From Amphibalanus amphitrite (taxonomy: Eukaryota > Arthropoda > Thecostraca > Balanomorpha > Balanidae), in the NCBI RefSeq assembly GCF_019059575.1, contig NW_024883012.1:82497-146496 (forward strand): a DNA stretch of 64,000 nucleotides, read 5' to 3'. The notes under the pieces were generated by a model. The model was not told where the DNA came from. It worked only from the letters and a program-made list of their open reading frames with translations, and ran no database searches. Both the position numbers and the translations under genes were made by a program. This document shows positions 1 to 64,000 of the stretch, in pieces. How positions within the stretch are numbered: the stretch's first letter is position 1; each line of letters opens with the position of its first letter.

Positions 1-600
1 AAAATACGCGCCGGCCGAGGGGGGGGGGGTTGGTAGGACCCCCGTCGCTGTTTCGCCCCTGATGGAGCTAGAGCCTCGCGGAAAAAACGAGCGTGTGCGC
101 CGTTACGAGACGCAGTGACTGGTATCCAATTTTAAGGTCTCAGGTTAACCTGTGACCTCGTAGGTCAGGTCAAGTGGCCATGGCACGGATTCGTTTTTTT
201 ATTAATAACTTCGCGAAAAAATGCCGCAGAGCCGCAATTTTGGCATCATCGTGTTTGCCTCGCTCAGCTGCGTCGAATGGTATACTTTTTGTTCGGCTGA
301 AGTCAACTTTAGGTGTTGACCTCGGGTCAAGGTCAGGTCAGAGCCCTCCAGATCATGAAGTTGGTCGAAGGAGGTCGTGTTGCATATCATTCGATTCGGC
401 AGGTCTTCCTGAGTCCATTGGTGGCTTTCCCGACTCGCTAGCTCAATTTAATCGAGAGTTATTGAAGAAAAACTCTTATTACCCTAGTGACGTCATAAAT
501 GACGTCACGTAAGGCCAACAATGCAAAAGTGAAGCATCGGACCTTGCAATGAGTGCATGAAATCACGATTTCGTGTGCTTGAGATAGTTTATTAGGCTGG
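1..600. mobile_element. Fragment of TTAA/poly-G hairpin element (left end outside or lost)
   Basis: This stretch matches the left and central part of the complete element at 40683-41726. Both have the same start (GCGCCGGCCGAGG then a G run), a C-rich closing arm, then TTTCGCCCCTG-TGGAGCTAG, the GTGTGCGCCGTTACGAGACGC block, AGGTCAGGTCAAGTG, and a CGACTCGCTAGCTCAATTT block. Homology ends near 580, after GTGCTTGAGATAGTT; I see no right terminal repeat, so the copy is truncated or rearranged. The open frames inside it are not conserved at protein level between the two copies, which differ by frame-shifting indels, so it is non-coding DNA homology. Confidence 0.75.
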
Positions 601-3600
601 AACCTGTCCGGCCGCGCCGCCCCCGACCTTGGTCAGGTCACGCCGGGCGGCCGATTAGACATGTTCAAAGCTGAATTGACGGCAAATAGGCAAAAAGTGG
701 CAGCCGAAACTTGCTCGCTTATGTCCATAAAGGTGCGGAGAGTTCAGCCATGCCCTATTCGTCATATCCATTTTTATCCATTTTGACATTTTTCAACTTC
801 TTTATGAAATACTATCGTGAGAACGATACACATGCGAGGCTCCTGTTCTAACTCATTAAACTCAAAAACCATTAATTGAAAAGCTACCATGATAGCAGAA
901 ACAGCTTAATCATGAATTGTGCTATCCGGTGATATGCTATTTTCTCCTATATCTTCTCGAAACTTCCGTAAAATTTACATTGAAAACTGGACATATTTCT
1001 CAGTACCATAGCCCGATTTCAGGAACCGGAGCGTGGGTCTACTTTCGGCAGGGATATAAGCCCTCAAATGGTTAAGTGGCTTAAAAATAAGGTTGTATCC
1101 GATAACTTCAGACAATTTCCTACCCATTGATAGGTATAAATAACAGTTTATCGAAAGTCGGGTTTTTGATTAAATTCGCGCTAATCTGGTATTCGGCAAG
1201 ACCGTGCAGCGGCTCGTGGGTTAAATACGGTTGAAAACTATAAAACAGAAGTGACGATAATAACGAATTTACAATAATACAAAGCAGGAAAACAAACGTT
1301 CATGAAAAATAACATAAACACTGCGAGAGGCGGCGATTGGCGGCGCAAAGGGCGGCCGTGCTGGACGGACACGCCGCAGCTAAATAATAACGCGCCGCGC
1401 CACACTCTTTTACAGCAAATATCTTTATATTACGAATTCATTTCATTGTAAAGAAAGAAAATATTGTCTGATTATTTGAAGAAAAAAAAACAGGCAAATA
1501 ATAAACTGTGCGACCCATACTGATAACTTTTTGAAACACCATGAACCTAATTTGACCAAAGCTGCACCAAATCTGCACCAAATATGAACCAATGTGTACC
1601 AAATAGCCGTCGTGAAAACGGCTAAAAACGTGTGACGACCAGTGTGTAACAATGGGGCTACCATAATTGAGATGAGCTGATTAATTAATGTTTGCTGTGG
1701 ATTAAAGGAAGGTTGAGTAGACAGAAGGGTGGGAGACGGGGGAGTGTTGGATAATGGTCGTAAATGCATGACAAAGCAAGGTCTGTTGTTTGTTGTATTG
1801 GCATTGAGCAATGTTCAAACTTCAAAGGGTTTTATATCGACCTACGAACTGTTTTATGGATTCACGAAACCAACATAGTACAAAAGCAAGCACGAACTCT
1901 CGAACACAAAAGCATCACCAGTCAGGCCAAGAATGTCAACAATGTGGTCCACATGTCAAGAATGTGGTAAGGAAATCAACATATTTACATCGTAAGTGGT
2001 TTCGCTTGATCGTCCACATAGCAATGGGTGCCATTGCTTTTTTGCAACTGACCTGGCTAAACAACACCAGACATCACAAACGGATGAGACAAAGATTCAA
2101 GTTGATACGACATGGAGAGCTAAGGTAGCTCGAGAACTGAGCTCGTTTTCTAGTAAAATGTCTGCAGCGCTGTAAGGATGTCTGCCGAAATAGCGTGTTT
2201 CTTTAGTGGTCTGCTGTTCTAGAGGAAATGACACCCATTGCGAAACCCGGAAACGCGGCTACGTGATATTGTTTGGCCGGGGCTGACCTATTTGTAGGGT
2301 CAGGGACTGGCTGTGTGGTAATGGCATTTTCAAAACACTGGGAAATACAATCGAACAGTTTCAACTGAAACATGGATAAATTATAAACCAGATAAAGAAA
2401 ACAAACGAGCAACATCACTCGAGTATGTAATGAATTGAAGTCACCGAATAAATCAGGCTGCCTAAGACCGTCATCCATGGGATTTTGAGTGAGTGACGGC
2501 TGATAGTCAAATAACGACGAGGAGGGACAACAGGGCGGATTTCGCTTCATCTCTGCATCATGCAAATTTAAAAGTGTATCTGTTTCAGCGATCCTTTATC
2601 ATGTCACACAACTGCAATGCAAGTAAAGTAAAAAAGCGAAGCATCAGTATCAGTTGACTGTTATCTGCGCGTCGTAACGCAATATCTGGCAGCATAGCAA
2701 CAGCAGTAGCCATGCAAGTGCCTGTTTCTTGAGCCATACAACACTAAAAAATAAATCCACCTCGAACACAGAGGTGCACAAAAAGCCCAGCCTGTCTCCT
2801 ACACGGTCTCCGATGGCTCCGGTTTGTCTCACCGATCATCTTTAGGTATATCCAAGCATATCTATGCTTTCAAGTGAAGCTGGTTATATTACATTAGAGT
2901 TATTCATATTTACAGGACGTAAACGCTATTTCTGAAGTGTGTTTCTTTCTGAAGCTATCCGCAGATATATCGTCATTTTTTAAGAAGCCGACAGACATAC
3001 GGTTATGCACTGCTTTGGGCAAAGTGCGAGGCAGGGCTTGGTACACCTCCACCTGAAATGCATACTGGTGGTGTATAAATAGACTAGAGTGAGGCGGTCT
3101 AGTTGTTGACTGTGTCTGGAAACACTTGGAAAGTCAAGAACTACCCTAATAAAACCATAGGGACGCCCAATTAATTCCTCTCATCCAATGAGGGTTCAGT
3201 TCCACATGGACCAGACGGGCGTCCATCTGCCGTCCCATAGCGTCCCTCTCCCGTTTAGTGGGGCAGTTACTACTTGGCGGGCTGAAGGTGAAGTGACCTA
3301 ACGCTGCAGTGTGCGGTGCACATCAGTGTTTCTGTTTTGGGATCTGAAACTTTAAGGAGTGTGTAACAAGTTTTTTCCTGGATCAACATTACTTCATTTA
3401 GGTAAGAAAACATTTGAGGACGATTTTGCAATATTTGCTAATGGAACGAAGCCCATTAAATTGCGATGGAATACCTATCATATTGAGAAGGACCACAAAC
3501 TTTCAGAAAACGTTTTGACTGTAGGCTTTAAGAAGCATCCTTTTATAATCCATCGCTGACTACATATATAGTGCAATGTATACACATTTCACGTGCATCG

Positions 3601-6600
3601 CTAATCTCTTCGCTAATACAGATCCTGGTATAATTTTTTTATTTAGCAAACCTCAGCTGTCATGTAAAATTTTCACGACGCATTCATACATTACAGTTTA
3701 GAGGCAGATAAATCCGATATTGCTGTTTTCTGCGCGGATCTGTGAGGTCGGTCCCTGCCATGGATGGTGTGAGACCATCCATGCTGCCGATCGTTCGACG
3801 CGCTAGTTTTATTAGGGGTTATATGACCGAAGGACATCGACGGCCGACGGAAATGCCTCGCCTGGCGGGGACACCAATGTGGAACACGCTGCCGGTTTTT
3901 CCGAAGTAAAACTGGAGATTTGCTAGACAAAGTTAGATTGAGTGAAATTAATGTACTTAGCCATATGAAAGCAAATGTTTGACAGAAAGTAAGCGGCCAT
4001 TTTGTCGCTGCTGGAGACAACTGCCTGAAAGCTAACAGCATTCCCGCAACATCCAATTTCTCATCGATACGTATCAAATGAAGCAGGGCAGATGGCCATA
4101 TTATTTTTCTTCGGATGTCGGAATATAGCAACATGTTAAAATACCAAAAAAGGTGCATTGTCCTTGTTCATAACACAGCCTTTGTTCTGGGTCTGTGCCT
4201 TTGGATGGATCTCATGTAGTGCTTAAAATCTTAAGAAAAATGCACTAAGTATCCATTTGAATTATTACTTATGCCAACATGAATGGTAGAATTTGTTGTC
4301 AAGTCTAGATGTGTTTCCTCCACTCTCAATGACTGATAACTGTTTTGCTGAGTAATGTTTTGTAATCTATTAATTTCTATGCCAGTGGTGGCTCAAATAT
4401 CCTGTTATAGCTATGCAATGTCTAATCTTATATTGTTTAAATAAAGTTAGGCAAATTCAACTGAAATTATGACTGTGATATTTGAAATATGTCATCTGAT
4501 TGACCTTCATCATGACTACATATAGCCTGGGCAAGGATTATGTCAAAAATGGCAAGGCAAGAGGAAAATAGAACAACTCAGATTGTATTGCCACTCCTTT
4601 AGTCAGAGAATGAGGACAAGTTATAAGCAAAAAGCACCTACATGTCTTATCTTGAAATCAATGTCAAAGCCTACCTGGCAACTTAGTATGGTCTCCCTCA
4701 TTTTAAAATAATGCAATGCATTAGGTACTGGTACATTGCTCTGTGTGAAATATATGGAGAACTTCACAAACCCCATTACAAATTAGTTTTATAAGCTTGT
4801 GCTTCAAATTGCTGCTTCCCACACTAACTGAAAGGCCTTTGAGCAAACTCATTAGCAAACTCCATGCCATCATATATTGATATTGAGTAAACATGTTGAA
4901 TACTTAACTGACCATTTACCTTTTTCTATAATCATATCATTCACAATTCTACACAGACCTGTAGACAATTCATGACACATTTTCCACCCACAAAATTATT
5001 ATATACACAACTGAACACAAAGCATATGCTGAAAATAATCACATATCTCTGTTGCCTTTTTGCTATAAGGTACCTGTCTATAACACATGAATAATTTGAT
5101 GTTGTGAGCCTTGTGCCCAGATGAATGTTTGTGGTATTGGTGTTACAACAAGGAAATTGAAAATTTGTCATGCAGCTTAGAGAAGTTATACCTAGGTAAT
5201 GTTCAAAATGAAGTGAGATGCCTTCAATTACTAAAACTCCAGTACATTGAAGAGCCAATATTCTTTTGAAGGAAATTATTACCTATTTACATTAAAGCTA
5301 GATAGGTAGTTACCTGCATGCTAGCATCTCTCAATGTTGTCCTTTATCATCAAAATGAATGGAAACTTTAAAAAAAGTTGAAGTGATCAGATAGGATAGG
5401 TAAAGAAATTTCACAATTCAGTTAATCATCCTTCACACCTTTGTAGTTGTTTCTGAAAGCCACTTCAATTGCTTGCCACACTATTTTTTCCAATATAACT
5501 GCAGATAAATGAATCAATTGGCTTATCTAATATCTACAGGAATATGTGACATAAGGACACACGATTTTTAGCATGGGTACCCAGTTTTCAGTTCTTAGCA
5601 TGGATACCCAGTTTCAGTTCTCACCAAGCCAATTAGGTTGGGTACCTACCTACTTACAAGCACCTCCACATAATCGCTCCCCAAAATGCCCCCTGCCACG
5701 AACCTCTTATGAAGAGTTTAGAAGTGCAGGCTGCAGATTTCCGGCCCATGCAGAGTTTTCATTTCTTTAGCAATTCCTTAACTCCACTTGGAGCTCACTG
5801 AACCTTATATTACCACACCATCACAAAATATAATGTGAAGTCCTTTCACTTTGCTTACACTCCTTACACTGCACAAGACACACATCCACAGCACAGTACA
5901 AGCAACTGAAGCGAGCTGTTCACTGTTACAATTATCTTTCAAATTCAACTGACACCGATAGCTGGTTACCACGCAACGCGCTAGCAAATGGCGTCAGCTT
6001 GTCCCACGAATGGCGGTTGCTATGGAAACCAGCTGACGAAACTTAACAGAACCCATTTTCGAACAGGAGTTTTGTTTTAACTGATAGGCGCCCAAAGAAT
6101 TTGTGCGCCGTTTTTCGAAACATGCCCACCACTTTCGCAGTTTTTCTTCCTACATTTTACCTACACGGTGTCTCATGAGACACAATGTTAATCCAATGGG
6201 AACTGTCTCGTGGGTGTCTCATGGAGGAGATTTGTAGGAACTGTTTTTGAAGACACGTTAAGAAATGTAATGACCAAATCCCGTTGACAGCTGATTGTAC
6301 CGACCAATTGCTACCAGTTAGCTGTTTTTATAGTCATTTTTGTACAGAAAACACAAACTGAAATCTGTCTCGCGGCTGCCCTCTTCGGCTATTTCCTGTC
6401 TCCTACATTGTAGGCAAGTAGGAAGGTTTGTGCACCTCTGCTCGAACACCAACTCCGCAGACTGTATGTTGTAGAGGTCACTGGCTATCCTCCAGATGAT
6501 CCTCTTTAACACTGTCCCGGGGTTAATCCTCCAGACACGCTCTTCGTCACCCAGTATCCTCACCAGCCTTGTTCCAACACCTAAAACACTGCGATTCATG

Positions 6601-6730
6601 AAATCTGAGCATGCATCTGGGTTTACTATTGAGAAATAGACCAGCGTTATAACGTAAACTAACGGTGGGTATGCCCGCTCAGCTTCTGTAGATCAGAACA
6701 TGGTCACTGAACATGATGCTGTTCTTAGAG
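601..6730. other. Gene-free stretch
   Basis: I find no supported gene in these 6.1 kb. Open frames are short, without splice-linked partners or recognisable domains. The region is AT-rich, especially 4200-5800. An imperfect inverted motif (GGGACGCCC and GGGCGTCC) lies at about 3160-3245. Around 6160-6230 the motif GTCTCATG is repeated in a short imperfect palindrome. Confidence 0.5.
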
Positions 6731-6733
6731 AAG

Positions 6734-6740
6734 TATATAA
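6734..6740 (+). promoter_or_regulatory. TATA box of gene A
   Basis: TATATAA lies 67 bases upstream of the ATG at 6807, which fits a transcription start near 6765 and a short leader. The other five family genes have a TATA box in a comparable position. Confidence 0.75.
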
Positions 6741-6806
6741 GCTGGAGGTGGTGTGAGAAAAGACACACATTGCCTTGGAACGTCAACTGACACACACTGA
6801 AGCAAG

Positions 6807-7733
6807 ATGAAGATCGCTGTCGGAGTTATCTTGGCTACAGTGGTGGTAAGTAGGCGAGTTGGAGGAAGTGACGCTATTTTGATGACGTAAAGTGGCATTT
6901 GTTTGGGAAGCTTTGAACTCCAGAGAGTTTTTTGTCCGTCTCTAAATGTTTCAATGGAGGAGCCTATAATAAAGTTCTTACTTGGAGGCCAGACTCCATG
7001 GATTAGGAAACAAATCAGCCGCAATAAACACTGATCGAAACTTTTCCGACCTTGTTTCTAATTTTTACTGTTTTTCTGTTAAACTATTCCATCCGATGGA
7101 CGTTTCTTATTGACTTTCTTTGAAGTTCACTGATGAGTCTTTCCTTCGCAGGTGGCGATCGCTGCCGAGTCCGCTGACCCGGCGACCTCCGCCAAGGTCA
7201 CCGACTCCGCCGCCGACTCCGCCGCCGACTCCGGCAGCCGGCAGGGCCGTCTGCTGCTCCTCCTCAAGAAGAAGGCTCTGATCGCGGGCGCCCCGCTGGT
7301 AATCGCCAAGGGAGTGGGCGCCAAGGCCGGCTTCGCCAAGGCTGCCATCGTCAAGAAGGGAGCCGTAGTCGGACTGGGCGGCCTGGCAGGAGCCGCTGGA
7401 CTCAAGGGACTCGGTGGACTGGCCGGAACCGCCGGACTGGCGGGAACCGCCGGACTCAAGGGACTCGGGGGTCTAGCAGGACTCGGAGGAGTGGCCGGAG
7501 TCGCTGGAGTCTCTGGAGTCTCCGGACTCGGAGGAGTGTACGGAGGAAGGCTCGTCTCCACTGTCGGGGGCGCCGGTCGGGTGGTCTATGTGAACCAGGC
7601 TCAGCCGCAGGTGTACTACGGAGGAGCCTCCAGGGTGCACGTGGCCAAGCCAGTCGTGGTGGAGGTGCCCTCGGTGCCACAGCACGTGCACTATGGTAGC
7701 AGTTACGGCTATGGACAGAAGCATGTCTATTAG
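6807..7733 (+). CDS. Gene A: secreted Gly/Leu/Val-repeat structural protein, two exons
   Basis: Exon 1 is 6807-6845 (13 codons) with donor GTAAG. Exon 2 is 7152-7733 after acceptor TTCGCAG; the intron is phase 0. The 206-aa product starts with signal peptide MKIAVGVILATVVVAIAA. A Ser/Ala/Asp spacer follows, then the family motif SRQGRLLLLLKKKALIAGAP at about residues 45-65. About 65 residues of GLGGLAG/GVAGV repeats come next, then a Tyr/Val/His tail ending in KHVY. There are no Cys residues in the mature chain and no catalytic motif. From composition I infer an extracellular structural protein (cuticle or matrix). Gene B is nearly identical over the mature part. A polyadenylation signal follows at 7998. 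The long antisense frames opposite exon 2 are shadows produced by its GC-rich repeats. The Osiris family is a distant alternative, but its Cys region is absent. Confidence 0.85.
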
Positions 7734-7997
7734 ACATGCAGCCATAGCAGTATTAGACGCGCACCAAAATATCATGTGTTGTGTTTGCTCTTTGCTCAAT
7801 GCTAAGTTACCTTAGGATGTGGAGCAGGCATAACAATGCTCTTGTTTCTGCACAGCATTATCCATTGTCATCAGAGATTTATGTGAAGTGTCGCCATTGA
7901 TACTCTTTTCGCCGCAATTGACCATTCTGTCCCGTACGATTCGACTTGTGGATCATATCATCAATCATACCTATCACGTCGCACTTATTGATGTCAC

Positions 7998-8003
7998 AAT
8001 AAA
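7998..8003 (+). promoter_or_regulatory. Polyadenylation signal of gene A
   Basis: AATAAA lies about 265 bases after the stop codon. Gene B has one at a closely similar distance (16615-16620). Confidence 0.55.
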
Positions 8004-8626
8004 TGCAGACACTGATAATAACAGCCTTTGTCTCTTTTTTGGAATCGTGTACCACACCGTTGAGTTCTCCCTCACTCTCTGACCATAGAAAGGAGTAATT
8101 TATGGGTCAAAGTACAACTATTCCGTGTACCACAGGAGTCTTCTGAGGATCGATTCTTAGACCTCTATTATCTGCAGTTTCTCCAACAAGCTGTTGAACC
8201 AATTGCTACACTCTCCGGTAGTTCAGATGATCCTGACTGTCAGCAAGAGCCAAATTTTTGCTGAAGTCAAAGAAAACGTTACCAGCCTCATGAAATATGA
8301 CACATATCTCGCTTAAAGGGACCCTCCCACCTTCAAAAAGTTAATGAATTGGCACAAAAGTGATGTAGCGTGAATCACAAAGAGCGAAAATGAACATCTA
8401 CCAAATTTTACCGGAAAATATTCACCCGTTTTCGAGATATAAGACTTTTATTTTTGTTTACTTTTTGGGAAATCCGCTGTTTCTATGACGTAACATAAAG
8501 GTTTTCTTTACGTCGGCATTTGGAAGCAATAATTTGGTATCAAAGTGCGACAAATATTGCGCGAATGATGCGTTTATCTTATCAAGGTCAATATATGATG
8601 GCCAATAAAGGATTCCAGGACAATTC

Positions 8627-8867
8627 TTCTTATGGCATTTCTTCGTATCGCAATTCTTCGTCTGCAAATCTTCGTCAGGGCATTTATTTATTCGTACCTA
8701 TCGCATTACTTTGTCTCGCACCAGGGTATATGAAAATCGGCTCGCATTTCTTCTTCAACGCAAATATATGCAAGAGTAAGCATTGAGGGACAAATAAATG
8801 CACCGACGAAGATTTGTAGACGAAGAAATGCGGACGAAAAATTGTGTTACGAAGAAATGTCATGCGA
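8627..8867. repeat. Inverted repeat with 15-mer tandem arms (small foldback)
   Basis: The left arm (8627-8700) carries units such as TTCTTCGTATCGCAA, TTCTTCGTCTGCAAA and TCTTCGTC. The right arm (8790-8867) carries the reverse complements in matching order, around a central 90-base spacer. The build (short tandem units in inverted arms) resembles the larger foldback element at 58200-60838. No clear target duplication was found. Confidence 0.6.
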
Positions 8868-10004
8868 GGATTCGTTCGGGTACCATGACATTTATGTGAT
8901 TTCAAAGTCAAGGTTCACAGCTGATCTGCTAAATCAAGCCAAGAATCCAAACTATCAAAAAACTATAAATATTTGTTTGTCTGTCACAGAGGTCTCAAGC
9001 AATATAAGGTTGACATATGTTGAATCAAAAATCTACTGCCACAACTCACATCTCCTGCCTTAGTTTATCATTGTTGTTTGAACTTGCTTTCAAGAGAAAC
9101 AGAAGCCAGTATCTGATATCACTTCAGATGATTGTTTCAAGATCTGAGTTCAAATGGAAATAAAAGCAAGATCAAGATGAAACAGGGATTATTGCTGTTA
9201 ATAGTTTGGCCATGATACAACAAGCACATAAATCATTAGCCAAATCAAATACTGCATGGTTTGTCAAGATGTTTGTTGTCTGTCGTCTGTCGAGCTGCTA
9301 TGAACACTGAATGCTCTCACTCTTACTTTAAAGAGAGTAGTTTAAGTTGAATGGTAGTGAGCTGTAATTAGACAAAGCAGCTATTCAGTGCTCACATCAA
9401 GCCAGGCTAGCAAATGGCATCAACTGTGGTGGGAGGAAGCAGGTTCGGCAGCCCTATGTTGTAAACTTCTGTTATGTCTTGTGTTTGATCAACTGATGTT
9501 TTCTGCTCTGTTTTGTGCAGTGATAGTAGCAGGTAACTGCATGCTTGTCAAATTATGTGAATAAACGAATTCATAACATTGCATTTTTCTCTCCATGCAA
9601 GGAACAAGTAAGATGTTGTAGAAAATGTAATAGAGGGCTGCATTGCTGATTTTGCACTTTATCAGAGCTTTATTTAGAATTGCTTTCCTGAAAGCTACAC
9701 ACAGGCCACAGTGCTGAAATTCACAATGTCATAGCTTTTGGCAGAAAAAAGAAAAGACTTACCTAGGTAAAATTGGCTGAAAGAATGGCAGAGCAGGTCT
9801 TGATGCGTATGCCCATCCGTGTGCTTGCCGAAGCCGAACTGACTGCAACACATTTAACTCTGACCCACCATGGTGGCTGGCATATCCTGAACTTTCACCA
9901 CTCTAAACAAGACAACTTTCAGCCCTCAGCATTGTATTAAAACACTGTACAAAACACTCAAAATTTGTTTCAGTGCCATCCACGGACAAGCGGGACAACA
10001 TCAG

Positions 10005-10165
10005 TCGCCATTCACCAGGCCAGTAAAAACAGAATAGATAATAGCTTCAAACCCATGTAGTCAGAGTTACTAGGTCTGCACCTCAAAACAAAATCCAGGT
10101 GACATTCACCACGCCAGTAAAAAACAGGTACTTAGGTAACGTAACAGCTTCAAATCTGGTAACAT
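10005..10165 (+). repeat. Imperfect direct repeat, about 95-base spacing
   Basis: CATTCACCAGGCCAGTAAAA...AGCTTCAAA near 10012-10050 recurs as CATTCACCACGCCAGTAAAA...AGCTTCAAA near 10104-10156. It is a diverged local duplication with no coding frame. Confidence 0.5.
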
Positions 10166-11446
10166 GTTGGTCGGACTTTACACTACCATATTTACATGGA
10201 ATAATATGATACCAAACAATAGTGCAACCATTCTGGACAACAAAAGTGTATGATAAAATTAATTTAGAATACTCTGGCAGCATGATTTACGAGCACAGGC
10301 AGGTGTTACCTACTAGCCTTCTCAATGCTCGTAAAACCAACATTGTAGTTTTGATTTTACCTTACATGATAACACACTTGGCGGCAATGGCACATTTAAT
10401 TTAATACTTGAAAAGACCAGTTATAACCACTTCACAAGCACAATTGCACCTCATGCCGACATCCTTTTCCAAAGACAGTCAGCAGCGTCTTTCGTCAAAA
10501 CTGGAAGATAAATCCCCTTTCAACTGTTAACATCAAAAATATTTCTTCATGGTGTGACTGTGACCTCCATATGGAAACCTTGCAGGAAAAGAATTAATGT
10601 CAATTGTCAGCTCTTCAAATTTCTTTGGACTTTAACTTCCAGTACCATACCCAGTTTGCTTTGATATTTTGTTTTTTATTCCATGTTTAAGTTGAACACC
10701 AAGCTCCAGATATAGCAGGCAGCTTGATCATCTTCGGCCTTGGTATAATATCAGTCCAAGTTCCAGTGGTGGGTATCTTCTAATATTCAAATTAAAATGA
10801 AAAGCAATAGGCTTTCTCAGCGCCGACGACGGATTTCACGTTGATAAAAAAGGGAGCTCAAGGTCAGCAAAACTCGGGTTCAAGGAATGGCGGGCGTTGA
10901 AATGACTGCTGACGTCATCAAAAAACCGCTAATGGTTAAGAGATAGGGACTACGCTGGTCCCACCCTGCAAGTAAAGGGAAGAAATTTCTTGAACACCAT
11001 AAAGCTGCGGGGGTTGCGACCAGGATAAATGGTGGTTTCTGAGCCTGGCCGCAAACTTGGCTATCTCAACTCAAAACTAATGTTAAGGTGGGATGGTCCC
11101 TTTAAATGGGTACACTTTATAATAAAATTAAAACGATGCCAGTTGGTTGGCTGCTATTTCAGCACATATTTCAGGTAATGCATTGGTTTAATGAACACCC
11201 TTTGACTTAGGGTTAAAAATTATCAACGATAGCAAAGTAGGTTTTCTAGCAACTTATACTGTGCGTTGTGCGTAGTAATTTCTTCATTTTTTATTTTATT
11301 ATTTTACGTCATCAGACACTCCACAACACGGTGGCTATTACGTGTCAATTGTCAGTGAATAAAACGGTTGGGGAAGTCAAATGGGACACGGCACACAACA
11401 ATCATCCGCTGAAACAACAGCACACACAACACTAACACACGCACAA

Positions 11447-14218
11447 TCACTCCAAATAAAAGAAACGTTTCGCTGCCGGTTTAAAAGCTGCTGGCTCGAG
11501 CCGTGTCACTTCACTAGGCATAGAGTTTAAAAGCGAGGCTGCTCGGTATGCAAACCCTCGCCGCCCGACCACTGTTCTTGTAGCTGGCGGGCGCAAGTCA
11601 CGGTCTTGTCTAGTGGGGCGGTTACACTGCCGTGCGTCGGCGAAAGTCACAAACAGTGAGGCGAGCTCCTCGGGCTCGCCCAGGGCACGGATTCTATGCG
11701 CAATGATAGCGGTCTGCGCATCACACATCTGGCGCGGTGTGTGCAGGCCCAGGTCGCCCCGCGCGCGAGACACACGATCGTACTTTCGGAGACCGGCTGC
11801 TACTCTGGTGGCAAAGTTCACAACTTTCAGTAGCCTCTCGTTGTTAGCCGCGGAGCCGTTCCCGTACACAGATAGACAATATCTCACGCGCGAGACGACC
11901 AGGCCCTGCACGACCGCAAGAAGCGCCCGCCGCGGGAGGAGGCGCCTCAGGTGGCGGAGACCGATCAGGAGGCCGACACACTTACGTACCACGTCACTGA
12001 CATGAGCATCCCACGTAAGGTGGCGGTCGAAAATGACACCAAGGTTTTTAACATATTGGCTCTCCCGAACGGTCCCGCCACCGACCCGCACGCTGACAGG
12101 GGGGAGATCTCTGGTATTCTGTCGGGTGCCAAGGAGGAGGATTTCCGTTTTGGACGTGTTGAGTTTAAGTCCGTGGGCATGGAACCACGATGCCAAGGAG
12201 GTGAGGGTAGACTCCATGCGTTGGATGAGGTAAGGAAGATTGCGCTTGGTATCGGAAATAAGGATTTGGGTATCGTCAGCGTACTGGGTCACATGAGCGT
12301 CCGGCGCGTGCAGACTGAGGTCGTTGGCAAAAATGGTGAATAACAGAGGACCGAGGGCTGATCCTTGGAAGACTCCCATGGTGTTAGGAAGGGGCTTCGA
12401 AACCACTCTGTCACCGGAAAGAGAAGAGATACAGACAGACTGAGTGTGACCGGTGAGGTAGGAGGAAAACCAGGTCGGGTGGATGCCATAGAGCTGGAGC
12501 TTGGAAGCTAGCAGTGAGTGAGGAATGACATCAAAACATTTACTAAGATCCAGAAGGCAGAGGAGGGAGATAAGGCCACGGTCCATGTTGGAAAAAGCGC
12601 GATTAGTTACAGAGAGCAGAGCGGTTTCGGTAGAGTGAAGAGGACGAAAACCGTGCTGGGATGAAGAGAGAAGGTGGTTGTTAGACATGTAGGCGGAAAG
12701 TTGTCGGTGCACTAAGCGCTCGACAACTTTGGCTATGGTGGGGACGATCGAAATAGGACGGTAGTTGGAGACCAGATCAGGATCACCGGACTTAAAGATA
12801 GGATGGACTAGGGAGTGCTTCCAAGCATCGGGATAGTCACACGTGGAAAGACAGGTATTGACAACATGGAGCAGGATGGGACCAATGGCTTCGAAAGAAA
12901 GGAGCAGGATGCGAATACAGACGCCGTCAGGTCCACACGCACCGGAACGCTTCATGGAGAACACCACCTCCCGCAGCTCCGCCAGTGTCACCTCGGCGAC
13001 CCGAAAGCCACACGCACCAACACGCGGCAGGCGGCACGGAACGTCGGGCGGCACCCCGGAGCTAGCCAGGCTAGCCGCGACACGTGGGCCGACATCAACA
13101 AAAAAGGCGTTCATTTCATCAGGCGTGGCGGTGGGGAGGGTTGCTGTGTCACTCCGCTTACCGGCGACCAGCGGGCGGACGATGCGGTACAGAGAGCTGC
13201 TACCGTTATCGCGCAGTCTCGCCTCGATGTCCACCCGGCAGTCGCGCCGGATCGCCGCCCTCACCCTCCTGTCAAGTGCACGGAAGGCCGGCGATCTCCC
13301 CTCACGGCGCAACACACCCCTCCTCTCCGCCATCAGACACAGGGTCGCCGAGGTGACCGCCGGCGCACACGGGTTCCGGATACAGGTCAATCGGAGCGGA
13401 GCATGCTGGTCAAAGACATGAATCAAACGGCGACTGAGATAAGACCATTTCTCGGCGACAGACGGACAGCTAAAAACACCGGACCAATCAACAAGATACA
13501 AGTCATGTAACAAAGCGAGATGATCGATGTTCCTAAAAAGACGAGTGCTAACACGGCGAGGCTTACGGCGGCATCTAGGAACGTTAAAAAGAGCACGAAC
13601 AAAGTAATGAGGGCTAAAAGCACATCTAAAAGCTCTCACACGCTGCACCACGTTACTCGAATTGCATATAACTACATCTAAAAGAGATCCTGATGAGTAG
13701 GTCGGTTGTGTAACGAACTGTTCTAAATTTAAAGATCGCAGCATCTCCAGAAGTCGGTCCTTTCCAACACAGGTGGTAGTGGTAGTGTCAGACAAGTCAC
13801 AGTTCAGGTCACCCATGATAAAAATTGGTCCAGAGTGCTGCAGTAAAACTCTTTGAAACTGCACCTCTAGTTCGTCCAAGTCGGCCTGAACGGCCGCCAC
13901 CGTACGGCGCGGGGGACGGTACACTGCGGCGATGGAGAACTGTCGGCCGGTCGCCGGCTTCACCCGCAGCCACAGCGACTCCAGCCGACAGGCCGCGCAG
14001 TCTGACGCAGGCTGGGGGATGACAGACGCCGTGTAGCTGTCCCTGACTAGAATGGCCACCCCACCGTAGCCCGCGTCACCCGGCCGGTCGGCTCGGTGCA
14101 GGGTGTAGCCGGGGAAGGTCACCAGCCGGGACGCAGTGGCGGGCCGCAGCCAGGTCTCGGTGATAACACAGATGTCGTAGTCAAGTCGGTTAAGATGTTC
14201 ATTCAGTAAGATCTTCAT
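11447..14218 (-). CDS. Non-LTR retrotransposon ORF2: endonuclease plus reverse transcriptase, 5'-truncated
   Basis: The 923-aa frame has an apurinic-type endonuclease domain (ITETWL at 19-24, GDLNCDL at 136-142), then a reverse transcriptase: NYRPISIVP near 485, HGFRPLHSTETALL near 522, DLSKCFD near 557, GVFQGSALGPLLF near 615 and the catalytic YADD at 646-649. The HSTETALL signature fits the CR1/Jockey group. The ATG is not the true start. In the same frame just upstream the sequence reads CSLHP-stop-LMKIL, where an endonuclease normally begins, so a TAA interrupts the N-terminal domain. The expected SDH motif of the endonuclease reads SPHYF (202-206). The downstream 3' region on the minus strand lies below 11447, with no obvious poly-A. 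The copy is probably dead or dependent on other copies. Many plus-strand frames here are shadows. Confidence 0.93.
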   Translation of the reverse strand: MKILLNEHLNRLDYDICVITETWLRPATASRLVTFPGYTLHRADRPGDAGYGGVAILVRDSYTASVIPQPASDCAACRLESLWLRVKPATGRQFSIAAVYRPPRRTVAAVQADLDELEVQFQRVLLQHSGPIFIMGDLNCDLSDTTTTTCVGKDRLLEMLRSLNLEQFVTQPTYSSGSLLDVVICNSSNVVQRVRAFRCAFSPHYFVRALFNVPRCRRKPRRVSTRLFRNIDHLALLHDLYLVDWSGVFSCPSVAEKWSYLSRRLIHVFDQHAPLRLTCIRNPCAPAVTSATLCLMAERRGVLRREGRSPAFRALDRRVRAAIRRDCRVDIEARLRDNGSSSLYRIVRPLVAGKRSDTATLPTATPDEMNAFFVDVGPRVAASLASSGVPPDVPCRLPRVGACGFRVAEVTLAELREVVFSMKRSGACGPDGVCIRILLLSFEAIGPILLHVVNTCLSTCDYPDAWKHSLVHPIFKSGDPDLVSNYRPISIVPTIAKVVERLVHRQLSAYMSNNHLLSSSQHGFRPLHSTETALLSVTNRAFSNMDRGLISLLCLLDLSKCFDVIPHSLLASKLQLYGIHPTWFSSYLTGHTQSVCISSLSGDRVVSKPLPNTMGVFQGSALGPLLFTIFANDLSLHAPDAHVTQYADDTQILISDTKRNLPYLIQRMESTLTSLASWFHAHGLKLNTSKTEILLLGTRQNTRDLPPVSVRVGGGTVRESQYVKNLGVIFDRHLTWDAHVSDVVRKCVGLLIGLRHLRRLLPRRALLAVVQGLVVSRVRYCLSVYGNGSAANNERLLKVVNFATRVAAGLRKYDRVSRARGDLGLHTPRQMCDAQTAIIAHRIRALGEPEELASLFVTFADARQCNRPTRQDRDLRPPATRTVVGRRGFAYRAASLLNSMPSEVTRLEPAAFKPAAKRFFYLE

Positions 14219-14310
14219 TAGTTATGGGTGGAGACTACAGAGAGGCTTTTGTATCGATATCTAAGATTGGTGGTAGCTAAATATATTGGGCAATGGTCAT
14301 ATGTAGATAC

Positions 14311-14612
14311 TAGAGATGTCAATCGGATACCAACTTTTTGGTATACCGATACCAAACCGATACCAATTTGGCATTTGGTATTTTAATCCTAGTGTGTCAT
14401 AGTGTGTTTTTAATCCTAATCCTATCCTAGTGTGTTTGGTATTTTGTTGGTATTATGAACCCTCACTTATGTGTAAGAGGCTGAGAAAAATTGCTAAAAA
14501 GTTGGTATTTCCGTCATGTTCCCATGTTGGTCGGGTTTCGGTATTTCCCAACGGTTTTGGTTGGTATTTGGTTTGGTATCGGTATTCCGATTTTCTGTAA
14601 TTGACATCACTA
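14311..14612. mobile_element. hAT-like MITE, 302 bp
   Basis: Terminal repeats are TAGAGATGTCAAT and, at the far end, ATTGACATCACTA. Flanking 8-mers are GTAGATAC (14303-14310) and ATAGATAC (14613-14620), an 8-bp target duplication with one mismatch, as expected for hAT elements. The interior is packed with GGTATACCGATACC/TTGGTAT motifs. Close relative of 49014-49275. Confidence 0.8.
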
Positions 14613-14620
14613 ATAGATAC

Positions 14621-15453
14621 CATGCATTGAGGTTGACTATCAAGTTCTTTGACACCGTGATTTTATGCTGATAGAACGAAACTGAGCTGATCCAGGGGAT
14701 ATTTCTCATGCTGCGCTGCTTGTCGGCCCCTAAATCTTTGCATATTGTATATGCACATAGGCCTATTTGCATTTGTTAAAGACCACAATTTCCTATTCCA
14801 TTTTTAGTGCGCGGACTGCGACTCATATGACTTTTGACAAATTATGCTCACGTAAGGGGCCGCTGAGGGCAGTAGTTATTTCCGAAGCTGTTGAAACACT
14901 TTTAAAAAATCAAACGGCATTGCATAACCCAATTGCAGATACGTGTACACGAGGCAGGCAAACGTTCTTTGACCTCGACGCTCAATTTCTTTTTTCTTGA
15001 TTAACATGTTATTTGTTGTGCATTGAAAAAGGTCAGGTTCATGTAGGAACCTTGACTTTCTTATAAAAAACATGGTCGGAATATCATCCTTTTATAGTTA
15101 TATTTGTGTTCGTAAATAAATCTAAAAACGACGTAATGGAGCTAAACGTGTTTTACATGTTTTTTCAATATTGTATCGTTTCCCAGAGGTTTCGTGGCCT
15201 TGAAACTGTTGATCCGTTAACTGTCACCTCTGCTCCAATATCATGTCAAGTCAGAATGACAATTCAACTTACGAGTATGTCAGTGCCCATGACTTGAAAC
15301 ATTTTGAACTGTTCCTGATCTTGTGAGATGGAATTTAGCGTGCTTCACAGCAGTTGTAATTGAGCCTATGTGAGGAGAGGGGTAGGTGAGCCGTGAGTCA
15401 CACTCACAACAAGTCATCAACTAAAACCGAATGCCTTGGTCATGTAGCTATAT
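14621..15453. other. Gene-free stretch
   Basis: Only short open frames with no domain or splice support; no repeat structure recognised. Confidence 0.4.
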
Positions 15454-16355
15454 CCCTCGCCCGTATAGGGGGGGGGGGGGTCGAACGGACCCCCCCCCCC
15501 ATGGTTTTTGGCAAATAACTCGCGTAAAAAGCGGCCGATCGCAACGAAACTTTCAATACCCTCGCGTTAATCAATTTTACACCTACCCTGAAAATTTCAT
15601 GACCCTGACCCCAATGACCTTTGACCTGTGACCTACTTTTCGAGACCATGTTTGGCCGGAATCGCGATTCGGCGTATGTCGGCTCGCATTAGCCGCGCGT
15701 TTGCAGTCTTTTCGTGGTTTCAAGCGTTGAAACATGTGATATGATGTTGCCCCCAGGCATTAGGGTTGGTTCAAGGTCACCTGAAGTTCAGGTCAGGTCA
15801 TTGACCTTTGGTGACCTCGGTTCACTTTTTCGAGTTTTACATGTTTCTAGGCCAGTTTGTTTTAGCTGAATTCGAATTTAGCAACCATATGAACGAACAT
15901 TTACGAAGTAGTTTTGGTGCCTTCGTAACATGTTACGAAGCTGTCAGAGGCGGTTGACACCTACTAGGAATACCCGGCAGGACCCCTACTGGTTGACCTG
16001 ACCTGACCTGACCCGACCTGGATTAAATGCATAAAGACATCATCTGTGATCAAAACTAACATGATATTCGTGATCAGCGCCCCGAAAAACCCCATAGCAG
16101 CCACACTTAACGACGTTCTAACAGGTCCCGATTTTCCCGACTTTTGGGTCATTGACCTGACCTGCAAGGTCAACCAATAACCTAGGACCTTAAAATTAGG
16201 TATCATCGGCTTCCTCTCGTCACGGGCAACACGCTCGTTTTTCCGCGAAGCTCTAGCTCGATCAGGGGCGAAACGGCAAGGGGGGGGGGTCCAACGGACC
16301 CTCCCCCCCCCCCCTTATACGTTCGCAGCTGGAAAAACACCAATACGGGCGAGGG
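15454..16355. mobile_element. Poly-G hairpin element (902 bp) inserted at ATAT
   Basis: Inverted termini CCCTCGCCCGTAT and ATACGGGCGAGGG are flanked by ATAT on both sides (15450-15453 and 16356-16359). Inside the left end is a G run, TCGAACGGA, then a C run. Inside the right end is a G run, TCCAACGGA, then a C run. The interior holds GGTCAGGTCATTGACC and TGACCTGACCTGACC clusters. Same family as the TTAA-flanked elements elsewhere in the window, but in a non-TTAA target. No transposase. Confidence 0.82.
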
Positions 16356-16614
16356 ATATACCTGCTAATGATGTCGGAAAGCTGGGCCATGCACGCTATG
16401 TTTCACGATATGTTGCTGCTTATGCTCAAGTCTCAAAACCAGCGTGGGAAAATAACAGGAAGACAGTAAATTACCTAACAGTTTGAATGCTCTACAGCAC
16501 AGCTTGTAAGCGTGCCGCTGACCACCGCTATGTCTCTTCTACTTCTAACAATGCCACCATGATGCGTGGTCGGATGCTCTAACAAACAAAGACAGAAGTT
16601 GATAAGTGTATGAA

Positions 16615-16620
16615 TTTATT
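16615..16620 (-). promoter_or_regulatory. Polyadenylation signal of gene B
   Basis: On the minus strand AATAAA lies about 270 bases past the stop codon of gene B, mirroring gene A. Confidence 0.5.
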
Positions 16621-16887
16621 GAGACATGACAAGATGTGGTATGATATGATATGATCAACTCGTATAACATTGCAGTGGTGTCATTCACTGATGGAGATAT
16701 TGATGCATACATTCAATGTAAACCACCAATAGCAGTAGCTCTTCCTAAGAACCATGCCGTAACAGGATTATGTTGTTGGGTCTTAGATTGGATCAATTGG
16801 ACTTCTACCACTCGCGTAGAAGGCCAATGATAACACATGACATTTTGTTGCGCGTCTAATACCTACCTGCTGCTATGGTTTCCATGT

Positions 16888-18882
16888 CTAATAGACATGT
16901 TTCTTTCCATAGCCGTAAGCACTACCATAGTGCACGTGTTGTGGCACCGAGGGCACCTCCACCACCACTGGCTTGGCCACGTGCACCCTGGAGGCTCCTC
17001 CGTAGTACACCTGCGGCTGAGCCTGGTTCACATAGACCACCCGACCAGCGCCCCCGACGGTGGAGACGAGCCTTCCTCCGTACACTCCTCCGAGTCCGGA
17101 GACTCCAGAGACTCCAGCGACTCCGGCTACTCCTCCGAGTCCTGCTAGACCCCCGAGTCCCTTGAGTCCGGCGGTTCCGGCCAGTCCGGCGGTTCCGGCC
17201 AGACCGCCGAGTCCTTTGAGTCCGGCGGCTCCGGCCAGACCGCCCAGTCCGACCACGGCTCCCTTCTTGACGATGGCAGCCTTGGCGAAGCCGGCCTTGG
17301 CGCCCACTCCCTTGGCGATTACCAGCGGCGCGCCCGCGATCAGAGCCTTCTTCTTGAGGAGGAGGAGAAGACGGCCCTGTCGGCTGCCGGAGTCGGTGGC
17401 GGAGTCGGTGGTAGAGTCGCTGACCTTAGCTGGAGTCGCCGGGTCAGCTGCTTTGACCACCACAGCCAGCTGAAAATAAGAGAATAACTTCAACACAGAA
17501 GTTGAGATAGCTTGTTACAAAAGTGCAATTTTTGTAGACATTGCTTTTTAGATTGAAATCAGAGAATATGTTACAGACATTTACGAGCAGTGCTTAAAAG
17601 ACAATGAACAAGTCATTTACTAGGTCGTTCAATAAGTAAGGTAAAATGTACCATAGCTCATTTATTTGAGGAATTCAAGCAAAATCAAATATGTCATCTG
17701 AATCTTCGAAAAAATTTCTACACAACCTTCGAAACTGTTTTTAGGAGTTTGGCTCATTGTCCGAACACGGTACGTATGAAAACGTTGATGCAGCAGAGTT
17801 CCGTTCTAAAAATCATCGGTTTGTCAGACGAGCCAAAATTCCCCTCAAAATGGGTGAGTTGACCCTGATGACGCTGTTGCCATTAGCAATGCTAGCTGGT
17901 GAACAGTTTTTACGACGACTTCGACAAGAACACAGCAGTGTAAGAGTCAAAGTTCTAGAGCAGGTAGACTTATGCCCGCAGGCCTCTCTGGATTTGGCAC
18001 AATCTGTAAAGTCGGGGAGCTGATTATGGAGACCCGAAGCATCTGCGTGACTGTTTTCATGAACAGTCAACAGAGTGAAGTGTTATGTCGAAACAGTTAT
18101 AGGCATCATCTGATATGCTTGATATTTACAAGGTCTACACGAGGTAACTCAGAAAGAGCTCACAGAACAAAAGGACGCCCTACGAGGCATCAGTGTGGGA
18201 TCGGCTTTGCTTTAGCAGTACAGGAAAGCTGAAATACAGCCGTGATCTGGCGCCGTCCCACTTCAACCTGTTTGGGCCACCGGAAAACCTGCTGTGTACT
18301 TTGGAATCTTAACTGATCAGGCAATCAAGAAAATATTCAAGACGTGGCTTTGGAATAGCAATACGGAGTTTTCCAAGCAAGATTTCAACGCCGGGTGGAG
18401 TGCTGGGATAAGCGCGTGCGCCTGAACGGTGATTGGATGTAGGTTCGAGTTCCGAAGGCTGGGGAGGCTGGCCGAAGAGACCTGCAAACAAATGCTTATA
18501 GCCAGTTTGTAGACGAGATTTCAATGAACATATGTTGCTAGTTTTGTGTCGTTGCACCAAAGGTGGACTGAAATACGTGTGATTTTACCTTACTTATTGA
18601 ACGACCTAGAATAAGAGAATAAGAGCCTGACAGGATATTACGGGAATCAACTTCAATGAAGAACATATGCAACATTTGCAAAACGATATACGCCCAGGTT
18701 TTTACAACAATCGTCATGCGCCACGTCAGGTCCTCGGTTAAGTGTGACTCGTGGCTATGGCTTACATTTGCTGCCTGATGAATTCATCAAGATATGCTTG
18801 TCCGTAGCACTAATGTGTGTGATCATCACACCAAGAAAATACTCACCAGTGCCACCACAACGAGTCCAAAGCAGGCCTTCAT
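16888..18882 (-). CDS. Gene B: near-identical paralogue of gene A, intron enlarged by a mariner
   Basis: Exon 1 is 18847-18882 (MKACFGLVVVAL), donor GTGAGT. Exon 2 is 16888-17469 after TTATTTTCAG, phase 0, continuing LAVVVKAADPAT to complete the signal peptide. The product is 205 aa. From the SRQGRLLLLL motif to HVHYGS, about 155 residues match gene A without a difference that I can see. The tail reads AYGYGKKHVY instead of SYGYGQKHVY. The signal peptide and promoter are unlike those of A. The 3' untranslated sequence is again similar (TAGACATG...ATTAGACGCGC). The pattern points to recent duplication or gene conversion limited to exon 2 and the 3' region. The intron is 1377 bases, of which 984 are the inserted element at 17623-18606. 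Inferred role as for gene A. Confidence 0.85.
17623..18606 (+). mobile_element. Internally deleted mariner element in the intron of gene B
   Basis: Perfect 25-bp terminal inverted repeats start GGTCGTTCAATAAGTAAGG and are flanked by the TA target duplication (17621-17622 and 18607-18608). The interior keeps transposase remnants in broken frames: LAPSHFNLFGPPENLL near 18246, matching the mariner LAPSDxHLFGxL region, and ECWDKRVRLNGDWM near 18400, matching the family C-terminus. At 984 bp it is shorter than the usual 1.3 kb and has stops and frameshifts, so it is inactive. It lies opposite in strand to gene B. Confidence 0.9.
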
Positions 18883-18960
18883 GTTGCTCGCAATTCACTT
18901 GGCTTGTGCACTGAAAACGCTCACAAGGCTGAGTGTGAGTTGTGTCGCGCTTCTCCCAAC

Positions 18961-18967
18961 TTATATA
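18961..18967 (-). promoter_or_regulatory. TATA box of gene B
   Basis: On the minus strand TATATAA lies about 80 bases upstream of the ATG at 18882. Confidence 0.7.
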
Positions 18968-19500
18968 CGAGGACCCATGCTTGAGCCTTGGGATAAACCG
19001 TACAACCAGACTGGTAAACTAGACTAAAACCTTTGAAATACAGAAGGCTGTTTCACAATAACTTGTCTTATGAAGTAGCGGCGGCTACTCTGCTGTGACA
19101 TGGGTCCACACTGGTCGGAAGATTATCACCATTGTAGTCGTAATATCTTGTATAAAAGTGTCATACGAGGAACAGGGAGAATAAAGTAAGGGCCCCGTCG
19201 AAACAGGTTCGTGAATGATCAGAAGATTGAGGTACATGCATCGTCATCATCGAGAAAATGATACGAATGACTGTTCAGAGCTCAAATCTCAGCGCGGTAG
19301 ACGAGGGCCACGTATGAAATAGAACACAAGCTTTACCGTGCCGATAACAGGTATCGTTATTTGAAACGTACAGATTTTATCGCATAGCGTTTACATCATC
19401 GACTAAAGCAGAAAGTCAACGCATGTTATCTACCTTGCGCCATCAATGGAAGCTTCTTGCTGCATAGGTAAATTTGCTTCTAAAATCAAAGTGGTTACGT
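18968..19500. other. Gene-free stretch upstream of gene B
   Basis: Nothing recognised beyond the promoter of gene B. Confidence 0.4.
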
Positions 19501-19501
19501 G

Positions 19502-20313
19502 CGAGCGAGCGAAGCGAGCAAAGCGAAGTCTTTTCAATATAACGGAAAAATCTAAGTATGAGCGGCCCGGCCCGGCCCGGCCCGGCCTGTAACGCTTTTG
19601 AGATGCTTATATCTCAGCAGCCGCTGTACCGATTGGCCTCTAGTCATTTTTGTTGGGTAGCCCCATCCCTTCTACCCCATAAAGATGCATCTAGGCGACC
19701 GTCGTGGCACGTGCCACGTAAAAAGTCGAGGGTGTTGAAGCTGTTTTGCAGGTGTCGCGATTTTGAGAGGCCTATGTCTCGGCGACATGCGGTAATTTAG
19801 CATCCCTTTTACCAAACATCGGATACCCCTTCTACCTTCTACCCTTCTTGATCCATGTGAGTGACCCCCCCCCCCCTGCACGGCAAAATGCAAGAAGAAG
19901 AGGTGTCAAATTTGTTCCCATTTCAATTACTTGGTAATTACTGGGGCGATTTCACTGAAACTTTGCATACAGGTAGACACTCACTAGAAAATACAATCCC
20001 ATGTGTCACGGTTAGGGCGCTACTGCACGTGGGCAAGTATGTACAGGGGGCGCTTCCAGATCTCGAGAACGGCTGGGCCGATTGCACTCAAATGTGTTAC
20101 ACGGTTGGGGACCAGCTAGTAGGTTGCCGTGTAAAAGTCAGCTTGGATCCCGTTTCCATGTGCGCACGTGCAGGGTGCCGCTCCCAATTCTCGAGAACGG
20201 CTGGGTCAATTGCGGTTAAATTTGGCACATCGCTAGCGACCAGGAAGTGGGGTGCCGTGCACAAGTCAGTTGGAATTCCGCACGTGCAAGGCTCACCCTC
20301 TCGCTCGCTCGTT
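19502..20313. repeat. Dispersed-type repeat with internal 130-base units
   Basis: The region begins GCGAGCGAGCGAAGCGAG and ends near CTCGCTCGCTCGTTGTC, a possible inverted terminus. It contains at least two units of about 130 bases built on CTCGAGAACGGCTGGG (20063 and 20194), each followed by GT/CAGCT/TTGGA-type sequence, and a related CTCAGCAGCCGCTGTACCGATT at 19611. The CTCGAGAAC-GCTG motif also occurs in the hairpin elements (62935). Boundaries are approximate and no coding function is supported. Confidence 0.5.
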
Positions 20314-21260
20314 GTCGCCCCAAAAGGCGTTTTACTGATCCTAAATGTACAAAAATGTTTCTTCGTTGTGTGGTCTATAAACATATAATTATATATAATC
20401 CTCAACGTCCTAGTAATCATATTATGTTGCTCCAACATATAGAGCGGCATCGCCCGTTTTGTGGCGTTTAGCCATAGCGATAGAAAAGTTTCGCCCATGA
20501 CATGCTGAAAACCAATCGCTTTGGAAGCGGGATCTCTTCGAAAAAAAACAACAACTTATAATCACCATATGATCCGTGTGATTTGATGTCCCTTCTTAGA
20601 GCATGATGTGAACATAGCCCGTTTCATCGACGATAACAGGTTATGAATAACAAGCTGTGATTGACTAATGAAAATGTATTTTGTCACAACATTGAATGAA
20701 GAGTGAATAAAGATGACACTTCAGGTGGTCGCCCAACAGCTTTCGCTGCCGTCTTTTTCGAGACTAGAGAGTGGTCTACATAGACCACGGTAGCGACTAC
20801 AACGACGCAATCAGGAGCGTGACAAGACGACGACAGCACCGCTGTTTTCAACAGTGCTAGATATAAAGCCTGGCAGCATCCACCGCAAGCAAACATCAAC
20901 CATAGGTATATAGCATTTGACCATTCCCTCACATTTCATCATCACCATGCACTCTTCGCTAGCTGCTTTTGATGCCATCACTATTGATGAGCTCATTGGT
21001 TGTCTTTGATTGGTAACTGTTACGTTTGAACCTTCACCACTGGTGACTGCATTTTCCATCTTCCCTAGCTCTATTGGCGCCTTTTCCATTCAATACGGCT
21101 ACACATCTCGTCTTTATCAATTGGTAACCACTTCACTTGGTGTCTTCACCAATAGTAAAACTCTTCGCTTGCTGCCTTCAGGAATAGTTGAACTCATTAC
21201 TTGCATCCTTCCCCGCTGATGAATGCCTCTCCTCGTCTCCGTCTAGCCACAGACAGATAG
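20314..21260. other. Gene-free stretch, 3' flank of gene C
   Basis: Contains the untranslated 3' flank of gene C. No coding region or clear repeat is seen. Confidence 0.4.
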
Positions 21261-22493
21261 CTACTTTCCATATCCAACCTGCTGCTGGTGGCCGTACCCT
21301 TTAGTCGGCTGCTGGACGTAGATTGGCTGCGGCTGAGCGTACACAGGCTGCTGCTGGACGTACACAGGCTGCTGGGTGTAGACAGGCTGCTGAACATACA
21401 CCTGCTGCTGGCGAGACACCGGCGCCACATAGCTGGGATACTTGACGGCGCCCGCGCCCGCGCCGGCCAGCCCAGCAAACTTGACACCCTTGGCTTTGAT
21501 AGCGCCACCCTTGATGAGCAAAGGAGCCTTGGCGATGAGTTTCTTCTTGCCGAGAAGCAGCAGCAGGCGGCCCTGACGGCTGGTGGGTGCCGGAGCGGAG
21601 CCCGCGGAGGCTGGGTCACTGGCCCAGGCGACGGCCACCACCTGGCGGGTCACACAGAGGTCAGATGGGGTCAGATAGAGGTAAGATGGGTCATATTGAG
21701 GCCAAATGGGGTCACATAGGGGTCAAATGGGTCACGCAGAGGTCAACTGGGGTCAACAAGGAGTCAACTAGGGTGATGTGGCTAAACAGAAGTGAGATGG
21801 AGGCTACAAATGTTGTCTGAGCTAACCAGGGTCAGACTTATGTTGCTGAGATCAGTTAGGATAGATGGAGGTCCCACAGAGGTCAGAGGCCGTTTTAGAT
21901 GTTAACAAAGGTGAGACGGGGTCAGATGACGTCAGACAAATATCATCAGAGGTGAGAAAGTTTAGGTGAAATGATACAAAGGCTACACATTTCATCTGGG
22001 TCAGATAGGGGTTACCCAAGAGTGCAGCAGGCTGCTGACTACATCGGGACTCTGAGGTCACTTGGTAGATGAAATTCACACAGAGACTACTGAGGCTCAG
22101 ATACTACTGACGCATGGTCCAGTGACGTATCATATGATCCAGTGACGTCATCATGTATGGTCCAGTGACCTCACTAGGTGTGGCACCGAAAGCAAGGTGA
22201 TCCGGGCTAGATAAGATCTCAACCGAGGCACACAACGTAACCGGTCTCTGACACCGCATCAATGTGTTTTTGTCTGCAATGAGCTTCAGATGCTCAGTCG
22301 TTTCTGTGAAAAACACAATGTAGAAAACGGTGTGCTATACAAGTTCTCAAAATAAGCGAAATCGAATTGTGAGGATGAGCAGAATATCCGAAATAATCGT
22401 ACATAAATTAGCGGTAAACCTCACAGCACATAACATCCCATAAATGTTCACACTTACCATCAAACAAACCACTAAAATCTGCCTTCCGTTCAT
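21261..22493 (-). CDS. Gene C: short secreted Tyr/Gln/Pro/Val-repeat protein, two exons
   Basis: Exon 1 is 22458-22493 (MNGRQILVVCLM), donor GTAAGTGTG. Exon 2 is 21261-21641 after CCCGCCAG, phase 0. The 138-aa product completes its signal peptide as VVAVAWA, followed by SDPASAGSAPAPT and the family motif SRQGRLLLLLGKKKLIAKAP at residues 31-50. Then come KGGAIKAKGVKF, an Ala/Gly hinge, and repeats of VYVQQQPVY/VYTQQPVY type, ending HQQQVGYGK. The repeats are rich in Tyr and Gln, which would suit cross-linking in an extracellular matrix or adhesive (inference). Its closest relative is gene D, which is divergently oriented 5 kb away. The 816-base intron is filled with AGGTCAGATGGGGTC-like repeats. 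Confidence 0.85.
21645..21990 (+). repeat. AGGTCAGATGGGGTC-type degenerate tandem repeat in the intron of gene C
   Basis: Units such as GAGGTCAGATGGGGTCA, GAGGTAAGATGGGTCA and GGGGTCAAATGGGTCA run head to tail beside the exon 2 acceptor. The same word, in sense orientation relative to the gene, also abuts the exon 2 acceptor of gene D (27545-27630) and appears in the intron of gene E (36830-36950). Confidence 0.7.
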
Positions 22494-22550
22494 GGTTGCT
22501 TTCCTGTTCACTGTTCACTGCTAACTGACATCTGAATCCCCTCATGGAGC

Positions 22551-22557
22551 TTATATA
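22551..22557 (-). promoter_or_regulatory. TATA box of gene C
   Basis: On the minus strand TATATAA lies about 60 bases upstream of the ATG at 22493. Confidence 0.7.
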
Positions 22558-23067
22558 TGAGCCTTAGTGCAGACATAACCTCGAGACACCGCTCAGTGGC
22601 CAATGTCGGTGAGGGTGGACAACTTTGTGAGTCTCTTGTGTCCCACATGCGTGGGTTAATCGTCAATGATACGAAAATATCCTTGAACTCGGCTTTTGGG
22701 ATGGACGGATTGAGGGAACCACATACTACTGGAGAGTATTGTGGTGATGTTATGTAATAAGGTAATAAATGACATCACGTATTAACTGCTTGTGGTTTAC
22801 TAGTCAGCTGAAGTTTTACGAGGGAGTTATTTGATGAGGCTACTCTACCCGTTTTGGTGTAAAGATGGTTTTATAAATTGTGTAAGTGTAATGTAAGGCA
22901 AGCGTGATAACACGAGATCTGAGAGATCATTGAATCTATTTACGCTTATATACATAGCTATTGATTATTATGTTTCTAGGTCGATGTTTTTCAGTATTTT
23001 GAAATTTTGAAATTATGCTCATTCTGTATTCTGGTGTTTAAACTTGTCATAAGTCCCTGCCATAAAA
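22558..23067. other. Intergenic stretch
   Basis: AT-rich sequence between gene C and the retrotransposon. No gene seen. Confidence 0.4.
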
Positions 23068-24822
23068 TTGTACCGTTTGTTTATGTGTACCACAAACTGT
23101 GCAGTTGTGCACGATAAATCGATACTCAACATGCAAATGATCAGACTCAGACTCAGGGTATTCGCATCTAAGTTCACTGATCCCAACGTGTCGACCTACC
23201 CCGCTGTAACGCGACACGACCTGCCGGCCCTGAACCGTATCGCTGTATCCGCGGATAGAGTGTGTGCGATTCTGAAATCTATACCAGCAACCAAGGCATG
23301 CGGGCCCGACGGGATCAGTGCTCGTATTGTTCATGAGTGTGCCTCAGAGCTGTCCGTGCCACTGGCCAAACTCTGCGACATGTCACTGCGACAAGGCATC
23401 TTTCCATCCAAATGGAAACAGGCAAACATTGTGCCGATACACAAAAAGGGTGACAAAAAAGATCCCCGAAATTATCGATCTGTGTCTCTTCTTCCACTTT
23501 TTGGCAAGGTTATTGAAAAAATTGTTGTTGACGAGCTTCTGCGACACGCTGCCCCAGTGCTATCCCCAGCACAACACGGTTTCCTGCCTGGCCGATCCTG
23601 TATCACCAACCTTACCACCTACCTTCACACTGCCTGGGGCTCGATCTCCGACGGGTGCCAGACGGACACAATATACACGGATTTCTCTGCGGCTTTCCAA
23701 AGTGTTAATCATAAATTACTCCTGTTCAAACTATCCGAGTCTTACTGTATTAGCGGCAAAATTTTGGATTGGTTCGTCTCGTACCTGTCGGAGAGAGAGC
23801 AGAGAGTGATCGTGAATGGAAGAACTTCTGAGTGGGCTAAAGTAAAATCCGGAGTTCCGGAAGGGGCCCTTCTGGCCCCTTTGCTTTTTTCTCTCTTCAT
23901 CAATGATTTGCCGACGGTTGTGTCGTCGTCCAAATGCGTCATGTATGCGGACGACGTCAAAATCTACCGGCAAATTTCAACTCCTGCTGATTGCGGCCTC
24001 CTTCAAACCGACCTCATCAACATTTGCAAATGGTCCACCGATTGGTGTCTTTCTCTCAACGCTCAGAAGTGCCTTTCGTTCACGGTCACTCTCAAAAGAG
24101 CACCCATCTTACACACCTACCTTGTCAACAGTTTCCCCCTTCAGCGTGTCGCAGAAGTTCGCGATCTTGGAATTGTGCTGGACTCTAAACTAACGTTTTC
24201 GGCTCATATCACCAGTTCAATAGCAAAAGCAAACAGAGCCCTCGGTCAGCTATTCAGATCTTTCCAGACCGGCTTGCCCAGACAAAAACTTGATCAGAGG
24301 GCTCTGATAGCTACATATTACGCAAACGTCCGATCTATTCTTGAATACGGTAGTGTTGTGTGGTCTGGCGCAGCCAAAGTTCATTTAAAACGGTTAGAAC
24401 GAGTCCAGCACAAATTCCTAATGTGGTTAGCAGCTCGGGCCGGTGGCACGGACAGATCAATTTGCCTGGAATACTGTCATCTTTTACACTTCTTCCATGT
24501 TTCGTCACTCGAGGCGCGGCGCACTCAGTTCGATCTTTTATTCCTGAAAAGCATTTACTCTGGACGCATCGACTCGTCTTTTTTATTAGCCTCGTACGCA
24601 CTACATGTACCAAGTCGTCCAACACGGAACGTCCAGTTGTTTAATGTGCCGTTTGCTCGAGTGTCGACGGTAAAGACAGGAACTTTTACAAGGCTGGCGG
24701 CCCAGGCAAATGATTTTATCGCCAGGAATCCTCAGGTGGATTTCACGTCGGATACCTTTATCTCTTTTAAATCATTCGTCGTGGTCCACTGCAGGAACAT
24801 GCCTTTGAGAACCGTGTCTTAG
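23068..24822 (+). CDS. Non-LTR retrotransposon reverse transcriptase, 5'-truncated
   Basis: The 584-aa frame opens directly into the sequence just before the reverse transcriptase domain: ACGPDGISARIVHE near 77, KQANIVPIHKKGDKKDPRNY near 117, QHGFLPGRSCITNL near 169, TDFSAAF at 204-210 and the catalytic YADD at 293-296. The endonuclease domain is missing, so the copy is 5'-truncated, probably near 23110. The usual GVPQGSVLGPLLF block reads GVPEGALLAPLLF, and the usual AFD reads AFQ, so activity is doubtful. The Jockey group is the best guess from the motifs. The element continues through a 3' untranslated region to a tail of ATAAATAAAATAAAT near 25083. Confidence 0.93.
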   Translation: MYRLFMCTTNCAVVHDKSILNMQMIRLRLRVFASKFTDPNVSTYPAVTRHDLPALNRIAVSADRVCAILKSIPATKACGPDGISARIVHECASELSVPLAKLCDMSLRQGIFPSKWKQANIVPIHKKGDKKDPRNYRSVSLLPLFGKVIEKIVVDELLRHAAPVLSPAQHGFLPGRSCITNLTTYLHTAWGSISDGCQTDTIYTDFSAAFQSVNHKLLLFKLSESYCISGKILDWFVSYLSEREQRVIVNGRTSEWAKVKSGVPEGALLAPLLFSLFINDLPTVVSSSKCVMYADDVKIYRQISTPADCGLLQTDLINICKWSTDWCLSLNAQKCLSFTVTLKRAPILHTYLVNSFPLQRVAEVRDLGIVLDSKLTFSAHITSSIAKANRALGQLFRSFQTGLPRQKLDQRALIATYYANVRSILEYGSVVWSGAAKVHLKRLERVQHKFLMWLAARAGGTDRSICLEYCHLLHFFHVSSLEARRTQFDLLFLKSIYSGRIDSSFLLASYALHVPSRPTRNVQLFNVPFARVSTVKTGTFTRLAAQANDFIARNPQVDFTSDTFISFKSFVVVHCRNMPLRTVS

Positions 24823-25083
24823 AGATTTTAAAGTTTGTTTGTACTTTTCCTATTCTTATTGTTTTTTTTCTTTTAATTCAATTTTATTTTTACTGTGTAC
24901 TTTTATATTATATCCTATTATTTAATGGATCTCTTTCATGGATCTCTGTATTTTTAAGTGTCATCTAATTGCGAATGAGTGCTTAGTGTTTACCTTGTGT
25001 GTGTATTTTATGCTGTGGTATGACTTCGCCTGTTAATGGGCCATGAGCCTGTTGGCGATTTATTTGAATAAATAAAATAAATA
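24823..25083 (+). mobile_element. 3' untranslated region and tail of the retrotransposon
   Basis: The stretch from the stop codon to the A-rich repeat GAATAAATAAAATAAATA at 25065-25083 is most simply the 3' end of the 23-25 kb element. A target duplication was not found because the 5' end is unclear. Confidence 0.6.
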
Positions 25084-25261
25084 GACTCTCACAGTCTTCT
25101 CTCAGTGTCTGTTGAGTGTTTTCATTATCCTCCCCGCCCCAATTCTTCTTCCGTACTGTTCAAAATAACTTAAAAACGCGCTACTAAATACAATCCAGAC
25201 GGGACAATGCTGACATATATTAGTCGTCCATCGGTAAAGCATCACCTCTTATCGGTCTAGC

Positions 25262-26201
25262 TTAACCCGGCAGTTGCTGGGGTATTTCGCCACCCACCGT
25301 TTGCTGGGGGGGGGGGGGGGGGGCGTTAAACGCCCCCAGCCGATAACTCGAGAACCAATAGGCGCAGCGAAACGCACGAGGTGGCAAACGAAAGAACGCG
25401 ATGAGACGCTTCAGATGAGTACTTGAAAGTTGAATTTTGAGGTCACAGGTCAGGTCAAGGTCAGGTCAAACACCTGAAATCGGGCTTTCAGTAGCATGGA
25501 CTTCAGGACTTCGCAATGGGCGCCTCTCGTCATAAACTCTGTCAAAACGGTGCACAATCCACCATATAAGGCCTGCAAGAGTGTCAGCTCCATATAGGGG
25601 TCAGTCAAGCATAGGTCAAGGTCAAGGTCAGGTCAACCGGGTAGGCACATATCCCCGAAAATCAAAACTGATATTCGCAGCCTGTGACACGTGTTTTATA
25701 GGTAATTTGGGGCGTAGAACACGATGGTGACATTCATTTTATCATATGTGTACGTACGTGTTTGGCTCAAAACGTTCAATTTAAGAAATGCATGTATCAT
25801 GGTCGTGAAGTAGTCACGAGAAATTGCCAAGATTCAGTTCAAGATTTTGGAAAATGTGGAACGATAATCAATAATCGAAGATAGCCATTTGATTGTTCAT
25901 GGTATTGGCAGTCTAGTGGCGTTTACTGCATGTCTGTATGTCTGTTCTGTGATTTTATATGATTTTTTGAACATATGCCGTTTTTGGTCGAAAACTCAGA
26001 AATCATGACGTCACTAAAACCTCGATATCTCAAAAATTTTTCGAACCGATTTTTTTGAAACTTTGTCACAATTAACTTCAATCTATTCCCTACAGGTACC
26101 CAAAATTTGGCGCGCCTGCGGCGCGCCGTTTTTATGCTATGGCCCGGAGAAAAAAGTGGGGGCGTTTAACGCCCCCCCCCCCCCAGCAACTCGCGGGTTA
26201 A
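25262..26201. mobile_element. TTAA/poly-G hairpin element, 940 bp
   Basis: TTAA flanks both ends; termini are CCCGGCAGTTGCTGG and CCAGCAACTCGCGGG. Subterminal hairpins are a G run, CGTTAAACG, C run on the left and a G run, CGTTTAACG, C run on the right, exact complements of each other. The interior carries AGGTCAGGTCAAGGTCAGG (25447 on) and a second cluster at 25613. No transposase. Confidence 0.85.
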
Positions 26202-27223
26202 ACCGGTCATAATCTCCCTCCAACTGTCTCGTGTCACAGATGTAATGATGGCATGAGTTGAGGAGAAAAGAAGGTAATGAAAACCTGACGAGACGGTAGT
26301 CAGCGGAGTATGAATGATCCAACACTGACCAAAGATAAGGTGCACTTGTTACATATTTGCACTAATGAGTTTATCAGCATCTTGATACACCACATTAACC
26401 TTTCTGATGATTTACAGCTACCAGCCAAAGTAGGTATCAAGCTGATAAAATCTGCAGTCTGCAGTCTTCAACACCTTGTAAAGTAAACGCCGATTGTTTT
26501 CTTCGAGATTTGATGTTGATTGTAAACATAGTAGTGGGCGTCATATACCTAATCGTCCTCGCCTTCCCTACTATATACAAAATTGTCAAGGAATTCAGAT
26601 TTGTTTTTCAATAGAAAAATACAATTATAGCGAATCGTGTTTTTACTATTGGACGGAAACCTTAGGTTCTGACAAAAATTTCTGCCTGTTCTGATTGTCC
26701 TGATTGTAGAGGGGTCAAAGGCATGCAATTACCACCGGTCAAGCGGTTAAAATTAGTTGTAGAAATTCACCAGAAAGATATGTTGTAACATATGACTCAC
26801 TGCTGTATGTTTTTCACTCAGTCTGAAACAGTCACTCGCGTGCTCGAACACCATATCAAAATAGATATTGATCCATACAAGGCAGTGCCACGGCTCAAAA
26901 AAACCGTAAGTTCTTCATTGCCGGTTCAGACTTGCCCTGCCCTGTTCCCTGTTGCCCTGTTCAGGTACCGTCGTGTCTAAGTAAAAAGTTTTAGATTAAA
27001 TCGTACCCTGTTCCATTGATTGTCTTATACCTTTGTAAAAAAGTATAGGCCCTAGTAAATATCCTCTAGTGGTTGAGTTCAGTGCAAAATAAACTTCGTA
27101 CGGCCTCCTTTACCGCCCGCCAAATACCAGCTCTCCTGCTCCTTGCAGACAGTTATTCTGGCCAAGTGGTAAACAATATTACTCGTAAGCGGGTGTGACG
27201 GACAATGCGTGCGCTAAAGCGCA
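26202..27223. other. Gene-free stretch upstream of gene D
   Basis: No supported gene or repeat structure; short open frames only. Confidence 0.4.
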
Positions 27224-27230
27224 TATATAA
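27224..27230 (+). promoter_or_regulatory. TATA box of gene D
   Basis: TATATAA within GCGCATATATAAGCC, 58-64 bases upstream of the ATG at 27288. Confidence 0.75.
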
Positions 27231-27287
27231 GCCCTGCAAGGTGGGTTAGCCGGCAGTACCAGGCGATAGGTGAACAAAGAAACAGCA

Positions 27288-28334
27288 ATGAAGGGAAGAC
27301 AGGTTTTGGCTGTTTGCTTGATGGTGAGTTGGGTACGATGTTCAGTCTTGAAAGTAGGTGCCGCGCATCGGCGCGGTGGATGCATCAAGCTTGACTGAAG
27401 AGGGGCTGCTAAATTTGAGTCACCGAGCCAATTGACCTGGGGGATGGACGAGGATGTATCGGTAACTGTCAAATTTAGCAGCCCTTTCTCGGTCGGGCTA
27501 AATGGGTCCATCGTAGCGATGCGCGGTGCTTTCAAGACTGACTGTACACGCTTGATTTGACCTCTTTCTGACCCAATTTGATCCTTTCTGACCCCATCTG
27601 ACCTCCATCTGACTCCATCTGACCTCTTTGTGACCCCACAGGTGGCGGCCGTCGCCTCGGCCAGTGACCCAGCCTCCGCGGGCTCCGCTCCGGCCTCGAC
27701 CAGCCGCCAGGCCCGCGGACTTATCATCGGCAAGAAGAAGCTCCTTGCTGCGGCGCCTCTCTTCATCAAGGGAGGCGCCATCAAAGCCAAAGGTGTCAAG
27801 TTTGTCGGCGGGGCGGGCGCAGCTGGAGTGGCTGGTGTGGTGAAGTATCCCAGTTATATCGCTCCCGTCTCCCATCAGCAACAAGTGGTGGTACAGCAGC
27901 CAGTTCTAACCCAGCCACGGCCTGTGTATCAGCCGGCCTACGCCCCTGCGAAGCAGGTTGTCGTAGCCCAGCCGGCTTACGCCCCTGCGAAGCAGGTCGT
28001 CGTAGCCCAGCCTGCTTACGCTCCTGCGAAGCAGGTTGTCGTGGCCCAGCAGCCTCAGCGGGTTGTCCTCCAACAGCCGGCTTATCCGCAGTCGAGTTAC
28101 GTCGTGCAGTCGGGTTACGCCCCTCAGCAGGCGAGTTACGTCCCCGCGAAGCCAATTTACGGCCAGCCGCAGGTGGCGTACGGACAGGCAGCCCCGGCGT
28201 ACGGGCAGGCAGCCCCGGTATACGGGCAGGCAGCCCCGGTGTACGGACAGGCAGCCCCGGTGTACGGGCATCCCCCAGCCCCGGCGTACGGGCAGTCCGT
28301 AGCCCCGGCGTACGGCCAAACCGTGTACGGATAG
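27288..28334 (+). CDS. Gene D: secreted Tyr/Gln/Pro/Ala-repeat protein, two exons
   Basis: Exon 1 is 27288-27323 (MKGRQVLAVCLM), donor GTGAGT. Exon 2 is 27642-28334 after GACCCCACAG, phase 0. The 242-aa product completes the signal peptide as VAAVASA. SDPASAGSAPAST and the diverged motif SRQARGLIIGKKKLLAAAP follow, then IKGGAIKAKGVKF as in gene C. The remainder is repetitive: three near-identical AYAPAKQVVVAQ units, then about seven PAYGQAA/PVYGQAA units, ending AYGQTVYG. Compared with gene C the Leu run is broken (RGLIIG in place of RLLLLLG). The intron holds the inverted repeat at 27343-27540 and TGACCTC-rich sequence against the acceptor. Inferred role: an extracellular structural or adhesive protein. 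Confidence 0.86.
27343..27540. repeat. 198-bp inverted repeat in the intron of gene D
   Basis: CAGTCTTGAAAG opens it and CTTTCAAGACTG closes it. Longer arms (GCCGCGCATC/GATGCGCGG and GGCTGCTAAATTTGA/TCAAATTTAGCAGCC) pair inward. It occupies most of the intron between donor and acceptor. It is either a small MITE or a transcribed hairpin. Confidence 0.65.
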
Positions 28335-31300
28335 ACGAAGACGGTCACATACGGAAAGCCCGTAGCCCTGTATACGGATAGATGAAATTTTGAGATGGCG
28401 GTAACGCATTATGAGTACATGGGAGATAGAAGAAGCGACTGGCTTCAGTTGTGAAGACTGCAACCGAAAAGCTCGGCTGACGAAGGCACCAGGAGAGCGA
28501 CGAAGGCATTAAAAGCAGTCATCATTCATTGAAGAATGCAACAAATGGAGCCGCTAATCGCAAGTGGTGACGGCATCAAACGCACGGTCTTTGTTCAGTG
28601 GGAAGGAGCGAAATGTAGCCTTCTCACCAAATGTTGTACACAGCAATGTGCTGTAATGCAATGTGCAGTGTAAGATTTTCTAAGATTCTTGTAAATGCCA
28701 GTAGTAGGTACTATGGTGGCGTTTTCGACTCCTGGGATGCATTTGTCCAATGTTTACATTGTCCTCAATTGCAAAGCCTAAGGGCGCTATATGAATGGTT
28801 GTGATGTGGGGTTCTTGTTTTGTAATGTCACAAAATACATTTGAAAAAATGGCGACTTTGTAAGCCGACTACGCAGCAAAATGGAAAGACATCTATCACA
28901 AAGTCAATGTTCGTTTCAGCCTTAAAAATAGAGACACAGGAAAAACGTACATTGACATAAGGTGCCAAGTTGTAAGAGACTGAAGTGATTCGCTACATTA
29001 CATAGGCTTCGTCGCTAGTCGTCATTATGATATTTGCCCATGCTGTGCTATTTCAGTACCCATATTCATCAAGCTACTCTGTCGATTGCATCGCTTTTCT
29101 ATGTCTGCCAGTGCCTAGCTTAGAAAAAAAATTATTCAGTTCGTTTGGTCGCGCATCGACGGATCGGAACGTCGTCAGACCCACAGTACGAAACCAGCCG
29201 GCTGTTGTTGAGAAACCTGCCGACAAATTCTGGCTCTCACAGCCAATGTCACTAGGATAGACGTCTACAGCAGATTATAGCTGGATTGTAGTGGAAATAC
29301 CGCATACTTGGGCTGACCCGTGTGGCCTAAAGCTCGCTTTATACTGTCAGCGTTGTACGGTGCGGTGCGGTAAGTAAACTTGTAGGTAGTTGGCCAATAC
29401 TGTGAGTGGTTGTGGGTCAATGATGTGCAGAGAAGTGGGAAGGTTGTTGGGATGAAAAGATGAAATGCGGACTTGGAAACCAGGATATTGACGATTTGTC
29501 ATGTAAACTCCGAGGTAGTTTGTAATAGAAACAAATGAACATATACTGAAAGATTTCAAGTCTGCATGCACAGATAGGGGATTCTAGGAATTTGTTTTAT
29601 TTTTCTTACGAAAAAAAACTGATTTCTGTCGTTGCCGAAACTCTTTAGCCCGACCCAATCGGTATCAACAATAAAAACATCGCTATAAAATTGTAAAGCA
29701 TAAAACTTATAACAATAAAAAACATTTGACCTATTTAATTTCGAAAAGCGCAGGTCATAAACCTTGACCTCCGCAGTGCGCCTGGGTCACATTTGACGCA
29801 TAGCCCAATCCGGTTTCTGGACAGGCCAAAATTGTTCATAGACTGGTCTACCGTGACACGTTATATAATCAAACAGGATGGCTATGTGAATTCTACGGGA
29901 ACGCCATTGTCAATCATAACAGTCCTGTTGAGAGGTATAAGGCTGATTAATTTCGAAGCAGACAGCCTTCACCTGATCATTATTGGTCATGATCAATTCA
30001 TCAACGGTTCTCGTTGTTTAGTGTGTTCGATGTCGATGTTGTTCGATGTTTTGGTAGATTTGGTACTCAGTTGGTAGGCTTGACCATCGCATAGGAAAAT
30101 TGTCACCAAAGCCAATAACCAAATTACAATAGGTAAATGGCCCTAGGTGCACACATAGCATTGGCCAGAGTCATACGGTAAAAAAAAATATCAGTAAGAT
30201 ACTGAATACCATCTGGTTAGCTTCACCGAAACATTCCGACCTCACAAACAGCAGATACCCTTCCTAATATTTCCAAGAAAACTGTTTCGTCACTAATGTG
30301 GCAATAACCGCAATGGGTCACTGTGCCAAACTAGCTGACGCCGTGCCCAAAGGATTATCACAAATCTGCAGGTTACTTGGTGTCAGTGAAACAAGAAGCA
30401 GCGAGACATCTGTCGGCTTAAGTGACGGGGATCTGGATAAAAAGCTAGCGGAAATGAAGAGCTGCTAGGATGGGTAAGTCACGGGGTTTTCTGTTGAGGA
30501 CGGAGATACTCGTTGCATTAGGGTCCAAACTCCATAGACAAGCGGACATACGGTTTTACAAGAGCTAGGCGACGAAATACTCAACTTAATTATTAAGTAA
30601 TGGGCACCATAAGGTAGGCCATACAATTTTCTGTAGTACCGCATAGTCGCTGCAGTCAAAGGTGTTCTGGTTTTTATGCTATATGCCAAATAATTTTTGC
30701 ATGTAATCACCGGTGACACGACATATTTCTGCTTTACTGGGTTGGGCGGTGAAGTCTATGACGTGATCACAATGAAAATGGCTTAGTTTGGTAGAACATT
30801 GAATTCTGATTCCGGCACGACTCTCGCTAGTCCATTTTTTATTATAAATAAACCATTAACTGCGGTACAAAGTCAAAACTAGCCCCAAAACGGCGCCCGC
30901 AGCGGCCGTTAGCACATGCACTGAAAACACTTTGGAAGAACGTTAAGAACGTACAGGGGTATTTAGACCCCTGTGGGGTAAAATGTTATGCCACCGTTTT
31001 TCAGAACCCCCATGGTTCTTCACGTAGACGGCTTCGCATTCTCATCAAAAGAATCCACACGATTCTTCCAAAGACTCTTATGAGGTTTAGGGTTTATAAT
31101 AAGAGCGTTCTTAGCACCTAGATAAGAACCCCAAATGGTCTGTGAAGAAGTCCCTGAGGTTTATAGGGAAACCACCCTGTGTTCTGAATATCGGTTGTAG
31201 AACCCTTTCAGTTCTATTGCAATACCGCAAAATTCCCGTTCATTCCTCTATTGAACCTCCCATGCATGGCTATCGACCTGCGCCGTCACCTCTGCTGCGC

Positions 31301-31349
31301 AAACACAGTATTTGATACACCTGAAAATGTATTACCTTCCTCTTTACTC
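28335..31349. other. Gene-free stretch
   Basis: It contains the 3' flank of gene D. No frame has splice or domain support. Around 30950-31215 several AAGAACC/GGTTCTT motifs are arranged as imperfect inverted repeats, without clear ends. Confidence 0.4.
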
Positions 31350-31466
31350 TGAGCAATCAGCCTGCAAGTCTCCAGTCAGGAACAACCAGCCCGCAACCAG
31401 CCCATGCAATCAGCCCGCAACCAGGCCGCATTCAGCCTGCGATCAGCCCGCAATCAGCCTGCAGGA
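31350..31466 (+). repeat. CAGCCYGCAAT minisatellite
   Basis: About nine copies of a 10-12 base unit (AATCAGCCTGCA, ACCAGCCCGCA, ATTCAGCCTGCG and variants) run head to tail. Confidence 0.7.
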
Positions 31467-31697
31467 ACGCTTTCCCCTCGGCCGTGTCACTTGCCTTACA
31501 CATCCAAGCCAAAGAACTCCAGAGCCTTTCGGGCATGTTTAATTATTCAGGTTGATTCCTTCACGCTCAGGGTTGCTTTCTGTACAAATATGAACACATT
31601 TTTAGCTTTAGCAAGTGGATATTTTCCCAAACACAGTATGCGCTATCGCCCATGTCAGCAGCCGGGTGGCGATATCGCATTCTCCCAAATCACATAC

Positions 31698-31816
31698 AGT
31701 TTCTCCTTCCACCACCAGCTTCAAGCCAGCGTTTTCGACGATGTCGACGTCTCCGCGCGCCAGGACGCTCTCCTCAGACTCCAGGGCCTCAATCAGAGCG
31801 GAGATGGCCTCGTCCC
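31698..31816 (-). CDS. Orphan internal exon of an unrecognised gene
   Basis: On the minus strand a 119-base open segment is bounded by acceptor TTTCTTCATTCTAG and donor GTATGT. Two of the three frames have early stops. The open one needs one base from the previous exon, then reads DEAISALIEALESEESVLAR and on to VEGET (39 codons), ending at phase 0. Composition is protein-like, acidic and probably helical. GC content is well above its surroundings. No neighbouring exon is certain. A first exon with matching phase lies 10 kb upstream at 41898-41973. Downstream exons were not found. A fossil exon is possible. Confidence 0.45.
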
Positions 31817-33454
31817 CTAGAATGAAGAAATGAAGTCGTTATTCAACAGGCAGGGAGTAAAGAAACTTAGATTAACTTCAGAGACCATGAGCCTACTCCA
31901 AAAATAAAATAATGCACTAAACATGTAAAGTGCAGCTAGATAAAATATTGCACTAATCAGCAAGAACATAGGTATGTTTATTAAAATCAGCCAAATTTAT
32001 ACCTAAATCAGTTGACCCCAAAATGGCAAGCTGATTCCATTCCTGATTTATCTTCAATTGGAAGATTTGTCTAAATGTCACATGCATAATTTAAGCTCTG
32101 GGGCATTTATACAACATATAAATACTTACAGCATTGAATGGTCTTGCATATGAATTTTCTTCATCCAATGCATTCATCCATGCATTTGAAGAGCGTTGTG
32201 ATATTGCTTATCATTGTCAATCACAAGTAATAGAAATAATACACAACACTTCACAAGCCAAAAATTAACCTTATTTCAGTTCTTCAATACCTATTCGATT
32301 ACTTGCCATTCACCCAACCTTGCACCAGCCGCTCGTCACTGCACAAAGCGTGATCCAACGCGATCGAAAAATGGCGATCGCTTCCGGTGGACGCTAGAAC
32401 GTGGTACCGCGGGCGTGGTCTTGATGAAAGCCATTATACTGATCAAACCACAACCCCTTCTTCTTAAACCCGATGCTAGTTCGTGCTAAACCTTCAAAGG
32501 GTTTATCTTTCGCGCGCTTTGTGTGACGTAATATCACGTGACTAGGGAGAACGAAGAAGAACCGGTGTTGGTCGAGTTGAAGCCCCCTGGGGCCGCTAAG
32601 ACTGCACGCGAAGAAGCAGCACGTGTCTTCGGTCTATGTGAAACACTGTGTGCGTTCTTCATGAGCCAGACGTTCTGCTTCGCCTCTAAGCCAGTTTACC
32701 CTAATACCCAAAAAACCTAAGTGTGGAATATTTTAAGATGCTTTTGCATTACGTTCTTTCAACTTGTTTTCAGTGGCAGTCCTTTATGGTAAACAGGTTA
32801 GTTCACATTCCCGCCGCTATGCGAGCGGCGGCGGCGCCACCTGTCCTCATGTCCGCCTTGGACCGTAACGGACAACAAGAATGAGAATAGGAACAGGAAA
32901 GTTGTTGGAAACAACAATGGGATATTGTCGCTGTAGAAATGTCACTGGGAATGGATGCGTATAGGAAATTGGGATAAGAAGATGGGGGTGGGGGTGGGGG
33001 TAGGTACTGGAGCCTACCTCGACAAAGAGCTGAAATGGTTCGCGATATGTATGCTTGCTGGTAGTCATGAATGATCTACGTATGCATCCCAGTTCATCTA
33101 TTCATTTCCCTCTTTTATATTTAGGTTCATTTGTTGTGTGATCAGTGAGGCATTTTATTTATATCCTATTTCTCTTCTTTTATAAACACAGAGCACATAT
33201 TTGCATATTTTAGAGCCTATGATAGCATGTCTGAAAAATGAAAACGATTTTCGGACTTCGTAAAGAAAAAGAAAAAGAACGATATTACGTTTTTGTGATG
33301 TTTTTTTTTTTTTTGTTAAATTTCGGTTAATATAAGAGTTTTAATAATTTTTGTTTATAAATAATGTAAAACTTATATTATTTATCACTTTTTTCTAGAA
33401 CGATATTGCGCAAAACATGCAAACCCGCAAAAACGCACGCAGAAAACGCATAGT
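31817..33454. other. Gene-free stretch with a possible promoter region
   Basis: No supported gene. Around 32330-32640 the sequence becomes GC-rich with TGACGTAATATCACGTGAC and reading frames on both strands (minus ATG at 32432, plus 32538-32720), but neither shows convincing splice or domain evidence. Confidence 0.35.
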
Positions 33455-33462
33455 GTAGCCAG

Positions 33463-33837
33463 TAGTGGTATCAATCGGAACTTGAATCTTCGGAATTCCG
33501 ATTTTGTCCAATTTCCAATTCGGAATTTGGTTGGACAATGACAGCAGGCTTTGGACAACTTTGGACAATCGCTTGCTACACCTCAATTTTTATTAAGTAA
33601 TCGTGTTTAACATTGATTGGCCATTAGAAAGCTCAGTTTTCCATATGATTAACACTTTTGAGCTGGTAACGATACATTAAAAGCGAATTAAATAACGGTG
33701 TTGAGTGTAAACTATTGCCTAGATGTCGAACATCTTTGGACAAATGGCTGGCTTGGACATTTTCGGACGGACAGTCGACGTAAGTATTGGACATTGGACG
33801 GACATTAAACATACGTTTTCTGAAATTGACACCACTA
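33463..33837. mobile_element. hAT-like MITE, 375 bp
   Basis: Terminal repeats TAGTGGTATCAAT and ATTGACACCACTA are flanked by a perfect 8-bp target duplication GTAGCCAG (33455-33462 and 33838-33845). The interior has repeated TTGGACA words. The ends resemble those at 14311 and 49014. Confidence 0.82.
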
Positions 33838-33845
33838 GTAGCCAG

Positions 33846-35469
33846 GCCTTAAGTCGGTAATCACCCTTCCTTCCCGAGTCCCGACTCTCCTTTATCGAGA
33901 TGACTGGGAGTGCAGCGACGTCTACGCTCCACCAGTTCCATAGCCGACAAATAGAGTTTGGTACTTCCCAGGGATAGATGTCGCCAGATATCATTCGCCA
34001 AAAGTTGCAGCTCTGCTCTGCTCAAGCTCTGAGCTGCAAGTAAAGTCTGTTTTACATTGGAAAACGGTTAGGTGCCATGGAAGAAAACCCCATACCCTCC
34101 CTTACATTCATTGTTTTCATCTCTCGAATTCTGAATGCTGTGGTAGACAAAAAAGAAATGATGTCACGGTTGGAATTTTCATACCTATGACCTGACCTAT
34201 GACATTTTTAAAGGGAATTTTGTCCCAATATTTGAATTCGTAACTGTGGGCCCGGGTGCCACGCAAAGCAGTTCTTGCTGAGAATGACACCATGCACCCA
34301 CCATCCACCCTTGCCTGCGTCCGGTTCACCGGATATAATTGCTTATGAACATGACTAAACAACACACTATCTTTGTAAATAGGTCTAGGTAGGCATACAA
34401 AGTCAAACAGAAGTCATGCATAGTTTCGGAGAGACCCCAAACACGACACGCAGGACAACTAATAGGGGCGCCGGTTGTCAACAGTCACAACCATCTCTAA
34501 AATGTCAACGCTTATCTCATCGATTTGTCTGCAGCTAACAGAATGATAGGACATAGACGAAACTAATACTTTTATTTCTTTTGGGTTCGGAACTAAAAGT
34601 AATATCATTAGCTATGACATGTGCAGGATGAAAGATCAAATTATACACATCAATGTCATAAATAAATTGGTGATCATTCAAACATGCCTACATACGAGTA
34701 CATCCCACGCAATATACAAGGTTTATAGTACTTACAGAAGTTTGTTCACTTTCAGCCATACCAACATAAGCGCAAACGTTGAATCTGGCACGTGTTCTTT
34801 CACACTGTTCATGCATGCCAACATTGCATATTGACACATTCCTGGGAGGTATAACACTTCTTTGGACAATGATAAGGTTCTGTTGCGATAGGAGAAGGTG
34901 CAAGAATCAACAAATGGCTCTGCAAGCAGAACTCATGGCGTCTGTTGAAGGTAAGACTGCAGGCGTGGTACGTCACGTGATAAGGCGCATTTCGGTATTT
35001 GTGTGGAAATTCATTGTAATGAAGTGTGAGACGGAACTATAGTCTGGCAAACCTAAGAAAGAACGGATTCAAAGCGCAACCACCATTGTTGCACGTTTTG
35101 ACGTTGAATAAAATATGTTTAATAACATTTCTCTCACGACCTTTTAGACGAATTTTCTTCCGGCCATACACGTCCAGTGATCATAACACGTGGCAAAATG
35201 ATTCAGGAGCTTTAGCTCCGTTCTTTCTTATAGGTTTGCCGGACTGCAGTGCCGCAATGTTGAGGCTATAGCTAAATATAAAGCTAAAAGCGGCTACGTT
35301 TTATGGATACGTGTTCGTATACTGCGAGTTCAAGCATCCCTAGAAAACTTTGAACATTGAGGTGTCTACAGTTGTCACATTTCAAAATCCATTGGACGGT
35401 CCCAAATTGGTAATTTATTGCGCATCAAAACAATGCTTACTATAGAACGCCACAGAGCTCACGACTTTA
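33846..35469. other. Largely gene-free stretch with one exon-like segment
   Basis: A possible plus-strand first exon lies at 34914-34950: MALQAELMASVE then donor GTAAGACT at phase 1. No partner exon was identified, so it is only noted. Nothing else is supported. Confidence 0.3.
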
Positions 35470-35692
35470 TATGTATAGTGGACTACAGAATGATGTTCCA
35501 CTCCTCAGAAGCTATCAGTTGACCGGAGCGCTAAGTTGTGCCGTTTATCACGCAATTAAGCGTGTCGATTGTGAGCATTGGGACAAAGCTATAATTTGTG
35601 AACTCAGCCCGTGTGATGCGGCACAGCCTACCACTCCAGGCAAATAACTGCCTGTGAACAGTGGAACACCATTCTGTAGTCGACTATACATA
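35470..35692. mobile_element. MITE with about 33-bp inverted ends, 223 bp
   Basis: TATGTATAGTGGACTACAG at the left matches, in complement, CTGTAGTCGACTATACATA at the right. The match extends inward through AATGRTGTTCCACT with few mismatches. The TA-rich ends hide any target duplication. A Tc1/mariner-type origin (TA target) is possible. Confidence 0.75.
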
Positions 35693-35753
35693 GTTTGTAC
35701 TTTGCAGGATAGGATACCTATTGGGTTATTAGGGCTCAGGCCCTACCAGAACC

Positions 35754-35897
35754 CAGAGGCGGATCCAGCTCAGAGTTTTTTACCATAACAATTTATCGAT
35801 TCTTTCCACGCCTCGTCCATAGGCTTAATGTTAAAATTATGCCGTTTGGGAGGGGCAAATGCCCATTTTGCCCCCCCCCCCCCTGGATCCGCCACTG
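35754..35897. mobile_element. hAT-like MITE, 144 bp
   Basis: Ends CAGAGGCGGATCCAG and CTGGATCCGCCACTG are inverted repeats. They are flanked by a perfect 8-bp target duplication CCAGAACC (35746-35753 and 35898-35905). CAG...CTG ends and an 8-bp duplication are hAT hallmarks. Confidence 0.88.
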
Positions 35898-36412
35898 CCA
35901 GAACCTACAACAACACATCACCTATGACATATCAAACTGTCACACTTTGATATCGTGGGTGTGACACCTCATAAAACACGCGTGACATGTCACGTCACTT
36001 CATGTCACACGCGTTACACCCCGCGAGAATGAGGATCCTCGTGACACCCTACGTGAATGAGGACCCTCGTGACATCCCATACCCCTCGATACCATCGGAC
36101 CACGGACAATTCCTATGGCATGTCACCCAACCTTCCTTCCAGTTTATCTGGTTTATTCAGCTGTCTGTGTCGCCAATCCAGTGATCAAACCAGATAAACC
36201 AGACAAACCAGCTACACCGTTGCGTTGAGTTCCCACATCTCACTTTCAAAAACTAGCTTCTCCATCCCGCTCGCATGGCAAAATCTACCGGTGCACTGCT
36301 TTCTTATGAGAGATTCACTAGATACAACGGGTCCTATCCGGCTTTCTGAGCAAATGTTGGTGGTTGCAAGGGAACTGAAACAAGCTTTACTGGGTTTGGA
36401 GAGAGAGTGTGA

Positions 36413-36419
36413 TATAAAA
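36413..36419 (+). promoter_or_regulatory. TATA box of gene E
   Basis: TATAAAA within GTGATATAAAAGCTGG, about 60 bases upstream of the ATG at 36475. Confidence 0.75.
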
Positions 36420-36474
36420 GCTGGTGGTGAGATGAGGAAGGTACAGCTTCTCTCACAGCTCCAACAGGAAAACC

Positions 36475-37808
36475 ATGAGGACTCTGGTGGTTCTTTCGCT
36501 CTGTGCACTGGTGAGTTATTCAATTCATGGTATTGCCAGTACCAAAGAGTGAAATAAGCGTAGCTCACTAGAAATGTTCTACAATGGGCTATTGCACTAT
36601 TTTGGCCATGGACAAATTGAATATACTCAGTTGTTCCGAACAGCTCAGTATAATATTCATAATGATTCTGTGTCGAGAGCTATTCAAGACAAATATGTAA
36701 TATTTATTTGCATGCTTCTTCGATACTAATTATGTCAAAATGCAGCAATTGCAATCAAATTCAATGCTTCGCCTCATCCTTCTTTAACTCTTACCAGCGC
36801 TGACCCCAACACTCCAACATTTCTTCCCCTTCCCTGACCTTTTCCGACCTCCACTAACCTCATCTAACCTTTTCTGACCTCCGATATCCCCACTACTTCG
36901 CTGACATCCACTCGCCCTATCTGACCTCCACTCAGGCCTACTGACCTCCACTGTGACTCATGTGATTTGAATTATTGTCAGAAGAAGAACTACAGTCTGA
37001 TGTCACCCCCTCCCACCCCTGTGTTCTTCTTCAGGCGGTGCTGGCCGCTGCCCAGGATCCCGCCGCTCCTGCCGAAGAAGTCGAATCCTCGGAACCTGAG
37101 GCTGTTGAAGCCTCTGACGCCGGTAAGGACCGACGCGGGCGTCTTCTGCTTCTTCTTGGCAAGAAGGCCCTCCTCCTGAAGGCCCCTCTTCTGGCCGCTG
37201 GAGCTATTGGCAAGGGCAAGGGAGCTCTCGCCGCTACCGCTCTGACCAGTCCTCTGGCTGTTGGAGCTTCCAAGGCTGGCCTCGGAGGACTTGGAGGTCT
37301 AGCTGGTCTGGGCGGTCTGGGAGGTCTTGGAGGACTTGGCGGAGTCAAAGGAGTCACCGGAGTCAGTGGAGTCAGCGGACTCGCAGGACTGGGAGGCCTG
37401 GGAGGAGTCACGACAGTTGGAGGTAGCACTGGCCTGGCTGGCGGGCAGTATGTGTATGTTGATGGTGCCGTTCAACAGCCTGCTTACCAGGCTGTCATCC
37501 AGAAACCCATCTACAACGCGGTGTACGAGAAGCCCATCGTGACCGTCGCTGAGCCGATTGTCGTTGTTGCCAAGCCTGCTGCGCCCAAGCTCCCTAACAT
37601 CGTGCTTGATGTCCAGGCTCATGCACAGCCCCAGACCATCGTTCACAGCCATCCTCATAGCCACGTGGTTACGGACTCGTATCCCTTGGATACCGAGCCC
37701 GTGTATCCTGTGGATCCTGAGCCTGTGTATCCGGTGCATCCGGATCCCGTGTATCCGGTGGATCCCGAGCCGGTGTATGTGGATCAGGGGTATGGCTCTC
37801 ACCACTGA
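36475..37808 (+). CDS. Gene E: secreted Gly-repeat plus Pro/Tyr/Val-repeat protein, two exons
   Basis: Exon 1 is 36475-36510 (MRTLVVLSLCAL), donor GTGAGT. Exon 2 is 37035-37808 after TTCTTCTTCAG, phase 0. The 269-aa product completes its signal peptide as AVLAAAQ. An acidic spacer (EEVESSEPEAVEASDAG) leads to the family motif RRGRLLLLLGKKALLLKAPL at about residues 45-65. A Gly-Leu/Gly-Val block follows, sharing VSGVSGL with genes A and B. A Val/Pro/Tyr region rich in His comes next, and then five copies of a DPEPVYPV-type octapeptide before the end at GYGSHH. No Cys in the mature chain. The intron has a TGACCTC-rich stretch (36830-36950). The motif sits between those of genes A/B and C/F, so E links the two subgroups. 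Confidence 0.86.
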
Positions 37809-40682
37809 GAGGATAGTGCTAACGCATGGGGTTGGTGTCATCCAGTATGGCTCCATTGATGTAAATCATTGGATGAGTTCCCAGCAAGGGTTTTCACCCT
37901 CCCTTGATACACCTTGTCGTTTGAATGTACCCCAAGGGTATTCACTCTACCCTAAACATTCACCTGATAAGGTGTTATTCAAGGGCGTGTATTCCCCCCT
38001 GTAGACAGAGCCAACTGGGTGGTAAAGGCCCGTGTCAGATCATGCTCAATTTTTTCACCCCATTACTTTCATGTTGTTGACTCGAGTGGTATGTTATGGG
38101 TAGGGTTCATTGTTTCCCAGTTCCCACATGCCCTTTTTGGGGAAAAGCTTTTCAAGTCACAGCTGCAACAAAAGGATAGGGGCAAAAGTGGAATCCACTG
38201 TAGCGTGGATGCATCCCAAACTTACCTAACTTAAAATGACAATTTACGTTTGCCCCAGAAACTCATAGAGTATACTTGACAAGCTAAAACAACTTTGAAC
38301 ATGTTGTTTGAAGCTAGATTTTACAATTCAAACTATTTACAAAATTCGAAACTTAAAAACTAATAGAAGCACTCAAACTTTCCCTGTGGAGCAGCGTGCT
38401 CCCAAGTTTCCGAAGCCTAAAATTGCATAAACTGCGATATATTCCTTACCCTTCCCCCCCCCCCCGATTGTGAGCCAACATCTCCCGTGCTTTCTGCAGC
38501 AGTTCCCTGAGAGCCCGTCACGAGTTCCCCGAACACCAGTTACCAATTGTCAAACCGAACTTAGTCTGTGTTGTTTAGATAGTTATGTGTTAGAGCGCAT
38601 ACCGTTACAGGCGTTTCGATGAAGCCAAAGTTGTTTGTTGTGTTCTGTTGATGTGTTTGCTAGTCGTGCACATTCGATGAATACAGTTCTGTTGTTGGAA
38701 ATATGACGTCATTTATAAAAGCAGCAAAAATATGGGTAATAATCATACCGACAAATATGGCAAAAGTAAATTCATCAAAGTACCTTGGCTCCCATAAAAA
38801 ATTGGTAATAAATTGAGCCTTACCAAACAAAAATATTGAACATATTGTACCATGAAAACAAAAACAGGAATAACATGCTATAAGGCTTCCTGTAGAACAA
38901 TGAAGGCTGAGAAAAACGCCAGAGTGAAAATTCAGCCAATTTCACTTGTAAAACCGTTTCCCAACTTTCAGTCCCTGTCCAAACAGGGCACGTTCTTTTC
39001 ATGACACAAATCCCATACAGCAAGACAAAACGAGTTTTCGCCAAATCCAAATCCTTGACCTGTCGCGTGGTCCTGTGTTCTTGTATCGGAAAAAATACTT
39101 TGAAATCCATCAATGAAACGATAAACCTCAAAATAGGCTTACTGATTGGGGTCATCACAAGTAGCATGCACGGTGTGTCACCATTTCGCAACATAAAAGA
39201 TGATGAAAATAATCCTTCGGATCAGCACATTGTGGTATATAACTCCGCTGGCTCCCAGAATCCCTTCACTTGGTACTTTTTAGGCTACACATACACAGTG
39301 GCAAGCAGTGTCTCTACTATCATGCAACATGTGATCAGTAAGCGATGTTTTTGCAACACATGGAAGCCCCAAAGGTGGGCTCAGTCCAGCGATACCAGCG
39401 CAATCTTTGGTTGCACTTTAGGTGTTGCAAAACTACTCCGCTGTCTGACAAGCCGGCTGGACAAATTTCGCTATCATGTGGACAAACGAGTATGACCAGA
39501 AGCGAACGAATTCACGACGCGTGCTGGGGTATTTCTCGGGACGTATAGCCGATTGTATAAGTGTGCTTGTGAGGAATACTTAAATGTCTAACAGATTTGG
39601 TGGCCTTGGGCATTGATCCCTAGATGGACAAGGCTGGTCGTACCGGCGTCGTTATAGTTTATCCTACTGAAAGTACACTGACTAGGCAGCACTGGTCTTA
39701 GCATATTATAAGAATGCTGGAATGACATTCACTATCATAAGAGGCTAAAGCGGATGCATCTTCCTACATCTTCCTACATATACTGGAAACGTAGTAACCG
39801 TAGTCTCCCTTAGACTTAGCTGTCTCTATGATATCTATAGCGTCTTACCCATCTAGCTTTCATAGCTAGACCACCAAAAATTATCGCGATCCGCGCAATC
39901 AGCGCTCGCACGTGTAGACGCCGTGGTCTGTCTTAGCACCACCGTCACGTGTTGGGGCACGCGGTATAGCCAAAGACGAGTCTGACCGGTCAGTACCCCC
40001 CTCGACCCCCCCCCCCCCCGTGGGGTGACCTATTTGGGAGCAGGTTACGTGCCAGCTCCACGTCCGTCTGTGTGTTGGTGGGATAGAGATTTGGCCTTCA
40101 CAGATGCTATCTTGTGTTGGTAGTGGTTGGGGTGGGGTGGGGGAGGGGATACGCATTCGCAATACGCATGTTTTTAAACAAATGGTGATTCGGTGTCTGC
40201 GACAAACAAACGATGGGTGTGTGATGTAATTTTCAATACGCCCATCCATGAAATATTGTGCTTGTAATAGAAAGAAAGCACTATAACGCAGGCCTCTTGC
40301 ATCGATACTTAGATTCTGATGCACCGGACACCCACTCGAAAATCGAAATTATATCGCAGCAATTTACCTATAAATTCAACCATGCATATGTAGGTTAACG
40401 GTATGAGCTGGTGCAAAAAAATCACTACCACAGGCAAGTTAATCATGAAAATAGCTAGCTGATTTTACCTATACCTACCAGTGGTGTTGGAGGGGACATC
40501 TGGTTTCAATTACATCAATGTAAATTGTGCATGCCCGTAAGAAAAGGAACTAGGAAGCAAGGCGATTTATCACAATAAATCACAGCAAGGCCAAATTTCA
40601 CAACGTTGCTGTGGATAATATTTGTTTGCATTTGCCGACTTTTCATAAACAACTGTTACCAAGTGCGAAACGTTTGAACTGC
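37809..40682. other. Gene-free stretch
   Basis: The 3' flank of gene E and unexplained sequence. The longest frame (39001-39495, 164 codons, plus) has irregular composition, no signal peptide or domain, and overlaps another frame on the other strand, so I do not call it. The stretch at 40000-40150 is C/G-rich. Confidence 0.4.
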
Positions 40683-41726
40683 TTAACCCTCGCCGGACCT
40701 ATTGGTTTTCTACATACGCGCCGGCCGAGGGGGGGGGGGGCGGGTACGACCCCCCCCCCTCGCCGTTTCGCCCCTGGTGGAGCTAGCGCGTCGCGGAAAA
40801 AACGAGCGTGTGCGCCGTTACGAGACGCAGAGATTGGTACCCGATTTTAAGGTCCTAGGTCAACCGGTGACCTCTGAGGTCAGGTCAAGTGCCCCAAGGT
40901 ACGGTTCAGTTTTTGGTGAATAACTTCGCAAATAACGGCCGCAGAGCGCCGATTTTGGCAGCATCGTGTTTGTCTCGCTCAGGCGCGTCGAATGATATAC
41001 TTTTTGTCCGGGTCAGGTCAACTTGGGGTGTTGACCTCAGGTCAAGGTCAGGTCAGCACCCCCAGGTCACGAAGTTGGCCGAAAGAGGTCATGTCGCATA
41101 TCATTCGATTCGGCAGGTCTTCCTGAGTCCATTGGTGGCTTTCCCGACTCGCTAGCTCAATTTGATCAAGAGTTATTGACGAAAAACTAATATGACCTTG
41201 ATGACGTCATAAATGACGTCACGCAAGGTCAACATTGCAAAAGTGACGCATCTAACCTTGCAAGGAGTGCATCAAATCACGATTCTGTGTGCTTGAGATA
41301 GTTGGAGATCGTTCCCGGCGCCAGAATAGCAGTTTGAATTTTTCCCCATTGACTTATAATGGTGAGGTCACGAAAATGACCTGACCTCATATGACCTTTA
41401 GGAAAAATCCGAGATATACAAGTTATGAGACTCATAATGGATACTAGATCCTGCAAGTTTCATTTCCCTGTGACATCTCCTCTGGCAGTGAGGTCGTTGC
41501 GAAGTTGCGACATCTGAAGACCGTGCAGAGGTTCACTTATGACGTCATAGGTCAGTGACCTGACCTGACCCAAAAATGCGGTTGGTGTCAAAAGATCCGG
41601 CTTGAATCAAAGGTCAGGTATGCCAAGTTTCAGCTTTCTATCGCCAGCGTGCTCGGAGCTATTGCGAAAAAACCCTATGGGGGGGGCGGCACCCGCCCCC
41701 CCCCCCCCTCGGCCGGCGAGGGTTAA
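40683..41726. mobile_element. TTAA/poly-G hairpin element, 1044 bp
   Basis: TTAA at both ends; termini CCCTCGCCGG and CCGGCGAGGG. Left subterminal hairpin: G run, CGGGTACGA, C run. Right: G run, CGGCACCCG, C run, each side followed or preceded by CGGCCGAGG/CCTCGGCCG. The interior has AGGTCAAGGTCAGGTCA at 41039 and two TGACGTCA palindromes near 41203-41221. Homologous in its left half to 1-580. No transposase. Confidence 0.87.
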
Positions 41727-41897
41727 TATCTTCTAAAACGGCAGCTAATGAATTGAAGTCAGTAAATGCGAGGAGTTTGGGAACTCCCTCCCAGATGCAG
41801 AAGCATCTGTCTCAAAACGCCTCTATGTTTCAAGTACCTACATTTTTGAAGTACAGCCAAGGGGCCCAAGTTTCATGTGGGGATTTTAGTGACCTAC

Positions 41898-41973
41898 CTC
41901 CCATTTGCAGGATCAGTATCTCCTCCATGTAACTCCTCCTGTCGCTGTGGTCTCTCATGTTGACGAGAGACAT
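41898..41973 (-). CDS. Candidate first coding exon of an unrecognised gene
   Basis: On the minus strand an ATG at 41973 opens MSLVNMRDHSDRRSYMEEIL and continues to QMG, then donor GTAGGTCAC at phase 1 (25 codons plus one base). The peptide is hydrophilic and protein-like, with no signal peptide. The phase matches the orphan exon at 31698-31816, so the two could join as ...LQMG-G-DEAIS... across a 10-kb intron containing gene E on the other strand. That link is inference. Confidence 0.4.
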
Positions 41974-43518
41974 CGTGATGTCGTCTCGGCACAGCCGTCT
42001 TGAATCTGCTTCTTTGACACAGCTTCCTGGATAATGTCCGGTTCCAGGCAGCTTCCTTGGCGATGCACTATCTCACAGCTTCCTTGTCACCGTTATGTCT
42101 TCACACACCTTCCTTGACACTGTCTACACTGCTTTTTTGACACTGCTGCTACTGCTGACGATGTCGGTTTGTGTTGTCATCATCTGCTAGTTAATCATCA
42201 TCACTGGTTAACCATAACGTTGTGGGCAACCATCAGCACTCCCTTTGCTATAGTAGCAGAACTCCCTTACACTGCTTCGCCAATTTCCCTCGTTTTCGCG
42301 AACGCCGTAGTTTTTCACAGAACACTGTTGTAACTAGTCTGTTAGCGTCTTACTCGTCGCGTGATTAGAATGGAAGCCAAATACGACGATAGGCGTCTAT
42401 AGGCAAGTCTCTGAAGATGTCCGGGAAGCAGAGCTCAAGTCTCTTAACTGGAACGCAGAGTACTTAGACACTCGCCACAGCAAGGTATTGTCTTGCTCTC
42501 GAGATAAGACTTCGCGCGATGCCACTCTTGACACACAACGCGAGTGTTCGTTATACAGAAGAGCTCTTCTTTCATCCACTATCAGACCTTTGCAAGGTCA
42601 GTGCAAACGATTCGCAGGTTTCACGTTACTGGTTCCTTGTTATGCGTGATTTTCCTCCGGCGACTCCAGAAAAATCACTTCTCTGACCAGGATGTGGCTT
42701 CAGTTTTGACATTCTAGACACCCGCAGAGGCTCAGGCAAGTCCGAAGCAATGCGGGAACCCACCACCTATTCTGTGCATCCAGTCAAAGTGATCCACGAT
42801 TTCAGTGATAGGCTGCGTGGGACGACTTGGTGGATATCTAGTGTCAATTCTCTGCGCCAGTGACACAGCAAACACTAGAGTCGCATTGCCCAGCGCATGA
42901 CACGTCCGGTAGTGCCCCAGGTAGTCACAAGTGTCCTTATGACTCCGCAGCGTTGCGTTCCGCACTGTCAGCTTCACACTCTGGTCCGAGCTCTGCCAAA
43001 CGCTGGAAGATCCTCAGATCCTCACACTGACAACGAAGTATATGGTCACTCTCTTGCCACATTCACAAAACGAACGAGCTGCTCACGAATATCTCAATCC
43101 TCTCAACCATCACGCTCCATCTTCAAACATCTCACCATCCACCAAAACCTCAATTCTTACACATTCCCGCTCTTCACCAAAACCTCAACACCCGACACCA
43201 CACACACAGCTTCGCTCCACGCGATATCCACTGTGCTCCGCCCTGGGCCGTATCGTGGCCTGGCTAAGGCCATATCTGTATCGTAGCTCAGCTAACGCCA
43301 TATCTATCCACGGTGCCGACACCTGGGCTGCCCCCGACGCTACGAACGAAGGCATGATAAGATAAGAGTGGGTGCAGATCGGTCGGCTATGGTGGAACTG
43401 TGCTATGTGAGGAGGCGATGTATGTGACAAATGTGCACTGGGGTGGTACCGGAGTAGGTTGGTGGGATGGGTGTGTTTCCGCTGTTGGTTTTGATGTTGT
43501 TATGGTGGACTTTTTATC
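41974..43518. other. Gene-free stretch
   Basis: Probably the upstream region of the minus-strand exon at 41.9 kb. Several short CTTCCTTG-type repeats occur at 42020-42140. No other gene is supported. Confidence 0.35.
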
Positions 43519-43735
43519 TTAATCCGCGCCCCGTTCAGGGCTGGCAGGTTCCACGTCCTATGGGGGGAGGGGGCCTCCCTTCGTATCTCCGGAACCAATA
43601 GTCGGATCAGAAAATGCAACAGCATTCGAAAGAGCCCAAGATGCACAGGAAAGGCTATTCAGTATTCACGACCTTGATATTTTACCTGTGACATCACAGG
43701 GAGGTCAGGAAAGGTCAAATCAGCCCAATTTACAG
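43519..43735. mobile_element. Left-end fragment of a TTAA/poly-G element
   Basis: TTAATCCGCGCCCCG, a G-rich hairpin (TGGGGGGAGGGGGCCTCCC) and ATCTCCGGAACCAATAGTCGG follow the order of the complete elements, ending in AGGTCAGGAAAGGTCA. No right end was found. Confidence 0.5.
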
Positions 43736-44113
43736 TGAGGAGAAGTCGGTTATAAAAATGAAATCTAGGTTTCCAAAATGAGTCTGGATATGATGTATAT
43801 CATAGATCTGACATGTGGATAGATCATCTGAATGGATGGTGACTTGTGACGTAAAAAGAGAGGTCAGCCTCGACCAATCAGAAGACGCTTGCGTGAATCG
43901 TGAGGAACGGCCTGCTGAACTGTGGATATTCGAGTCTTTACCTCGGGTCATGTTCACAAAATAACCTCATAACCGTTCCTGGGTTGGCAGGGATTACAAA
44001 TCCTCTTCCCTTCATTTATCCAATAAAGGCCATGGTCACTGGACGAAAGCTGAGCAATATTTCTTTGAGCTACATTGGCAATTGATCCGTGGGAGCAGCA
44101 CCATGACCCGTCC

Positions 44114-45427
44114 ATGACAACTTGCCAGTCAGTAGTTTTGGTCTTCGTTGTCATGCTGGTGAGTGCATTTTGAGTGAGTGGAAAGCTGTGAGTGTGATCC
44201 TTTTATGGTTAATCGTATTTGTATTTACACGGTGAAAATACTTCCAATTTATGATAGGTATTTGCAAACGCTAAGCCAACGGGAGACTAAATGTCAACGC
44301 TTTTTGGGGCAACATCAAATTTTCTCTTTAACCCTCGCCCGCACATGCCATTTTCCCATCCTAGAACGCACATGGTGGTTGCCATCCTCCGTGCCATTTC
44401 GTTCCTGTTGGAGATAGAGCTTAGCGGTAAGACCAAAAAGATTCTTTGGGAAGAGACAAATCCAATGATACCCAGTTTTACCTGCTCAGGTCAGTCATTG
44501 ACCTTCCAGGTCAGGTCAAACTAAAAAATGTTGCTGTTTTGGGTCACCGTTGGATATCAAGTGCGCTGCTTATCATATACCGATGACGATGCCGTTTTCT
44601 GGTGCCAAGCCAGCTAGAACCTCTTTGTCACACTACCCGATCAGGTCTGTGCTGCTGAGGTCATTTCAGGTCAAGTTAGGTCAAGGTCAATGATATGTGT
44701 TTGTATGTCTGTGTGTGTCTGTATGTATACTGATGTGTGCACCGATTGTTTATGTGTCCATATTACATGAAATCATGATCTGAGAAGCTTTTAGCAAAAA
44801 TGCAGTCAAAAAACTTCACAAAAAGTAAATTCCGCTTGCCTAAAACGCAATCATCTTAGATGACCTAGGTTGACCTTGGCCTTGACCTTGACATCTGTAC
44901 ATCGTCGAACGACATATTCCATGATGGTGGGAGGTAAGACTGGCAAAAATGGCTGAAATCAAGGTGTCAAAAGCTCACAAGGCCCATAGCCAACGCAAGA
45001 TGTTGAGAATTGGCCATTTGGGTCATGACATGACCTGAAAAACAAGGTCATATCTCCGAAACCAAAAACCACAGAAACATGAAATTTTCAGTGCACATCA
45101 AAAAAGGATACAGGAGCAGCTATACGAAAAATCAGCCTTCTAGCTCTAAAAATGTTGAGTGCAGAGCAGAAAGACTACCTAGGGGGGGGGGGGTGGCAAC
45201 CACCCCCCCCCCCCCCCATGTGCGGGCGAGGGTTAAAGTGGGTAGGCAAATGCATTAGACAATGTATTTACATCATAATCCGCTAATAGAAAGTGATTTT
45301 TATTTTTCCTCAGATAATCACTTTGATTACCCCGCGAAACAAGGTATCAGCCTCCACTTCTGGCCAAAGCAAGTTGGCTCTAGTTTTGAAGACGCTACTG
45401 GGATCAGAACCGGAGCCAGAGTTTTGA
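44114..45427 (+). CDS. Possible small secreted-protein gene interrupted by a TTAA element
   Basis: Candidate exon 1 is 44114-44158: hydrophobic MTTCQSVVLVFVVML followed by donor GTGAGT, the pattern of first exons in genes A-F. Candidate exon 2 is 45314-45427 after the strong acceptor TATTTTTCCTCAG. Read at phase 0 it gives IITLITPRNKVSASTSGQSK and on to EPEPEF, 37 residues. The joined product is 52 aa. The intron would hold the element at 44328-45236. A short upstream frame ATGACCCGTCCATGA overlaps the start. The Arg/Leu-run motif of the family is missing. This may be a diverged relative, a broken copy, or chance. Confidence 0.3.
44328..45236. mobile_element. TTAA/poly-G hairpin element, 909 bp
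   Basis: TTAA at both ends; 20-base termini start CCCTCGCCCGCACATG and mirror perfectly. The right subterminal hairpin is a G run, TGGCAACCA, C run. On the left the matching loop TGGTTGCCA is present (44371 on) but its G and C runs are eroded. The interior has AGGTCA clusters at 44490-44515 and 44660-44690 and a TTGACCTTGGCCTTGACCTT stretch near 44870. No transposase. Confidence 0.86.
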
Positions 45428-45531
45428 ACAGAGAGCACCGCACTTCTGAACTGCTTCTGCCTTCTGAAGAGAGAAGCGCTGCCCAATAAGTGCCCCAGAT
45501 ACTCAGTCAGCTCTGCTGAAAGGAAGGAACA

Positions 45532-45538
45532 TATATAG
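45532..45538 (+). promoter_or_regulatory. Orphan TATA-like sequence resembling the promoter of gene D
   Basis: ACATATATAGGGCCTTGCAAGG resembles CGCATATATAAGCCCTGCAAGG of gene D. About 70 bases on, ATGGGAAGACAACCTGCTTGA resembles its exon 1 but stops after six codons. It could be a relic of a lost family member. Confidence 0.25.
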
Positions 45539-46755
45539 GGCCTTGCAAGGAACCAACCAGCTGCACTAAACAGCGAAACAACCAGCGGGAGGGCTTTTTT
45601 AAGTTATGGGAAGACAACCTGCTTGAACTATTTGGCCAGACCCGATCAATCCCTTGTGGTATCCCTCACCTTTGTATGAATGTGTGTTTGTATGTTTTCT
45701 CACTTACACTATATGTGTGACTAAGTATCACCTTGTCTATGGTATAGAGCACAGCCTACATGCTAGGTTAGCTATCAATGTATCCACTCACGTGAGTGTC
45801 TCCTGATCATTGGTTACATGTTGATGATTTATAAACAACAAAGCTATTTTATCTGCCTCAGCTTAGACAGCAAACCCTCGCCTGCCGATCGATAATCTTC
45901 ATTAGAGTGTGTTGATTCTACTTTCCAATAAACAAACTTCCTAATCACTGCCATGGCTGGATCAAAAGAGGTAAGGAAAGGCGGAATCAGAAATGATAAA
46001 ACTTGAAAACATACAAATATGTTTTTCTGTCGTTTATTAGCACCCACGTCGGCGTAAACAATGATGGTAACAATCGTGACTTAGTGTGTTACAAAATGCA
46101 GCAATTTGATAGTCAGTATCACTAATATTCGTTTACAATTGAAGGCGTCTGAACACACATAATAACAATGTTTTACATTTCGTACCCGATGCAGTTTTGA
46201 ATGAAACAGCCAACATTCTGATTATAAAACTGACGCGGCGATACTCGAAAGATGCATGCTGAATGAAATGGTGGCATGGGATTTGTGTTTTATTCTCTAG
46301 TTTCGATAACTAACTATTCTAAACATCAAACATTGATATAAACACTGTAGTGCACACTTATCAATCTGAAAACCCGCTGAAAGGCACCCCTTGGTTTGGA
46401 CTAGGCAGACTTTTTACTGGGCAAGTCAGAGAGAAGCAGAGACGGCGTCGACTTGCGACTTGCAACAGCACTGTACTTCAGCTAGTTTCAGAGAGAAGCC
46501 GAACTTCAAGAAGTCAGAAGTTAGCAGCTTCTTTCAACCAGCCGGGAAGCCGCAGGTTCAACTTCAGCCGGTCCGACAGGACCAAACGTCTCAATCTTCC
46601 CTTCCAACAGATCCATGTCTTCAGTCTTCTTCTGACTCTTCGAGGTTACCCGAAGACATCTATCATCCTTCAGCCTTCAACCACTTTAGCTTCATCATCC
46701 CCACCCACTGATAATGTCATCTTCAACCTCCCCATACATCATCCTCAACCCCTTC

Positions 46756-48043
46756 CTAGTACACAGGCTGTTCACCGTATCCAACCGGCTGCTGTACCAC
46801 TTGCTGGCCATACCCCGTCACTGGTTGCTCCCCATAGCCCACCGGCTGGTGGACAACCTCCTGACCATAGCCCGACACAGGTTCTTCATAGGTCACCGGC
46901 TGGTGTACGACCTCTTGACCATACCCCACCATAGGTTGGTGGTACGCCACCGGCTGTGGGGCGTATTGAGCCTTAGGCTGCTTGGCGTAAACATCAACCG
47001 GAACGTAGTGCTCGTACTTTGGCTGCGCCTTCACCTGCTGGACCTGGACTGGTTGGATGTGAAGAGGCTCCAGCTCAAGCTTCTCATACTGCACTGGCTG
47101 GTACTTGACCTGAGGCTGCACCTGCACCTCCTGGTATTGCACCTGCTGGACGGGTTGGTACTGCACCTGCTGCACAGGCTGGTAGGACTGTTGGACCTGC
47201 ACAGGCTGAGCGTAGCTGATGGGTTTCGCAGCCACCACCTTTGCGGCAGTACCGGCGGTACCCGCTGCACCAGCCACTCCAGCTAGCTTAGCAGCCTTCG
47301 CTTTCGCTCCGAGGGCAGGAAGGAGCAGCGGCCCCTTCAGGAGGAGGGCTTTCTTGCCGAGGAGGAGAAGAAGACGGGCGCGCCGCGCGCTGGCGGCATC
47401 CTTCGGGGCTTCGGCGTCGGAGGGTTTTTCTTCGGCAGCTGCTGCGGCCACCTGGGGAAGAAAAGAGTCGGAGGTGTTGTAAAGGGCAAGTGAGAAAGGA
47501 CACCTGAGGTCACATGGGGTGTTTGAGTTTTTTTTTGCATTTGCTTAGGGTACAGCGTAAATTTAGGTTACAGACATGAATGGAATTCATATGAATTGCA
47601 GTAAGATTGAAATTGTTTGAAAGTTATTTTAGATAAGGTTCACCTGGAGTGACTACATGAGTTCCATTTTCATCCCTTTGCTACTACATTTTAAAAATCA
47701 CAAACGAATGATATTTTGACCTGCCCGAAGAGATTATTCTTTACAATCGTTTAGGCTCAATTTTCTTCTTCTTTTTTTTTTAGTTATAATTGCCGAGCGC
47801 TCTGCTGCTTTGCACGAGCAGCTATAAGCGCTCCATTTGATAAATTTAGTAGTGTAGTTATGTTCACAGTTTTCGTCTACGAAAAGTGACAAACTTTATA
47901 ATCATCGACCAGTGAAGCAAAACCAGCTAATTATAGGGGTTTGTAGCCAAACTGAAATAGCACCTATCTCAAAATCACTCCAAGACGGACATAACAGCTT
48001 CACTCACCGCCAGCACTGCCAGAAGCACCACAAAACTCTTCAT
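46756..48043 (-). CDS. Gene F: secreted Tyr/Gln/Pro/Val-repeat protein, two exons
   Basis: Exon 1 is 48008-48043 (MKSFVVLLAVLA), donor GTGAGTG. Exon 2 is 46756-47451 after TTCCCCAG, phase 0. The 243-aa product completes its signal peptide as VAAAAA. An acidic spacer (EEKPSDAEAPKDAASA) and the family motif RRARLLLLLGKKALLLKGPL follow at about residues 36-55, then an Ala/Gly/Lys hinge. The rest is repeats: VQQVQYQPVQQVQYQ in the middle and four or five units of the type GYGQEVVHQPV/GYGEQPV at the end, closing in PVY. Tyr, Gln, Pro and Val dominate; no Cys. Composition fits an extracellular structural or adhesive protein (inference). A minus-strand AATAAA at 46289-46294 may end the transcript. 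The plus-strand frames over it are shadows. Confidence 0.87.
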
Positions 48044-48104
48044 CTTTCTTCTTATCACTCCCAACCACACTGCAGCTCTACCTCAGACCCCATCTGAACC
48101 GATA

Positions 48105-48111
48105 CTTTATA
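48105..48111 (-). promoter_or_regulatory. TATA box of gene F
   Basis: On the minus strand TATAAAG lies about 65 bases upstream of the ATG at 48043. Confidence 0.7.
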
Positions 48112-48900
48112 CTCTCCAAATTTGCCCCGAGGGCAAAAGACCGGTCGATCATGAATGCCAATCAATTGACACTGCGCAACAGTAGCTCTGACGACAACCG
48201 GAGTCTCGTGGTTGGAACATGAACCGGTAAAATTGCATCTCGCTTCACTACGCTGCAGAGCGGCGGTGAGGAAAGATTTCTGGTGATGTATTGGATTCGG
48301 TTAGCGTGGATGTCGCCGAAAGTCACGTGGCTTTGGAGGTAATAGCTGTGGTCGGGTGGTGAAAAACATCGGAGTACTGAGTTGGGTGTGGGCTTGGAGT
48401 GGTTCCGTGAGACTTTACTACATAACCACGTGACTTTTGTCACTGGGCCACTGTGTTCGGTATAGGCTGCGGCGTCTGGTCACGTGACGCAAGCCACCAG
48501 ACCAGTCTGCGAAAACAATGGCATGCAGGGTGATGAGTTTGTTAGGTAATATCAACAGGTTTTGATAATTCTTGCCGGGCGCGGTTTTTAGAAGCTGGCG
48601 GACAGGTTCCATCATTTCTCTCACATGAATGCTCCGAACGCAGCTCCCAGGCTCGTGATTTCAGAATCGTTACCAACGACAGCTCTGCATGACTCAGTTA
48701 ATACTTCATCAGAAGTAATTAAAAAAAAATCACTATAATCAAAAGTAATCACTCAACGTCATAAAAAACTGTTAGTAATGAACAGATGACTGAAATACGC
48801 AACGCATGGATGGACACTCGTGGATAAATTTATTCACCAGTACCTATACGAGAATAAAACAGTTTGCTTTATTACCGAAACGGCGGACTGACTAACAGGC
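48112..48900. other. Gene-free stretch upstream of gene F
   Basis: Several CACGTG-like and GTCACGTGAC words occur between 48310 and 48490 (possible E-box sites). No gene is supported. Confidence 0.35.
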
Positions 48901-48904
48901 AAAA

Positions 48905-48905
48905 T

Positions 48906-48969
<64 letters not shown>
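48905..48969 (+). repeat. (GACA)n microsatellite
   Basis: About 16 uninterrupted GACA units followed by a C run. Confidence 0.95.
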
Positions 48970-49013
48970 CCCCCCCCATACCCCGACAGGAAGACCCACA
49001 GCGACATACAGAC

Positions 49014-49275
49014 TAGAGATGTCAATCGGATACCCACTTTTTGGTATACCGATACCAAACCGATACCAACTTGGTATTTGGTATTTCAATCGTAATGTGT
49101 TTGGTATTTTGTTGGTATCATAAGCCCTCATTAATGTATTAGAGGCTAAGAAATCGGTAAAAAGTTGGTATTTCCCTCAGTTTCCCAAGTTGGTTTGGTT
49201 TCGGTATTCTCCCGTGGTTTTAGTTGGTATTTGGTTTGGTATCGGTATTCCGATTTTCCGTGATTGACATCACTT
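49014..49275. mobile_element. hAT-like MITE, 262 bp
   Basis: TAGAGATGTCAATCGGATAC at the left and ATTGACATCACTT at the right, with a perfect 8-bp target duplication ATACAGAC (49006-49013 and 49276-49283). Strongly similar along its length to 14311-14612, with the same GGTATACCGATACC interior. Confidence 0.87.
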
Positions 49276-49283
49276 ATACAGAC

Positions 49284-50477
49284 AGACCCCTCCCCCCCCC
49301 TACACACACACACATACCGCTCGCTGACGCGACCCATCCACACCACCTCAAGTGCTCGCCACCCACCGCTACAGGTGTTCCCACATCTGTGTTAGGCAGT
49401 CGTCAGTTCGACCTCTACCGCTCAAAGGGTCGTCAGGCTGTCTGATAGGCGGAGGGAGAGAAGAGAGCTGAAGACAGAATAGTGCGGAGGGAGAGGTAAA
49501 ACGCTGGAAAAGGTGGGTTTGACATTGAATTTTTGGTAGCGATTTGCGATGGGATTGTTTAGCGTTACCGTGTAACATGTGTACTTGCCATGTCTTTTCA
49601 CTGTCTTATTGTTCTGTTATACCTATTTTCAGAGATATTTACTCAGTGACATCACATCTTATCATTATGCACGAGGTGACTTGATAGCATGCATTTGTAT
49701 TGGACAATCATTTTCAATTAATTCCAAATTACCATTTTTCTTGGCACTTCAGCTTTATTTGTGCAAAAAATCGGTTACATAGTGTATTTATACTTACTTT
49801 TCACTGTAATTGCATTTGTCATGAACAACTTAGATTTAACTAAGCAACAATTTTTAAGAAGTGAAAAGTTGAACTAAACTTAACAACCTTTCCACTACAA
49901 AATTGATACATACGTATACTTGATGAAAACACCAGCCCCCCAACAAAATGACGGTTTTCTTAATTTATAAAAAGTACGCTTTCATTGCTGAGCGAAGTAA
50001 AAGGATAGGATAAGGATAGGATAGGATAGGATAGGATAAGACTGCTTAGGATAGAATTGGAAACCTTATGTGCTTAGTTCAAATTTCAGTGCTCATATCG
50101 TACACCAGTCAGTGTGCACAGCCATACGCGTTTTAGAAGTTTAGACCATCATCGCTCGAGCTGTTTTAATTTAGCCCCACAACTTTAGGGCCGCATTTTT
50201 TAGGGCCACACCTCCACGAGATTTTGAATTTTGCGTTTAGGACATCACAAAAGAAAACTTTACGGCGATGAAGGACTTTATTCAAAGCGTCGTTTCCATG
50301 ACAACCAAGCTCCTGGACGGAGCCCCGCGACACGATTACTTTGTAGGGCCTTGGTTTGTAGCGGCACGGGGGCAGACGCGTCCGAATCCTGTCCGCTTTT
50401 TCATTAACCCGCGTCCTGCTGGGGGACGGGGGGGTTGAACATCCACTGCGGTTTTCCGCGATCCACTGATATGCAAC
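49284..50477. other. Gene-free stretch with a (GGATA)n tract and an element fragment
   Basis: No gene. A GGATA pentamer repeat lies at 50003-50040. At 50404 TTAACCCGCGTCCTGCTGGG followed by a G run looks like the left end of a TTAA/poly-G element whose right part is missing. Confidence 0.5.
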
Positions 50478-50763
50478 ATGACGTCACATGCAGGGGCGCG
50501 GGAACTACTTTCAGACTGGGGGGGCACACCATAATAGAGACCAACCAGGGGTACCCCCAAATCTAGTTTTCTCACCGGTTTTAGGCCACTTATTTTTCAT
50601 CCCTTGGCTTTTTCAACAAAAAAAGAACATTTGCAAAAAAGTGTGGTTTTCTGTCTCAAAGTTGTGGGGGCACCGCCCCCACGGCCCCAGAGTTAGGGGG
50701 AGGGCAAGCTGCCCCCACTGCCCCCCCCCCCGGTTCCCGCGCCAATGGTACATGTGACGTCAT
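50478..50763. mobile_element. MITE-like element with inverted ends, 286 bp
   Basis: ATGACGTCACATG then CAGGGGCGCGGGAAC at the left is mirrored by GTTCCCGCGCCAATG then TACATGTGACGTCAT at the right. The inner parts (CAGGGGCG...) resemble hAT ends, but the inverted symmetry continues outward into ATGACGTCA, so exact ends are uncertain. The interior has paired G/C-rich blocks (GGGGGCACCGCCCCC). Confidence 0.6.
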
Positions 50764-51077
50764 TTAAACTTTTTATTCAAAGGATAGTATATTCGTAACA
50801 TCCAGAGGAGCCTGCGCAGAAAGTCAAATAATTGCGGCCGAGTCAAGGGAAGTTCTTTGCATGAAGGCAATGCTGCCATATCTTGTTGCGCTAAAAGAGG
50901 TTTTCAAAGATTTACTTGACATGTGGCAGGCTGCCATCGATTTTAAAATGGAGTTTCGTCAGAGTGTTAGAAATTGTTAGAAATTATAATGATGGCCCAA
51001 AAAAATTTAGGGCATCACTTCCGATGAGGCTCTAAATTTGTCCGTGCACTTATTGCATCAAATAGCATTGAAAAAAT
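50764..51077. other. Gene-free stretch
   Basis: Nothing recognised. Confidence 0.4.
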
Positions 51078-52129
51078 TTAACCCTCGCCCTGGCAGGGGG
51101 GGGGGTCGATGCGACCCCCCCCCCCCCCTAAGGTTTTTCGAAGATAGCGTAAAAACGGCAGCGCGCAGCGCCGCCAAATTTGGCACAGCCTATGGGGCAA
51201 TCTTTTTACATATGACCTGAAAATTTCAGGTCCGGGTGACCTTGGGTCAGGTCACCAGGTCAGAAAAACCGGTACAAGGTCATGGTCAAATTTCAATTTT
51301 CTTTTTGCACCTGTCCAGCTCACAGTTTTGGACTGATTTCCTTCAAACTTTCAGGGTGTGCTAAGTTCACCGAGTTGTATAACATATAGTTCGGGTTTTT
51401 TGAGGTCACTGACCTGAGGTCAGTTAGAGGTCATTACGTCGTAATGTTAAGCCTATGGGAAAATACTAAATTCGGAAAATACTGGAGATATCCGCTTCGT
51501 TCTATCACTTTTGTGCTTTGAAACCACAGTACTTAACAGCAGGTCACTTGGTGCTTCTTTGTTTGGTGTACTTATCCATGGGTCAGGTCAAATGAGGTCA
51601 ACTGAGGTCAAATGACGTTTTTGCCAATAACTTGGCACATAATGACGCTAGAGCTTAAAAATGGTGTCATTGTGTTCCTGGTGATCAGCCGAATCGAATG
51701 ATATGCAATATGATGCAATTTGGTTAACTTGAACTTAATTGATTAATTAAAGTTTACTTAAAAATTAAGAAAAACTTTAAGTACACTTAAGCAAGCTAAA
51801 TAGTATATCATTCGACGCGCTTTGACGTGCTGAGTTCACTGGTGCTTTTCTTTTTGCTCTATCTTAATTAGATCAAAAGTTATAAGCGAAAAACTTTTGA
51901 CCTGTTTTTAGCGAAATTTTTACATTTATACCCCCCAAAACCCCCCTAAATATTGATCTAGAGCAACCAAATTTGCACAGGGGCGAGAACTCCGGGGGGC
52001 CCACCTACCTACCAAATTTGGTGTTTCTAGGTGCCATAGGAGCCAATCGCGAGGGGGGGGGGTCGCATCGACCCCCCCCCCCCCTGCCAGGCCGTGTTAT
52101 GAAAAATGCCCTGCCAGGGCGAGGGTTAA
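51078..52129. mobile_element. TTAA/poly-G hairpin element, 1052 bp
   Basis: TTAA at both ends; termini CCCTCGCCCTGGCAG and CTGCCAGGGCGAGGG. Subterminal hairpins are G run, TCGATGCGA, C run (left) and G run, TCGCATCGA, C run (right), exact complements. On the right a 29-base segment (CCAGGCCGTGTTATG...) separates hairpin from terminus. The interior has AGGTCA repeats (51240-51610) and an AT-rich TTAATTAA hairpin near 51720-51800. No transposase. Confidence 0.87.
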
Positions 52130-52384
52130 GTCATCAATTTTTGATGACGTAAATTAAAATCTTTGAATTTTCTGGTTTAGAGCCGCCAAATGTGGCGTTA
52201 AGTGGGGAAAACCAAAGCTCAAATATGCGGCTTGTTGGCCTTCGATTCAGGTCTGCTGAATCCTTGACAGTAGGTGTGTCAGCCAAACCTGTGAGGAAAC
52301 CATTCGTTTTCACCATATTTCACACATAGGCTTCCCTCGCCCATTTGCATTTTGTGAAGGCTTCCGCTCCCAAGACCATCGTCA

Positions 52385-52394
52385 GAGAAAGAGA

Positions 52395-52475
<81 letters not shown>

Positions 52476-52524
52476 AGGGAGAGGGAGAGAGAGAGAGGAG
52501 AGAGAGAGAGAGGAGAGAGAGAGA
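52385..52524 (+). repeat. (GA)n purine tract
   Basis: About 140 bases of almost pure GA with a few GGGA interruptions. Together with the CT tract downstream it can form an inverted repeat. Arg-Glu frames here are artefacts. Confidence 0.95.
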
Positions 52525-52572
52525 TGCCAGAGAAAAGGAAGTAGAAATACCAAGCTAAATAACGCATTCTTT

Positions 52573-52681
<109 letters not shown>

Positions 52682-54268
52682 CCAGCCAAACACCTGTGTG
52701 CCTTGTAAGCACCCTGTGACCTCCATATGTCTGGGGGAGGGGGGGGGGCGTGGTGACCTCAGGTGTTCTACTGTGGGAAGGGCGAATTATGAGGTCACTC
52801 GCACAAATGAGAAAGTCACGGGCAAAAGATCAATTCGGTAAAGGTAAACCATAACAAACTTCTTCAAGTGATGATCCTACGTTGCATGAAAAAATATGTA
52901 TTGGAATCATGTTTCAAATGAAATATTACCTTCATACCTGCATAAAGCTACCTTGATTTCGTTTGTAAGTGGTGAAAGGTATGGTGGCATTCAGTATTGC
53001 TATTGTCAGAAGTTAGCGACGATGGTACTGTGTCTTATATTGACGTGTGATTTTTTACCAGCATGCTAATAAGTGGTAATGACATTGTATTGCAATGCTC
53101 TAATTGTGTACTTTTCAAGGTGTTGGCATGGATGAGATAATACTCATCCAACCAACATGGAGTATTGTCTCATCCATTGGGTTGGTTGGTATTGCGTTTC
53201 CTGTAGATACAAACTTATAGGGGGTACTGATATGGTAGTAAGGTACTGAATACTGGTAGTGGTATTACATTTCTGCACTTAGCGTTGCAGGTATGGTGGT
53301 GGTGTAACCCTCATACTGATAACTATATATTGATAAGTACGTCCTCGTACGTCACATGACGTATATCTGGTGATGGCACAGGACTGCCGTAGATTTTCGG
53401 TCGATGGGTTCGAGTCGTCATCGGACCGAAGTTTTCCTTCATTTGCAACCCTTCGCTGTGACGAAGATTGACCGAGCTAAGGTGAGGTCACCAAAGGTCA
53501 CGGTGGGTTGACTGGGGTAAGATAAGGTCACAAAGGTTACGATGAAGGACATGAGTTGACTGTGATACCAATACAGGTGGAGGTGGCAGGGTCACATGTG
53601 CCAGATAAGGTCATCAGTGGTCACAGTTGATGACACGGTTTGATCAGGGTCACGTAAGGTCACTAAGGCGACATGGTCCCCAACACACGTCCGCCAGGGT
53701 CAGAGAAAATTCACATTATATATGGTCGCACGGTGAAGGACGCTAGAGGGAAGATGCATGTATAGGTGAAAGGAAAGTGCAACGTTGACACGAAATAAAA
53801 TGGTGGAAAACCAACGAAATAAAAAGGTGGTGAATCAAATGCTATCAATTTTGTACTGCTGCGTGGTTTACTAGGGCTGCTCATTGCATTTGCACATCTA
53901 TTTTCATCGCTTTTTACGGATGCTGATACAATTTTCCTTCCCAAACAGTTTCTTTTATCACAGCATACCGCTGCCAATGGCATGCCATATGACTTATAGC
54001 TATACGAATAATCTATGTAAAAGGAATGTGACTACCAACATAGTTTTACATTTGCTCAGAGCACATTTGAACAATGACGTGACTTCGGTCATTGCCTTTC
54101 TGTTACACAATGCACAAGCCCTCCGATGCATGTTTGCTTTTTGAACATGTTCATTATCCAGTGTGACCACTTCAGCGTTTCCAACTTCGTCCCCCTAGTG
54201 TGTTCGTTTATATTGTTTATGCTCGTTTAGCGTTGGCTGGATCTTGCTATCCGCAGTGCTCGTTTTAG
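52682..54268. other. Gene-free stretch upstream of the large gene
   Basis: No gene is supported. From 53480 to 53705 there are about ten AGGTCA-like words spaced 15-40 bases apart (AAGGTGAGGTCACC, AAGGTCACGG, TAAGGTCATC). Confidence 0.45.
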
Positions 54269-57200
54269 ATGACCTCAGCGTCGGTCATCGACAGCGACAC
54301 TGACCCGACAGAGGTCATAGGTCACGACGAGGAAGCCGAGGTCATCGCTGAGCAGCCAATCAGCGAGCAGGTTAGTGACCACAGAGATCGTTATAAAAAT
54401 TAGTGACATCAGGGATTACTGTGGGGTTAGGGGAGGGGCTGCAGGTAGGGTCACCAGGAGAAATAGATTCCAGGTAGAAAATGAAGAGCCAATTATATCA
54501 GAGTAAATATCAAAGACCAATGTCCGAAGTAAAGGTCCAATGCCAGTTTTTGTTGATGAAACATGAGCCAATTTTCATACAAACACAAAATCCGTAGAAA
54601 GGTTTTCACATATGTATGTAGTCGTACTTCTCTGACCTCAAATTGATCTCCGAACACTTTCGACACACGACTACATTTTCCGCGATGCGTTGGTATCAGG
54701 CAGAGCTGAATATTCACCATAATCACTGAGCCTATCATCTTGGTCTGTTCACAGCCGGACCAGACGGGACCCGCTCCTGAGGAACCCAAACCCAAGAAGA
54801 AACCCTGGTCATTGCGTAATATCGGCCTGGTGCAGCGCATTACTCGTAAAAAGGTATACCTGACATGGAATTATGGATTATTGCCATCCGATCACGAGCA
54901 AAGCAGAAATTTAAATATTATAGACGTGATCACAGACATACGCAGACGTCACTTATGAACTTTACTGTCAGGTTTCCAATTATTCTTTTTTTCTCCAGCA
55001 TCACAAAGTCACCCTTTACTACGCAAGACACTAGCGCTATCATGGTGAAGCCTATCCAATTGATAAGGAGGACTTAAGTTGGTTTACAACAAACATGAAA
55101 AGCTAGAAAACTGCACTAACACTACTGAATAACACATTTCAATATTGCAGCCTCCAGCAGACAAGTCCGAAGGCAAACCTTCGAAATCGACTCCATCTTC
55201 AAAGGAGACGTCGCCCCAACCCGAAGAGCCTCCGCCATCACTTCAGCCCACAGCACCAGTGAACCATCCAGAGGGAGGCTCACCCACACAAGAGCCTGCT
55301 GAATCAGTATCTACGCCTGGGTCCACTGAAGCTACATCAACGTCACAGCCCTTGGAGGCTTCGCTGACCAAGCAAGACGAAGAGTCCGTAGCAGATAAGC
55401 CTGAAGATACAACAACACCTGGTCAAGAGGATCCGGCTTCAGAGACTGAGCCCGAGAAGCATTCAACACCCCAGGAGGAAGTCAAACGTTCCCCGGAGGA
55501 AGGCGCTCCACCAGGTGCTGAAGACGTTCCCGATCATTCTTCTGCCGGAACTGACAGTGCTGTAACACCCGCAGGTGCCGAAAGGGTTCCAACAAACTCT
55601 AAACACATCCTAAACGCTGGTCCCAACCACTCTGATTCTGGAGATAATTCCGAAGCAGTTCCTGTGACCACCGGCGCTGTCACGGAACAAACTGAAGTAA
55701 CTACTGAGAGTTCAACTACCGAAAGCAAGTCTGAAGCAGAGGAGCAAGCTCCAGAGCGTAGTTCCGTCGACAAGCCTACCTCAAGTCCTAAGGAGTTATC
55801 TCCAGTGCCCGAAGAGTCGTCTTCCTCTGGTGGCGAAGAAGCTGCTCCTTCAGTGATCAACGCTTCAAGCCAGGCAGTGGAATCCCCAGCAGCCGCCAGG
55901 ACAGAGAAGACACCGTCTTCGTCAAACACACAATCAAAAGAAGCTTCGCCTTCACCAGACTCAAACTCTGAAGGAGGAGCTTCGCGTTCTGATCCTGCTA
56001 TACAGCAGGCCCCTGCTAACGGTTCAGTTGCTGAGCAGCAGCCGGTAGAGGATCGACCAGCTACCTTAGTCACCGAGAAGCAAACAACAGCTTCGTCAGG
56101 TCCTAAAAACGTCAATTCCGTCCGGACAGTCAACAGTTCGGACAATAAGAAAGGCCAGTCCGAAGTGAGTTCTTCTCTTGGAGGTGCAGCGAGGGAAAGT
56201 CGCTCTTCTCCAGAAAAACAGCAAACACAGCCTTCTTACCAACACGCAACTAACGGACACTTCTCACCTCCCGAGAAAAAACACCCCTTAACTTCTGGTG
56301 TGACTGAACGGAACAAGGCGGTCTCAATCGAAGCGTCAGTTGTTGTGAAGGATATGGCCTCCCCTAACCCACAAATAATGGACTCGCCTGCTGTGACCTC
56401 GGGCGCTGAAAGACACATCGACCAATCAGCGGTCGAGCTGCCATCGACGTCAGCCAATCAGCAGACAGGTAAGCAAAGGTGTAACATAGAAGATCTCTCA
56501 CCAGATTCTTGAAAGTTGAAATGGAAGGTAGGCAATGGTTTTATTTGCAAAAGTGGCGAAGCTGAAACTATTCTGTCATATAAATCTTATCGTTCAGGTA
56601 CAATACTCGCATTGCATTTTTGTCGACTCTTTTTGTGGTGGCTTTGCGGTAGGATAATTTGTCACGGCTTCTCATTTGCACAAAAGATCCAATGAATCAT
56701 TTTGGTAATGATTGCCGAAAGCAGCAACGTCAACCTTCCTGTAAAAAGGTCTTCATTGCAGTTTGTGTAAAAGCCTGTCTTACCCTGCAACAACCACTAA
56801 ACCCTTTTACCTTTTTCATTTATACCTTTTTACAGCATACACTGCTGTTTGCTAACCCTGTATACCTTTTTACAGCGATCACCCAGCTGAACCAGCTATC
56901 TCTTCAGGATCTCTGTAAGGATATGAAGCAGTCCTTCAAGCAGAACAGTCTGGGTCTTCAGAACCGCCTTAGTCGACTTGATGATAGGATGTCTGCAGTG
57001 GAGAGGATGCAGGTAACTCATTTAGTAACCCAAACCGTCATTCCTTGGAGCAGTGGATATTGGGTAACTTTATTCCTCATGGAGAGAGGACAAATAAATA
57101 CATGTATACCACGTTCTGATCAGTCGAAGATCCCCCCACCGTTCTTTGAGCTCTGTCTTTGCAGCTTTCACTTACCAATTTGTATACTTTACCAATTAAA

Positions 57201-60200
57201 TTCACTTCGCAAAAGTAACTTTTTTCAATGTCAGTTCTTTCTTCATCGTATCAAAATCAATTTTTATTTCAGTGCTTGCTTGTAAATTTTAACTGTTCCT
57301 TATCAGACTCTCAATCTTCAATTATCAGTTCACCTCTTTCTCCCCTTTCCCTTTCGCCAGTTCCTGATCCGTAAGCAGTCGGAGGAGATGCAGGACCTCA
57401 AGTGGAGGATGGCTGAGGCCGAGCGCCGCAGCAAGGATGATCAGAAGAAGGTCCTCATCTACAGGCGCAAGGTGAAGGAACTGCAGAACAGCCTGCAGGA
57501 GCTGCACGTCAAGGAGGTGAGAGACGTGGGGGAGACGTGGGGGAAGACGTGGGGGAAGAACAGGGGGAGACGCGACTTGGGGAGACGTGGTAGAAGACAG
57601 GGTGGTGGGAGAACAGGGTGGATACATGGGGGAGAACAGGGGAGACATGGGGGACTCGTGGATACGTAGCGGAAGGCGTGGAGAGACGTGGGGTAGACGT
57701 GGGTGGGGGAGAACGGGATGGATTTATGGGGGAGCTCGGGGATGCGTAGGGGAAGACGTGGGGAGACGTCGGGGTAAATGTGAGGGAATGGTTGGGGGGG
57801 GGGGGACAGAAAGATGGGATGCACACATGGGTGTCGTTTTGTACAGGCTTGATGGTGTCTGAGCCCTATCAATAAGTTCCAGAATTTTCACGAACGCTAT
57901 GAAAAGATGACAATAGTATTCAAATATTTACACAAGAAAAATGATTAATATTGTTATATATGATACTGAAAAAGCGAAAGGGACATGAACTGCTGACCAC
58001 AACCACGAGGTTCTTTATTTACCTACACTTAGGTATGCAGTCCTCGGAATGGGACGCCGTCGCATCCCCCCCCCCCCTCATTGTGTTTCTCGCAGCAGTA
58101 ATGTGATTTCCCCCGGTAATCAAGTAAAGTAATGAAGTAATCAAAAGTCAATCACAGTAATCTACTCAAGTAATTGGATCAGTCTCCTCGGGGCTCGATG
58201 GGTTACGGACAAAATTACGTATCGCTAAAGTACGTAGGACAAAAGTACGTAAGCAAAAGTACGTAGGATTAAAGTACGTATCGCAGAAGTACGTACAGTA
58301 TAAAGTACGTATGGACAAAAGTACGTCAGGGACAAAAGTACGTATCGCAGAAGTACGTACAATATAAAGTACGTATGGACAAAAGTACGTCAAGGACAAA
58401 AGTACGTATCGCAGAAGTACGTACAGTATAAAGTACGTATGGACAAAAGTACGTCAGGGACAAAAGTACGTATCGCAGAAGTACGTACTGTATAAAGTAC
58501 GTATGGACAAAAGTACGTCAGGGACAAAAGTACGTATCGCAGAAGTACGTAGGGTATAAAGTACGTATGGACAAAAGTACGTCACGGACAAAAGTACGTA
58601 TAGCTAATGTACGTAGGGTAAAAAGTACGTATGGACAAAAGTACGTCACGGACAAAAGTAAGTATCGCAGAAGTACGTAGGACGTATGGACAAAAGTACG
58701 TCACGTACAAAAGTCTACGTATAGCAAATGTACGTATGTACGTAGGGTATAAAGTAGGGTAGTCTTGGGCAAGACGCCCCAGATAATTTATTTCGCTACA
58801 TAGGTACCTACTTTTGTCTCACATCACCTGGAAGGCCAAATTTGTGCTCAATGTGTTCTTTGGACATTTTACTTTAAATTCCATCCCTCAAATTCATTCA
58901 CTTATGATCGGACTCCCAGCTAGGAAGTGCTTTGTGAAGCAACTGCAAATGGGGCATTTTGCCCCAACCCCAGGGCAAAACGCCCCACGGCCTGAGGCAA
59001 GAAGCCCCATACACTAGATTAACCCTCGCGGGCCCGGGGGGCGTTTTTCGCCCCCCTCCTGGCGAATATTTGCGATAGCTCCCGAACGCTTAGTGATAGG
59101 AAAGCGAAATTTTCAGTACCTTTTCTTCCATCAATTTGGCATCTTCTGAAATAAAAAATTTGGACTTAGCCCCATTGATGACGTCACAAAGTCGATTTTT
59201 CTAGACCCTAGTGGTTAGTAGTGGTGGTAGTGGTAGTGGTCTAGTGGTTGTCGCGCGATTTATCTCACGAGACCATTTCCAAGATCTCCACGTTGCCGCC
59301 CTCGCCGTCCTCTGCCGGTCCGCCGGGCCGGGGGCCGCCGTCGTGGGGCGTCGTGGCGCCGCCTGGCTCGTGAATAGGTAGTAAACACACTGGCGACAGG
59401 CAGCGAGCGGTGCGCCGGACGCTAAATTTATTGACGGATCACGGGGGTGACAGATGTCTGCTATGGGAGAGTGCCTGGTGATGTTTAGAATGTGTGTAGC
59501 ATGCTCGAGTGTGAGCTGCTACCGTGCTGCTGGGTTGATGTGTGCTGATGGATGGGTGTTCCGATCAATAAACGTGAGAGAGAGAGAAAAAAAAAGTCCT
59601 CTAGAACGCTCACTTTGAGATCACTACACATGTGCCGGTTTTTGCCTTTGACCTTGACCTCTGACCTTGAAAATTGACCTGAGGTCAAAAATTTTGGGTG
59701 CTTTAGAAGCGTCTCGTAAGGCCCTTTCGTTTGGTATTGCTTTTGTTTGCGTAGCTCTCTTATTTACGGAGTTAGACAGGGGGGCGAAAAAACGCCCCTT
59801 CCCGGGCTGCGGTGGTTGGAATTACCCCCGGGCCCGGCCGGGTTAACAGAAGAGAGGATCTTTCCCCAGAACCCTGCCAGTTCCGAGAAACATCGGTGAG
59901 GCGTTTTACTTCAGCGAGGAGACTTGCCCCGGTCTACTCTACGTGTGGACAAAAGTACGTCACGGACAAAAGTACGCATAGCAAATGTACGTACATAGGG
60001 TATTAAGTACGTACCCCACCGTTCGGTTAAGTTGATCAATGTGTAATACCTTTCTTATTCTTTATTTAATGAGCATTTGTTACAAGGCATAGCAAAATTT
60101 CTCGATGAGTAAATGGGCGAAATGGACAAAGCTATATTATTTGGTATATGAATTTATCATGAGTTTCCTGTAGTATGGCAACAGAGCAGCAATAAAGAAA

Positions 60201-62101
60201 AAGTGGCTCAACTTACATTAACTACTATACCCTACTTCTAGCATACGTATTTTATACACCACGTACTTTGGCATACGAACCGTACGTACTTTTGGCATAC
60301 GTACTTTTTACACTACGTAGTACGTACTTTTGCATACGAACTTTTGCGTACGAACATTTGCGTACGTTCTTTTGGTATGCGTACTTTATACACTACGTAC
60401 TTTTGCATACGTACTTTTGCGTACGAACATTTGCGTACGTACTTTTGGCATACGTACTTTATACACTACGTACTTTTGCATACGAACTTTTTCGTACGAA
60501 CATTTGCGTACGTACTTTTTTCATACGTACATTTTACACTACGTACTTTTGCATACGTACTTTTGCGTACGAACATTTGCGTACGTACTTTTAGCATACG
60601 TACTTTATGCACTACGTACTTTTTCATACGTACTTTTGCGTACGAACATTTGCGTACGTACTTTTGACATACGTACTTTATGCACTACGTACTTTTGCAT
60701 ACGTACTTTTGCGTACGAACATTTGCGTACGTACTTTTGGCATACGAACTTTATCGCCTACGTATATTTGCGTACGAACATTTGCATACGTACTTTTGTC
60801 CTACGTACTTTAGCGATACGTACTTTAGTCCTAAAATCGGGCTCGATAGTATCCCACCAGTCGGTGCCGGCTTTAGTGGCGACATCTATACTTGATAATG
60901 CCAGTGGCGTTTGTGTTGGGTAGTATATGTAGATGACGCGGTATTCTCAGTCACTGCCGAGTGTTCACTCCTAGCTGAACGTTCGGATGGTCGTAGATAA
61001 CGATCGGAAAGGATATTCACATCACATCCACTTCTGGGTTGTGACCTGTCCTATCTTTACCCACCAGGCATACATTATCTTCCTCAAGCTCCAAACCCCT
61101 GTCGTTCTGAGCTGGACAGTAGCATATTTCGACTCCCGCAGCCCCTCCGGTGCATGCTGAGTTCACGTGCGGTGACCGTTTGAAAAGATCTTTCTATCTC
61201 TTTTTCTTTTTCTCAGGCTGTCAGAGTCCGAGCTGAGAAAGAGCTGGAACGTCGGGAGGCTGATCGTCGTCAAATCCAGCAGCAGCAGCAGCAACAGCAG
61301 CCGAACCAAATCATTACACTCACGCAGCCGATGCCGATCTTCCTGCCATCTAACGGCTACAATCAGAATCAGGCGGCCTATGGGGACGGACGACGGGACT
61401 CCAAGTAAGTTGGTGGCAATGGCCTCGTGACTCTAAAGCTGTGATCCAGCATTTGGAATTGCCAAAAGGCTAGCGAAAAGAAAAAGCTAGCAAATTTAGA
61501 ACGCATCCTGCACGTTATAAGAGCGTGAAGCCTACCTTGCATGCTGAATTTTATCATATTCAACAAGGTTAGAGTCCCATTTGTTCGTTTACCGATATCC
61601 ATTACGTGACAAACAAGCATTTATTTTACTCTTCAGTATTGATATAATGGTAAAAATGATACAATTATATTTAGTTTTGAAACACACCCGAAACCGCATA
61701 ACTACACCCTTCAAAATATGTATAAGATTTGCATAAGATTTGCATGCTGCTGTAATCTACTATCGTTAATACAATTTACTATCGCTATCGTATCGACTAC
61801 TATCGTTACTATATAATACTATTTGTTATTATATTGCTATCGTTGCTGTAAAGCTACTAACGTTACAAACTCTCCCCTTTTCTATTTCAGCTACTACCAG
61901 CCACCACCAGCACCCTACCAGCAACAGGCCCTTCCACCACCGCCGCCGCCACCGCCGCCGGCTTCCATCGTGGAACTCCCCCCTAGCCGCCCCCAGTCCC
62001 CGCCCCCTCCCCCACCCCCCAGTCAGCCGGCCGCCAGCCGCCGCGGCTCCATGTTCTCCGTGAAGAGCTACAAAAGCAAGAAGAGTGTTGCAGCAAAATA
62101 A
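54269..62101 (+). CDS. Seven-exon gene: acidic Ser/Pro/Glu-rich coiled-coil protein with poly-Pro tail
   Basis: Exons: 54269-54370, 54755-54853, 55151-56468, 56876-57012, 57361-57516, 61217-61404 and 61891-62101. All introns are GT-AG and all phases agree (0, 0, 1, 0, 0, 2), giving 736 aa. An in-frame TAG directly precedes the ATG. Residues 1-67 are acidic, then basic (EEPKPKKKPWSLRNIGL). Residues 68-507 are a disordered Ser/Thr/Pro/Glu region with no repeat unit. Residues 508-690 are largely helical and charged, with a coiled coil (QLNQLSLQDLCKDMKQS; EEMQDLKWRMAEAERRSKDD; KELERREADRRQ), then poly-Gln. The C-terminus is Tyr/Pro-rich with two poly-Pro tracts and the basic end SVKSYKSKKSVAAK. 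No signal peptide or transmembrane segment, so probably intracellular, perhaps a scaffold or cytoskeletal partner (inference). I do not recognise it. Intron 5 (3.7 kb) contains a foldback element. Confidence 0.85.
57517..57815 (+). repeat. GGGGGAGACGTGG minisatellite in intron 5
   Basis: Directly after the exon 5 donor, degenerate units of 12-16 bases (GGGGGAGACGTGG, GGGGAAGACGTGG, GGAGAACAGGGTGG) run to about 57800 and end in a G run. Confidence 0.75.
58200..60838. mobile_element. Foldback element with tandem-repeat arms, 2.64 kb, in intron 5
   Basis: The left arm (58200-58760) is built of GGACAAAAGTACGTATCGC/GAAGTACGTA units with a higher-order period of about 65 bases. The right arm (60240-60838) carries the reverse-complement word TACGTACTTTTG in units of about 75 bases. 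The outermost part of each arm matches the other in complement (TACGTATCGCTAAAGTACG, then TAGGACAAAAGTACGTA). The element is flanked by a perfect 9-bp target duplication GGGCTCGAT (58191-58199 and 60839-60847). Long tandem-repeat arms and a 9-bp duplication are the marks of FB-type foldback elements. The loop holds the TTAA element at 59019-59846 and a short same-sense arm piece at 59940-60015. No transposase. Confidence 0.85.
59019..59846. mobile_element. TTAA/poly-G type element (828 bp) nested in the foldback element
   Basis: TTAA at both ends; termini CCCTCGCGGGCCCGGG and CCCGGGCCCGGCCGGG. Subterminal hairpins GGGGGGCGTTTTTCGCCCCCC (split here by its loop TTTTT) and GGGGCGAAAAAACGCCCC are complementary in loop sequence. 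After the left hairpin comes GCGATAGCTCCCGAACGCT, the motif shared by other family members. Interior TGACCTTGACCTCTGACC at 59648. Contains a small GAGA tract at 59576. Confidence 0.82.
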
Positions 62102-62510
62102 TGACGTCATAGGTGATGCGGTGGTGATGTCATAAGAAATGACGTCATCAGTTATGTCATGGGGAGGCGGTGCAACTTTCCAGTATCGGGACTGGCGAGG
62201 GAAAATAATAGCTGTCTTTGTTTGTGGTTTTACTTGATTGAAGAGTGATATCAGTTTTCCCAAGGTTGCATTAAAATGCAACAAGCCCTTGTCACGCATG
62301 CTTATGAAATTGGGGACCTTTTCTTATATATTGATAACGGTTTGATCTTGTTCATTTTTTTTTTGCCGCCAAAAAGTGATACCTACATGATGTAGTATTA
62401 CTTTGCTTAAATGTTGTTTGTGGTTGTGGACTGTGGTGTTACAACTTTGCTGTGATTCGGGGTTGTGTGTCGAAGGCATATAGTCAATCGCATCATTTTT
62501 TGGGACACAA

Positions 62511-62516
62511 AATAAA
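62511..62516 (+). promoter_or_regulatory. Polyadenylation signal of the large gene
   Basis: AATAAA 410 bases after the stop codon; the best candidate before the next element. Confidence 0.5.
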
Positions 62517-62865
62517 ATACTGCATTGTGTTCTCTAAATATAAGCCTCTATTTTGCACCCAACGCCACGTTCCATGTAGTCAACACCACGTTCTAAAAAC
62601 ACACTACACGATGATCCAGAAATAAACATAAGTTGATTGTCCAAAGTGGCATCAATAAAGAATGTCAATTATGACAGAGAAGTTCGCTATCATACACAGG
62701 CAACTATTGCATGTCAGGAATTACTGCCTGTAACGCATTATTGGCGTTTCTAGGTATCAGTAACGGGACAAGAATACACATTGGCGCCAGCACCGGGATC
62801 ATAATAATATCATGGTCTAAATAAGTATTGCGTGAATTATACATTTTGTCACACGGCTATCGCTT

Positions 62866-64000
62866 TTAACCTTCCAGGCGGTGGGGGGGGGGCATTTTTT
62901 TGCCCCCCCCCCTTTAGTTTTTTCGATATATCTCGAGAACCGCTGCGCCGATCGTCACCAAACTTTCAGTACCCTCCCGGGAGCAGATAGCGCAATGGTG
63001 ACCAAAAATTTTCCAAATGCTATGATAGGTTGGCCGCTAATGACGTCAGAGTGACGTCATTTTTGCCATTTTCGACCCAAAAAAAGGTTTCGCCGGAAGA
63101 GCTGTCAGGCCTACAGCTTTAGAGATACAGAAAAAAGTTTCAGCCATAAAAGGTGTGGAATTAAAAGGGCTACAAAACTGCTATTTCGGTTTTTGGAATT
63201 TTTTGGATTTTGACCCCCAAAAATCAAAAAATAGATTTTTTGAATATAATAGCCAACAAATCCTAAAAGTTTTTTGAATTTCGAAAAAAAGCGGAATATA
63301 TGTGATAGCCCCTACCGCCTTCTATCTACATACCAAATTTGAGATCGATACCTCTTTTTTTGGCCAAGTTATAGCGAAAACACTGTTCAAAATTGATGAC
63401 GTCAAATTTTCAAACTCAATTTTTAGCAATTCTGGACCTCGTAGCGCAAAACAAAGACCACCATTAGACTCCCCGTGACGAGCTGCATCGAATCGATACC
63501 CATTTTATGCAAAAATATCAATTTTGAAATTTGACCTTTTTTGACCTGACCTTGACCTGATCTCCACCAGAAAGTGACCTAAACCGTACCTGATGGTCTT
63601 ATAACCAACACCATTGAGTTGGAAATGAAAAACTGGCCATAAAACATGCATCGCATAACCTTAGTAAAGTTGGGCTCATGTGGTGACCCTTGGTGACCTT
63701 TGGTGACCTGACTTGTGACCTGACCTGGTATGACCAGTGACCTCTAATAGCAACATATGTACTAGACAACTGACGCCTTATCGCTGATTTTCGACAAAAT
63801 GCGTTTTACTCGGTGTTATAGCGCTTTCCCTAGAAGCCCCGTGAACGGTGAAACATTTTATCTTTGACCTGACCTGTGACGTCATCGGTGACCCTGAGGT
63901 CAATGAAATTTGGTTTCCATCAACAAATGTGACAGGGCTATCGAACGCCGTTTGAATTTTTCGGATCCGTCCAGTAGTTTCGGAGATACGGGGGGGGGGG
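62866..64000. mobile_element. TTAA/poly-G hairpin element, runs off the window
   Basis: TTAACCTTCCAGGCGG at the left, then a hairpin of G run, CATTTTTTTG, C run, then ATATATCTCGAGAACCGCTG and AACTTTCAGTACC. The interior has dense TGACCTGACCTTGACCTGA (63534 on) and TGACGTCA sites. At the window edge a G run begins, in the position of the right subterminal hairpin. Confidence 0.8.

Follow-up and report, generated by a model that had tools for sequence, protein, structure and literature searches.

Matched, family-specific poly-G palindromes at the ends of probable non-autonomous piggyBac-superfamily transposons in the barnacle Amphibalanus amphitrite

Introduction

Why would the two ends of a mobile element match one another while differing from those of its neighbours? 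The question is posed by a 64,000-nucleotide stretch of the Amphibalanus amphitrite genome (the window), in which a first-pass annotation described elements carrying a G-run/loop/C-run hairpin just inside both ends, with a loop that differed between copies and was matched end to end. It suggested joint copying of the two hairpins, or a need for them to pair during mobility, as if every lineage possessed its own key. The explanation favoured here, to which we assign a probability of roughly 0.87, is that the elements are non-autonomous transposons of the piggyBac superfamily, and that the matched ends are recognition sites for a transposase at both ends.

Results

Elements in the window

Six complete elements were located in the window (Table 1), and all six begin with CCC and end with GGG, as first described. 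The TTAA flanks originally reported hold for five of them, whereas E15 is bounded by ATAT, an observation that counts against the favoured explanation. Hairpins are present just inside most ends, the exceptions being E44, whose left end has neither a G-run nor a C-run (GTGGTTGCCATCC), and E59, where the right-end palindrome is interrupted (GGGAAGGGG). The loops, or cores, are palindromic in their own right (TCG-ATG-CGA, CGTT-A-AACG), which means that the stem continues through them. End-to-end matching was borne out for the four loop pairs originally quoted (E51, E25, E44 and E59); E15 and E40, absent from that list, match in part only (each core read inward, TCGAACGGA / TCCGTTGGA and CGGGTGCCG / CGGGTACGA, respectively). 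Because box and core words assign each of the six elements to a family of its own, what had been taken for a difference between copies is a difference between families. The interiors of E15 and E40 can be aligned over as much as 174 bp. None of the six contains a stop-to-stop ORF of at least 130 aa, and an Rfam search of positions 40000-53000 returned no match.

Table 1. Elements and end features in the window (positions count from the first letter of the window).
Feature	Position	Strand	Remarks
E15 (902 bp)	15454-16355	+	ATAT flanks; palindromes 15468-15500 and 16280-16314
E25 (932 bp)	25266-26197	-	TTAA both sides; left = long end
E40 (1036 bp)	40687-41722	-	TTAA both sides; left = long end, right = short end
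E40 long-end palindrome	40729-40759		G-run / CGGGTACGA / C-run
E40 AGGTCA/TGACCT	40857-41616	-	five clusters, 162-190 bp apart
E40 short-end palindrome	41679-41708		core CGGGTGCCG read inward
E44 (901 bp)	44332-45232	-	TTAA both sides; left = long end, right = short end
E44 long-end core	44376-44384		TGGTTGCCA, without G/C runs in window copy
E44 short-end palindrome	45182-45217
E51 (1044 bp)	51082-52125	+	TTAA both sides; left = short end, right = long end
E51 short-end palindrome	51096-51128		core TCGATGCGA
E51 AGGTCA/TGACCT	51213-51610	+	three clusters, centres ~167 bp apart; first sites 51213, 51403, 51541
E51 long-end palindrome	52053-52084		core TCGATGCGA read inward
E51 long-end boxes	52085-52118	-	inner CCTGGCA, 20-bp spacer, outer CCTGGCA
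E59 (820 bp)	59023-59842	+	TTAA both sides; right = long end
E62	62869-64000	+	short-end palindrome 62883-62912; cut by window end; G-run at 63990-64000 may be the other palindrome

Architecture and matching of the ends

Read from the target site inward, every end starts with a CCC tip, followed by a 7-bp box particular to the family and then a palindrome. On the long end the box occurs twice, and its second copy displaces the G-run inward, by 27 bp in 10 of 13 paired families and by 26 or 28 bp in the other three; box matches are found at three places within a family. In E51, for example, the duplication of CCTGGCA is confined to the long end. One-ended elements (E62, F1, F2, F3, L022, L029, L031 and L047) do not enter this table of 13 families, and its E44 row combines the long-end string of copy L041 with the core of the window copy.

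When one end was compared with the other, core similarity was 0.85 within families and 0.48 between them, in agreement with the claim of ends that are matched inside a lineage but differ from one lineage to another. For this covariation the permutation p was 0.00005, the lowest value attainable with 20,000 shuffles, and it held when shuffling was restricted to tip classes; it overstates independence because some of the 13 families are related. Interiors are homologous among E15, F6 and F10, between F2 and F4, and in parts between F2 and PB-B and between E62 and F1, while L028 and PB-B have a core in common. Boxes behaved similarly (0.82 within, 0.36 between). The 18 bp adjoining the hairpins on their inner side were no more alike within families than between them (0.41 vs 0.41, p = 0.54); matching is confined to box and core. 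Between families, short ends were most similar in their inner flanks (0.56), followed by cores (0.47) and boxes (0.40).

The outer core positions are paired in 65 of 78 cases (26 ends, with cores delimited by hand), and the cores of L045, F10 and PB-A match between ends in part only. In the CCCTATTCCTGGCGGG family, putatively one element, short ends have CCTCAGGAG as their core and long ends have CCGATTCGG. Boxes and cores were also seen, by eye, in different pairings: core TGTTTGAACA accompanies boxes CCCTGCT, CCCAAGT and CCGGGCC, and box CCCTGGT accompanies cores CTATTTTTTG and CCATTTTGG.

Abundance

First-look searches of the genome yielded 2712 candidates for E40 and 3258 for E51. Containing no transposase gene and reaching such copy numbers, the elements are MITEs. 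Across 807.5 Mb, the end pattern (TTAACCC, gap, G-run, gap, C-run) matched 46,911 times on the forward and 47,352 times on the reverse strand, or about 94,000 ends, compared with 22 and 18 matches (40 in total) for the pattern read backwards. The suspicion that the G/C runs are assembly artefacts as such can be set aside, because the real pattern vastly outnumbers this control; exact run lengths may nonetheless be imprecise in the assembly. Among 100 forward ends listed from contig C1, 44 were short, 55 long and one intermediate, and about 25 box/palindrome combinations were recognized by eye on one contig.

Conservation within families

The E51 family comprises 26 loci, taken from the best-scoring 40 and so possibly favouring intact ends, of which 25 were usable; the long end of L074 was not found, and that of L071 was read by eye. 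Core TCGATGCGA is present at all 25 long ends and at every short end but one (24 of 25), L057 having a changed short-end core and an unchanged long-end core. This amounts to one core substitution in 450 site-copies, where 7.5 were expected from the interior rate. In the E40 family, all eight loci carry CGGGTGCCG on the short end and CGGGTACGA on the long end, a fixed mismatch. Neither family bears out a core that differs from copy to copy.

Run lengths, by contrast with cores, vary within the E51 and E40 families, and the G-run from box to core spans 6-14 G's in the 25 E51 copies rather than keeping a fixed box-palindrome spacing. This geometry is looser than that of piggyBac and counts against the favoured explanation; the spacing may have changed after insertion.

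Autonomous relatives

An autonomous copy encoding a piggyBac-like transposase had been proposed as something to look for, and two autonomous families, PB-A and PB-B, were found with poly-G palindromes of the same kind at both ends. Both ends are present in L039 and L052 for PB-A, and in L051 and L048+L049 (one copy) for PB-B. Their transposases match PF13843 (DDE_Tnp_1_7) at 7.6e-70 and 9.4e-60, respectively, and their best PDB match is Trichoplusia ni piggyBac (6x67; 2e-78 and 1.2e-56), aligned through the cysteine-rich domain (CRD), with weaker matches to piggyBat (3.2e-30 and 4.6e-21). The CRD cysteine pattern is present in both, upholding the suspected piggyBac-like identity. Their copies have a TTAA target, except for GTAA at the long end of L054, and the short-end tip of PB-B is CCT. 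In both families the long end lies downstream of the gene. Among the 46 of 116 PF13843 hits whose ends were examined, none carried the words of E40, E44 or E51 on both of its ends.

AGGTCA clusters

Most families examined contain AGGTCA clusters about 170 bp apart (the list of gaps omits F6 and F10 only), and such clusters are nearly absent from two piggyBac-type families of this genome without poly-G. A tandem-repeat origin of the spacing was considered and rejected, the inter-cluster segments being mostly unalike (mean z over 54 pairs of 1.3 forward and 1.7 reverse). Strong inverted similarity was seen for two pairs of segments, in F4 and F2.

Comparison with known systems

The piggyBac transposon is a widely used gene-transfer system, and its long end lies 3' of its gene, as in PB-A and PB-B. 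Its structural description gives asymmetric ends, LE35 and RE63, a "puzzling arrangement" in which RE bp 34-63 are almost identical to LE bp 7-35, with a palindromic internal repeat bound by the CRD and the DDBD on bp 7-16 (PMC7351741). The barnacle elements resemble it (6x67, 6x68) in TTAA target, CCC tip, box at bp 7-16, short-end palindrome centred near bp 25, long-end box repeated 27 bp further in and CRD pattern of the transposase. The first-pass view that no described family has this architecture thus fails, because T. ni piggyBac shows it in all but the G-runs (PMC7351741). Unlike in piggyBac, the palindrome arms of the barnacle elements consist of G and C runs that vary in length, the words are family-specific, and most copies are non-coding and very numerous.

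Other relatives are less close. The piggyBat element of Myotis lucifugus belongs to the same superfamily, but its right end lacks a matching palindrome and its CRD is folded differently. Coral CMITEs, which are piggyBac/TTAA MITEs, are likewise non-autonomous, with TTAA, CCC tips and TIRs that differ between families, but are about 100 bp long, and the available part of their description mentions neither a poly-G palindrome nor a box duplication (PMC2872659). A survey of A. amphitrite PiggyBac elements reported recent activity of PiggyBac-3_Aamp; it excluded MITEs, and the stem "palindrom" does not occur in its main text (PMC10813416). In a literature search with subscription journals and Repbase outside its scope, nothing stood out on poly-G palindromes in piggyBac ends or on AGGTCA arrays in transposons.

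Palindromes were also sought at 14 ends of seven piggyBac-type families of this genome without poly-G (200 shuffles each). L009 and L035 each have one centred at bp 24.5 at one end (0/200 shuffles as good) and L013 has one at bp 61.5 (1/200); that of L043 is weak (20/200), and the remaining ends were weak or no better than shuffles. By the same scoring, the palindrome of piggyBac LE35 is itself unremarkable (24/200).

Discussion

Under the favoured explanation, the 7-bp box would occupy the place of the piggyBac box contacted by the transposase's DDBD, the palindrome that of the internal repeat bound by a CRD dimer, and the doubled box of the long end would correspond to RE63. By analogy, CRD and DDBD would bind the words of these families and co-evolve with them. 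Since a single transposase must bind both ends, box and palindrome are expected to be alike within a family and divergent between families. Besides the ATAT flanks of E15 and the looser geometry of E51, several observations weigh against this explanation: the partly matching cores of L045, F10 and PB-A, the unequal cores of the CCCTATTCCTGGCGGG ends, the outcome for E40, E44 and E51 words among the 46 PF13843 hits, and the ordinary score of the LE35 palindrome. The G/C-run arms may serve as a CRD target or may persist through slippage. The unusual features are these poly-G arms, the AGGTCA clusters and the extent of the radiation.

It is improbable that the match simply descends from one ancestral inverted repeat per family and is maintained by nothing. 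Matched ends do come with any terminal inverted repeat, and some families are related; however, the short-end inner flanks, the part most alike between families, are unlike the other end, the box match recurs at three places, the 26-28 bp shift persists, and E51 cores mutate less than the interior. Still less credence can be given to the original proposal of joint copying or pairing of a copy's two hairpins, here taken to act through conversion, template switching or strand pairing and to yield a per-copy key. Box and core do change in concert at separate sites of an element, and C-run lengths in E51 are correlated between ends, but negatively (LE_C/RE_C, rho -0.52, p 0.009). That correlation is one of six tests, as are LE_G/RE_C (rho +0.41, p 0.048) and RE_G/RE_C (rho -0.40, p 0.051); with three of six at nominal p ~0.05 or less and signs mixed, hairpin-templated copying was rejected as a reading of run-length coupling. 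Moreover, cores are fixed in E51 and E40, and the ends are not copied as a block, because inner flanks are unmatched, the L057 change is not mirrored and E40 keeps its mismatch in 8/8 copies. Nor need the hairpins pair with each other for mobility, because one transposase acting on both ends suffices. Kolobok elements have a TTAA duplication in common with those described here, but their termini, as given in PMC9587614, are RR...YY rather than CCC...GGG, and the transposases of the autonomous relatives belong to PF13843 and are nearest piggyBac; this assignment was rejected on both grounds as extremely improbable.

A broader reading, which we offer as speculation and consider rather doubtful, joins a modular, fast-changing end code to a run-tolerant CRD site and factor-binding AGGTCA arrays. 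Box (putative DDBD site) and palindrome (putative CRD site) would combine separately, and G-run arms would let the CRD site vary in distance from the box with binding kept. The AGGTCA clusters, whose nucleosome-like spacing in most families examined is a separate surprise, might be bound by a chromatin factor or nuclear receptor of the host, tying expression or transposition to host physiology. If so, tens of thousands of copies would have scattered receptor arrays across the genome.

The roughly 25 box/palindrome combinations of one contig, together with some 94,000 ends, constitute a natural library from which it might be possible to decipher the recognition code by sequence comparison. In this library the words differ but the 27-bp duplication persists, which supports the duplication as a working part.

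Poly-G elements and their abundance

All six elements with CCC...GGG ends listed in the first-pass annotation are present in the window; five are flanked by TTAA on both sides, and ATAT is found at the element starting at 15454. A seventh poly-G element, at 62869, is cut off by the window end. These non-autonomous, piggyBac-type elements are named here by their start in kilobases (E15 to E62). Each end reads inward as a CCC tip, a 7-bp box and a palindrome consisting of a G-run, a core and a C-run, with the box occurring twice at the long end and once at the short end. The supposed loop belongs to the stem, because the core is itself a palindrome. Four of the six loop pairs are as quoted in the first-pass annotation; the ends of E15 and E40 match partially, and the left end of E44 is without G/C runs. 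Nine G or C runs of at least 10 lie outside the seven elements (one in a broken E40-type copy), favoring slippage as a contributor to the runs.

In the 807.5-Mb genome, the end pattern gave 46,911 forward and 47,352 reverse matches, or one per 8.6 kb, compared with 22 and 18 for the reversed pattern. If there are two ends per element, the elements number several tens of thousands. About 25 box/core combinations were counted by eye in the first 3 Mb of contig C1.

Features located in the window and in fetched genome loci (L-numbers)
Feature	Location	Strand	Description
Broken E40-type copy	window 1-589		two stretches 82-89% identical to E40; left tip beyond window
Long open frame, LINE-like	window 11447-14221	-	reverse transcriptase and endonuclease domains
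Long open frame, LINE-like	window 23053-24822	+	reverse transcriptase domain
Tandem repeats, 64-bp and 73-bp units	window 58202-58713 and 60248-60831		64-bp unit AAGTACGTA-rich; related stretch at window 59931
AGGTCA/TGACCT clusters	interiors of E15, E25, E40, E44, E51, E59, E62; L039, L048, L051, L082, L084-L087		mostly 140-200 bp apart
Head-to-head PB-A copies	L052, near 314-318		one TTAA common to both
piggyBac-type element nested in poly-G element	L028, 6-3825		CCCATTAGTGCC ends; transposase frame intact

Matching of the two ends

Short and long ends were paired for 13 families, with cores delimited by hand. The covariation test proposed in the first-pass annotation gave a similarity of short and long cores of 0.85 within families versus 0.48 between, and the 7-bp box preceding the G-run behaved likewise (0.82 versus 0.36). 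For both, p = 0.00005, which is the floor of 20,000 shuffles and was unchanged with shuffling inside tip classes; because several of the 13 families are kin, these values overstate independence. Across the 13 families, short/long matching showed no excess in the adjoining 18 bp on the inner side of the hairpin (0.41 within versus 0.41 between, p = 0.54). Matching is limited to two short words, the box and the core. Between families, short ends are most alike in their inner flanks (0.56), followed by cores (0.47) and boxes (0.40), although these flanks are unlike those at the opposite end.

The reading that each copy carries its own key does not hold when copies within a family are compared. 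Among 25 usable loci of 26 from the E51 family (L056-L081), drawn from the best-scoring 40 and possibly biased to intact ends, the core TCGATGCGA was found at 24 short ends and all 25 long ends, and the locus with an altered short-end core has an unaltered long-end core. In these best-scoring copies, both cores together carry one substitution in 450 site-copies, versus 7.5 expected at the interior rate of 0.0166. The E40 family shows an identical difference between its two ends in 8/8 loci. End matching is a property of the family, and homogenization of the ends is not seen. G and C run lengths range from 6 to 14 across E51 copies; in one of six correlation tests, C-run lengths at the short and long ends were negatively related (rho -0.52, p 0.009), possibly through subfamily structure.

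A variant of piggyBac ends

A second box copy stands at one end in every paired family, and the G-run there is set 27 bp further inward in 10 of the 13 and 26 or 28 bp further inward in the others. The 100 listed forward ends on C1 comprise 44 short ones averaging 45.2 bp (s.d. 2.6), 55 long ones averaging 73.9 bp (s.d. 3.2) and one intermediate. In the piggyBac of T. ni, the palindrome is centered at bp 25 of the LE35 end oligo, and both layout and distance agree with those of poly-G ends. Seven piggyBac-type families without G-runs were examined, two of which have a clear palindrome centered at bp 24.5 at one end. The architecture is a poly-G variant of piggyBac ends and not a new one.

The autonomous piggyBac-like relatives anticipated at first pass were recovered from the surroundings of 46 of the 116 genomic matches to the transposase domain PF13843, as two families with poly-G palindromes at both ends. 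PB-A (3.97 kb) has both ends in L039 and L052 and a single end each in L053 and L054; PB-B (4.72 kb) has both in L051 and in L048+L049, which are one copy. The L052 transposase, which has a copy on contig C171, shows 98% full-length identity to an Amphibalanus amphitrite protein, making this barnacle the very likely host. Both proteins, 37% identical to each other, have T. ni piggyBac as their best PDB match and carry a cysteine-rich tail. In both families the end 3' of the transposase gene is the long one, a polarity that T. ni piggyBac shares. The PB-A box reads ACGACCA twice on the long end and ACGCCTA on the short end.

From the observed layout, family-level matching, conservation and transposases, we infer that transposase binds the box and palindrome and co-evolves with them. 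The elements would likely move by piggyBac transposition in trans; because one transposase would bind these words at both ends, both would have to stay alike there, changing along with the protein as a new family arises. Counting against a simple account, the cores of L045, F10 (a further family) and PB-A are only in part alike between ends, and one CCCTATT-tip family, with its ends unpaired, may have different cores at the two. Run length also differs between copies, so that the distance from box to core varies by as much as 8 bp. Either the cysteine-rich domain would read the run, or many copies may have been altered after insertion.

AGGTCA clusters in element interiors

AGGTCA, a nuclear-receptor half-site, occurs 125 times in 7.86 kb of interior sequence from 10 families, more often than any other hexamer. 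It forms clusters in the majority of the poly-G families looked at, and also in PB-A and PB-B outside their coding sequence. Each element or non-coding segment holds 3-21 sites versus 0.3-0.8 in first-order Markov shuffles, the lowest count (3, PB-A 3' segment) being equaled by the shuffle maximum. The open reading frames hold none (PB-A) and one (PB-B), and the density is 0.7 and 1.5 per kb in two piggyBac-type families that lack poly-G. The clusters are not universal among poly-G families, since the CCCTATT-tip class has few or none (L045 0, F3 3). In E51, change was 3.7-fold lower in AGGTCA columns than in the rest of the interior (0.0049 versus 0.0180).

The 41 inter-cluster gaps have a median of 169 bp, with 35 in the range of 140-200 bp and the rest at 73, 204, 224, 316, 380 and 590. 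The best period is 178 bp (p = 0.0005 versus random placement; eleven segments with at least three clusters, several homologous), a spacing that we take to resemble the nucleosome repeat. Genome-wide, AGGTCA pairs with gaps of 147-177 number 293,304 + 291,050 (reversed control, 3,864 + 3,363), versus 35,735 + 34,255 for gaps of 63-93 (control, 5,167 + 4,532), making in-phase pairs 8 times commoner than half-period pairs. Of 100 in-phase pairs listed for the initial 253 kb of C1, 67 fall at most 1.3 kb inward of a listed hairpin end; such stretches account for ~9% of this region, with reverse ends partially known. The interest of the poly-G elements lies in their scale, their AGGTCA interior and the independent support that they give to the 27-bp asymmetry.
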